A DNA stretch of 64,000 nt from Saururus chinensis (Eukaryota > Streptophyta > Magnoliopsida > Piperales > Saururaceae), in contig CP141145.1 of NCBI GenBank assembly GCA_035235625.1, positions 3,224,001 through 3,288,000 of the forward strand, written 5' to 3'. The notes beneath the pieces were generated by a model. It had not been told where the DNA came from. It saw only the letters and a list, made by a program, of their open reading frames with translations, and made no database searches. Below are positions 1 to 64,000 of the stretch, piece after piece (the first letter of the stretch is position 1; each line of letters begins with the position of its first letter). Position numbers and translations under genes: made by a program.

Positions 1-2177
1 TTTCATGGTGTTTCGGTTTTGAAATTCGAAATGAAGAAGGTCAAAACTACTGTGTTGGCATTAGAATGGCCTGCCAGGGTGTTAGAACGGCAACACTACA
101 TTTTTGACTGATTTGCAGTATAGCCGATCGAACGGCCCTGCAGGGCGTTCGAACGGCTACACGACAGTTTTTGCTATTTTTGAAACTTATGCACATTTCA
201 ATGTTTTACTTCATTTGATGATTCTAATGGTTATGAGAGGTATTATATGATGATATTAGGCTACTGGAGGTGTAGAATTGATGATGAAAAATTTATGAAA
301 TGTGTTTAAGTATAGTCTTGTGGCATGATATTAGGTTGATAGTTATGCATATTGATATTGAAGTACCTTGAACTTGTGCATGTTGGCAATTCTTGTGATT
401 GAAATATGTTTCCAGCAGGGATGTTATGAGAAAAAAATGGTAAGATGAGTTCTCCTATAATGAGTATGATTTATGGGTGATGGATGTGCTCATGTCGTAG
501 TTTAATGTGTGGAAAAATCTTGGTTGTGGATAAGAATGTTCAATTTCACATGGATAGATTTAAGCTTTGTGGTGGATTTTGCTTGTAATTTCAGTTAGAA
601 TTCATTATTTTAAATGGGTTCAGCATTCATAGGTTGCCTTATGAGTTTATATCAAAGCATTGATTGTATGCTTAGATATGCATGATCACACACGTATGGG
701 GAACTTACTATGACATTGTAATTAATTATGAGGTGATTAGGATGTATGGGGGGACTGATTAGGACCACGTTCCATGTGTTGGAACTCACGTAGGTCTTGC
801 TTATGGATGTATCATGTTAGCATGCATCATGGATCGTTATTCATGGACGAAGTTTTACCGATGTTTAACCGGAATTAACTGATTGTATACAATGCTTGAG
901 ATTGTGTGCCGGATTAATCGCTTGGTGAATTAATCGAAACTTGGTTGGTCCGAAAGGACATGTTTTTTATTTAAGTTCCTATGTGGAACGTGTATACTCC
1001 CCGGGTTGAGTCTAGAGAGATGGAATTATGTGGGGATGAGTTGTGTATTTGTCTTGCGGATTTGAGATTATTATTATAAGTGTCATCTGGATCCTGAGAA
1101 TCTAGTGTGGTATGCCGTGTGCACCCACTAGCACGTGTTCTAGGGTTCCCTGTGTGGGAATTCGGGCTCTCCCCTCCGTAGGAGATATCCCTGGGCGAAC
1201 ACCCCTACTCTAGATTCTCTATGTGAGAATGAGACATCCTTGGCCAGGATCGTCCAGGGCGAGCAGCTTTAGGGATTGACAACCACGACTCTTTTACATT
1301 TCTTGTGTAGAAATTTGACCGTGTCTTGCCTGTGTGGCAATGCTTGTGTTTACTCCTTGATGGAGGCATTCACCATTTGTATTGATGCATGTCTATTATG
1401 AGTGCTATGCATGATTGTGTATCATGTGTTTGACACATGTGTCGTGCAGGGTGAATGAATTGGATGTGATATGAATGCATGATCAGAAATGGTGTATTGA
1501 GACACTATTATGCAGGTTTATGTGATATGAATGCATGATCAGAAATGGTGTGTTTAAGACACTATTATGCAGGTTTACATGATATGAGTGTAAAATCAGA
1601 AAGTGGTATAGCATGTTAATCATAGATTTGATTTGCTTCATTGCCATGCCGTTGTGTTTTCTAGTGATTATAGTTATATTCAAAACCATTATTGAGTTTT
1701 TATACTCACCTCACTTTCTTGTTTTGTTTTGGGGCTGCGTGGCGTGACACACAGACGGACAGGATCCTCTATATGAGGAAAGGTCGGAGAAAACTTGAGA
1801 GTAGTCGTGGAGGCTCCTAATTTTGCATGTCTCTTTGTTTATCTTATTTTGATATTAAAACCTTGTGGATGATCATTGTCTTATATTTGTGAGATATTAT
1901 GTTTTAGTTTTTTTGAGACTTGTTTTGGAGCCAAGTGTGTGGCTATGAATTATTAGTATGTGAGTTCGAGATTATGGTTTAATTAGAATTTAACTCTTTG
2001 GTTCTACCTATTTACTCTTGCTCAAAGTAGTGCGTAGAGTCCGTAAATTAGATTGCCCGTAGTTGGGGCACAAGTCTTCCGCTATTTTTCCTCAATCGTT
2101 TCAATCCGTCGCCCCCGTGCATTGGTTCGACCCTTGAACCGGATTCGGCTCGTGTCGGGTAGTGCCGGGGCGTGACA
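1..2177 (+). repeat. LTR-like repeat, family X copy 1 (left end outside window)
   Basis: This stretch matches 14225-17181 and 31640-35283 in order and orientation. Shared landmarks are a 'TTCGAACGG' pair near 130-155, the phrase 'gtcatctggatcc' near 1081, a short tandem repeat at 1446-1600 built on 'tgatatgaatgcatgatcag', a GGGGCTGCGTGG block near 1731 and a right end reading GGGGCGTGACA. The CA-ending terminus resembles plant LTR ends. No protein-coding domain is visible. I infer an old LTR or solo LTR whose 5' end lies before the window. It looks broken, and the family cannot be assigned to a known lineage from this sequence. Confidence 0.55.
129..151. promoter_or_regulatory. Near-palindromic TTCGAACGG site in repeat family X
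   Basis: The 23-nt core is almost a perfect dyad: CGAAC, a spacer with the palindrome CCCTGCAGGG, then GTTCG. Related pairs occur at 15248-15282, 32598-32700 (diverged) and 55937-56035, always followed closely by a short 'cacagcag/acgacag' phrase. Function is unknown. A protein-binding dyad or a structured RNA element are both possible. Confidence 0.4.
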
Positions 2178-3126
2178 GAGAAGGTGAGCGGGGAGGAGTT
2201 TGCGATTGGCACATCATAAAGTCTAGAAGAATCCACTAGCACGGGGGTGTGTTAGTACTGGGCGGTGGACTTTTGCGACGTGATTAACTCATGACGAAAG
2301 GAGGGTATGAGGGTCGGTAACAGGGATGATAACCGACCCTCAACTACTAATAGTGTAGACAAAGGGGGTCTATATAGGTATAATAAAGAGAAGGGGAAAG
2401 AAGAGAAGAATTAGGGGAAAAAATTAAATAAAAATAATTTAATTTCTATTGTGTGTTTTAAAATAGGTTGAACAATAAAATTTATAGAAAAATAAAATAA
2501 TAATCTTATTGAAATAAGATAAGTAAGACTAATCCTAATAAAATTGAAAAACAAACTACTCTAAAAAATTAAAATAAGTAGGCTAATTAATATTATAGTC
2601 TTATTAGAAACATATCATTAAGCTCAATAATTATTGCGTCATAAGACACCCGACCAAAAGTGACTACTGAGCCGAAGTTGGTATCTGCCACGTGCGAGTG
2701 GGTTTTGGGTTTATCTACAAGGATGGCTGGTTTGCGAACTTCGTATTTAGGTATCCCAACCCCCCTACACACTGTACACCATTTCTATATTTAAACGTAC
2801 AGTGAATATCTACCGTCTTATGATAGGCCAGGCCGTTTACGACAGCTCTGCACTTCAGAGCGGGCATTCTGGAGGTTTAAGGGTGCAAACTCCATGAACA
2901 ACAATGCGCGGCTGAGGGGTATAAGAGGAGACAGAAGAAATCTACATGGGATTATCATTTTTTTCTTTTGCTAAACTACATGGAATTGTAATCCAGAAAG
3001 ATAAGGACCAACTAACAACAGTGCAAAAAGACGATTGCCAGATAAAATTGCCATTTTATCCTTCCTGGCAGATTTAAACATACAGCCAGGTTTCAGCCAA
3101 GCAACATGTTCTCTATCATCTCCTAC
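2178..3126. other. Unassigned intergenic stretch
   Basis: No coding region is recognisable. It holds a 10-bp inverted repeat (GAGGGTCGGT at 2309-2318 and its complement at 2332-2341) and a TATA-like CTATATAGG near 2370, followed by a very A-rich segment. The last 200 bases before 3127 may belong to a downstream exon or the 3' UTR of the CRM-domain gene, but this cannot be shown. Confidence 0.4.
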
Positions 3127-3180
3127 GTATACACAAAAGTACATACATACATAAATCTGCCGAACAAATGAGTTGAAGCA

Positions 3181-3778
3181 TTAAAGCTTGTACATAGACC
3201 TAGAAAATTTACATCTGAAAACAAGTGACAGCTCATACTTTGATGTTTCTAGCGCCTGGATATAAGGAAAAGATATATAAATAAGTAGAAGATGAAAATC
3301 AGATTCTACAATAGCAGGAGTATATGCACAAAAATTTTGTAACAACTCATTAATAAGGGATTGCATTGTGCACCTTCTTCTTCGACAGTGTGCCTACAGT
3401 AATCATCTCCTTCGGTTGAACATAATTCTTTCCACGGTAAAACACAATTGTATCATTTCCAATTATCTGAATTGGAATTCCACCACTCAATCTTGCAATT
3501 TCTTTGGCATATTCAGGCACTTGACCACGTTCGCAAGCTTTGTTGCGGACACCCTTCACAGTTTCATGCTTTTTCCAATGCATGCACATATTCTGGATAA
3601 CACCACCAAAGATCCCTCACCTACCAATTGGTGCATAATTAGAACGTTTCTGAGACATCTTTTTGAGATAGAATCGCTCTTCACCTGTCAGATTTTCTCG
3701 TTCAACAGATGGACCTTGAATCCGAGGAACTTCATACTTCTTAAGTTTCTCAACTTATAAGGCCTCCTTAATTTTAGC
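3181..3778 (-). pseudogene. CRM-domain (CRS1-YhbY) protein gene remnant, left copy
   Basis: Two exons are readable on the minus strand: 3374-3778 (acceptor ttcag, 405 nt, phase 0) and one starting at 3255 (acceptor atccag). They encode a KLKKYEVP segment, then YLKKMSQKRSNYAPIGR, then HWKKHETVK, GIPIQIIGNDTIVFYRGKNY and ALETSKYE. This is the order seen in plant CRM-domain proteins of the Arabidopsis At3g25440 type. The CRM domain binds RNA and acts mainly in organelle intron splicing. The first exon has two in-frame stops: a TAA near its start, in this copy only, and a TGA just after the APIGR segment, shared with the right-hand copy. Upstream exons are absent, so it is a truncated, dead copy. 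Confidence 0.8.
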
Positions 3779-4176
3779 CTGAAACCAGAACGATGAAAGA
3801 CGAAATTCAGATGAACATAGCTGGTCCGCGTATATATATTACCTCTGTGACAGCCGCCATTTATATAAATATAATAATAATATTAATTTTAATAATAATC
3901 ATCCAACACGCGCCATAATCACACACGTGACCGAGCATGGCGGCCATCGGTACTAAACATGCACACATATCATCAATATGATGATAATAAAATACCACAC
4001 AGTCGTTGCGCAGCTAAAACATATTACATAACATAATTTACTTAAATTCAATGGAACACAATTTAATTTACATATGCCCGAGACTAGAGTACGTAGAGCC
4101 AAAAATATTTTCCTATTCCTTGTAAGATATCTATTTTTTACCTCTGTAAAATTTCTCTAGATGACTGTTCAAAATT

Positions 4177-4651
4177 TTGGGATTTACATTGCTTCCAAGT
4201 ACTAATAATTCTACTACCTGGAGAATGAAGGTGCTAAATATAATTTCTTTCAAGAAAAGAAAGACTATTATGGGATTTTTAGTATGTGTATATTCCCTTT
4301 GTGTTCATTTGGTTTATCTGGAAAGCTTGAAGATATTTGATTTTGTGAGAAACTCTTACTGATATTGCTCCACCAACTATTTCAACAAGAGAAAAAGATA
4401 TTATGAACAAGCTAGGTGTGGGAGAGCTTAGTTCCAAATCTCCTTGTATTATTTTAGTGAAATGGACAAAGCCTTGTCTTAATTATTGGAGGCTTTATGT
4501 GGATGGGGCTTCGAAAGGAAATCTAATTCATTCTGGAGTAGGTTGTGTCATTAGAGATAGTCATGGTAATATTAGTCTCCTCTGTCATCATTATTATGGC
4601 CATAATATTAATATGAGAGTAGAAGTGTTGGCTTTGATTGATAGTTTATGA
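4177..4651 (+). pseudogene. RNase H-like (RVT_3) remnant of a LINE-type element, left copy
   Basis: The frame at 4403-4651 reads VKWTKPCLNYWRLYVDGASKGN, then SGVGCVIRDSHGN, then GHNINMRVEVLALIDSL. This matches the plant RNase H-like domain with its VDGA/KGN, GVGCVIRD and AE-like ALxxxL signatures, found at the C-terminus of many plant LINE ORF2 proteins and in stand-alone relatives. Upstream at about 4240-4350 another frame suggests the 'WFIWKARN' linker typical of these proteins, with stops. The region runs on to an A-rich end near 5145-5160 (ttaaacagaaaaaaaa) that looks like a LINE 3' tail. Broken. Its twin lies at 50188-50900. Confidence 0.65.
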
Positions 4652-5300
4652 TATAACTATTGCATTTAACTACTCTCTTTGTATTGAATAAGATTCTTCT
4701 ACTTTGGTTGAGATGATTCTTAGTAAAGTTTCAGTCATGTGGTCCTTGGTGCATGTCATTGAGGAAATAAAGTCTTTTCTATCTCAACATACTAAGTATT
4801 GAAGAAATTGTAGGAACAATTAGTTTGCTAGCTTTGCATGCACTCATCTTACCTTCAAGCAAATGTTCTACGACAATTAGTTTGTTAGCTTTGCATGCGC
4901 TCATCTTACCTCCAAGCATATGTTCTACATCTTAGAAGACACGAAAAAAGGCAAGTGTTTGGTACAAGAGCATAGCCATGATTGATAAAGCTAGCGTTTG
5001 GAATATTCGATGCAGATTTTAGAGTTGTTCTTTTTTGTGTGTGCTTTTTTTGGGTTATGGTTTCATGTTCCCCCTTGTATATCTTTTGATTAGTTAATAA
5101 AAATGTAGGAGTCTGCCTAAACCCCCACCCTACTAGTGGCTTTATTAAACAGAAAAAAAAGTCTCACATGTCCTTACCACAGTTTGTTCTTACACATGCA
5201 TTTGGCTCTTGAATGCTGAAAATATTGAAATATTAAAGCTCAAGATACATATGAAGTAGATGCATATTTCCATCATTATCAACTGTCCTATGTTGGCTCG

Positions 5301-7589
5301 TCAGACAGGGATAGGATTAACGAGCACTGAATTTATAAGAATCTTGGTCCCATGTCTGGAGTCACTGTAACCATCACAATATTGGTACAAGATCTGAATG
5401 ACGCGAGCTAGACCAGCCACTCTCATGAGTATAGCCTTTGGGACAGAAGTGTCATGGAGGAAGACACTAGTCACCTGCTTCCATGCAGTATCCACCATGG
5501 CCTGGAGTTCCTTATATGCCTCTTCTTCTGTGCATCCATGGTCCTTCATGTAGGTCTCTACCGCTGTAGGACTATCGCCTCTCTCTTGTTCTTCCTGATA
5601 GAAACCACGCATACAATATGCTGAGATGAAATAGCCATGAGTTTTCTTGATAACAATTTTCTCTGGTATGTAACGAAAAGGTAGGCATTACCTTGTGCCC
5701 AACAATGTCATCCCTGAGTCTGCCGATTATGGATGCTGCAACAACAATCTTGGGTACTTTTATCACCCACTCAAAGACTTCTTTGGCCGCAATTTCACCC
5801 AGACCAACCAAGGAAGCCACGGTCAGCAAAGGATAGCCACTGGTTACTAGTGCATTGTCCATGTATTCTTCAAATGTCGGCATAATTTTCGAATAAAACC
5901 ATTGTGCTTCCACAAAGTATGCCTTAATTATTGTAATCATCTGCCATGGAAGTAACCAAATAATATTCATTATCCATCAAATTAGTCTTGTCACAATTCG
6001 ATAATAATAATGTATTTTGCAAAAAAGAATAAAGGGCAATTCCAAAGTGTGCCATTTTTGCATACTGTCTGTCTCAAGTAGTTAAGACGATATTTCTCTT
6101 CCGGTATAAGCAGTTGCCCAAATCCACTGAAGGTCTTCACAAGAGCATGATAGGCCATCTTCATGTAGTCTGGCAATTCGTCAACAGCTTGGATATCCCA
6201 TCTGAAAGTGAAAAGGACCAAAACGAACAAAATGTCTTAATAGAAATTATGTAACAAAGAATATATGTTCTTAGCTAAGTTGATATGGTTGGAAGTCTAA
6301 AAGCCAAAAACCTTTCAATTGCCTTAGTGAAGAGTTGGAGCTCCTCAAGTGTGCCATAGACATCATATGTGTCATCCATAACTGACGTTAATATGATAGT
6401 CTTGGTCATTATTTCCCTTGCTCTCGCGTACTTCGGCTCAGAAAGCGACTCAAGTACCCAAAAGTACAATTCAACTATTCTGTCCCTAATAAAGGGAAGT
6501 TTGGTGGGAAGTCCCAATCCTTTCCACCACCTGAAGACACAAGAAAATTGCATCCACCACTTATCTCACCTTATACTACCAGTATGAAGAAGTACTACAA
6601 CGACGTTGTTACCTTGTTAACTCTGCTAGCTCTTTCTGGTGCAGGACCTGCGATACATTGAAATCCAACTTTGCAAGCTCTAGCACTATCTCATTCCTGT
6701 TATCTTCTTCCTCAAGGCATGAGATAGAGCGCCTTGCTTTCAGCCTTTCAGTGCACCTGTTTAATGGTATATATCTCAAGTGCAAACTCTACTTGTCGAG
6801 CAAGCGAACCCTTGAGATGTGGCAAAGCTGCCTTAAGCCTTTCAGTGGTGAAGGATAGAGCTTCATCAAGTATTTCTTCCCCCTCAACACTTAGATATGC
6901 TGCATCATATAAGCTTAGCATGCCTCTTACATCACCGGCTATGCTCTCCTTGAATTTTCCTGAGTTGTCTATAAACCTCTTGAACACATCTGCATGAACA
7001 AGTTGGGGACAATGTCACGAAGATTGTGACTAGCAAATTTTGATGTAAACAAGAAGAAAAATACTATCCAACATCATGGACCCCATGCTTAAACATGTTA
7101 ACTAACCTGTTGATACATTGTAGCCTTGCTGCCTTAGCAATTGAAAATGCAGGGCAAGCTCGCGAAGATCAGAGCTTGCATTGCAGGAATTGCTATCGGC
7201 TTCGTAAATTCGCTTCAGCGCTTCCATTATCTCCGTCTCAAAATGGTATCCAATTCCTGTTCTTTGTATCATGTCAATCAAACTCATACTTTCAAGTGTA
7301 TCAGTGGCATTCCGCAGCAGCTTCCTCACTTCTGTTTTCAGTTTTTCGATCCTTTCTAGTGTTGATGATGGCGGATCCTATACAAGTTTAAAACAAACAT
7401 GTGATGGTACTCAGATAAACAACTAGTGTTGCATTCAAATTTGAGGGTTGAACTTACAGTCGCCTTTTTTGACAATTCGATGAAGTAATCACCCCAAATC
7501 GATGGATGAAAATTTGCACCACGGCGAGCGATCTCCTTTTTAGTGGAAGGTTTATGACCAGAGTTGGCATTTACTAACGAGGTAGCCAT
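5301..7589 (-). CDS. Terpene synthase, TPS-a type (sesquiterpene synthase-like), 7 exons, one frameshift
   Basis: The likely role is cyclisation of farnesyl diphosphate in the cytosol; the product cannot be predicted. The exons on the minus strand are 7458-7589, 7107-7377, 6613-6989, 6312-6530, 6066-6201, 5692-5940 and 5301-5594, all with GT-AG introns of 80-125 bp. This is the classic TPS-a/b seven-exon plan, including the usual 249-nt exon 6. The model is about 557 residues. RRX8W ([11 protein letters not shown]) starts near residue 22, so there is no room for a plastid transit peptide. An RDR (RxR) motif is at 274-276, DDTYD (DDxxD) at 311-315, and the NSE/DTE motif DDIVGHKEE at 454-462. 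The ATG at 7589 is the one giving normal spacing to RRX8W. Exon 3 is 377 nt against 373 in the right-hand copy because of an extra 'atat' at about 6769-6774, which shifts the frame before the A/D-rich linker. All other exons read open. It is a very young pseudogene, a null allele or a sequence error. Confidence 0.9.
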
Positions 7590-7639
7590 GACTATGAACG
7601 AAGTTAGAAGAAGAAACAAACCTGTGATATGTACTAGTG

Positions 7640-7682
7640 CACGTTGTGGAGTGAAGGCCCTCGTAATTGGGAATTTATAAGC
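7640..7682 (-). promoter_or_regulatory. Putative TATA box of the terpene synthase gene
   Basis: On the minus strand, TATAAAT lies at 7673-7679, about 85 bases upstream of the ATG at 7589. This would place the transcription start near 7645 and give a short 5' UTR of roughly 50-60 nt. It lies outside the duplicated segment, so the right-hand copy lacks it. Confidence 0.45.
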
Positions 7683-8091
7683 ATTTGTCGAACAGTAGTT
7701 CTACCTGCTATCAAACTAATTTACATTTTTAAATTTCACGTGTAACACCAATTTTAAGCATAACTCACGTCCATTCGTTGCAAACTGTTCATTGTCCACT
7801 CATTACATGAATCACTCTGATGTTAGAACTAGGAAATCTACACGAAATCGATTCTTTCTTGAAAACTTCTTGCATGAAACACGCGAAGTTACTGCTAGAA
7901 AACCATACACACTTTTTTTTTTGGCTACTGCAAACCTCTTTTACATAGCATATATTTCAGTTCTACCAGTCCGGTTCGATTGCTTTTTCAAACAAGTTCA
8001 AAGCTTTTCCAAGTCATTATTAATGTACTTAGTTATAATTGTTTCCTCTACATATCTTATTTGTTAAAATAAAATGATTAACTTTTTGGGT

Positions 8092-8470
8092 AGTACTCCC
8101 TTATACTATATTAATAGCTACATTTGAAAAAATATCACTCATTCCCTCCTAAATTAATGGCTACATTTGAAAAAAAATAATTGTTGTTATTAGTAGCTTT
8201 ATTTTGTTAAATTTAAGTGGTTAGGTATTTTAAAAAGAGTATCATATGCTTATTTATCCTTCTCTGATACATGGGTTTTACTATTTAATAAAAATTATTA
8301 TTTTCTAAATATAGCTATTAATATAAGACAAAATGAGTAATTTTTATTGAATAATAAAACCCACATCTAAAAGAGGGAAAAGTAAACTTGCTTATGATAC
8401 TCTTTTTCAGTACCCAGATGTTTAAAATTAATAAAATAGAGCTATTAATTTAGGAAGGAGGGAGTGTTAT
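8092..8470. mobile_element. Long-hairpin MITE (Stowaway-like ends)
   Basis: The outer ends read CTCCTAAATTAATGGCTACA on the left and, in complement, CTCCCTCCTTCCTAAATTAA on the right. They carry the CTCCCTCC signature typical of Stowaway/Tc1-mariner MITEs. The two halves pair along most of their length: 'aaaaagagtatcat' near 8232 matches 'atgatactcttttt' near 8393, and 'gggttttactattt' matches 'aataataaaaccc', around a centre at about 8310. A second, partial left end (8095-8140) suggests a nested or duplicated terminus. Non-coding. Confidence 0.65.
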
Positions 8471-10651
8471 ACATTATGTTTAGTAAGATATTATAGTTTA
8501 TAATTTCTGGTTCAAATTAAGATCTTATTTGCAGGATTTATTGAGCTATGTGTAAGGGGACTGATTCATCTATTAACTCAAGTTTGGTAGCTTTGCTAAA
8601 TGGTGGTTGACCATGTTTCAAGGGTACCAGAGAATGTATTTCAACAAGAGATTCACATGGGTGTTGTATCTTTTAACTATTTTAAATTTAATTACAAGAA
8701 TGAAAGAAACAAAAATTTTCCAACTGACTTGAAAATTCAATAAAGCTTGTACCAATAATGTTCTCTTCAAGTTTGGTGGCACGTTGTGGATGTTGTAATA
8801 GGTGTTCAACTTGGCAAATTAGACTCGGTGCACAAACAAGACTTATAAAATATGTAAAACATGACCATCACCTCCACTCATATACTTTGTCCCTTACTAG
8901 CATCGGTCAACTATAGCAGACCTTCTCATTGGGACGTGTGACTGACGTCCATGGCATGGTTGCCAATGACGACCTAGAACCACAGCCCAACTGTTTCACC
9001 TCTTCCTTTGTAATTTTACTCATCAGCTTTGTAACTTGAACTGGTATGAAATTTGATTTCCCTTACTCATTTGGTATAATTGTAAATACTAAAAAATCAA
9101 TTTTACAAATGTACTATGTACTACTGAACTTTGACTATACTGAATATACAACTCTAGTCTACGAGACATGAGGAATTAATCAAAATGACCCTATATTGTA
9201 TTACACAAAATGTCTCCAATTTTTAAATAATATACAAAATTATCACATGTAAACCTTGACAAATGTGACATGAGTTATCTAATTAAAATGCTCCTTTTTT
9301 CTCATTTCTTTCCTAAAAAATTCACTATTTTTATTTTAACCACCTCTAGCATCAGTTCCACCACCGATTATGCCGCCTATCAATCTACTTTAAATTTAGA
9401 AATATCACGTGTATAACACCATTTTATAACTTAGAAGTTGTTGATGGACAAGATAGTCACTCGTAACTACTCATGACCATTACTTGATGGACAAGATATA
9501 GTCACTTATAACAACTCACGCTTGAACAACCCATGTCGTGATCATTTTTTAAAGATTTCTTTCTATACAATTAAACATGCATGAAAGACGAGCAGTTTAT
9601 TAGACAATGACAACCAAATTACGTGTGTCCTCTCTCTTTTGCTTTGTACTGGCTTACGCACTAATGAATTCAGTACTTCAAAACCAAGTCGAACGCTTTA
9701 CCTGGTCAGTCTGTCCCAATATATGAGAAGTCGGGACCGGGACCCTTTTTCCCACACTCTATGAAAATGAGCATACTGTATAACCTACAAATAGGAGCCT
9801 TTCATCCCTGAGATTGACCACCCACACACTAGTACTCTTTATCATCAACATGCACAAACATATGTGCCATCTATAAAAAATGTCTAAGGTCTCCTATGCG
9901 TTGTTTAAGCTAGACTCATTTTCAGTGAAGAGCATGAAAAACTTTTCATAGGTTTTCTATCCGGGCTGCTGTACTTCTAGTAACTCTTTTTCAGTTTTTC
10001 TTTTACATAGAAAAAAAACATCCCAATACCTCACAATTTAGAGGAGAAGCTTTCGTCGGCCCCATTACAAATTACAATGCACCTCATTCATGCATTGAGC
10101 ACCACTTTTATTCTCACCCTTACCGGCAAGATATTATGTTCTTGTAGAGTGGGAGTTACTCCCGCATAGTAGTTTGAGCATAGTAACAAAGTTGGTCGAA
10201 TTTTCTCTAAATTTTTTGAAAAATACAAAAATAGATTTGAAAGGAAATTTTAAACTAAATTAATCAGCCCGAAATTTATGCCAGTTTTGGCGGGTTTTTA
10301 GGATCATAGTTCAATTAATAGCTTAGTTTTTCGCCCAAGGGCTTAGTACCCCAAGATGCCGCAACACTGCCCATCTACAACCCACTTGGTAGGACGATCC
10401 CAAAGAAGGTAATACCCAGAGCGGAAAGCAGGAGAAGAATTGAGAAAAGAATGACAAAGTGGTGGTGGAAGGAACAAAACTCGTCAATCATAGAACTTGC
10501 ACTTGAGATTGCTTTATATCAACGAAAGTCAATGTCATTTGGAGATCATGTATATAAGCTTGCATTTCCTTGTGACGTTCGATTTTCCTCAATGGTTGCC
10601 TAATTGGCTCCCAAAAATACTTTGTATTTCGTGCTGATACATTAATTGAAA
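8471..10651. other. Unassigned AT-rich intergenic stretch
   Basis: No gene, transposon end or structural RNA was recognised. Short open frames here have no domain resemblance. A few direct short repeats around the word 'gatggacaagata' (about 9435 and 9485) are the only local structure seen. Confidence 0.4.
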
Positions 10652-10776
10652 GAATGAGGCGGCTATATGGACCCCAATAATCCTCTTAGTACCCCAATAA
10701 CCCCATAAACCCCCTCATGAATTTATGAGTAAAATGGGGTACGGAGGGGATTATTGGGGTTCATATGGCCTCATTC
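10652..10776. mobile_element. Small fold-back element (about 125 bp)
   Basis: The left arm GAATGAGGC...ATATGG...ACCCCAATAATCC is the complement of the right arm GGATTATTGGGGTTCATATG...GCCTCATTC. The arms are about 30 nt each, with further pairing (CCCCATAA / TTATGAG) towards the centre. Flanks do not show a clear target duplication. A MITE or MITE remnant is most likely. Confidence 0.55.
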
Positions 10777-11594
10777 TATTTGAAATGCTTGCGTAGTGTA
10801 AAGTACTTAATTATGAGAGTTGGCTCTTGGAAATTTTTTATACATGATGTTATATGATTTTGAAACTGTGAGATCAATGACAACTATCACATCATAACCA
10901 ACCTTTAGATAGGTGCTTGTGAATGATCTTAGAAAACTTTTCAGTTTCGTCTTAAACTGAAGTTTTTAAAACGTGGATGTGACAATTTGAGAGTAGCAAA
11001 TAAGCAGTTGTGCAGAATAAAAATTATCTTTAACCAAACAAAAAACGCCATATTTGAAATTTTATACTCAAATAGGTGAATGAAGACAACTATCCTATTT
11101 GAAATCCGTGACCCATTTACTCATCATAAGAGGTCTTATCCTATGTTAATCCACTGGTGGCTCTGTAAGACAATTATCGGGCAAACAAGTTTTATGTTTC
11201 CCAAAAGTATATTAATTAAATGGAACGTGGACAAAAGTAATTTTTGTCTATTCATATCAAAAAATTTATGTCGGTTGTATATATACTTTCTGTCACAACT
11301 TGGGTTTTAGAAGGGCCTTCCATTACTTAATTGCTTGTTATATAATTGTTTCCTTTAGATATCTTTTCCATTAAAATAAAATTATTTCTCTTTTTTTAAT
11401 GACAAACGCCCTTAAATGGGGTACAAAATGACTAATTTTTCTGTGGGTAGCATTATACTCTGTTTGATTGGATGTTCTATAAGTTGGAATTTCTAGAGGA
11501 TCCATTGAAGGGAGATATTTAGATACACCACTATTCAATGAGTCTAATATGAGCCACCGAATGTAGAGTCGCGTGTAGCATTGGAAATTGGCTT

Positions 11595-14224
11595 ATGTAA
11601 TGACCCTAATTTTTATTTACTTTTTTGCATCTTTTTTTTTATTTTCTGCTCATTTTATGATGGGGAAATTTGATGCTACGTCGTATTTAATTTTCTTATT
11701 TTTATTTAATGTTTGTACCAGTAGAGCCAGGTGTGAGACCTAGTTGCAGGTCATGGGGCTTGATGCACCTTAAGTGTTGTTGGCACGAAAAATGAAACAA
11801 GAAGAAAATTTAGCATGTAATAAGGGGCCTTGGTGTGCAAAGCAGGATCCGAAGCATGAAAGGAATTCTTGGTACACAAAAGGTGGGCTCCGTCGAGTTT
11901 GATGGAGTTGGACACATCAGAAGGTGGTCTTGGCGTGTAAATAGGAGATTGGTGCATGATGGGTATATAAAAGAAAAAAAATGGTGTTAATCGTGGATCG
12001 CGGCTCAAAGAGCCACGTCTGCTTCTTCTTTTATGGAACAACACGAAGCAATGAGAGGAGACTGATAGAGTTCTAATCCCCTCCAGTTCCACCCCTCATT
12101 ACAATCCGCTTTGCCTTGCCGCCATGGATCTGCGGGTTACGGCTAGGGCCGCCGCCACCCTTTCCTTGATCCTACTAGATCTGCCAGTTTTCTCCTCGGT
12201 TTTCATTGTTTCAGCTAGTTTTTTAGCAGTCGAAGCGCTACTGACCAACCTGGTAGCAGTAGTGGGCCATTCTTTCTGGCCCAACATCGATCTCGTCATC
12301 TGTTTTTAGGTAATTGGTTTTGCCCAAATGTTGTTTTTTCTATTTTCTCTATGTGTGCCTTTGCAAACTCTGTCGCCACCCAATCCCGACCAGCCGACAT
12401 TTGTCTGGCTCCCACCCAGTTCAACGACAACCTGAGCGGTCATCACCAACCAATTTCTCCCTCCGATTCATGCAGTCCCCTCATCCTATTTTTCCTTCGG
12501 TGAGAGGAACGAATCAGCCAGCCAACATTGGCATGGCAAGGACTAGCCTTGTCAGCCTTTATTCTGTCCTACTTCACCCTGCTCCGCCCCAATTTTTGTA
12601 AGATCCTCTTAATGCACAATCCTTTCACACCACTTATTTTGGTAGTAGGCAAGGGTGGCAATGTTGTTACCTCCGCCAGCCACCATCTCCTAGCAATGTC
12701 TCCTTTGCCTTTCAGAGCCTCGGGTAGTTGCCGTCTAGCCCCTAGCCCCCTTGAGTAGCCCTTTTGCCGCGTCTGAATGTGGCCACACGTGAGTTTTCGG
12801 CATAGGCACCATTTTTGTGCCGCCAAACAGTCGGTTGGCTTCTCCACTGACTAGATTTGATCACTGAAGCCCTCCTCCACCTCTCTTTTGTCCTTAAGTA
12901 CCTACCTATATTTTTAGGCCTATTTGTTGGTCAACAACGATGCAAAATCATTACCGTTGGGTGCTGTCCATAGCTGCTTTCAAATTCTTATAGCCAACCT
13001 TGTGCTGCTCAGCTACTAGCCAACCTCCAGTTAGCCTCTTTAGTCACACTTGCCATTTCTTGTGGTACAACACTTTTCCCAACTACCCTCAGTGCGCCAC
13101 CATGGTTCAAGAATTTCGTCGTAGAAATTTCTTTTACCATGTCTTTCACTGATTACTTTCGGTGCTTCCTAAACATCAAGATGATAACTATTTCAATTAG
13201 GTGATGTCTTTTACTACCAACTCCGTTGCCAATGCCACCACCGTTGTGTGCTCACCGTCAAATTTACATGGATTAAGAGGTAGGGGACTTTGAACTCATG
13301 ATTTCATGATAGCATGCTTTATATGTTTAGCAACATGCTAATATTATGTGATTTAATGTTTTGGAGGTTAAATGATGATCCAGTTACATGACAGATGAGG
13401 GCAAGATAATGAATTATTGTATGTTTGATTATGCACATGAAACACATGTGAGCTAAAAGTATGTTTGATGTATGTGGACCATATGTATGCTAGTGATGGC
13501 TAGAGGGTATGTTTGTAAGCTATGTATTGAATTATGTATGTGGAAGACATATGTATGATGGGCATATGTGTGTATAATGGCCATATGCATGTGTGATAGA
13601 TATGTGGATGTTGTGTGGGGAAATTGTATGTACGATGGACGGTGAGTGATGTTAGAGGGCTTTATATGAAGCTTGATATGGATCTATATTGTATATCTGG
13701 AGACGGAGGATCTAAGTTTGATGGGTGACGATTGGATTAGTGTGGATTGGATTGGAGTATATGTTGGGGGTTCAAAAAGCAAGCAGAATTATGACTCGGC
13801 ATGTTTACGAGGATTGTCAGATAGCAAGAGTGTACAAGATAATTGTACAAACATAACATATATATTATGAAGTAGAAAGTAAGAATAATAAGTAAGGTAT
13901 ATGTAAGAGTTTGATAAGTGGAGTTAGATCAAAGGGGCTTATTTTGATGATTTTCGAGTAAGATGATTTGGCCATAAGGTGGATGGAGGAGAGTGTATGA
14001 ATATGTAAGAATGCCATATGGTGAGTTATGGTTATGAGATGGATTAGTTATGTAAAGTATGTGTCCTTGACAAACTAGAGTTTTAGAATGGGCTCAACTT
14101 TGGATTGGTGAGTGGAAGATTATAAGATGAAAGAATTTCTTAACGTAATTGTACCCGCATAACTTACTTTATTTAAATGTGAATTGAAAGAAAAGATAAT
14201 ATGATAGCATTGTGAGTTTGTGAT
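11595..14224 (+). repeat. LTR-like sequence with TATA box, lineage unknown
   Basis: It opens with TGTAATGACCCTAATTTTTA, the style of many plant Ty3/gypsy LTR starts. A strong TATA box TATATAAAAG lies at 11964-11973. Downstream there are CT/CG-rich leader-like sequences and short frames (for example 12124-12309) with no known domain. From about 13270 it becomes GT-rich and simple. It abuts family X copy 2. I infer an old LTR fossil, and its right boundary is uncertain. Confidence 0.35.
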
Positions 14225-17181
14225 GTTACGGTTTCAACAAAGTGTAAGTAGTGTTTATAATGGTTTTAATCAAAATCAACTTTAAGATTAGTGGTTTTAA
14301 GTGATTTTGAATCAAATATGAATTTTTGGGATTTTTTTAAATTTTTACTATTTTTCCAAAAATTAGGGTTTTGGCGGGATCCCTGTGGGCCCCACCGTCG
14401 AAATTTTTGTTTTTGGGTCAAATGAACCCAGATATCTACTTAAGGTCATACAAAAATTTTTAGAATTTTCTTAGACTTAATTAGTGCTCAAATCTGTAAA
14501 ATACTCATTTTTAGCCTACTTTTTCTATTTACACCCCATAACTTACCCATACACACCCCAACCCTTACTATAAAAGGTCAAACCTGAGCAATTTCCATTT
14601 TTGGAAATAGGCTGAGGAGGAGAGGTCAGGCCTAATCCCCAATTAGGCCAAGATTAGAAGGTGTTTAAGGTAAGCCTACTTTAATTAAGCACTAAACCCT
14701 AGCTTTCTTCTTAATCTCTTCTAAATCTACCATTTCTCATTTATTTTAATTCATTTTTAGACATCAAAAACTACTAATTTATATTTTACTACAAATCCTA
14801 GCTTTTAAAATCCGATTTTTATGTTCAACAAGCCCTATACCTAAGTTTCTAATTAGGGATTTCTTTGGTAAATCGATTTTAATGGAGTTTAATTTAAACT
14901 CTATGTCTTTGTAAGGTTTTCAAGAAGGGTGACCATCAAATCCAAGCTTAATCAAGGGATAAGGTAATGGACTTTCGAAGTTTCAGTTTATCTATGGTAA
15001 AACTCTTGATTTTTGTCTTATTTTGAATGGAGTTACTTGTTTTAGTGTGCTAATGGCATGATTAGAAAATGGTAATCTTTAATCCCGTTTTCATACGGTT
15101 TTATCTTATTATGATATGGTTTAGCATTCTGGAAGTCATGGAGGACTTTTGATGATATTTAGGGTATTAGATGTTGATTTGAAGTGTTATCAATGAAGTT
15201 TCGGTTTGAAATTGCGAAAGGAAGAAGATGGTCAGTTCTGCCTTGTTGGCGTTCGAATGGCCCTTCTGGGCATTCGAACGGCTACACAGCATAAATTTCC
15301 ATTGGAATTCATGATTTCAACGATTTTAGTTATGATTTCAACGATTCTTCTCATATAATTTCCGTTGGAATTCATGATTAGATGTTAATCCACATGTGTA
15401 GTGTGGTAGTGAGTTAATTTCAAGCATGTTGAAATGCATTTAGTGAAGTACTTCTACTAGGTACACACACACATGTGGGGGTTTAAAGATGATGATGAAG
15501 CTTGATTTTATGATTATGAATGATGCATTAGGGGCTGATGAGAGCACTTATCATGGATTAGGGTTTATGTATGCCTTGCCCACGTATGTACCATGCTACA
15601 TGCATCATGAAAATAGATTTCCAATTGAGGCTTCATCGAGGTTAATCGAATTTGACCGATTGGATGCAATGTGGTGAAATTGTGTGCCGGATTGATCGGT
15701 CGTGGATTAATCGTAAGTTGATTGGTCCGAAAGGACATGTTTTGATTTGAGTTCCTGTGTGGAACGAGTGCACTCCCCGGGTTGAGTTTAGTTAAATGGA
15801 ATTATGCGGGGACGAGTTGTGTACTTGTCTTGCGGATTGTGAGAATGTTATTATGAGTGTCATCTGGACCCTAAGAATCCAGTGTGGTATGCCGTGTGCA
15901 CCCGCTACTACGTGTTCTAGGGTTCCCTGTGTGGGAATTCGGGCTCTCCCCACAGTAGGAGATGTCCCTGGGCGAACACCCCTGCCTCTGTGTGAGAATG
16001 GGACATCCTTGGCCAGGATCATCCAGGGCGAGCAGTTTTTAGGGATTGACAACCCCGAACTTTCTTTAATTCTTGTGTAGAATTTTGGACCATGACACGC
16101 CTTCGTGGCCTTGTCTATGTCTCATCTGTGTGACACCAAATTGTGATTACTCCTTGATGGAGGATGTTATGATCTGATGCATGATGAAATATGTATGTTA
16201 GAGATACATTCATACAGGTGGTTATAAAATGATGCATGATGGAACATGTATGTTAGAGATACATTCATGCAGGTAGTTATGATATGATGCATGATGGAAT
16301 ATGTATGTTAGAAATACATTCATGCAGTATGTTAGAGATACATTCATGCAGGTTGATTATGATGTGATGCATGATGGAATATGTATGTTAGAGATACATT
16401 CATGCAGGTTGTTATGATATGATGCATGATGAAATATGTATGTTAGAGATACATTTATGCAAGTTGATTTTGATATGATGCATGATGGAATATGTATGTT
16501 AGAGATACATTTCATGCAGGGTGTTATGTTGTGAATGACATTATGTGGATTATGCACTATGATGAGTTTTAGGTGACATGTATGTGTTATCAGAAAATGA
16601 TGCACATTGCCAATCTTTGATCTAGATGATTATATTGCTATGCTATCGTATTTTCGATGTTGATAGTGATATTAAAAACCATTGCTGAGTTTGTTAAACT
16701 CACCCCTTTTTCTTGTGTTTTGATTTGGGGCTGTGTGGTGCAACACGCAGACGAACAGGATCTCCTCTTTGAGGAAAGGTTGGAGATGACTTGGATGTGA
16801 TCATGGAGATCGTTGTGTGACTTAATTTCCTTGGTTTTATGCTTTATGTTTAGAACCTTTGTGTAGGGTTCTTTGTTTTGGATTTATGTCACATTTTACA
16901 GTTGTGTTGCTTAAGACTTATTTTGAGCCAGTGTGGGCTATAGTTAACTAAGCATGTGGGTTTGAGATTAGTTGTTTACTTTGTGATAAGCAACTCTCTT
17001 TCTGTTCTTCTTATTTACTCTTGCTCAAAGGATTGTGTGTACTCCGTAATTCTGTTAATTGCCCGTTGTTAGGGTTAAGTCTTCCTCTAAATCATTTCTC
17101 AATTTCCCTTCGTCACCCCAGTGCGCTTGACCGGCCTTTGGACCGGGTTCGGCTCGGGTCGGGCATCGCTGGGGCATGATA
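14225..17181 (+). repeat. LTR-like repeat, family X copy 2
   Basis: It is collinear with 31640-35283 and with 1-2177. A TATA box TATAAAAGG lies at 14570-14578, matching 31948-31956 in copy 3, which places a promoter in the left quarter as in an LTR. Further right come the TTCGAACGG pair (15248-15282), the shared 'cttgtcttgcgg' and 'ctccccgggttgag' blocks, a tandem array (16172-16525) and the end GGGGCATGATA. The right end touches the next element directly at 17181/17182. The left boundary TGTTACGG at 14225 is a guess. No coding capacity; a fossil. Confidence 0.5.
16172..16525 (+). repeat. Tandem array of about 55-58-bp units within family X
   Basis: Six units and one short one share 'gatgcatgatgg', 'atatgtatgttag' and 'agatacattcatgcagg'. 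Copies 1 and 3 of the family have two or three diverged units at the matching place (1446-1600 and 34365-34540). The array has therefore expanded in this copy after the copies separated. Confidence 0.85.
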
Positions 17182-19186
17182 GTAATGCCCCGACCTGAGC
17201 CAGTATTCAAAAAATCTCTAATAAAAATTTCTCCCCATAAGTTAGGAATCATCGTCGTGTGTGAGAGGTACAACATTCATCTATGCACTACGGAGCATTA
17301 AAGCTTCCCTATGCGTAGACTTAGGTTGTAACATTCACATACACATGACAAAACTTCAAAGTTTATCACGTGTAAATCAGAATAAAACTTATAATTATAA
17401 TTAATTTGGATTGGGCTAATGTTGTCTTGCCGTTGATTGCCTAGATACGTATTAGATAACATTCACAATACGATCGGATCTAAACATAGTTCTGCTTAAT
17501 GACTACTACATACATCAGGCATAAAAAAATCATATACATTAAAAATGTGTATAATAATATTCAATCCGAGTTATACAAAAACTAATAAAACACCAGAAAT
17601 ACACATCTTGCTCTATTATAGATTCGAGTACCACACGACCACCACATGCCTTGCTCTGCCCCGGAGTGGATCTAGCACATAAACATGTCTCGCTCTATCA
17701 CTAAGCCGAGACCGAACAATACACACCACACATCTCGCTCTACCCTAGAGTGAGACAAAACATAACAAGTCACATCAAAGCATAACATATTAGAATACAA
17801 AGTATCAAAGAATAGCATGATACTTCATATCATATAATAACAAAGTAATTCAAATCATAACATCCTAAGTTAACTACTTAAGTTGTATATGCATTCTCAT
17901 ACAGAAGATCAAGTATACTCACCTAGAGAAGACATCGGAAGTGGCAGTGTTTAGAGCTGTTTGTTTCTTCAGAGCGTCCTCCTTTCAAATCAGTTATGGT
18001 GGGCAAAATCTCCTTCGAAGTAGGTGAACGTAGCATCCCTTAAGTTGGGGATGTTCCTTACTTTTCATACTCGAAGTTGATAGATAGGACATCCTCTTTT
18101 GGGAGACATCTTTCACCTTCTATGCTTATGAACTATGGCCGGAATCTCCCTTTAGCTTGGGGATGCCTCTCTTACTGGGTGGTGGAGGACAGAGCCTCCC
18201 CAACTTTGGATTGCTTCTCTTGTTGTGACCCAGCAATTGTGGACAGAACCTTGTCATACTTGTTGCTCATTTTTCTTTCTATGGTGCTTGAGGATGATGG
18301 GTAGGACCTCTCCTTATATTGGGGCGTTTCTTCCTCATATAGTCTTCAACATGAAGAAATAACCCCTCCATTGAGTAGAGCACGCTCGATTTAGACAAGA
18401 ATGCCTCTTAAACGGACTAAATCAGAGTTAAAATGCTAAAAAACGGAGACAAAGAAGTTTGTCGGTGCTCGAGGACAACGGGCAGGACCTCTCCTTATAT
18501 TGGGGTGTTTCCTCCTTATATAGTCTCTAACTCGAAGGAAGGACCCCTCCATTGCATAGAAAACAATCAACTTACTTAAGAACATCTCTTGAACGGCCTT
18601 AATCGGACTCAGAACACTCAGAAATGGAGGAAATGATGTACTATCCGAAAAATAGAAGAAATGGGGTATTTATAGACCTCATTGCACCGAAACTATCGTG
18701 CCGCATAGCAGGAAATGGTGGTGCCACTTGTTTTGGGCAGTGACACCCATCAAAATGTGGTGCCCATGGTTTCGTAGGGGCGCGTTGCACCGCGCAGAAC
18801 GCCAGTTGTGCCCCGCGCGCTATTTTTCTCTTTTTTATTTTTATATTCAAATCTTCAAACGCACGTAACTTCTTACCTTGTATTCGGATTTGCGCGTTCT
18901 TGGCACCATTGGATTTGTATCGATAAGCCCTTTGATACAAATGCACTTAAAGCAGTATATGATGCTCTTTTTAACTGGGTCCCACCTATTTTCCATGCTT
19001 CTCGAGGTCATAAATTCTGGTCCCGACCTTCGTTTTGCCCATTCTTTGATTTGTTAAGCTCGTTTCTTTAAGCTATACTCATATACGGGGGTTTCAATAT
19101 TTAAAACACTCTAAAACTCATTAAAAGGTTATCTAATTACCTCTAAACCCAAAGGCTAAACGCAATTAGAAAAGGGGGGCGTTACA
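17182..19186 (-). repeat. 3' LTR of the minus-strand gag-less element
   Basis: It begins, on the minus strand, with TGTAACGCCCCCC next to a purine tract and ends in GGTCGGGGCATTAC. A TATAAATA box lies on the minus strand near 18668-18676, followed by a U5-like part containing reiterated 'ctccttatattgggg' blocks (18311 and 18491). Two 180-bp tandem copies are visible at about 18290-18640. Confidence 0.7.
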
Positions 19187-20329
19187 TTCTTCCTCTCTTC
19201 AACGAATTATGTCCTCACAATTCACCTAAACCACTCTTCCACATACAAAAATCCGGTCATTACTTGGATAACAATCACAAACAACATTCCAATAATTTCA
19301 AATATCGGAAAACTCTTCGGAAACACAATCCGATAGATACTTAAATAAAATATTTAGAAGTTGAATCTAATAATTTAGATCAAATGACACAGTCAAATGC
19401 ATAACCCGAGGGTTAAAAATAGGGTAACACAAGCATAAACATGATCCGAGATTACATACTGAGATATCACAATACGAATTCTGATAAATACGATTAGATA
19501 AAGTACTCTGATAATTTAAGATCATAAATTTAAAAACGTATATATCATATTGTATAAATTCGATACTTAATTCATAGTCAAATAAATCATTGTTCAGAAA
19601 TCAAATATGTCATTCAAAATTAGACATATCATTCATTCAAACTTCATTAAAATGATCCTTCATCAAAATATAATAAATCGTTCATAAACAAAATCTGATG
19701 GTTAATTCAAAATCGGATAAATCCTTGTTCAGAAATTTGATATGTCATTAAAAATTAGACATATCATTCTTCCAAAATTTAATAAATCGATCATTCATCA
19801 AAATCTAATAAATCGTTCATAAACAAAATCCGATAGTTAATTCAAAATTAGATAAATTCTTGTTCAGAAATCTGATGTCATTAAAAATTAGACATATCAT
19901 TCATTTCAAAATTTGATAAATCAATCTTAAATCAGAGAGATAGGATGCCTAACGGCTTACTCCCACACCCATGGGAACACGGAACAAAGGAGGATAGAAG
20001 CCTTCCTATGATGCTCCACACCTGTGCATGCACGAACATATTATTTCTCTCGGTGGGTATCCTTATTTAAATCCATGATACCAAACGGCTTACCTTCGCA
20101 CTCATAGGGACACAAAGGCCAAAAGGATAGGAGCTTTCCTATGATGCTCCACACCTGTACATGCCAGAATCGATTATATATTTCAGTATGTATCCAGAAT
20201 CAATAGCTTTTGGGCTTTATACCAAATAACTATCCAGAGAGTTCGAATACCCAAATCATCAAAATCTTCATTGTCAAATTAAATTCAGAACAATCATTTC
20301 TAATTAAACTAGATTTGAAATCAAATTTC

Positions 20330-21420
20330 ATTTCAATAAACAAATGGAATCAACTTTGAAGCTGTCCATTAACACCTCATGTCCCATACTGCGGGTGTTT
20401 GATGACATCTTCTTAGCAATTCTACAAACAATTAAGATAAATTTACTAAATTTTAAATCTATTTTTCAATAACAGAGGATTTGAAATTAATTTCATATCA
20501 AATCCATTAGCAGATTTAACCTTAGAGCAATCCACTAATGCCTGATATTTCATATCATAGGTGTTTAGTGATTTCTCTTTGATTTTTCTACTTTTTTCAA
20601 AACAGATTTAAAACAAAACTTTCAAATTACGGACATTTCAAAATTGAATTTCATATCAATATATCGGTAGGATTTACCGCAGACTTATATACTAACACCT
20701 CACATTCTATATCGTGGGTGTTTGATGGTTACTCTGAGGTGGTTCTATCGCTTGGAAAATAAATTTATTTCTAAATCAAAAATATTTTATAACACAAATA
20801 ATTTGAAATCAAATTTTTTTTTCAATACCTTGGTAGAATCAACTGTAGAGTTTTCCACTAACATCTCATATCGCATATCATGAGCATTTTGTGGTTACCC
20901 GTTGGTAAATCTACCACCTTTGAAAATAAATTAATTTCTAAATAAAAAATATTTTCTAAATTGAATAGTTCGATACCAAAATTTTATTTTAATACCCCAG
21001 TAGAATTTACTGTAGGGTTTTCCATTAGCTCCTCATGTCCCACACCATGAGCGTTTGGTGGCTATTTTGTGATAATTTTACCATCTTTGAAAATAATTTA
21101 ATTTCATAATCTAATACACTTTTTTTTTAAAATGAGCAATTCAAAATCAAATTTTATGTCAATACTCAGGTAGAATTAACTATAGAGTTTTCCATTGGCA
21201 TCTCATGTTCCCTACCAGGAACTTTTGGTGGTTACTCAGTAATTCTACCACCTTTGAAAATAAATTAATTTCTAAATTAGAAACATTTTCTAAAATAAAT
21301 AATTTGAAAGCAAATTTTATTTCAATACCTAGGTAGAATTAACCGTAGAGTTTTCCACTAGCGTCTCATGTCCCATACCATGAACGTTTGGTGGTTACTC
21401 CTTAGTAATTCTACCATAGT
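20330..21420 (-). repeat. Tandem hairpin array, about 168-bp period, seven units
   Basis: Seven units begin near 20340, 20505, 20663, 20830, 20996, 21165 and 21332. The best four are spaced 167-169 bp. Each contains an approximately 85-nt core bounded by GGTAGAATT and its complement AATTCTACC. Read on the minus strand, the core holds the phrase ACCACCAAACG...ATGG..TGGGACATGA. The spacers are A-rich and less conserved. The same core, with similar spacing, occurs in the plus-strand relative at 42333-42905. No coding frame runs through. It is probably a structured RNA or DNA module of the element. Confidence 0.75.
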
Positions 21421-22844
21421 TGAAAACACATTTGAAATCGATGTCACATAAAAACATTTTTCAAAATATCATATAATGAATTCAAAATTTTCGATCAAAT
21501 CAAATTCGAAATAAAATAAAAAAATTGTAAAGTATGAGTTTCAGGTTAAATCGAAAGCCACATGTGCAAAAGTAAATATCAATTCATTCTCGATGAAAAT
21601 TAAAATTTGGAGAAATTAGAATCCATCTTAAATTCGATGTAACATATGGAGAACAAAAGTTTAAATCAAATCCGATTTGAGGTTTGCATCAAACCGTGGA
21701 ATAAAAATCTTGAATGATTCTTCGATTAAAATTCATACTAAATCAGATGGAAAATATTCAAAACAAAAATCTCAAATCAATTTTAATATAAAATTTGAGA
21801 TTTGCAAAGTCTAAGTTTGCCATTAATAGAATACACATACGTAGGATAAAATTTAAAATTACTTCTAATTAAACAAATCATAATTTATTAATGTTCGATT
21901 CAATTTTAATAGCACACCAATAGGATAGAATTATAAGACAAATCCTATAACAGTTATTCATGACTACATATTCAAATCATTCTTTATTTATTATGGAAAT
22001 TCATAAAACTAATGTTCATATCAAACTCATTTCAAAGCATACAAACCAAATTTTAAAATTAAAATCCACTTGAGAAGGGGAGTTCTTAAAATCAGAGTCT
22101 GCATTAAATCAAAGGCTACTTTTTTCAAATAGAAAGTTCAAAATTGGATTTTGGAATAAATCTGATATCGTACATGCATATCCAAATGTTCAAAATTGGA
22201 ATTAATCAACAACACATCAAAAATAGAAATTTACTTCAACTTTAAAATCAAAATTCATTTCGAAACAATCACCACACATTCAAAATAGAAATTTCCAATT
22301 TTTTTAAAATTTAAATCAAAATTCTTATTAAATTAATAATAAAAATCTCATACTCTTGCAGACAAATTAATGCTCCGATACCATTTGTAAGGCCCCAACC
22401 CGAGTTGGGGTCTAAAAAATATCTAATAAATATTTTCTTCCCTTAAGCCAGGAATTATCATCTGTGTGCGAGAGGTATAACATTCATCTATGCACTACGG
22501 AGGTTTAATGCTTCCTTATGCAGAGACTTAGGTTGTAACGTTCACATACACACGACGAAACTTCAAAGTTCATCACGTGTAAATCACAATAACACTTATA
22601 ATTATAATTAATTTGGATCATGTCAATGTTGCCTTGCCGTTGGTTGCCTACGTACGTATTGGATAACATTTACAATACTATCTGATCTGAACGTTGTTTT
22701 GCCTAAAGGCTACTACATACATCAGGCATCTCAAAATTATATACGTTAAAATATGTATATACTAATATTCAATCGGAATTATATAGAAACTGATAAAACA
22801 CTGACAAGAAGAGGTTTTATCTATTGTGGTCGTGTCACGACCCG

Positions 22845-24084
22845 GATTTTCAAAACACCTTTTAAATAAAGGACATATGTTAAATTTCGATAAATATTTT
22901 CTTCAATTAAATCAAATCAATCGACTAAAATATCAAAGTCGTGATAACTGGGGTACACAAATACGAATATCAAAATATATGATATTATTACACATGTGAA
23001 AATTTTAAAAATAGCAGGTTAACCCACTAAGTACAATTTATTAAATCTTCATGAAAACTAGTCATAATGCATCTAAGGCATTAAAGTAATTATCGAACAT
23101 TAGATATGGTCCTCTCTGTCCTCGGGTAAATCAATAACCTCTCAAGAGGTTTCAAAATCACATTAGCCCGTTAACTTCATTCACGCGGATGCGGGCCGGT
23201 CCATTAGGTTTTTAAAACCTAATGGGTCCAAAAGTAATCTCATTGATAGTCCTTGATGTTAAGAACCGAAGGTAATTTTCTTGATGTTTAACCGGGTTGT
23301 AAACCCCTTGAACAGACCCCGATTTAATTAACAATCTTACCTTAACCCTAGGGGTAAAATAGTCAAATATCAATTTATTGAGATTTTTTCCTAACTTAAG
23401 GCTCGGTCCAAATTTAGGATACACAATAACATCTCACTGAGATTTTTCTCAGTTTTTGAATCTACTCATAGGCCTTTGAACCGGAGCCCCTAAGTTTGGT
23501 CAGTAACTATTATATTACGCTACAACTCACAAGGATAAATTGGTCATTTAAAAATTGTTGGGATTTTCCCCTGGTCTAAAACATGGTTAGGGCATTCTTC
23601 ATACTCCCATGGTTATTTGTAACTTTTTTTTATATATTTCTTACTATTTACTCCTACTGAACCGGATCCGGTTCAGTCGGTATATTATGTTTTTCCTTTT
23701 TTTAGTCGAACTGAACCCGACCGGGTTACTTGACTCGATCCAGGGAGCAGACGTCCAGCATCACGGGTCGTCTTCCTGGCAACCAGACAGAAGCCGTTCG
23801 GCCTTTGGTGGCGGTGCGCCCTATCGCGGCGGAGGGGTGGGCAACTCAATGCCTCCAACCACTAGAGCAAGGCGGAACCAATAGGGTCGTTCTTGTTGCC
23901 GTTCAGTGGCCAAAACCATCTGGCTCAAGTGCCTCTAGGGTTGGCACAGCCTGCACCCCTTGTTTTGTGTTTTTTTATCTATGCATTGGCACTGTGGCCT
24001 AACTGTCATCGGTCGCATTCCAGATCCTGGCCCTTCATTGAGGGAGTCAAGTGTGCAAGGATCGGCCGGTCACCGACTTGTCAG
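22845..24084 (+). repeat. LTR-like sequence beginning TGTCACGACCC, unclassified
   Basis: It opens with TGTCACGACCCGGATTTT, a common plant LTR start, and truncates the 5' LTR of the neighbouring minus-strand element. It includes a perfect 20-bp palindrome (23657-23676) and a GC-rich stretch (23720-24080) with short frames of no recognised domain. No matching second copy was found in the window, and the right boundary is uncertain. Confidence 0.35.
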
Positions 24085-24845
24085 CGGCCAACAATAGTAG
24101 TACTAATAACAATATTTTTTTATAAAGCATCTCAAATAATGGTACTATTAGCTATGCTTATATAAAAATGTTGCTAATAGTTGTAATATTAGCGACGCTT
24201 TCTAAAAAGCATCCCTAATAGTTACAAGTTTTAAATAAAAAAACAAAAAATTTTGAACTATTTGCGATATTTATGTACAAGCCTCACGATTAGTATTAAT
24301 ACTAGTGATGGTTTTTTAAAAGTGTTGCTAATTTGTTGTGCTATTAGTGACGCTAAAAAATGTTTTAAATAAAAAAAATTTATAAAAACATTATGCTTAA
24401 CTATTAGTGACACTTTTAAAAAAGCATCCATAATAGCTTAACGAATTTATTTTATTTAATATTTATTATTTAAATATATAATAAAGAAATATTAAAAAAT
24501 TTAAAAATAAACTTCTCAAATATAATATATTTTATTTAATATTTCTTATTTTATATATAATAAATAAATAATAATAAATTTAAAAATAAAGTTTTCAAAT
24601 ATAATATATTTTATTTAATATTTATTATTGTATTTGTAATAAATTAAAAAAAATAAGGAGATTGAGGGTAGAGAGATTGATGAGAGAGAGAGAAAGTGGA
24701 GAGATAGAGAGAAGAGATAGAAAGAAAGAAGCGAGAGATGAGAGAGGGTGAAGATATTTTTTTTTTTGGGAAATTATATTATATTATTATATTTAAAAAT
24801 TTAAAATAAAATATATTAGCGATGCTTCGTGAATTGCGTCACTAA
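24085..24845. mobile_element. CACTA-type subterminal module fragment
   Basis: It contains repeated 'tattagcgacgct'-type words, often as inverted pairs (for example near 24190-24215 and 24815-24845), and a GA-rich tract at 24656-24752. This combination matches the internal make-up of the complete CACTA element at 46707-50102. No CACTA terminus was found here, so it is a fragment. Confidence 0.55.
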
Positions 24846-27016
24846 TATATGTTATTTAAATTTTCTTATTTAATTTTATTTGTTTTAATTCTAAAAAATT
24901 ATTTATCCGATTTAAAATTTATAATCGGATTCTATATATTATGATTTATCCGATTTTAAATTAATAATTGGATTTTCTTTGAAATATTTTATCTGATCAT
25001 AAACTATCGGATTATGTTCTATCTGATCTTAGATTACCATATCCTGCTTATGAATGTGAAATCTGATTTTTATCTATCAGAATTTGATTATAATTTATTA
25101 GATTTTGTTTTGTTTTATCCAAGGAATTATCGGATTCTGTTTGTGTATATTTTATCAGTCTTTAACTATCGGATATTGTTTACTTTCAAATGTGTTAACG
25201 TATTATTAACTATCAGTTTATATTTTGTAAAGCGTCATATGATCTTAACTATCATAAACAGATTTCTGAATGTTTTATCTGAGTGTTATCCAATTCTAAT
25301 GATCAAATTATGTTAGCTTGATATTCAAATGTTATGTTTTAAGAGTGTTTTTAGGCGAATTGTGAGGACACAATTTGTTTAGGGGAGAAGAATGTAACGG
25401 CCCGTTTCCTATTTATGCCTAACCCAAAGAGTTTGGGGTAATTATATAATTTTTAGTTAATTTTTAGAGGTCTTTCAAGGGATGAAATCTCATTATTTGA
25501 TTAAAGCACAAAGAAACGTGTGTAACGAATTGAAAAACACGCGAAATGTAGGTTGAGGGCAAAAGTTATGACCTCAGAAAGTGTGCCACGTGGGCAGAGC
25601 CCATTTTAAAAGAGCAAGATAACCTACCCACGTGTGGCCTAATTTCAAAGAGCTCGTCGATACGAGTCTGTCAGTACCAAGAATGCATAGTTACGACTTT
25701 AGGGTAGGAAGCTATCGCGTTTTGAGGTTAGAAAAATAAATAAAAAATAGGGAAAAAGATTAAATTAATGACATCAGTTGTGTGAGTCGAGCCAAGCTAC
25801 CAAATGACAAGCGGTGCATCGGCCCAACCGCACCGTGCAATACGGGGCCCACACGATCACTGGCCATCCACATGAATTGGGGCTAGGGCAATCACATTGC
25901 CATCAACGCTCTGCACCATTCCGCTGCGTGCATGCCATTCGTGATGGTGCATCATAGACATGTGAAGCATGTTGTGCATCTGTGCGTGCATGTGTGTTTT
26001 CTGCCCGTACATTCACAGGGTTCTCCTATAAATTTAGAATTTCGTCCAATCTTTCATGGGAGTTTTTTGGTTCGTTTTGAGTCTATTTTTGTCTTTTTAA
26101 TATGCGTTTTTAGCTAATTCGATGGTGTTCTACACTATAGGAGTGTCCATTCCTTGAGTTGGCTACCATATAAGAGGGGACATCTCAGGGAAAGAGGAGG
26201 TCTTATTTGTTGCCCTCGAGCTTCGAAGAGAGAGAAGTGGCCAGGAGCAAGAAGACGGATTGTCCTACGTCGTCATGTCACAACAAGAGAAGTGGTCCAA
26301 AGTAGGGGAGGTTTTGTCCTCCTCCGAAGGGCCATGCAGTGAGAGAAATATCTCTCGGTTAAGGGGAAGTTCTGTCCGCAGCTTATGGGTGCAGAAATTA
26401 GAAAGAGTCTCAACATAAGCTCTGATATAATAAGCTTTCTGTTTTGATATGATAAGCTCTGATATAATCTTATATGATCTAATATAGTCGCATTAAATTT
26501 GATATGATCTAATGAGAATTGATATGATCCAATTTGTCTCTTTCGTGTGTTCTGCTATGTTCTTTGATAGAGGGGATGTGTGAGAGATTTTGTCTTACTC
26601 CAAATAATTTATGAGATTTTGTCTTACTCCATATATATGTATTTTTAAAGTAAGTGATTTTTATGATGTCGGATACATATATTGGCTGTTAAGAAGAACT
26701 ACATTCAGAATTGATTGTATTGGAATAACATCATAAATGTTGTCCAATATGTATGTCGGAAACCCACGGTAAGGCAACATTGGCTCTTTTCAAATAAGTT
26801 ATAAAATTAAGTTTATTCTTGGCTATGCGACACGGAGAGCTAAAACTTTGTTGTGCATAGTGGAATGTTATGACTCTCGCACACAAAGTCCGTTGCGCTT
26901 GGTTGGTCTTATTTTAGTTTTTATAAATTAATTAATTGACTCTAATTTTGTTTTCCAATCCCCCCCCCGCCCCCATCGCCCCGGTTCTGGTCGATTTTCG
27001 GGTTGGGGGTGTTACA
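24846..27016 (+). mobile_element. 3' end of a gag-less long-LTR retroelement (fossil)
   Basis: An internal stretch rich in 'atcggatt' words (24900-25380) matches the end of the internal region at 44240-44610. It is followed by the purine tract AGGGGAGAAGAA and an LTR (25393-27016) that starts TGTAACGGCCCG and ends GGGGGTGTTACA. The LTR has a CTATAAATTT box near 26028 and the 'gagttggc...taagagggga' block shared with 39350-39600. No 5' LTR is present, so the copy is broken. Confidence 0.7.
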
Positions 27017-30000
27017 TATTTATGAAAGTTTTTTAAACAATAAATAGGATATCAATATTGTGTTCTATTTGTTATTCAAATTTTATTGAAAAAAAAAATA
27101 TAAAATATCATTCATTGTTCTTTTAACTTGGAGAACTAGATAAAGTATGCAACATCATTTTTCTCTAACCTTCCTTATGGAAACATTTTCTTTACATAGT
27201 TTTCAATGGGTTTACATGATTCTACTTACCCTAATATTTAATGAATTTATTAACTACGTAGTAAAACTTGGGTACAAGGCAATAATGATTTTGGGGATCT
27301 AAGAGTAGGACCACCAATCGCAATTGTTTACCTGCCCTACCACCTATGCTATACTATTATAAAATTATTTGGGATGGGTAAAGTTACCCATTGGCTAAGC
27401 AAACATGTAATTTTACACAACCGCTTTGTAATTGGGACAGGTTTGGAAAAATTATTTCCGTTAACCGTTACCTTTTTATAATATTGTAAATACTAATAAA
27501 TATGTTACAATGCTCTAAATACTAGCACGTTGTGACTAGACTAATAATGTACATCTCTAGTTTGCTAAACACTATAATTGCTTGAAAGTTTGTGCAATTT
27601 TTTTTCTAACTCTAGCTCTTTTTTATACAAGCCATTTTTAAAATAGTTCAATGGTCACTCTTTAATTAGTTTTTGCTATTTTTTTTAAAATAAAAGGTTA
27701 TATTTTTTCATAAAAACACTAAGTGTCTCATCATAATTACAAAATAGATATACAGAGGATGACAATAAGTGCTACAAGGTAGTCATGGAGAGGACAATAG
27801 TAAATGCCCAATAGTAACTTTGGTGTGGATCCCACGAGGACGCAACTGCATGCACCACCTTTATTTGAACATTGAAGATTACATATGCTTTTAACCAAAC
27901 ACAAAGTGTCACACGAAGGTAACACCTTTGAACTTGCACGGTCAGACCAAAATGCCCTTAATGGGGCTCTAAAGGCGATCTACGGTTTTGTGGTGTCCCA
28001 AGCCATCAAATTGAAAATTTGTAATAAATTTAAAATAAACATTTGAAAAATTGTATCTATTTTACTTGACCTATATTTTTTACATTCTTGGTACCACTAC
28101 GACGGGCTCAAAGTTTACCTTTTATTTAAATAGGTTTTCCCACTGAAACTTACTTTGTGAGGGACGAAATTAAATAAATAAAGTACTAAGGTAAAAATAA
28201 TAGTCGTTACATAAATAAATATTTATGAAATCTGAATTATTATTTAAAAGCTTACTTATAATTGTTTTACTTTAACATATACTATGTTTATTAAAAAATC
28301 TAATTTATTATTTCAAAGATTTCCTATAACTATTTTTCTTGAACATATATATTATTTTTACAAATTTTGATTTATTATTTAAATGCTTAACTATGGCTTT
28401 TTTATTTCAACATATTTTATCTTCTTTAATAAAGTACAAAAGTTATCTTCTAGTGGGGTAAACTTGTGAGGTTTCAAGGGAGAAATTGCTCTATAAAGCC
28501 TAAGCAAATAAATAAGTCCTTACATTTTCATGATCACGACGATCTCACCACAAGGGTCATTGAATACAAGAATTTGTAACATTTATCAAATCACATTTAT
28601 GAAAGTATTTTAACATTAAATAATATCTATATGTGGTGTTCTATTTGTTATTCAAATTTTATTGAAAAATAAAATTATAAAAAATCATCCACTATTCTTT
28701 TAACTTGGAGAACTAGACAAAGCATGCAACACCATTTTTTCTAACCATTTGTATGGAAACATAGTTTGACATAGTATTCAATGGGTCTTCGAGATTCTAC
28801 CTACCATAATATTTAATAAATTTATTAACTACCTAGTACACACTTCTGTACTTCTGTACAGGGCAATAATGATTTTGGGGATCCAAGCATAAGACCACCA
28901 ATAGTAATTGTTTACCTACACTACCACCTAAACTATACCTTTAGAAAATTAAATGTGATGGGTAAAATTACCCATTGGCTAAGCAAACGTGCGATTTTAC
29001 ACAACTGTTTTGTAATTGGAACGGGTTTAGAAAAATGATTTATGTTAACTGTTACTTGTTTCATAATATTGCAAATATCAATAAATATGTCACAGTGTAC
29101 TAAATAGTAGCACACTGTGACTAACCGTATAATGTACAACTCTAGTTTGCTAAACATTGTAGCTTTTCACACCCAAATTTACCATGTGAGGGAAGAAATT
29201 AACTAAATAAAGTACTAGGGTAAAAATAATAGCCTTTAAATAAATAATTATTTACAAAATCTGATTCCTTATTTAAATGATTGCTTTTAGTTGTTTTTCT
29301 TTAACATATATTACTATGCTTAAAAATCTAATTTATTTTTTACCTATAACTATTTTTCTTGAACATATATTATGTTTACAAGATCTGATTTACTATTTAA
29401 ATGTTAAATTATAGTTTGTTTTCAACATTTTTTGCATTTAATAAAGCTCAAAACCTAGTTTCCAGTCTGATAAATTTGTGGAGGTTTTAACGGAGAGATT
29501 GCTCTATGGACAAAGCTTACGCAAACAAATCAGGCCCTACATTTTCATGATCATGGCGATCTCTACGCAAGTGTCATTGTGTAGAAGAATATGTAGCATT
29601 TTCGAAATCATATTTATGAAAGTTTTTTAAAAATAAATAAGATATCCATATGGTGTTCTATTTGTTATTCAAATTTTATTAAAAATAAAAAATAAAAAAA
29701 TCATCCAGTAGTATTTTAACTTGGTGAACTAGACAAAGCATGCAACATCATATTTCTCCAACCTTCCTTACCGAAACTTTTTTTTTACATAGTTTTCAGT
29801 GGGTCTTCGGTATTCTACCTACCTTAATATTTAATGAAGTTATTAACTACCTAGTACATACATTTGTACATGTCAAGTATATTTTGGGGATCTAAGAGTA
29901 GGAACATCAATTGTAATTGTTTGCCACCTCTGCCACCTAAACTGTACTATTAGAAAATTAAATGGGGCGGATAAAATTACACTAAGCAAAAATGTAGCTT

Positions 30001-30430
30001 TACACAACCGCTTACTAGTTGGAATAAGTTTGAAAAAATGATTTCTGTTAACCGTTACTTGTTTGAAAATATTGTTAATTGTAATAAATATGTCACAATG
30101 TACTAAATACTAGCACACTGTGACTAACCTTATAATGCACAGCTCTAGTTTGGTAAACAGTATGATTGGTTCAAAATTTGTTAAAATTTTTTCTAACTCT
30201 AGCTCCTTTTTATACAAGTCATTTTTTAAAATAGTTCAATGGTCACTTTCCAATTATTTTGGCTAATTTTTTAAAAAATAAAAGGTTATATTTTTTAATA
30301 AAAACACCGAGTGTCACATCAATAATTGCAAAGTAGATATAAGGGTATAGAGACAATAGTAAGTGCTAGTACGATAATAAGGGTTACAAAGAGGACAATA
30401 GTAAGTGCCCAATAGTTACTCTGGATGTGC
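27017..30430. repeat. Three diverged large tandem units
   Basis: Units start near 27017, 28593 and 29610 with 'tttatgaaagt' and 'gtgttctatttgttattcaa'. They share 'acttggagaactaga', 'gggatctaagagtagga' and 'agcacactgtgacta' variants. The first unit (about 1.6 kb) contains a 0.55-kb block missing from the second (about 1.0 kb); the third carries the start of that block. No coding domain or transposon end was recognised. The origin is unknown. Confidence 0.75.
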
Positions 30431-31210
30431 ACTTTTTGAAGCAGCGGAAGAAGCCATCAGAGCAACTAGAAGGCACTCAAGGCAGAAGCCATCGGGACAG
30501 CAGATGGCAGCCAACGTGAAGCAGAACTAGCAGAGTCCCTGGATTCATCTCCGCTGGGCAGATCTGGTGAATGACTATAGTGCAACTGTTCCGAGCAGTT
30601 GGTTCTCTTTATTTTTCTGGATCCCGCTTCTTACAGTTGGTTTACTGGTGCAATCATGGCGACTTCTGCAGCTCTGCATGAGAATCCGCCTGAAAAGAGT
30701 TAGGCAGATCTCTTCAAACAACGAAAGATGACAACTGGTGTGATCCTACCGGATGTTTTTCATTATCGGGAAGGCGCTTAATGGCATCGCAAGCAAGGAG
30801 AAGCCAAGAAAGATTGTTAACACGGAGTGACTTTTGTACGGTGATTCTTACGTGGGAAGGTATGGCACTGATTTAATCTTCAAGTTATCTTTCTCAAGGA
30901 ATTTGGGTTTGGGGACTCATTAGCATTGATAATGCGTTTTTAGAGGCAACAAGAATATAAGAGATGGAGACAAGTCGGCGAGTCAGCAGCCTAATGAGCC
31001 TGATGCTGCTGATGTTCTTAATCAGCAAGGTGCTACTTAACATGTTCATGTTATTACGACCCATTCTCCAATTCCTACTGATGTTCTACTTGAATGTTTG
31101 GATGTAAATCTGGTTGAGATAGTTGCTCCAACTATTGTTAATGTTGTCCTCGGTTTTTTTATTATTGATCACCAATGTCATTCTCCTCATATTGTTGCTT
31201 ACTATTCCAT
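30431..31210 (+). other. Possible LINE ORF1-like debris
   Basis: From the ATG at about 30655 the sequence reads MATSAALHENPPEKS, a stop, then ADLFKQ. This recalls the N-terminus of plant L1 ORF1 (DUF4283-type) proteins, in which a 'SFADLF' block follows a proline-rich start. Later frames are full of stops and the match is weak. Non-specific low-complexity similarity is the alternative. Confidence 0.25.
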
Positions 31211-31639
31211 GACGGAAGAAAATGTAATATTTTTAGGGATTGTTTGGATTGGTAGAAAATAGGGGAAAGGAAAGAAATCTTTTAAAAATATGGGAAAGGG
31301 TGGCTAATAAAAATAGATAAAATAAAAAAAATTTAGCAATGCTTTTAAAGAGTCACTAATATAAAAATAATTAAAAAACATAAAATCACACCTATGGTGG
31401 GATTCCAAGCAGGGGAGGAGGCTTTGGCCGATGGCGGCCAGAGCGGAGAAGAAAGGGGGGGGGGGAGGGGGGGGGTGTCGGAGATGGCCAGAGTAGAGGA
31501 ATAAGGGGGGCAAGAGGTAGGAGAGCTCCTGTAAAAACTCTTATCTTCAAGTAGTATACTTTTAATTTTATTTATTATTTAATTATTATTATGTGGTTTA
31601 AGTCATTTCTTATTGATTTTAAAAATTTTAAAAATAAAG
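31211..31639. mobile_element. CACTA-type fragment with poly-G tract
   Basis: The 'ttagcaatgctttta' and 'gtcactaat' words near 31338-31362 are diverged versions of the CACTA subterminal repeats. A G-rich tract (31448-31478) and 'gccagagcggagaagaa' follow. The latter resembles 35358-35380. The ends are missing. Confidence 0.4.
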
Positions 31640-34600
31640 GTAGTTTCCAAAGATTTTAAATAAAAATAGTTTCACATTTGTGAGTTTTAAGTGAATTTCA
31701 ATAAATTGTGAATTTTTAGGTATTTTATCAAAATTTTCAAAAATTAAGATTTGTGGGACCCCTTTGTGGGCCCCAGGGTAAAATTTGGGGGTTTTAGTCC
31801 AAAACATCCTTAACATTAAAACAAGTCATTAAAAAAAATTTTAGAATTTTTTTTGTCTTAATTAGGGTTTAAATAACTAAATTACCCACTTTTAGTTATT
31901 ATTATGTTTGTATCCCCAATTTTGATTAGGTCTAACCCCTTCCTTACTATAAAAGGAAAGGGGTTAACCTCTTTTTCAATTAGGAAAGGGCTAAGCCTGG
32001 GATCAAGAGGACTAAACCCCATTAACCCAAAGTGGAAGAAGATTTAAGGTTTGAATTTCTTAATATTTTCTTATTTATTAGGGTTTTTATAAACTTCTTC
32101 TAATCTCATCTTTCTCCACTTGTTAATCCTATTTTCAAGCCATTAAGTCATTGATTTACATCTCTACTTCAAACTCTAGCTTTTAAATTTTCATTTTTGA
32201 GTCTCTAAAGCTCTGGATCTAATATTTTACCAATGATTTTTAAGTTTTAAATAGGATTTTGGTGGGTATTAACAAAAATTATAATTTTGGGTAGACTTCA
32301 AAGGAGATTAAGGAGTTAATCCGACCCAAAAAGAGGTGAAAGGTAATGAGTTTAGTCTTCAAGCTTGCTATATTTCAAATCCTTCTTTTGATGTGTTCTA
32401 ATGGTAGATTAGTAAAAACCTAATCTTTTGTAATAATTTATTAGGATTTTGATTGAAAATGAGTAAATTTAGTATTTTGGAAGTTTTGCCTAGATTTTTA
32501 TAAAGTTTAGAACCTTGATTTGAAGTGTTAAGTTTGTTAATGGAGTCTCGATTTGGTTTTCAAACTGGAGAAGACGAACTAGATCTGCCGTTATTGTGAT
32601 CGATCGCCCTTATAGGCTGATTGATCGGCCAAATGATATTGTAGGTTGGTTTTAAGGCCATCCGATCAAACAGCCTTGGAGGTTGATCGATCAGCTACAC
32701 AACAGATTTTGGGCATTTTATTTCCTATGCTTATTTCGGTATGTTTACACTCCCAAATGTTATTTATAATGTTTATGTGGAGTGTTTTGAGGTAGGATAA
32801 ACAACTCGAAAGGTATGCTATTTATGTTTTAGAATTATGGAGCATGTTTAAGTATTATATGGAAGTACATGTCGATGGTTAGACGTGTTAGTATGATTTA
32901 TCTTAAATCTATAGTTGATTATTTTCTTATGTTTAAGCATGCTTCCGGCAAGGTTATTATATAACAATGTTCTAATGTGCCTTTTTATTGTATGAATAAA
33001 TTATAGGTGAATGGGGATACTATGACCTAGTTTCATGCATGGATTAAATATGCTAGTAGGAGTTGAGCATTAGACTTCACTTGATTGAATTGATGATTGT
33101 GAATGGATTTCCCCATGATTTCAGTTGAGAACTATGTTTAGATTTTATCGAAAAATGTGTGTATTGCCTTGTAAACTATTGTCAAAGCATGATCATGTGC
33201 TTAGGAATGTATGAATACACACATGTGGGGAATTAATTATGAAATCGCAGTTGTTTATGACTAGAATATGATGCATGTAGAGATTGATGCAAGGACATTT
33301 CATGTGATGGAATTCACATAGAGAAAAAATGGGGTCGGAGGGAGAAGAAGAGGGGGGCTCCGGCAGGAAGCAGCCAGAGCAAAGGCTGCTTAGAAATCCA
33401 TTCACAATCATCAATTCAATCAAGTGAAGTCTAATGCTCAACTCCTACTAGCATATTTAATCCATGCATGAAACTAGGTCATAGTATCCCCATTCACCTA
33501 TAATTTATTCTATAGTATCAACACGTATGCATGATCATGTGCTTAGGAATGTATGAATACACACATGTGGGGAATTAATTATGAAATCGCAGTTGTTTAT
33601 GACTAGAATATGATGCATGTAGAGATTGATGCAAGCACATTTCATGTGATGGAATTCACATAGAGATTGCTTACGTATGTATCCTATTGCATGCATCATG
33701 AAACGGACTTCATAAATAAGAATTTATTGATGATTAGTCATGGTTGATCGATTGCATGAAATGATGTGAGATTGCATGCTGGATTAATTGGAACTTGGCT
33801 AGTCTGAAAGGACATGATTTCGATTTGAGTTCCTGTGTGGAACATGTATACTCCCCAGGTTGAACCGACTTGAGTTGTGTGGGGACGAGTTGTGTACTTG
33901 TCTTGCGGTTGAGATTACTTGAAATAGTCATGTAGACCCTAAGAATCCAAAGTGGTATGCCTTTGTCAACTGGCTACCACGTGTTTTAGGTTTCTTGTGT
34001 AGAATTCAGACTCTTCCAACCGTAGAATATGTCCAGGGCGAACCACCTGCTCTAAGTTCTTTGTATGACATTCGGGCATTCCTTGGCTAAGACTGTCCAA
34101 GGCAAGCAGACTTATGGGCTAACTAGCCCGACACTTTATATTTCCTGTGTGGAAATCGGACTATGTGCTGCTTGTGTGATAATGATTATATTCACTCTTT
34201 GATGGAGACATTCACAATTTATTGATAATGCATGTGTATGAGATTATATCATGCCCAAGATTACATAGGCTGTGTAGGGATAATGTGACACATGTAGATA
34301 TTATTGATTATGCATGATTGTGTATCATGTATTTGACACGTTTGTCGTGCAGGGTGAATGAGCTACAGAATAGATGTGATATGAATGCACGATCTAAATC
34401 GTGTGATTGAGACACTAACATGCAGGTTTATGTGATAGAAATGCACAATCTGAATTGTTTGAATGATACACTATCATGCAGGTTTATGTGATGTGGTTGC
34501 ATTATCAAAAAGTGTGTGAGAAACACTTCTCATGCAGATTGTGTGTGATATTATGCTTAATTGTGATTAGATAAGGCTCACTACCTAAGTAAGATGGTTG

Positions 34601-35283
34601 CTACATTGTAACATGATTATGTATGTCCTGACTTGATATGTGTTATATGCAAGATAGATTTTTTACTTATAGATAAGTAGGGGTTAGTAAGGGGATGATC
34701 AGAAAAAAGGGTCTACCATGTCATTTATGGATCTGAATTGCCATGATGTTGTGCCGTGATGATTTTTTTATTAATGTTTTTGCTTTCAAATGATTACTGA
34801 GTTTTGTACTCACCCCTCTTTTGTAATTTGTTTTGGAGTAGCACAGTGCGACGTGTAGACATGCAGGACACCTTATATGAAGGACGACATAGGTACTTGT
34901 GGGATTAGCCTTCGTGGCATTCTGATGATGTTTTATTTTCATTTTTGATACTATAGAATATTATATGGTGGATTATGTATCATGCTCGCCTTTATTTGTT
35001 GTTCTTAGACTTGTCTAAACTTTTCTGATTTTCGAGCCATGTGTAGGCTTAGGAGAGTATTATGTGGGATGGTGTGAGGACTATGACAGTTTATATTTTT
35101 CTCTTTGTTTTCTTTATTTCTCTTGTTCAAAAGATATTAGGTGTTCTACGCCATTATTTGAATTGCCCATTTGAGGGGCTAAGACTTCCGCAATACGCTA
35201 ATCCATTAAATTTTGCGCCCCCGCGCACTTGACCGGCCATTGGACCGGGTTTGGCTTGGTTTGGGAGGAGCCGGGGCGTGACA
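31640..35283 (+). repeat. LTR-like repeat, family X copy 3
   Basis: It is collinear with 14225-17181. Landmarks are 'gggcccca' near 31770, a TATAAAAGG box at 31948-31956, a TCGATCGG pair near 32600-32695, the shared 'cttgtcttgcgg' block near 33899, short tandem units at 34365-34540, and the end GGGGCGTGACA at 35273-35283. A 342-bp locally templated insertion interrupts it at 33324-33665. No coding capacity; a fossil. Confidence 0.55.
33187..33665. repeat. Locally templated complex duplication
   Basis: Two direct 137-bp copies (33187-33323 and 33529-33665, one mismatch) flank two pieces. The first, 33317-33385, matches 35305-35373 (69 bp, one mismatch). The second, 33393-33510, is an exact reverse complement of 32994-33111 (118 bp). 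Fillers of 7 and 18 bases separate the pieces. The first joint shares the 8-base microhomology CATAGAGA. Confidence 0.9.
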
Positions 35284-37075
35284 GCTCCGGCCTGAGGAAG
35301 CTGGCATAGAGAAAAAATGGGGTCGGAGGGAGAAGAAGAGGGGAGCTCCGGCAGGAAGCAGCCAGAGCAAAGGAAGAAGGGGCAAAGAGGGGGAGGGGGG
35401 TTCCGGTAGCCTCCGACCAAAGTAGAGAAAGAAGGGGGTGAGGGGACAGGAAGAGGTGGGAAGGGGATGGGGAGGGCAACGACAGAGCGGGGTGGCTCGC
35501 AGAGCAAAGGAAGAATTTTTTTTTATTTTTTTCAAAATAATATATAATAGAATTTCAATTCTCTCTCTCCCTTCCTCTCTCTCCCCTATCTCTGTCTGCT
35601 CTCCTCCCTCCCCCCTCTCTCTTTCCTCTCTATCTCTCTTCTCTCTCTTCCTCTCTCTCCTCTAGCTCTCTCTCCTCTCTCTCTTCTCTCTTCTTCTCTC
35701 TCGTTCCCTCCTCTCTCCTCACTCTCTCTCGATCTCTATTAATTTCCATTTTTTTAAATTTAAAAAACTATTAGTGACGCATAACATATGCGTCGCTACT
35801 ATACTTGTTAGTAGCAACACATACGTGTATGTGTCACTACTACCCTATGTTAATAGCAATGCATACGTCTATGCATCACAACTAAGATTTGTTTATTTTT
35901 ATTTTAATTTTAAAAATAATTTATAATATAATTTTAATTCTCTCTCTCTCCTCTCTCTCTTTCCCTTCTCTCTCTTTCCTCTTTATCTCTTCTCTTTCTC
36001 CCTCCTCTCTCCTCACTCTCTTCCTCTCTCCCTTCCTCTCTCTCTCTCCTATCTCCTATCTCTTATCTTCTCTCTTTCTCTCACTCTCTCTATCCTTCCT
36101 CTCTCTTCCTCTCTCTCCTCTCTCCTCCCTCCTCTGTCCTCTCTCTCTATCTCTTTTAATTTAATTTATTTAAAAAGTAAAAAAACTATTAGCGACGCAT
36201 AACATATGCGTCGCTACTATACCCGTTAGTAGCGACGCATATGTGTATGTGTCGCTACTACCCTATGTTAATTCCCTCTCTCCCTATCCTCTCTATCTTT
36301 TCTCACTCTCCTCACTCTCTCTCTCCCTCCTCTCTCCTCTCTCTCTCTCTTTCTCTTTCCTCTCTATCTTTTCTCACTCTCCTCACTCTCTCTCTCCCTC
36401 CACTCTCTCTCTCTCTCACACTCTCTCTCCCTCCTCTCTATCCCTCCTCTCTCTTCATGACTCTTACTCTATCTCTTTTAATTTATTTTTTTAAAATAAA
36501 AAAATAATTAGTGTCACATAACATAGGTGTCGCTACTATACTTGTTAGTCATGACGCATACATATATGCGTCACTACTACATTGCTACTACATTACGTTA
36601 TTAAAAATAATTTATAATAAAATTTTAATTTTCACTCTCCTCTCACTCCCTCCTCTCATTTCCCTCCGTCTCTCTCTCTTTCCTCTCTCTCCCTTCTCTC
36701 TCTCTTCTCTCTCTCCCTCCTCTCTCCTCGCTCCAACTCTCTTTCCTCTCTATCTCTTCTCTCTCCCCTCACTCTCTCCCCCTCCTCTCTCCTCTCTCTC
36801 TCCCCTCCTCTCTCCTCTCTCTCTCCCTCCCACCTCTCTCTCTCCCTCCTCTCTCCTCTCTCTCTCTCCCTCCTCTCTCCTCTCTCTCTCTCCCTCCTCT
36901 CTCCTCTCTCTCTCCCTTCTCGGGTTAGTAGCAACACATACGTCTATGCATCGCTACTAAGAGTTTTTTTTTCTAAAAAAGTTTAAAAGATAATTTATAA
37001 TAAAATTTTAATTCTCTCTCTCCTCTATCTCTCTCTTACTGTCCCTCGTCTCTCTCTTCCTCCTCTCTCCCTCTC
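35284..37075. mobile_element. CACTA-type array: CT tracts alternating with GCGACGC/GCGTCGC hairpins
   Basis: Four to five units of about 350 bp each hold an A-rich piece (aatttataataaaat), a 50-290-bp CT-only tract (35554-35740, 35937-36155, 36268-36475, 36628-36920, 37011-37077) and a hairpin-rich piece with CGACGCATA...TATGCGTCG. The make-up matches the internal part of the CACTA element at 46707-50102. No termini were found. The Ser/Leu-rich frames across the CT tracts are artefacts of composition. Confidence 0.65.
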
Positions 37076-37079
37076 TAAA

Positions 37080-38500
37080 GGAGATCATGTGACTGTCACG
37101 AGGTTAGTGTCAACTCATTTATGTGGAACCCAAAGGAAGTCAACTAACTAGCCCCTAACATTGCACATGTGGATAGCGAGAAAATGTTATGGCCTCTTTA
37201 AAGACTCAGTTGACATTACACCTAAGAGCATAGCAAGTTATATATCGAAGCATTGGGGCATAATTGCTAACTACAATAAATGCTGGTGTGCAGGTGATGC
37301 ATGAGAAGAATCGAAGTGTTGATTTAGTATCACGATATGTTAGTCTAGCGTGTTATCGTTTACACGCTCAAACTATAGTCGGAATATGCACTCACATGAC
37401 ATACATCAATATTGTGTTACCATTAACACGACCACTCATCGTGTATGGATTCCGATCACATGAAAACATAAATATCGTACGATTAGGAACATGATGTAAG
37501 CCGGTATCGTATAAAATTTACTAAATTGTATTCAGTCGTGTCGGTAATGCTCTTACTATTTTAATAGATGGTGACCCAGATGAATCCTTCCACTTACTTC
37601 CTGCTTGCAGGAGGCAGATAGAATATATAAATCCGGGAAGTGTAGTTGTGCCAGTGAGATCATGTGATATTCCCAGTCCTATGGGTGGGTGCGATTTCAA
37701 AAGAGTATTTTGAATGTTTGGCCCCGTTGCAAGAGCTGTCAGAACAACCCTAAGGCCGTTGCTAACGGTTGATGCAACTTTCTTGAAAGGAAAGTATCCA
37801 GGACAGCTGTTGATTGCAACTGCATTGGATAGGAACAATAATATGTTGTGCGTTGCATTTGCAGTGGTTGAGAATGAGTGCGAGAAAACATGGTGCTGGT
37901 TTCTTGAGTTGCTTAGAAATCATCCATTCTCTAATCCTCTAGCCGAGTTGGATACAATCATTTCTAATAGACAGAAGGGATTGACAAATGTTGTGAATAA
38001 GTTTTTCCCATCTACACACCATGGATATTGCATCCGTCACATGGCAACAAATATTCTAGACAAATTCAAGGACAACTACCTAAAGAATCAGCTCCATGTT
38101 GCAGCCGAAATGTTTAGATAAAATGTGTACGATGAAACAATGAACAACATTGAAGAACATAATCTGGAAGCATATGCTTGGCTAACTAAGATAGGTTCAA
38201 AGCACTGGGCCAATGTATCATTTGCCGGGAAAAGATATGGGACTCTAAGCTCAAATAGGTCCGAAAGTGCAAATGCAATGTTCAAGAAGGCTAGATCGAT
38301 GCCTATAACTCATTTGATTGAGTACACAAGGGAGCATACGATGACATTATTTGAAAAATATCGGACGGACTGTCAAAATATGATGGAAGAGTTAACTCCA
38401 TTTGCTTGAAAACACATTGAAAATAGACGAGAAGAAGCCACGAATGTGATTGCATTGCCCATGTCAATGTATGAATTCCAGGTTAGCTCACTATATCACT
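37080..38500 (+). pseudogene. Mutator-like (MULE) transposase remnant
   Basis: This is the remains of a Mutator-superfamily transposase (DDE, cut-and-paste). The main frame 37714-38118 carries LRPLLTVDATFLKGKYPG (first catalytic D), AFAVVENE followed by TWCWFLELL, and ISNRQKGL (second D). It also has HHGYCIRHMATNI with the CxxH pair. After a TAA stop at 38119 the frame continues (38125-38409) with GKRYGTLSSNRSESANAMFK and a terminal FEKYRT segment, as in plant MULE transposases. A part upstream (37080-37310) reads ITPKSIASYISKHWG, typical of the N-terminal region. It is separated from the core by about 230 bp of unrelated sequence. Other in-frame stops lie before 37714 and after 38406. The SWIM zinc finger and the terminal inverted repeats are not seen. 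Confidence 0.8.
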
Positions 38501-38578
38501 AGGCACATTACATTCGTACGGCGATGTACATAGCGTGTAATTGAGAACACGGGAAAGTCGTTTATCATGCGCTCATAC

Positions 38579-41402
38579 TATAACGACCCGTTTTCCAGTT
38601 ACGTTTAACCCGGGTGGGTTAAGGGTAATTTAGTCATTTGTGATTAGTGTTAGAGGGTTTCATTAGCTGAAACCCCCATATCCGGGTAGAGCTTGGAGTA
38701 ACGAGCGTGATGAATCAAAGAACGCACGAAACAGAGGCCGGGAGTGAAAGCTACGGCCTCGGGAAGCATGCTGCATGGGCGGGGCCCACTCAAAAAGAGT
38801 TGGATAACCTACCCATCTGTGGTCTTTTATTGAAGGGCTCATCAATACAAGTCCATCGGTACGTAGAACGCACGATTCTGACTTCGGGGTAAGAAGATAT
38901 CGCGCGTCGAAGTTTAGATATTTTTGGATTAAAATAATATGTAAAATATATTATTTTAATCATAAAGGACAGAATTGCTGGAGTCAGCCACGCTGCCCGA
39001 TGCGCGGCACTGTGCCGCATGGCGGGGGGGCCCACGGGCCCACGCAGTGACCCGCGCGACGTGCGGTCATCCGCGCATCGTCCCGTGCGTACGCGGGACA
39101 AGGCCCGCGTCGCTAGCCGGCTCCCGCGCGGCCACGCACTTCACGCATGAGGCTAGTGCATCGCACACTGTGCAGGTGCGCGATGCCAGGCGCACGCATC
39201 CCCGAGAGCATTTCGTATGCTCTCGGCTCCTCTATAAATACCGGACTCTGTTCTATTTTTCGGAGGAGTTTCTGGACTCCTTTGGAGTCCGTTTTCTTCG
39301 GTTCTTGAGGCGTTCCTAGTTAATTCGAGGGTGATCTACGCAATGGAGTGGTCCATTCCTCGAGTTGGCACTCCTATTAGGGAGGAATGACCCGGGGCAA
39401 GAGGAGGCTCTGTCTGCCGCTCTCCTACCCCGAGAGTGAGAGAGAGATGGCCCGGAGAGAGAGGAGGCTCCGTCCTCCGTTACCGGGCCAGATCAAGAGA
39501 AGTGGCCTGATGTTGGGCAGGCTCCGTTCTCCCCCGAAGGGCCATGACGTGTGAAGGACACCCCGAGTAGGGGAGGTTCTGTTTCCCGCCCACGGGTGCA
39601 GAAAACAAGGTTTCCAAAAAAAGAGAGAGTTGGTCGGGTTGTCTTTCGGTGGAGTTTTTGGACTCGTTTGGAGTTCATTTTCTTCCGTTCTTGAGGCGTT
39701 CCTAGCTAATTTGAGGGTGATCTACACAATGGCATGGTCCATTCCTCGAGTTGGCGCTCCTATAAGGGAGGAACAACCCGGGGTAAGAGGAGGCCCTGTC
39801 TACCGCTTTCCTGCCTCGAGAGTGAGAGAGAGATGGCCCAGAGAGAGAGGAGGCTCCGTCCTCCGTTACAGGGCCAGATCAAGAGAAGTGGCCTGATGTA
39901 GGGGAGGCTCCATTCTCCACCGAAAGGCCACAACGTGTGAACGACACCCTGAGTAGGGGAGGTTATGTCCGCCGCCCACGGGCGCAGAAAACGAGGTGTT
40001 TGGGAAAGGGGAGAGTTGGTCGGGTTGTCTTTCAGTGGAAGGGGAAGAACGTACGGGGGCTAGAGGAGGCTCTGTCCGCTGTCTCCAGATTTGAGGGGGA
40101 GGACGCCCAGAAACGAGCTTCCCGACTACTGCTACCTCATGAGACATTAGGGGAGTAAGGGTTTCTTACCTTCTATTTAATTATAGAATGACATGTGCTA
40201 GTCATGAGGTGTGTCGTCTCGCTCTAGGTTAGAGAGAGATGGGTTGTGCGTGTGTTATATTATGATAGGTGTTGCTTATATGCCATGTTGTGTGCCGTCT
40301 CGCTCTGGGTGAGAGAGAGAAGGGTTGTGTGTGTGTTTATATATTGTTATGCTATGCGTATATGCATGTTGAGTGTCGTCTCGCTCTGGGTGAGAGAGAG
40401 AAGGGTTGTGTGCGTGTTTATATATTGTTATGCTATGCTTATATGTATGTTGTGTGTCGTCTCGCTCTGGGCGAGAGAGAGACGGGTTGTGTGTGTGTTT
40501 ATATATTGTTATGCTATGCTTATATGCATGATGTGTGTCGTCTCCCTCTGGGTTAGAAAGAGACGGGTTGTTCATGTGTTTATATTATGGTATGCTATGC
40601 TTATATGCCATAATGTGTGCCGCTCGCTCTGGGTTAGAGAGAGATGGGTTGTACGTATGTTTATCTTATGATATGCTTTGCTTATATGCCATGATGTGTG
40701 TCGTCTCGCTTTGGGTTAGAGCGAGACGTGTTGTGTGTATGTTCAGTCTCGGCTCAGTGAAAGAGCGAGACCTATGATTGTGTTCCATCTCACTCTATGA
40801 TAGAGCAAGACGTGTGATACGTGTGGTCTCGGCTAAGTGATATAGCGAGACGTGTGATGTATGTGGTCTCGGCTCAGTGATGGAGCGAGACGTGTGAAGT
40901 GTGGTCTCGGCTTAGTGATGGAGTGAGACGTGTGATGTGTGGTCTTGCTCTAGGATAGAGTGAGGAATGTTGTGGTGGTCGTGTGGTGCTCAACTCTATG
41001 GTAGAGCGAGATGTGTGTTGCCGATGTTTTATCAGGCTTTTGTATAACTCCGATTAAATATTCGTAGATACATATTTTAGATGTATGTGTTTTTGGTATG
41101 CCGGTTGTATGTAGTAGCCAATAGGTAGAACTACGTCCGGATCCAATCGTATTGGAGTAACATCGTGGATGTTATCCGATATGTACGTAGGCAACCAACG
41201 GCAATGCAATATTGGCCTGGTCCGAATTAGTTATATAATTAGGCCAGTTCTTGCCTATGCGCAATGGAGCGCTAAAGTTCCGTAGCATGTAGAGGAACGA
41301 GAAGACTCTCGCACTCAGAGTGTGCTGCTCTTGGTTCTGGGATTGGTTTTTATCGTGTTTCGGACCCCCAGCCCGGGTCGGTTTGCGGGTCGGGGCGTCA
41401 CA
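38579..41402 (+). repeat. 5' LTR of the gag-less element
   Basis: This 2.8-kb LTR has a TATAAATA box at about 39232-39239 downstream of a GC-rich stretch with CGCGCG words (38990-39200). The leader contains a direct duplication of about 385 bp (39263-39648 and 39649 to about 40030). Next come about seven units of 84 bp (40195-40740, 'gtcgtctcgctctggg') and about six units of 40 bp (40745-41015, 'gtctcggctcagtgatgg'). Confidence 0.75.
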
Positions 41403-42332
41403 AATGGTATCGGAGCTTTCCTCTGTCTGCGAGAGAAAAATATTTTCAACAAATTCAGGTTTTTAAATGGGAATCAGATTTAATTCATACTCCGATGGTC
41501 ATTTTATATGTGTGTCATCGGTTTTAAGGAAAATTTCAATATGATTTAATGTTCGGATCTTTAAGGGTCGTGATGACCTAAAGTTTTATTTAGAATTTCC
41601 GTTTGATTTGAAGTTCTGTTTTGTGAGGATCAAGTCGATCTAAAGTTTCATTTCGACAAGTGTTGTATCGGAGTTGATATAAAACTCTAATTGTGATTTT
41701 TACATTTTCGCATGTGTCATTTGATTTAAGGTGAACTCCAATTTGATTTAACGTGCTGTTTTGTAAGGGTTGTTTCTGTTTAGAAAGTGTTGTGTCGGAG
41801 TTATATACTCTGATTGTGATTTTTATCGTTCTGTGATATCAGAATTAAAGAGAATTCCGATTGTGATTGTTCGTTCTTTTTGTGATATCGGAATTATGAA
41901 GAATTCCGATTGTGAACGATTTTTTTTATGCATATGTTGTATCGGATTCAAGGTGAATTCCGATTGTGAATGTTCTATCCTACGAGGAATTTATCGGATT
42001 TAATGCTAACTCCGATTTTATGGATTTTGATTTTAAATCAGAAATGATTTAAAATTTTTTTCTTGCATATGTTGCAAGGTATTTGAAGTGAACATCGATT
42101 TTATAAATTTTGATTTTGAGTCAGGAATTATTTGAAATTTCTATCTGAGTCAGTTTGATCGGGTTTTATACAAATTCCGATTTTGAATTAAATTCAATCG
42201 GAATATGTGTTATGAACATGTTATGCGATTTTCTAAAAATGTTTTACGTGACTTCAATTTCGAATGGTTCATATGTTGAACTTCGATTTTGAATGATCCG
42301 AAATTTAAGAACAGACTTCAAATCAGCTCGAA

Positions 42333-42905
42333 AGATGGTTAGACTACCTATGAGAAACCACCAAAACACCCACAGTAGGGGATGTGCAGTGGAATGCTCT
42401 AGGATTTGTTCTACCGATGAAGTTCAAAACATAGGTATTTCAAAAGATTCCCTTAAGGCGAATTTATCAAGAAAATTATGTTGATAAAAGGTAGAGCTCC
42501 TATGAGGAACCACCAAACGCTCGTGGTATGGGACACGCAGTGTTCGTGGATCGCTCTAAGGATAGTTCTGCCAGTGTTTCGAAATAAAATTTCAAAAATG
42601 TTCATACTTTGAAAATTCGCCTTAACTTAAGGCGAAGTTATTTTGAAAGCCAGTAGCATTCCCGAAGAGGGACTGCCTAACATTCGTGGTATGGGACACG
42701 CAATGTGGGTAGACCGCTCTACAGTTGAGTCTGCTGGTAGTTTATTCTAAAAAGTTAATTTCAAACCTTATGTGTTTTGAAAAACGATTTGAAATTATAA
42801 AAGCGTCTCAATGGCCAGTAGAATTACTAAGCGGAAACCATCAAACGCCCGTGTTATGGGACATGCGGCGTAGATGAGTATCCCTTAAGTAAATCCGCAC
42901 GTATA
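42333..42905 (+). repeat. Tandem hairpin array, four units, about 160-bp period
   Basis: Cores lie at about 42333-42418, 42490-42577, 42648-42738 and 42822-42905. Each carries the conserved phrase 'accaccaaacg..cgtggtatgggacacgcagtg' in whole or diverged form. Closing arms are GGTTAGA/TCTACC, GGTAGA/TCTGCC, CCAGTAG/CTGCTGG and CCAGTAG with a lost partner. The inner ACCAC/GTGGT words can also pair. It is the counterpart of 20330-21420 in the minus-strand relative. Confidence 0.75.
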
Positions 42906-43317
42906 TTGAGACAAAGTTTTAATTTCAAGTCTATTTTGTCTTGGTATGTGTCTTTGAGTTGGGATGTGAACGTAGAATGGTTGTTTTAAGCGGGATTGAA
43001 TCTTGAAGGTTGGTTGTTATGACGATGTTTTGATCGAGCCAGATTTATGGCTCTATTGTCAGAAAGAAAATTATGTTTTCTGAAAAACGATTTGGTGCAC
43101 ACGATGGTACGTGAGTGTTGATGTGTTTTGATTTCGTATGAGCCACTTAATATTTTGGTTTCATACAGTGATGTGATTTGACTTCGTATGAGCCACTGAA
43201 CATTTTGGTTTTCGTACAGTGATTTAATTTGAACTGTTTTAGCATGGATGTTGCTATGTTTGAACAATGTGATGATTATTTTATGGGCTTTCGAACATGG
43301 AATAATCATAGAGTGAT

Positions 43318-43965
43318 GATGCCTGCCGAGAAAAATAATCGGCAAGTGGCGCGCACAGGGTAGAGCATCGTGGGAAAGCTCTGTCCCTAAGTGGCCCTCG
43401 TTTGCCCCATGAGCACCGAGGGTAGGCCGTTGGGTATCGCGGCTTGTGTTGGGATGTGATATGTTGTACGTACCACTTGGTGTAGTGGACGTATATGTGG
43501 ATGCCCGCTGAGAAAAATAATCGGCAAGTAGCGCGCACAAGGTAGAGCATCGTGGGAAAGCTCTGTCCCTAAGTGGCCCTCGTTTGCCCCATGAGTACCG
43601 AGGGTAGGCCGTAGGGTATCGCGGCGTGTAGATGCCCGCTGAGAAAAATAATCAGCAAGTGGCACGCATAGGGTAGAGCATCGTGGGAAAGCTCTGTCCC
43701 TAAGTGGCCCTTGTTTGTCCCATGAGTGCCGAGGGTAGGCCGTTGGGTATCGTGGCTTATGATTGATTGTACGTACATGTGATGATTATTTCATGGGCTT
43801 TTGAACATGAAATAATCATAGAGTGATGATGCCCGCCGAGAAAAATAAATCGGCAAGTGGGGTGCATAGGGTAGAGCATCGTGGGAAAGCTCTGTCCCTA
43901 AGTGGCCCTCATTTTCCCCATGAGCTCCAAGGGTAGGCCGTTGGGTGTCGCTTCTTGTGGTTTTA
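43318..43965 (+). repeat. Tandem array with GCCGA...TCGGC hairpin and 'gtagagcatcgtggg' core
   Basis: Four units start near 43318, 43500, 43628 and 43828. Each opens with GCCGA, a GAAAAATAA loop and TCGGC, followed by 'ggtagagcatcgtggg', 'aagtggccct' and 'gagggtaggccg'. Unit lengths vary from 128 to 200 bp. A fifth partial unit sits in the rearranged 3' LTR at 45040-45125. Directly after the array, 43966-44235 holds about nine 25-bp units of 'cttgtggttttggctcggg'. Confidence 0.8.
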
Positions 43966-44619
43966 ACTGGAGCGCGAGTTTGTGGTTTTGGCTCGGGTGT
44001 GAGCTTGTGGTTTTAGCTCGGGTGCGAGCTTGTGGTTTTAACTCAAGTGCGAGTTTGTGGTTTTGGCTCGGGTGCGAGCTTGTGGATTTTATGAGTTTTA
44101 GCTTGGATGCGAGCTTGTGGTTTTGGCTCGGGTGCGAGTCTGTGGATTTTACGAGTTTTGATTCGGGGGTGATCTTGTGGTTTTGGCTCGGGTGCGAGCT
44201 TGTGGATTTTTACGAGTTTTGACTCAAGTGTGAGTTTGTGGAATTGACGTGTTTTGACTCTGCGTATTGATTTATCTGATTTTGATGTAAAAATCAGATT
44301 GTGATTCAAGTGTTTTATCCGGTCACGTGTCATTGGATTCTGATTATGATTACTTAATTCGATCGTAATTATCGCATTTGGTTTTCTCCTATCCGAGTAT
44401 GAAGTCTCGGATCGTGTTTATGTTAGTGTTACCCAATCGGGTTATGCTTTTGAAAGTGTTATCCGAGTGGTTCTCGGATTGTGTTTCTCAAGATTTTTTT
44501 CGATATTTAAATTATCGGAATGTTGTTTGTGTTTGCTATCCGATTAAGATCGGATTGTGTGGTGAGGTGAGATTTCTTGGGGCGAATTGTGAGGACGTAA
44601 TTCATTTAAGGGGGAAGAA

Positions 44620-45796
<1,177 letters not shown>

Positions 45797-45852
45797 AGTA
45801 TACACAAAAGCACATACATACATAAATCTGCCGAACAAATGAGTTGAAGCAT

Positions 45853-46446
45853 TAAAGCTTATACATAGACCTAGAAAATTTACATCTGAAAACAAGTGAC
45901 TGCTCATACTTTGATGTTTCTAGCGCCTGGATACAAGGAAAAGATATATAAATAAGTAGAAGATGAAAATCAGATTCTACAATAGCAGGAGTATATGCAC
46001 AAAAATTTTGTAACTCATTAATAAGGGATTGCATTGTGCACCTTCTTCTTGGACAATGTGCCTAGAGTAATCATCTCCTTCGGTTGAACATAATTCTTTC
46101 CACGATAAAACACAATTGTATCATTTCCAATTATCTGAATTGGAATTCCACCACTCAATCTTGCAATTTCTTTGGCATATTCAGGCACTTGACCACGTTC
46201 GCAGGCTTTGTTGCAGACAACCTTCACAGTTTCATGCTTTTTCCAATGCATGTGCATATTCTGGATAACACCACCGAAGATCCCTCACCTACCAATTGGT
46301 GCATAAGTAGAATGTTTCTGAGACATCTTTTTGAGATAGAATCGCTCTTCACCTGTCAGATTTTCTCGTTCAACAGATGCACCTTGACTCCGAGGAACTT
46401 CATACTTCTTAAGTTTCTCAACTAATAAGTCCTCCTTAATTTTACC
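45853..46446 (-). pseudogene. CRM-domain protein gene remnant, right copy
   Basis: Exons 46042-46446 and from 45926 downwards match the left copy with the same splice sites. The first exon reads IKEDLLVEKLKKYEVPRSQG, without the early stop of the left copy, then the shared in-frame TGA after APIGR. HWKKHETVKVVCNKACERGQ, GIPIQIIGNDTIVFYRGKNY and ALETSKYEQSL follow. The CRM fold's GxxG-like region (GRRG in relatives) is where the TGA falls. Like the left copy, it lacks the upstream exons. Confidence 0.8.
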
Positions 46447-46706
46447 CTGAAACAAGAACGATGAAAGAAGAAATTCAGATGAACATAGCTTGTCCGCGTA
46501 TATATATTACCTCTGTGATGGCCGCCATTTATATAAATATAATAATAATATAATGATAATTATCCAACACGTGCCATAATCACACATGTGACCGAACGTG
46601 ATAGCCATCGGTACTAACCATGCACACATATCATCAATATGATGATAATAAAATACCATGCAGTCGTTGCGCAGCTAAAACATATTACATAACATAATTT
46701 ACTTAA

Positions 46707-49700
46707 CACTACAACAAAATTAGGTATTAGCGACGCTTTTATTAACGACATATTTAAAAGTGTCGCTAAAAACTATCATTTGTGACACTTTGTAAAGCGT
46801 CGCTAATACCGACGCTTTCCTCAAAGCATCGCTGATAATATATTTGTAGTGACGCTTTACATAAAGCGTCGCTACAAATTTATTATTAGCGACACTTTTA
46901 GTAAAGCGTCGTTACAAGTCAGCTTTATTAGTGATGCTTTATAGGAAGCGGTACTACAAGTATATTATTTGCGACGCTTTTAGTAAAGCGTCACTAAAAG
47001 TCAGATTATTAGCGACGTTGTACATAAAGCGTCGCTAATAAATCTGACTTGTAGTGATGCTTCCAGAAAACGTCACTACAAGTTGACTTATTCGTGATGC
47101 TTAGTAAAGCGTCGCTACAAGTTAGTTTTGTAGTGACGCTTTATCAAAGCATCACTATATGTTACATTTTAAATTTTTTAAAATTTTTAAAAAATAACTA
47201 TTAGTGACAGTTTTATGAAGCGTCGCTACAAAAGATACATTTAGTGACGCTTTATGGAAAGCGTCACTACTTAATGATACTTGTAGTAACTTTTTTAAAT
47301 AGCGTCGCAAGCCAACTTGTAGTGACGCTTTGCAAATCTGTCACTAATAGTTATTTTCTTTATATATTTACTGAAACATTTAATTTTGACGCATAATTAT
47401 CAATTTTGTGGTCCATATTGTTATCGCCTTCTATGGATCGTATTTTCCCAAACTCTAGTTACAACATAAAATTTTAAGCATTTTTTGTTAAGGAAATAGG
47501 TTAAAATGGGAAGTGTTATAACATGATTAAAGAAATATTTTTTTGGAATTGGGCCCAGACAATTAGCTTAATATCTCGACTTATGTTAGAGGAAGATCAT
47601 GGTATAATTCCTCCTTATAAATAAAATAATATATATTATAGAATACTTAATTTAATATATTAAAAATAATTTCTTATATATATTTAATATATAATAAAAT
47701 AAAAAAATTTAATGTGTAAAATATAACTCTAATGTTAAATTAAATTAACATAAATATAAAAAGTATTACTAATATTGTAATGAAGGCATACGACTTATTT
47801 GCACATTTGGAACTAGTTTTATTAATTTATCGATGATAATTTGGCTAACAGACGTATATGTTATAACATGTAAGTAAATGCTAACTAGTTTTTTTACATT
47901 TGTGCTAAGACATTTGACTTAATCTCTCCACTTATGTTAGAAGAATATTGTGTATGTTGTTCCTACTTACAAATTAAGAAATATAAATTATGAAATACTT
48001 AATCAATTAAATATGTAATATAATTGAATTATTCTTTAATTTAATAATTTATATAATAAATTTGAATAATATAAATTATGAAATAAATATATTAATAAAA
48101 TTCTTAAATAATTATTTATCATATTATGTAATAAATTTGTAAAATATAACTATTAATTAGTACTATTAAATTATATAAATATAAATATTTTTTAATATTA
48201 ATTAGAGAGAGGGAAGAGGGAGAAAAGAGAGAGAGTGAGGAGAGAGAGAAGAGAGAGAAGAGAGAGAGAGTGAGGTGAGAGAGAGAGTAAGGAGAGAGAG
48301 AAGAGGAGAGAGAGAGAAGATAAGAGAAGAGAAGAGTGAGAAGAGAAGGGAGAGAGAGAGGAGAAAGAGAGGAGAGAGAAAAGAGAGAGAAGAGAGAGAG
48401 TAAGGGATGGAGGGAGAGAGAGAATGAGATAAGAGAGAGAAAGTACAGAGGGAGAGGAATTTAATTTAAATTTTTTAATATTTTTTTATTAAATATTATA
48501 TTTTAAAAATCATATTAAATTTTTTTATTAAATATTGTATTTTTAATATTAATTAGAGAGAGGGAAGAGGGAGAGGAGAGAGAGGAGGAATTTTTTATAA
48601 TTAAATTTAAACTATTAACGACGCTCATCTAGGAGCATCACTAATAACGTAAACTAATTGCGACAGTTAAGTATATTATAATTGGCAGCCATATTGTTGT
48701 ACCATTTATTTCACAAAATTCCTTACTTTTATGTTTTGTTTTGTCCTTAAAAACTTCTTTGATCCATCAATAGGATTTGTTTATACAGGTCAAGGCAAGA
48801 TTAGGAGGGCGGATCCGCCTAATAATTTCTGGAGGTGCTGCTTTAAGCACTGAGATAGAGGAGTTTTTGAGGGTTACGAGCTGCGGTTTTGTTGTTCAAG
48901 GCTATGGTTAAGTGGAACAAAATTGCTTGAAGTTTGATAATTGCAATGTTAATGAATATATGTAGGAAATCATACTTTTTGTAGTAACCTATTTCATCTT
49001 ATATTGCTTGAATAAACAGGGTTGACAGAGACTTGTGGATCGGTATCATGTTGTTATCCTGATGACATGGAATTGATTAGAGCAGTTGGTACCCCTTCAG
49101 TGTTCACTGAGATTCGTCTTGAGGAGGTCCCGGAGCTTAGCTACGGCTCACTTGCTATTCAATCTCGTGGTGAGATATGTATTAGGGGGAAAACTCTTAT
49201 GTGGCTACCACAAATCCTAGAATTGACCAAAGAAAGTGATGAAAGATAGATGGTTTTACACTTGCTATTCCATCTCGTGATGGGATATGTATCACAGTCC
49301 TACACATTGAGGAACGTATTGATGTATACATGCTTCATAGAGGAGGCAGTGAAGATTTTGATATTGAGCTAACATAGTTAATCTTTAAAGAATTCAAATT
49401 TTATTGTAAGAAGAGATTTTAAATTGTAATTGAAATATGATTGTATTGATATAATAAGCAAATATATATGCAATTTTCATTTCTATTTAGCATACCATTT
49501 TATTTTTTTTGAATTTTTTGTTCATTAGCAACGCTTTGTAAGCGTCACTAATAATCGTTTTAGCGACGCTTACAAAACGTCTCTAGTAGTTGATGTTAAA
49601 TAGCGACGCTTACAATGCGTCCCTAATACAATTATAAGCAACGCTTTGCATGAGCGTCGCTAATATATATCTTAATGAAAAAAGTCGCTAATGTATGTAT

Positions 49701-50102
49701 TATTAGCGACGATAACTAAACGGTTGCTAATACTTATTAATTTGCGACAGTACAAAACCGTCACTAATACTTATTAATTTGCGACAGTACAAAACCGTCA
49801 CTAATACTTATTTTTAGTGACGCAAACAAAACAATCGCTAGTGTTTATTATTAGCGACAGGATTAAAACCGTCGCAAATAATAAGTATTATTAGCGACTA
49901 TTTATTAGCGACGGTTATAAACTGTCGCTAAAGGTATGATTAGCGACGCTTTCATTTTTATGTCGCAACTTACTATTAGCGACCCGATTATTTGCGACGC
50001 TTATGGCGACACTCTGCAAACATCGCAAATACCCTTTAGCAATGCTTGTTAGAGTATTAGCGACGCTTAAAAGCATCGCTAATACTCTCATTTGTTGTAG
50101 TG
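46707..50102. mobile_element. Complete non-autonomous CACTA (En/Spm) transposon with captured gene
   Basis: The termini are inverted CACTACAACAAA (12 of 12 matching). They are flanked by the 3-bp target duplication TAA (46704-46706 and 50103-50105), the hallmark of the CACTA superfamily. The left-hand segmental copy shows the single uninterrupted TAA at about 4044. Both ends carry dense subterminal repeats (46735-47350 and 49520-50095) of the TAGCGACGCTTT type in direct and inverted order, the kind of site bound by TNPA-like proteins. The interior has GA-rich tracts (48205-48460 and 48555-48590), an AT-rich duplicated stretch (47460-47990) and a gene capture at 48665-49380. No transposase was seen, so it would need a helper element. 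Confidence 0.93.
48789..49249 (+). pseudogene. Captured long-chain acyl-CoA synthetase (LACS) gene fragment
   Basis: The source gene activates long-chain fatty acids to acyl-CoA (AMP-forming family). Exon 48789-48906 reads VKARLGGRIRLIISGGAALS, then EIEEFLRVTSCGFVVQGYG. After a 113-bp GT-AG intron (phase 1), the exon from 49020 reads GLTETCGS, then PDDMELIRAVGTPS, EVPELSYGSLA and RGEICIRGKTL. Together these give the conserved YGLTETCG adenylate-binding region and the RGEIC block of plant LACS proteins. After RGKTL the match decays and the frame ends at 49249. Part of the second exon is repeated in degraded form at 49257-49300. The intron end before 48789 (ttatacag) was also captured. It is a fragment of about 100 residues without the N-terminal and C-terminal domains, so no enzyme activity is expected. 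Confidence 0.9.
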
Positions 50103-50187
50103 TAAATTCAATGGAACACAATTTAATTTACATATCCCGGAGACTAGAGTATTTAGAGTCGAAAATATTTTCTTATTCCTAGTAAGA

Positions 50188-50900
50188 TATCTATTTTGGT
50201 GAAATGGACAAAGTTTTATCTTAATTATTGGAAGCTTAATGTGGATGGGGCTTGGAAAGGAAATCTAATTCATTCTGGAGTAGGCTGTGTCATTAGAGAT
50301 AGTCATGGTAATATTAGTCTCCTCTGTCATCATTATTATAGCCATAATATTATAATATGAGAGTTGAAGTGTTGGCTTTGATTGATAGTTTATGATATAA
50401 CTATAGCATTTAACTACTCTCTTTTTCTTGAATAAGATTCTTCTACTTTGGTTGAGATGGATCTTAGTAAAGTTTCAATCATGTGGTCCTTGGTGCATAT
50501 CATGGAGGAAATAAAGTCTTTTCTATCTCAACATACTATGTATTGAAGATATTGTATGAACAATTAGTTTGCTAGCTTTGCATGTACTATCTTACCTCCA
50601 AGCATATGTTGTACATCTTAGAAGACATGAAAAATGGCAAGTGTTTGGTACAAGAGCATAGCCATTATTGATAAAGCTAGTGTTTGGAATATTCGATGCA
50701 GATTTTAGAGTTGTTCTTTTTTGTGTGTGCTTTTTTTGGGTTTATGTAGGTTGTCCTATATGTATTGTCTGTAGTTGATGATAATGTTTGGGGTTATGGT
50801 TTCATGTTCCCCCTTGTATATCTTTTGATTAGTTAATAAATAAGTAGGAGTCTGCCTAAACCCCCACCCTACTAGTGGCTTTATTAAACAGAAAAAAAAG
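50188..50900 (+). pseudogene. RNase H-like LINE remnant, right copy
   Basis: This is the counterpart of the left copy at 4403 onward: VKWTK...LNYWKLNVDGAWKGN and GVGCVIRDSHGN can be read, followed by a frame shift near the 'cataatattataatatg' stretch. The VDGAWKGN form is closer to the family consensus than the left copy. It lies immediately beyond the CACTA element's right flank. Confidence 0.6.
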
Positions 50901-51039
50901 TCTCCCATGTCCTTACCACAGTTTGTTCTAACAGATGCATTCGGCTCTTGAGTGCAGAAAATATTGAAATATTAAAGCTCAAGATACATATGAAGTAGAT
51001 GCATATTTCCATGATTATCAACTGTCCTATGTTGGCTGG

Positions 51040-53001
51040 TCAGACAGGGATAGGATTAACGAGCACCGAATTTATAAGAATCTTGGTCCCATGTCCGGAG
51101 TCACTATAACCATCACAATATTGGTACAAGATCTGAACTACGCGAGCTAGACCAGCTACTCTCATGAGTATAGCCTTTGGGACAGAAGTGTCATGGAGGA
51201 AGACACTATTCACCTGCTTCCATGCAGTATCCACCATGGCCTGGAGTACCTTGTATGCCTCTTCTTCTGTGCATCCATGGTCCTTCATGTAGGTCTCTAC
51301 CGCTGTAGGACTATCGCCTCTCTCTTGTTCTTCCTGACAGAAACCACACATAAAATATGCTGAGATGAAATAGCCATGAGTTTTCTTGATAACAATTTTC
51401 TCTGGTATGTAACGAAAAGGTAGGCATTACCTTGTGCCCAACAATGTCATCCCTGAGTCTGCCGATTATGGATGCTGCAACAACAATCTTGGGTACTTTT
51501 ATCACCCACTCAAAGACTTCTTTGGCCGCAATTTCATCCAGACCAACCAAGGAAGCCACGGTCAGCAAAGGATAGCCACTGGTTACTAGTGCATTGTCCA
51601 TGTATTCTTCAAATGTCGGCATAATTTTCGAATAAAACCATTGTGCTTCCACAAAGTATGCCTTAATTATTGTAATCATCTGCCATGGAAGTAATCAAAT
51701 AATATTCATTATCCATCAAATTAGTCTTGTCACAATTCGATAATAATAATATATTTTGCAAAAAAGAATAAAGGGCAATTCCAAAGTGTGCCATTTTTGC
51801 ATACTGTCGGTCTCAAGTATTTAAAACGATATTTCTCTTCAGGTATAAGCAGTTGCCCAAATCCACTGATGGTGTTCACAAGAGCATGATAGGCCATCTT
51901 CATGTAGTCTGGCAATTCGTCAAACAGCTTGGATATCCCATCTGAAAGTGAAAAGGACCAAAACGAACAAAATGTCTTAATAGAAATTATGTAACAAAGA
52001 ATATATGTTCTTAGCTAAGTTGATATGGTTGGAAGTCTAAAAGCCAAAAACCTTTCAATTGCCTTAGTGAATAGTTGGAGCTCCTCAAGTGTGCCATAGA
52101 CATCATATGTGTCATCCATAACTGACGTTAATATGATAGTCTTGGTCATTATTTCCCTTGCTCTCGCGTACTTCGGCTCAGAAAGCGACTCAAGTACCCA
52201 AAAGTACAATTCAACTATTCTGTCCCTAATAAAGGGAAGTTTGGTGGGAAGTCCCAAAATCCTTTCCACCACCTGAAGACACAAGAAAGTTGCATCCACC
52301 ACTTATCTCACCTTATACTACCAGTATGAAGTACTACAACGACGTTGTTACCTTGTTAACTCTGCTAGCTCTTTCTGGTGCAGGACCTGCGATACATTGA
52401 AATCCAACTTTGCAAGCTCTAGCACTATCTTATTCCTGTTATCTTCTTCCTCCAGGCATGAGATAGAGCGCCTTGCTTTCAGCCTTTCAGTGCACCTGTT
52501 TAATGGTATCTCAAGTGCAAACTCTACTTGTCGAGCAAGCGAACCCTTGAGATGTGGCAAAGCTGCCTTAAGCCTTTCAGTGGTGAAGGATAGAGCTTCA
52601 TCAAGTATTTCTTCCCCCTCAACACTTAGATATGCTGCATCATATAAGCTTAGCATGCCTCTTACATCATCGGCTATGCTCTCCTTGAATTTTCCCGAGT
52701 TGTCTATAAACCTCTTGAACACATCTGCATGAACAAGTTGGGGCCAATGCCACGAAGATTGTGACTAGTAAATTTTGATGTAAATAAGAAGAGAAATGCT
52801 ATCCATCATCATGGACCCATGCTTAAACATGTTAACTAACCTGTTGATACATTGTAGCCTTGCTGCCTTAGCAATCGAAAATGCAAGGCAACCTCGCGAA
52901 GATCAGAACTTGCATTGCAGGAATTGCTATCGGCTTCGTAAATTTGCTTCAGCGCTTCCATTATCTCCGTCTCAAAATGGTATCCAATTCCTGTTCTTTG
53001 T
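51040..53001 (-). pseudogene. Terpene synthase (TPS-a type) pseudogene, 5'-truncated copy
   Basis: Exons 51040-51333, 51431-51679, 51805-51941, 52052-52272, 52352-52724 and the 3' part of exon 2 (52841-53001) match the left-hand gene with the same introns. Exon 1, the first 110 bases of exon 2 and the promoter are absent. Exon 3 is the normal 373 nt and reads on through [20 protein letters not shown]. Exon 4 has 2 extra bases just after RWWKG, and exon 5 has 1 extra base in WDIQAV, giving an immediate stop. DDTYD and the NSE motif remain in their exons. It cannot make a full enzyme. Confidence 0.9.
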
Positions 53002-54333
53002 GGCTATCTCCGTCTTCTCTCTCTATGCCAATTAGGTTCCCGTCACCATATTACTTTCTTACGCCATTAAACATGCAAGAAACATGGAAATATGAATAAG
53101 AGTGAAAATATGGACAGTAGCTGTTTAACGTGCCATTTGTTCTTGGCCACTTGATTTGTCTATTTCTACCTGCACTCGTGCCTTAGTAGTGGGACAGAAT
53201 CTCAATCACCCACTAATTTCATGAAAGAGAAATCTATCCAGCCTTGTAGCTTCAGCGCTTACTAGTGTGCTGTCGCCCCTCTGTCGCATGATATTGTGGC
53301 CAACTCACTAGCCAACGCTAAAGCTACACGGGGATGGCTTGATGTAAATTGGGGGCCTAAAGCAAATTTTAAATGAATCATTTATGTTCTCTCCTCGTCC
53401 CATATTAATAACTTCATTAGAAAAAGTAGTGATTTTTATTGACTAGTCATTCTAAAGCAGTATCTCAAGACATAGAAAGTTGAATAAGACCACCTTACAT
53501 TGATGTGTTAGTAAATGAAACTGAAGTATTCATGGGACGCTAGGAGAATATAAAGTTGGAATCAATACAGTTGATGTGTTAGTAAATGAAACTGAACTAT
53601 CCATGGGACGCTACGAAGTAAATATCTTTTGTCACTAACGGGCATTGAAGTAGGAATCTCAAGTTGATTTCTGCTATAATCCTTAGTAACTGGCAAATGT
53701 TTTTTCTTTGAGAAACAAGTATTTTCATATTAATTCTGTTCTGTGGCATGCTGCTTATATTAGTTTTTGTAGCTTTTTAACATGTTTGTGAAGTTATATA
53801 CTCTGTATGGATATCTATTTGGAGAAACATAATGCCGGTTCTGACTTTGTCTATTTGGATATGGGATGGAACATCTCTACGTCTGCTTTCTATGATGAAC
53901 AGATATATCTATTAACTCTTATCTGTTTATTAAAATTGTCACTTAGAAACTGAGGTACTACTATGAGGGATACCCATATATATGACTACACTAATATATA
54001 TGACTTACGGGTTAAAGACCCATAAGTCTTAAACTAATTTATGACTTTGTGGTGGGCATACAGTAAACTAATATCTATCTATCTAACACATGAAGCATGG
54101 CTATATGTAATGGCTCATTTTAACTTTGCCCTGACATATCCTCTTAAAGAAATCTTAAAGACATAAGTTGAGTAAGGACATAAGTTGAGTAACTAATATA
54201 TGACTTGGTGGCAGCCGCATATACACTAAACATGGCTATTTGTTAGCCCTTCAGCTTATCTTACCAAAAAAATAAAAATCGATTGAAGAATGACAATAAA
54301 GATGAGAATGACTTGTGTAATTGTGGCCACGGA
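53002..54333. other. Unassigned stretch between the duplication and the MYB fragment
   Basis: No domain was recognised. It contains a short direct repeat 'gttagtaaatgaaactgaa' (about 53508 and 53579, with 'catgggacgcta' following) and 'gacataagttgagta' twice near 54165-54190. It may include the intron and lost third exon of the MYB gene on the minus strand, but the DNA-binding helix expected there was not found. Confidence 0.35.
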
Positions 54334-54423
54334 ACTCACTTGTTCCCAAGTACGTTGTGGAGTAGTTGATGAGCTCATCCTCCTCTTCAGTGAAGTTGCC
54401 CTGTTTATGATCAGGCCTGAGGT
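54334..54423 (-). pseudogene. R2R3-MYB transcription factor exon 2, 3' part
   Basis: Read on the minus strand: LRPDHKQGNFTEEEDELIN, then, one base out of frame, LHNVLGNK, ending at a GTGAGT donor (54334-54339). This is the end of repeat R2 and the start of R3 in plant R2R3-MYB proteins (usual form NYLRPD.KRGNF..EEDELI..LH..LGNKW), with the intron at its canonical place. A 1-bp deletion breaks the frame before LHN. The 5' part of the same exon lies beyond the retrotransposon, at 61908-61929. R2R3-MYBs are DNA-binding regulators; this one is dead. Confidence 0.82.
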
Positions 54424-55243
54424 CTAATTGAATGAAGAAGAATTCAGTTCAGAAAATTCAGAGAAAATATAAAACAGAGAGTTTTCAGAATGAAGAGGTA
54501 ATTCCGTCAATCACTAATGCAAGGTCTAGACCACCGTTGGAATGAGTTGTGGGAACATGGCTAATTTGGTCTGTTGAGTACGATTAATTGAGTTGTTAAT
54601 TCCGTTAGTCATCTCCTTCATGAGGCTTCAGATTGAATAGTATTTTAACAGGGCGATGAAGAGAATTAATTCTAATAATCACCCAGGGAGAAAATGCATA
54701 TAAATACGAGGGAAACCAATTGGAGAGGGACTTTTTGAATTTCAAATTTCTGCTAAAAGCCAGAGAGCAGGGCTCCCCTTTGTTTCCGTAGAACCAGATC
54801 TGGAAGAGATCTGTATGTGCCTATTTGAGAGATTCTCAAGCTCGTGGTGGAAGCGTGTTTGCTCCCAAGCTTCAGAGTCGATCTAATCCTAGAGCTAAGT
54901 GCAGAACAATTTAGTTTTGGAATTCTATAAATCAGAGCCATAAAGATCTGTAATACGAGTCAAGTTTAAGGATTGTGACTATTCTATTATCGAATTTCTC
55001 TGTGTACTTTAGCTGTTTCAGATTGAATTAGTGCATTACTGAGATTATGGACATTTGAAGTATTGGAAATCGAAATTGAGTTTAAAGTTTGATGCAATTT
55101 TACTAATGAATTCCAATGTTGCTGTTAAATGTTCCAAGTTGCATTTTAGATTTCTGAACAACTGATTCTCACTTGTTGATATTCAGAATTAACAATTTGT
55201 AGTACTTGGTTAATTGTTAAGAGTTGGAATTGTGATTACATCA
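54424..55243 (+). repeat. 5' LTR of the Ty3/gypsy element
   Basis: It aligns with 60985-61907. It contains the TATAAATA box near 54707-54714 and 'gactattctattatcgaattt' style U5 sequence, and ends ...TTACATCA before the primer-binding site. Its exact left edge within the MYB exon is uncertain by about ten bases. Confidence 0.88.
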
Positions 55244-55245
55244 TT

Positions 55246-55257
55246 TGGTATCAAAGC
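55246..55257 (+). other. Primer-binding site (initiator Met-tRNA type)
   Basis: TGGTATCAAAGC, two bases after the LTR, matches the usual plant TGGTATCAGAGC complement of the initiator methionine tRNA 3' end with one difference. Confidence 0.85.
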
Positions 55258-55265
55258 GGTATTAA

Positions 55266-55495
55266 GGGGTCATTTGGGTACTGAATTAATTCAATAGTGA
55301 ATTAATTCAAAAAATTCACCGCCGAAACTAAATTACGTTTGGTAAGAGAATTTGTTAGAATAAATTCAAATGTCGCGTTAAACCCAATTTTAAAACTTTA
55401 AACTAATATAACTCTCTCTCTCTCGAACTCAGATATGCACGTTCTTTGTCCAATTACACTTCTAAATTCATTCTCTATCAAACAAGATCCCACAA
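55266..55495. mobile_element. Possible MITE nested in the gypsy leader
   Basis: The left edge GGGGTCATTTGGGTA and the complement of the right edge GGGATCTTGTTTGATA resemble the GGG-TC-TTTGG terminal repeats of common plant MITEs. The interior is AT-rich and non-coding. The match between ends is imperfect and no target duplication was confirmed. Confidence 0.35.
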
Positions 55496-55529
55496 GGATA
55501 GGTAATTTTCAATTTTTATAGTGGGCCCT

Positions 55530-56719
55530 TGATAAGTATGAAATATATATCTATTTTATATGCCTTTTTATCTTATTTGCTAGTATAGATTAGGTTAATT
55601 AAGCGTTAGTTATGGTTTATTTAGATTAAGATAGTTATTAATATTTTAGTTTAATTATTAATTAATTTTTTAGTTATTTGTAGTTTAGGCGTGTATTTAA
55701 ATGATGTTAGAATTTTAATTACATTGTACATGTCCAAAGTATGATATTTTATATTTTGTAAGTAAAGTGAGCTTGTCGAGGTACTTAGACGATATTTAAA
55801 ATAATTAAAAATAGTTTTGACATGTTTTTAAGTGATTTGGATAACTTTTCGGAGTTATAAACAAGTTGAAAATTAATATGGACATGAAGAAAAACTTAAT
55901 GAACAAAAATTGGACTGTCCAGATTGCAGAAACAGTGTAGCCATTCGAACGGGGCGCTTGAAGTATCAAACTGCATAACATAAATTCAGACAAAAACTCA
56001 GTATAGGCGTTCAAACGGGCATGCAGGGCATTCGAACGGGATAACGCGCAGTTTCCTAGTTTTAGTGAATTTTAATTCTTTTTCATATTGAACTTCTTTC
56101 TCCTGCTCTTATGCCTATATAAAGATATATTTAGCTTGAAATTGGGGGATTCCAGTAGATTTTATAAAGAGAAAAAGGAAGAAGAAGATGAAAGAGAACT
56201 CAAAGCTTTTAATAGATATTCAAGTGTTTTCTACTACAATGGAAGGCTAGACTTTTCTTTTACTTAGGAGTTGTGAAGCTATAGATAAGTTTTAGTTTTT
56301 TTTCTTTTTAATTTAGATCTTAGTTATGAATGATGACGGGTCATGCCTATAGCTAGTTTAGTGTAGATGATTCGTGCTATTGTCGAAGATAGTTCATGCT
56401 ATGAAATTTAATTAATAATTCTTTCTGAAGTAATTCTAGCTTGTTGCTGAGAATACTTGTTCATATTCACACTAGATTTAGATTAAAAGTTAAGGAATTG
56501 TTATGGTTCTATAGTGGATTCAATTTCGTAAGTAATTTTTATCATATTAATCTCTTGTTTTTAAACTAGTTGATTTCTTTCCTTTACTTAATTAAAGTTT
56601 AAGTTTATTTTAGTTTTTAATCAGAAAATTCCTCTTTAGATTTAGTGATAATCCATCCGTCCTTGAGGTTCGACAACCCTTAAATACTTATCCTAGTACA
56701 ATTACCTTATACACTTGCA
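55530..56719 (+). repeat. Possible nested LTR-like insertion in the gypsy leader
   Basis: It starts TGATAAGTATGAAATATATA and ends 'gaggttcgacaaccctt' ... ACACTTGCA, both in the style of another plant LTR group. It contains a CTATATAAAG promoter-like box near 56115 and a TTCGAACGG pair (55937-56035) like that of family X. Flanking target repeats were not found, so the boundaries are tentative. It is a solo LTR or the element's own leader. Confidence 0.4.
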
Positions 56720-56999
56720 AAGGGTTTAATTATAAACAATCAGCCCTACCTATATTGCATGTTTGTCAAGGCTCAAATCTATATGAACGATAACCATTGA
56801 AAATTATAGAATCTGTAATTTTTAAAATGGTGATTAGGAGACTGAATTGACTAAATGTGATTCAGGCTGATTTAGGTTTGAAACGACCTGAATCTAACTT
56901 CAATACTTAATTGTTAATTCAGCGCAGCTTCTGTACACAAGTGCCAGAAAATAAAAAGGTAAAACTACGTCTTGCAAGCTAAAAAGTGGAGCAACAACA

Positions 57000-58437
57000 T
57001 AGTGGGAATAGTTACAAATGGAAAGAAACAGACAAGGAAAACAGATTATTAAAAGCTGGGCTAGAATGAAGCAAATGCTAGGAGCTCGATTCTTACCTCC
57101 AGATTATGAGCAACTCTTGCATCATAGCTATCAAAATTGTAGGAAGGGTAATAAAACAGTTGCAGAATACATTGAAGAATTTCAGAGACTGGCTGCTAGA
57201 AAATAATGTGCATGAAATTGAAGGACAACAAGTGCAGAGATATATAGATGGGCAGAAGTATTCAATTAAGGACATGGTTACTGTTACTCTAGTTTATACT
57301 CTAAATGATGCTTTTCAGTTGTTAGTACGAGCTGAAAAGTTTTTAAATAGTCATTCAATACACAAAACTGGTTTTAACAGCAGAGTGACCTCCAGTAATT
57401 TTGATCCTCAAAAAAATAGAACTACTTCAAATGAAGGTGAGAGTTCTAATGCTGCAACAAATAAAGTTAGATTGACAGAAGTTTTTCCTAGAAGAAATCC
57501 TAGTAGATATCAAGACAAAGGAACTACTTCTACAGCACCCAACCCATATGTTAAAGCAAGACCAAATAAATGCTTTAGATGTTTACAACCAGGACATTAC
57601 TCTAACAAATGTCCTGTATCTAAAGCTAATTTACAAGCAGTAAGAAGATTTGCTTTACTTATTGAACAAATGAAAGAACAGGAACAAAATGAAGGAAATG
57701 ACATTCTTGAAGAAGAAGAAAGGAAGGAAAAGGTTCCTGAAGATGAAGGTTTAGATTGTGAAAATCATCCTCTGAGTTTGGTGATCAGGAAACTGTTATT
57801 AACTTCACCAGCTGAAGCCAACAGTCAACGACATCAAATTTTCCATATTAAGGGAACAATCAATAAAAGAGTATGCACAGTTATCATTGATGGTGGCAAT
57901 TCAGAAAATTTGATTGCTAAAAAAGCAGTTAATAAACTAGGTTTGACATTACAACCACATCCGACACCATATACAATTGGTTGGATTAAAAATGTGAAAC
58001 CCATTAAGATTGAGCATCAATGTACAATACCATTCTCCATTGGAAAAAGTTATCAAACAGAGTTTGTGTGTGATATAGTGGATATGGAAGCTTGCCATAT
58101 ATTGTTAGGTAGACCCTGGCAATTTGATGAATCTGTGATGCATGATGGTCATTCTAACACTTATTCTTTTTCTCATAAAGGAGTTAAAGTTGTATTTCTT
58201 CCCAGTGTTACAAAAACTGAAGAATTACCAAAACCCAAATCCACAGTCAGTTTTATTCAAAGCATGAAGTCTACTCTGAAAACAAGAAATGTGGTCTATG
58301 CAGTGGTAGAGAAAAAGAAGCAAGCATATGAAGGACATATACCAGAACCTGTCAGCATATTATTAAAACAATACAAATCCATAGCTGATGATGACCTGCC
58401 CATGACTATACTACCTATGCAAAATTTACAACATTAG
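57000..58437 (+). pseudogene. Gag and protease region of the Ty3/gypsy element
   Basis: The gag text MLGARFLPPDYEQLLHHSYQ is typical of plant Ty3 elements. A CCHC zinc knuckle, CFRCLQPGHYSNKCP, lies near 57570-57615. It is followed by an acidic linker and an aspartic protease region with IIDGGNSENLIA near 57880-57920, where the catalytic DSG/DTG-like triad sits. Then comes ACHILLGRPWQFD, the C-terminal protease signature. Fossil coding remains. Confidence 0.9.
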
Positions 58438-59742
58438 ATAGACTTCCAGCCTAGTGCCAGCTTACCCCATTATAGAATGACCCCTACTTAACACAAGGAG
58501 CTACAAAGGCAAGTTGAGGATCTGCTTGAAAGAGGACTTATTAGGGAGAGTATCAGTCTAGTGGCAGTACCTACTTTATTGGTGCCAAAGAAGAATGGGG
58601 AATGGAGGATGTGCATAGATTGCAGGGCAGTGAATAAGATCACAGTCAGGTACAGTTTTTCCATACCTCGTCTTGATGACATGCTAGATCAACTACAAGG
58701 TACATAAGTGTTTTCTAAAATAGACCTACAAAGTGGCTATCATCAAATAAGAATGAAGGAGGGAGATGAATGGAAAACAATATTTAAAACAAGAGAGGGC
58801 TTATACGAATGGTTAGTAATGTCTTTTGGCCTTATAAATGCCCCAAGCACTTTTATGAGAATGATGACATATGTTCTTAAACCAGTTTTGGGTAAGAGTG
58901 TAGTTCTCTATTTTGATGATATTTTAATATATAGTCATTCAAAGGGGATCATTTAAAGCATTTGGAAGAAGTGTTGCAGTTATGGAGAAACATGAATTGA
59001 GTATAAATGTTAAGAAATGTTCCTTTATGACTCCATGGTTGGTATTTCTAGGCTATGTGATTACAGCAGGAGGAATCAAAGTGGATGAAAGTAAGATTAA
59101 AACTATTGTTGATTGGCCAACTCCCCAAACAATACAAGAAGTTAGAAGCTTTCATGGCTTGGCTACCTTCTATAGAAGGTTTGTAAGAAATTTCAGTTTC
59201 ATTGCAGCCCCTTTGACATACTGTATGAAAGGTAAAATTTTCAAATGGACTAAAGTAGCCGTTGAAAGTTTTGAAGCACTCAAACAAAAATTGACTACAA
59301 CACCTGTTCTAGTGTTACCAGATTTTTCTAAAAATTTTGAAATAGAGTGTGATGCTTCGGGAATAAGAATTGTGGTGGTCTTGTCACAAGAAATGAAGCC
59401 AATAGCCTTTACAGTGAAAAACTCAATGATGTGAGATAGAAATGGTTGGCCTATAAGTTAGAACTATATGCTTTAGTTCAATCTTTAAGGCATTGGAGAC
59501 AATACCTCTTACACAAGGAGTTCACTCTGCATACATATCATTAACCCTTGAGATATCTTAAAAATCAAACAAAGTTGGATCGCATTTATGCAAGGTGGAT
59601 TACAAAGAAACAAGAATATACCTTCTTAATTAAGCATCGTTCAGGAAAGTTAAACCAAGTGGCAGATGCTTTAAGTCGAAGGCATGTTTTATTGACAACC
59701 TTGCATGCTACTGTGTTTGGTTTTGAAGAAATAAAACAATAA
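58438..59742 (+). pseudogene. Reverse transcriptase and RNase H region of the Ty3/gypsy element
   Basis: RT motifs are visible in order: [19 protein letters not shown] near 58590, [15 protein letters not shown] near 58712, [12 protein letters not shown] and the catalytic YFDDILIYS near 58909-58935. [17 protein letters not shown] and the RNase H start (FEIECDASG) near 59337 follow, and then KHRSGKLNQVADALSRR near 59635. Fossil coding remains with several breaks. Confidence 0.92.
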
Positions 59743-60960
59743 TGTACTATTGATTCAGATTTTAAATCTATTTGGCAAAATTGTCAAGAACACAATTTAG
59801 CCAGTGGAGAATATATTTTAAAAGATGGATTCTTGTTCAAGGGCAACAAATTGTGCATTCCTGCAAGTTCATTGCGTGAGAAATTGATTAAAGAACTACA
59901 TGAAGGGGGAAGGGCAGGCCATTTTGGAAAAGATAAGACCCTATCCCTAGTACAAGACAAATATTATTGGCCTAAATGCAGAAAAAAAGTTCATAATACA
60001 ATAAAACATTGTCAAATATGTCAGAAATTCAAAGGCCAATCACAAAATATAGGTCTATACTTACCTTCACCCATTCCAGACAAACCTTACGAAGACATAT
60101 CCTTGGATTTTGTGTTAGGATTGCCCAGGATACAGAAGGGTAATGACTCAGTGTTTGTGGTTGTAGATCATTTTTCGAAGATGGCACACTTCATTGGGTG
60201 CAAGAAGGTCCATGATGTTGTTTATATTGCTCAATTATTTTTCAAAGAGGTATTTAAAATACATGGATTTCCTAAGCCTATTACCTCTGACAGAGACAAT
60301 AAGTTTCTTAGCCATTTTTGGTTAACACTATGGAGAAGAGCAAATACTCATTTGAACTTCAGTTCAACCTGTCACCCACAAATAGATGGGCAGACTGAGA
60401 TGGTGAACAGGTCTTTAGGTAATTTGCTTTGAACTCTATGTGCAGGAAAACATGGACAATGGGAAAATGTGTTGCCATAAGCAGAGTTTGCATTAAAGCT
60501 TCGGTAAATAGAACTACTGGAAAATCTCCATTTCAAATAGTGTATGGCTGGAATCTTAGATATACTTTGGATCTTATGCCTATCACTAGAGATAAAGAGG
60601 ATCATTTAACTGCTATTCATAGTTTGCAACAATTTGTTCTAATCCATCAAGAAGTCAAAGACCATATATCTTCTGTTAATGCTAAATATAAGCATTATGC
60701 AGATAAATCTCATAGGGAAAAACACTTCGAAGAAGGACAGCTGGTCATGGTGTACTTGAATAAGGAACGTATGCCTACTAGTGTTTATAAGAGCTTGGGC
60801 AAAGAAAATTTGGTCCCTTTTGCATTTTGTACAAGATTAATGCTAATGCCTATGTCCTAGAATTACCAGCTGAATGGAACATATCTCCCACCTTTATTGT
60901 CAAGGATTTGCATGAATATTATGCACCTCAAGAAGACTTTTCCAATGAGGATTCGAGGGC
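59743..60960 (+). pseudogene. Integrase region of the Ty3/gypsy element
   Basis: The HHCC zinc region (ELHEGGRAGHFGKDKT to CQICQKFK, about 59895-60030) precedes the core with SLDFVLGLP, FSKMAHFIGC, ITSDRDNKFLSHFW and CHPQIDGQTEMVNR, where the DDE residues sit. The C-terminal part (about 60840-60960) reads NAYVLELPAEW and ends without a chromodomain. Fossil coding remains. Confidence 0.9.
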
Positions 60961-60984
60961 AAATCTTCAAAAGGAGGGAGGCAC

Positions 60985-61907
60985 TGATGAAGTTTAATTG
61001 AATGAAGAAGAATTTAGTTCAGAAAATTCAAAGAAAATATAAAATAGAAAGTTTTCAGAAGCTTTTCGTCGAATAGTTTGAATAGATTTTAGAATGAAGG
61101 TGTAATTCCGTCAATCACTAATGCGAGGTCTAGACCACCGTTAAATTGAATTGTGGGAATATGTCTAATTCGGTCTTTTGAGTATGACTAATTGAGTTGT
61201 TAATTCGGTTAGTCATCTCCTTCACGAGGCTTTGGATTGAACAGTATTTTAACAGAGTTTTAGGACAGGGCGATGAAGAGAATTAATTCTAATAATCACC
61301 CAGGGAGAAAATGCATATAAATACGATGGAAACCAATTGGAGAGGGACTTTTTGAATTTCGAATTTCTGCTGAAAGCCAGAGAGTGGAGCTCCCCTTTGT
61401 TTCCGTAGAACTAGATCTGAGAGAGATCTGTGTGTGCCTGTTTGAGAGATTCTCAGGCTCATGGTGTAAGCGTGTTTGCTCCCAAGCTTCAGAGTCGATC
61501 TAATCCTAGAGCTAAGTGTAGAATAATTTAGTTTCTGTTTGTTCTGTTTTGCAAAGTAGAAATTTCTGTTTGTAACTGTTTTGGAATTCTATAAATGGGA
61601 GCCATGAAGATCTGTAATATGAGTCAAGTTTAAGGATTGTGACTATTCTGTTATCGAATTTCTCTGTGTACTTTAGCTGTTTCAGATTGAATTAGTGTAT
61701 TACTGAGATTATGGACATTTGAGGTATTGGAAATCGAAATTGAGTTTAAAGTTTGATGCAATTCTGCTAATGAATTCCGATGTTGCTGTTAAATGTTCCA
61801 AGCTGCATTTTAGAATTCTGAACAACTGATTCTCACTTGTTGATATTCAGAATTAACACTTTGTAGTAATTGATTAATTGTTAAGAGTTGGAATTGTGAT
61901 TACATCA
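60985..61907 (+). repeat. 3' LTR of the Ty3/gypsy element
   Basis: It starts TGATGAAGTTTAATTG after the purine tract AAAGGAGGGAGGCAC and ends TTACATCA, directly against the MYB exon text TCCACCTGAG. It is longer than the 5' copy because of two internal stretches absent there. Confidence 0.9.
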
Positions 61908-61929
61908 TCCACCTGAGTCTGCAGCTCTT
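61908..61929 (-). pseudogene. R2R3-MYB exon 2, 5' part
   Basis: On the minus strand, the acceptor gacag (61930-61934) is followed by KSCRLRW, the conserved start of R2R3-MYB exon 2, which then runs into the end of the retrotransposon. Together with 54334-54423 this locates the insertion between the RLRW and LRPD codons. Exon 1 was not found upstream. Confidence 0.8.
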
Positions 61930-62814
61930 CTGTCTGATTTGTTTGCTGTTGTGAATCAATTTTATAATGTATGGCTTACATAAAACAGGAATACACACAA
62001 CCCTTCTTCCCTCATGGCATGTTTCTATACATAAATAAAAGCTAATAGATGGAGTATAAGAATAGGCTCGTATATCATTTTACTACCAGCATTCTTCTTT
62101 GTGCATCTAATTTGATTCTATCAGTTATTAGGACTATGCAGCAATGAGCTATTCTAATGTATATCCCAAGTAGTAATGGTAGTTAAGAGGGTCTTGCTGC
62201 TAAAAATCAGCTGACAAGGATGCAATCATTATTAATATCATAACTAGAAACCACACAGTAGTTTATTAATAATGTTATCACGCATCATCTGCTTTTGCAA
62301 AGCTCTTAGTTTTTAAAGTATTATCCGCTTTTGCAAAGCTGAGTTAAATAACTAACGGTACTATGTATATTTTGGTAAATTCCTACTTTATAGTTTCATA
62401 AATGAGTTTTTTCTATATTACTTGGCCTGAGACACAAATATTTCATATTCCCTGGTTTTGTAAAAAATATTCCATAGAACCTAAACAATTTTTAGAAAAA
62501 ATTGGACCAAAATACCCCTACAAAAAGGGTTAGGGTTGAAAATCGTGTAAACCAATTGTGACACATAAATATTACTATCAGCAACCACATGAAAAAAGTT
62601 CTTCCTTTGGATGTTAATATCGGCACCACATGAAGCGGATAAAAAAAGGTCTTGTTTATCCATCTATTCATTCACAGCTGTTTAATTTTTGTGCAAGCAA
62701 AAGAATTTTTGCTGTTATTTCTGCAGCTCTACTTTCTTTTCAGATGACTCTTACTCATGTAACAGCGATGCATTGAGTAAGATGAAGGAAGATCTACTTT
62801 GTTCAGTCAAATAA
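61930..62814. other. Unassigned stretch, perhaps MYB intron 1
   Basis: No domain was seen on either strand. By position it should hold the first MYB intron and possibly exon 1 on the minus strand. The typical tryptophan-rich R2 text is absent. A duplicated word 'cttttgcaaagct' occurs near 62291 and 62329. Confidence 0.4.
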
Positions 62815-64000
62815 TAGAACAAAGGAGAGGGAGAGAGAGGAGAGGGAGAGAGAGGAGAGGGAGAGGGAGAGGGAGAGAGAGAGAGAGAGGAGAGAGAGTA
62901 AGAGCGGAGAGAGGAGAGAGATAGAGAGAGGGGAGAGAGGAGAGAGAGAAAGAGAGGAGAGGGAGAGAGAGAGAGGAGAGGGATGGTAACTTTATTTTAA
63001 TTTTTTGTATGAATTTTTATATTTTTAAAATAAAAAATTAAAATACATACTAATAGCGAAGTATATGAATATACTTTGCTATTAATATATGTATTGACGA
63101 CCTATAAAATTATATGTTGCTAGCTAATATGATTTCTGATAATTATTTTTTTTATTTTTTAAAATTAATTTTAAATAATAAAAAATCTTAAAAAATTGAA
63201 ATTAGAGGAGAGATAGTGCATAGGGAAAGAGGAGAGAGAGGAGAGAGAGAAGAGAGGGAAGAGACAGAGGGGTGGGAAGAGGAAAAAAGAGAGGGAAGAG
63301 AGAGAGGGGAGGGAAGAGGAAAGAAGAGAGGGAAGAGAGAGGGGAGGGAAGAGGAGAGAAGAGAAGAGAGGGAAGAGAGAGAGAGAGAGGGGGAGGGAAT
63401 AGGAGAGAAGAGAGGGAAGAGAGAGAGGGGGAGGGAAGAAAGAGAGAGGAGAGGGAAGGTAAGAGAGAGAGAGAGGAGTATGAAGCAGAGAGGAAGAGGA
63501 AGAGGAGAGAGGGGAGAGAGTGGAAAGAGAGGAGAGGGAGATAAGAGATAGTGGAGAGGGGAGAGAGGAGAGAGAGGGGAAAGAGATGAGAGGGAGAGAG
63601 AGAGAGGAGAGGGAGAGTAATTTTATTTTAATTTTTTTATATTTTTTTATTAATTTTTAAAATAAAAAATTAAAATTAAAATACATACTAATAGCGACGT
63701 ATAACTTTATACATTGCTCTTATGATTTCTCTTAATTATTTTTTTATTTTTTAAAATTATATTTGAAGAATAAAAAATCTTAAAAAACTAAAATTAGAGG
63801 AGAGATAGTGTAGGGAGAGAGGAGAGGGAAGAGAGAGAGAGAGAGGAATAAGATGGAGAGAGTAAGAGGACACAGATAGAGAGGAGAGAGGGGAAAGAGA
63901 GGGGAGAGAGGAGAGAGAGGGAGAGAGAGGGGAGGGAAGAGAAAGAGGAGGGAAGAGAGAGAGAGAGGAGAGGGTGAGTAATTTTATTTTAATTTTTTAA
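62815..64000. mobile_element. CACTA-type array with GA tracts (runs off window)
   Basis: GA-only tracts (62820-62985, 63205-63618 and 63795-63975) alternate with two copies of a piece of about 180 bp: 'attaaaatacatactaatagcga' style sequence, then a TATATG/CATATA-type hairpin, then 'gatttct..taattattttttt'. It is the complement-strand equivalent of 35284-37075. The Arg/Glu-rich frames come from composition alone. Confidence 0.6.

Follow-up and report, generated by a model that had tools for sequence, protein, structure and literature searches.

BARE2 belongs to the Copia superfamily, and Gag alone is missing from it. The gag-less element is packaged by its helper BARE1, and conserved dimerisation and packaging signals are reported in the passages of PMC3735527 considered here. 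Large retrotransposon derivatives, or LARDs (Kalendar et al. 2004, as cited in PMC7215508), are characterised in the passages of the citing paper by LTRs, PBS, PPT and a non-coding internal region. Tandem repeats are described for the 3' UTR of Tat/Ogre elements, where they lie downstream of gag-pol and are called hypervariable in the corresponding passages of PMC7004042.

Two elements in the window, the 64,000-nucleotide stretch of Saururus chinensis DNA analysed here, have the LTRs, PBS, PPT and non-coding internal region of LARDs and carry in addition a tandem hairpin array, which goes unmentioned in the LARD description as far as the passages of the citing paper extend (PMC7215508). Like the Tat/Ogre repeats, these arrays are tandem repeats within plant LTR elements; unlike them, as they are portrayed in the passages of PMC7004042, the arrays lie in the 5' part of the element and have kept a pairing pattern. 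A parasite packaged by a helper would resemble BARE2 as presented in PMC3735527, helper dependence being presumed here; unlike the BARE2/BARE1 pair, the four candidate-helper leaders examined here are without the hairpins. Among the papers listed by searches of an open-licence library, no title or abstract opening described a covarying tandem hairpin array in a LARD.

Array-bearing elements in the window and the genome

Profile search confirmed the seven minus-strand and four plus-strand units of the earlier note and revealed none besides these in the window (Table 1). A first pass built from one unit returned the 11 units at E values from 1.4e-23 to 2.7e-4, with the next match at E 4.4, and a second pass, for which these 11 units supplied the profile, placed all of them at 1.4e-14 or better, with the next match at about 6. 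The same 11 window units, and nothing more at E<=1, were recovered by a covariance model, which is not independent proof as its training set (55 rows) includes window units or close kin. All 11 units scored higher in the covariance model with base pairs than in a sequence-only model. The arms pair as had been claimed, with GGTAGAATTA/TAATTCTACC in the array 1 unit at 21332-21415 and GGTAGA/TCTGCC in the array 2 unit at 42491. The proposed period of 160-169 bp did not hold throughout, the starts being spaced by 166, 167, 167, 166, 157 and 166 nt in array 1 and by 153, 162 and 165 nt in array 2. The core pattern has 62 exact matches in the genome, and its reversed control has none. The loop of the core is not uniform, since UAUGGGA is exact in 5 of the 11 window units, namely the two end units of array 1 (2/7) and units 2-4 of array 2 (3/4). 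An Rfam scan of the window gave no family at gathering score, and five sub-threshold matches (E 1.6-3.4) fell in the array 1 region. One array 2 spacer, 42576-42649, contains the palindrome TTCGCCTTAACTTAAGGCGAA and has a folding z of −4.2, the other eight spacers ranging from −2.4 to 0.8.

Table 1. Positions of the hairpin arrays and of the landmarks of the two elements that carry them
Feature	Position in window	Strand	Basis or remark
Array 1, seven hairpin units	20344..21414	-	nhmmer and covariance model
Array 1, units 1-4 in listed order	21414-21332, 21248-21169, 21081-20999, 20914-20832	-	
Array 1, units 5-7 in listed order	20748-20666, 20591-20509, 20425-20344	-	
Array 2, four hairpin units	42338..42898	+	nhmmer and covariance model
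Array 2, units	42338-42415, 42491-42572, 42653-42735, 42818-42898	+	
Element 1, PBS TGGTATCGGAGC	22372..22383	-	exact complement, 12/12, of host tRNA-Met(CAT) 3' end, CCA added
Element 2, PBS TGGTATCGGAGC	41405..41416	+	
Element 1, 5' LTR, surviving end	22387..22801	-	84% self-alignment with 17182-17593
Element 1, 3' LTR, ends approximate	17182..19186	-	starts TGTAACGCCCC behind purine tract
Element 2, 5' LTR, start approximate	38581..41402	+	ends ..GGGGCGTCACA
Element 2, purine tract and 3' LTR start	44605..44961	+	self-match ends near 44961

In both elements the PBS follows the 5' LTR and a purine tract precedes the 3' LTR. The LTRs start with TGTAACG or a close variant, the 5' LTRs end in ..GGGGCCTTACA and ..GGGGCGTCACA, and the LTR repeats of element 2 (38581-38918/44622-44959) are 88% identical in self-alignment. 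Because PBS and PPT fix the sense strand, the hairpin strand is the sense strand in both elements. The arrays begin 969 nt (element 1) and 933 nt (element 2) downstream of the PBS; a Tat/Ogre type, with the array near the 3' LTR, was rejected on this ground. Neither element has a sense frame of at least 150 aa, and the antisense frame at 42986-43651 in element 2 has no Pfam match. The second half of element 2 contains 25-nt tandem repeats (43954-44260), and many related copies have long antisense frames in that part. LTRs with PBS and PPT are thus joined to an absence of gag and pol coding, and both elements are LARD-like non-coding LTR retrotransposons. Judged by the divergence of their repeats, both appear to be old. 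In TRIM elements the internal region is almost absent, and Cassandra carries 5S in its LTR. Assignment to either was rejected on the internal region of element 1, which at about 3.2 kb is not near-absent; the lack of an Rfam match at gathering score in the window speaks likewise against Cassandra and against a retrozyme with its hammerhead ribozyme.

Other repeats in the window are a perfect 118-nt inverted repeat (32994-33111 and 33393-33510, with 281 nt separating the arms), MITE-like clusters of the palindromic repeat AGCGACGC at 46740-47360 and 24117-24435, and a repeat with 55-57-nt tandem units in three diverged copies that are 62-71% alike (575-2178, 15343-17199 and 33532-35296).

The element family is common in the genome, which comprises 516 Mb in 11 contigs: a pattern for the PBS junction matched 135 times, and its control did not match. 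When PBS junctions were sampled regardless of arrays, three out of four had an array within 2.3 kb downstream, and the fourth was interrupted at about 1 kb by sequence like an LTR end. With each of four arrays as query, a DNA search produced 613-991 first-look candidates, the best 40 of which were scored, and the pattern search exposed further array styles such as subfamily C. The resulting set holds 331 full units (329 distinct) from 74 array loci, after 18 of 349 matches, including shortened subfamily C units, had been left out as shorter than 60 positions or cut by the end of a locus. Among these 74 loci, 20 of which contain little beyond the array, six sense frames of at least 110 aa occur, and none was recognised by eye as gag or pol. 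The number of units per array varies, with a maximum of 9. In subfamily C the array consists of two full units and a shortened middle unit that lacks the outer arms and keeps the apical stem and loop; a strict pattern for this shortened unit matched in 5 of 16 loci scanned, with the loop GTATGGGA in 5/5. A DNA site with nucleosome-scale spacing was one of the readings offered by the earlier note. A fixed spacing of this kind does not agree with the unit spacings, which vary from 92 to 174 nt in 245 of 257 cases; the remaining 12 (226-232 nt) each run across a filtered-out shortened unit.

Compensatory change in the hairpin

RNAalifold on 329 units predicted one hairpin of about 83 nt, composed of outer arms, a GAG/CTC block, a CCAC/GTGG block and an apical stem that closes an 8-nt loop, most often N-UAUGGGA. 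The check proposed at the outset, a search for single covarying pairs, was carried out with a custom-written R-scape-like test (APC-G with a tree-based null) on 180, 62 and 168 units, the first set drawn from two subfamilies and the other two freed of rows with more than 15% gaps. None of the pairs within the structure reached E<0.05, an outcome that goes against the criterion of the earlier note. The best of them, at n=168, had E=0.07 over 27 structure pairs, and the top-ranked pairs fell outside the structure. Taken together, the structure pairs had higher scores than the remaining pairs at n=168 (p=0.002), with a marginal difference at n=62 (p=0.056).

The structure as a whole was examined by a count of events, which is the more powerful approach, against a tree null in which column rates and targets are preserved and changes are placed independently on the tree. 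For 168 units, pairing at the leaves was 83.6% versus 63.2% (sd 3.6) and at ancestral nodes 92.2% versus 68.7%, where the observed internal states are Fitch estimates and the null uses simulated true states. Compensatory double changes numbered 36 versus 13.9 (sd 3.9), a count reached in 0/300 simulations, and slid structures gave 2 to 12. The 62-unit set yielded 21 versus 10.1 (1/300). Tips were less well paired than ancestral nodes in the null also, which by itself is no evidence. In a held-out test, for which the structure was the fold of one window unit and the data were 116 units from 29 other loci, aligned jointly with all units and with pairs that start in columns 1-7 of the folded unit left out, 24 compensatory doubles were found versus 11.9 (sd 3.4; 0/500), while double changes of any kind were as expected (43 versus 43.2). 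A shuffle test on 55 rows, 7 of 62 units having been removed beforehand, pointed the same way in part: paired cells, both-side cells (86 versus 47.6) and score were each reached by 0/500 shuffles. The two measures described as less prone to relatedness were unremarkable, pairs with both-side change numbering 20 versus 17.2 (39/500) and pair types 48 versus 47.2 (219/500). In a first small alignment of 16 units, from which 3 of 19 clusters had been removed, 24-30 of 500 shuffles reached the pairing and score measures. Conserved RNA structure was thus found by the whole-structure tests, not for single pairs, and the conclusion that the hairpin as a whole is kept paired by compensatory change is supported. 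The suggestion of a structured RNA of a non-autonomous LTR element is supported by this excess over the phylogenetic null, by the lack of a sense frame and by PBS and PPT.

These counts bear on the alternative that the array is structured but passive, a functionless tandem repeat that slippage within the element produced and whose paired look was inherited. Unit number does vary, up to 9, other plant LTR elements have tandem repeats according to the passages of PMC7004042, and 5 of the 7 array 1 loops deviate from UAUGGGA. Compensatory doubles, however, exceed the tree null about two-fold, in the held-out test too, and we regard a passive repeat as unlikely.

Strand was also addressed through the direction of mismatch. 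At the tips, changes from Watson-Crick to G-U versus A-C stood at 79:87 (n=62), as in dead copies, and on internal branches of the same set at 41:23 (p=0.033; tip versus internal p=0.028). In the larger sets the internal-branch excess was not significant (78:57, p=0.085, n=168; 111:95, p=0.3, n=329), nor did folding energy prefer the sense strand (mean z −2.77 versus −2.53, p=0.14, 120 of 331 units). Since neither the larger-set ratios nor the folding z-scores separate the strands, the strand claim rests mainly on PBS and PPT.

The apical loop and its possible partners

The octaloop has changed more slowly than its surroundings. Internal-branch changes per column were 0.62 in the loop, 2.54 in the stems and 3.79 in the flanks at n=62, and 2.38, 5.52 and 10.0 at n=168, so that the loop changed 4 times more slowly than the stems in the smaller set and about 2.3 times in the larger. 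The first loop base is the most variable and the last loop A has the fewest changes. An exact UAUGGGA is present in 194 of 329 rows and an exact hexamer UAUGGG in 201. Loop sequence varies with unit position: in 26 four-unit copies of subfamily B the loop is GUAUGGGA at unit 2 in 23/26 and at unit 3 in 19/26, GUAGGGGA, without AUG, at unit 1 in 18/26, and at unit 4 either UUGUGGGA (13/26) or UUAUGGGA (10/26). As loops differ by unit position, the motif is not kept in every unit. Pairing in altered-loop units was not significantly looser (p=0.076; apical stem p=0.6; n=168). The complement CCCATA occurs nowhere in element 1 and once in element 2, inside the LTR, and the loop therefore has no clear partner in cis. 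Simple loop-loop dimerisation is disfavoured, since the hexamer of the loop is not complementary to itself. Mimicry of the PBS, suggested by the resemblance of the core TGGTATGGGACA to TGGTATCGGAGC, was rejected, as on internal branches the TGG part changes 5-7 times per column and the UAUGGGA part 0-4 times.

A partner in trans could be the primer itself. The loop UAUGGG would kiss the anticodon loop CCCAUAA of the primer tRNA-Met, and the array would concentrate the tRNA near the PBS. The PBS is the exact 12/12 complement of the 3' end (CCA added) of host tRNA-Met(CAT) gene L058, acceptor ATCGGAG, and the anticodon loop encoded by this gene contains CCCAUA, to which UAUGGG is exactly complementary; the first loop base, unpaired in this model, is the most variable. 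We take the matched host tRNA-Met(CAT) genes to be initiators. In HIV-1, a template loop reportedly interacts with the anticodon loop of tRNA-Lys3 (Isel 1993, as listed in the references of PMC13191261). The principle of a template loop meeting the primer tRNA would be the same, with a pairing that is here predicted; unlike in HIV-1, the loops are present in several copies, about 1 kb from the PBS. Against primer capture, the match was noticed post hoc, its chance being about 0.15% (1 of 3 octaloop hexamers meeting 1 of 2 hexamers in a given 7-nt loop) before other conceivable targets are counted. The loop base that changes least, the last A, lies outside the hexamer, pairing is kept in only 2 of 12 internal-branch changes in columns 45-50 (A to G), the hexamer is exact in no more than 201/329 rows, and CAU pairs with any AUG-containing loop. 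Primer capture is accordingly a doubtful reading, and it is rather improbable that a parasitic retrotransposon's kissing-loop array reads the anticodon loop of its own primer, the initiator tRNA-Met. If it did, the array would hold the primer, or carry it into the helper particle ahead of the helper's array-less RNA.

Another element in the window, of Ty3 type by domain order (54418-61908), has the PBS TGGTATCAAAGC at 55246, an exact 12/12 complement, with CCA added, of the tRNA-Met(CAT) variant L057 (acceptor ATCAAAG). Judged from these primer matches, different lineages of retroelements may have become adapted to distinct variants of one primer tRNA (L057 versus L058).

A translation-related role is quite unlikely; in this reading each loop would offer a start codon in favourable context, with a purine at −3 and G at +4, and the array would act on ribosomes through upstream starts or shunting. 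In the loop N-UAUGGGA a G does follow the AUG, 161/168 rows have G or A at column 43, and a stop occurs within 15 codons in 29 of 127 units in the AUG frame and in 110 and 114 in the other frames. This openness, however, comes from one shared sequence and amounts to about one observation. Slow change extends over UAUGGGA, beyond AUG alone, and in subfamily B the AUG-less loop predominates at unit 1 (18 of 26 four-unit copies), with UUGUGGGA in half of the copies at unit 4. Internal-branch changes downstream are distributed over codon positions as 74/86/79, without bias, and a coding array was rejected for the same reason. Least probable is that the hairpins are a source of, or an escape from, small RNAs, as miRNA-like precursors or Dicer decoys: tandem hairpins of about 83 nt would suit this, but no Rfam family was found at gathering score, and the arms change faster than the loop, whereas in miRNA precursors the opposite holds.

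Candidate helpers and proposed function

Candidate helpers were sought among coding chromoviruses by a search for the SH3_Tf2-1 domain, in which the best 150 of 5539 candidates were scored. Four elements were selected by their long open frames, and a 3-kb stretch surrounding the estimated leader of each was inspected. The PBS was TGGTATCGGAGCC in three and TGGTATCAGAGCC in one; three of the four leaders share the PBS of the array elements, with similar letters ahead of it, and in three a stop-to-stop frame of at least 123 aa starts 92-115 nt past the PBS. None of the four leaders gave a hairpin match at E<=10, a result that covers leaders rather than entire elements and for which 2 of the 4 stretches extend 1 kb past the PBS.

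In our preferred reading, the hairpins would act in cis as RNA docking sites, present in several copies, at which a factor acting in trans engages the RNA for packaging or replication. We give it about an even chance; the structure is supported and the function we infer from it. The array would form tandem stem-loops in the 5' portion of transcripts from a LARD family that is non-coding and depends on a helper, transcription and helper dependence both being presumed. A partner acting in trans, most likely the helper's Gag or a host RNA-binding protein, would dock at each loop, and up to nine repeats would give avidity. A partner in trans is suggested because a slowly changing loop sits on a covarying stem, in several copies, at a 5' place in an apparently non-coding RNA and with no clear partner in cis. 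The likeliest need of a LARD is entry into the particle or replication complex of its helper, and docking would give this RNA, which has no ORF, such entry.

To our knowledge, little is known of how plant retrotransposon RNA comes to be selected for packaging or of how LARDs without ORFs compete for a helper. The hairpin provides a concrete piece of RNA for use as bait or for deletion and mutation, and the two kinds of element can be compared because the candidate helper leaders examined lack it.
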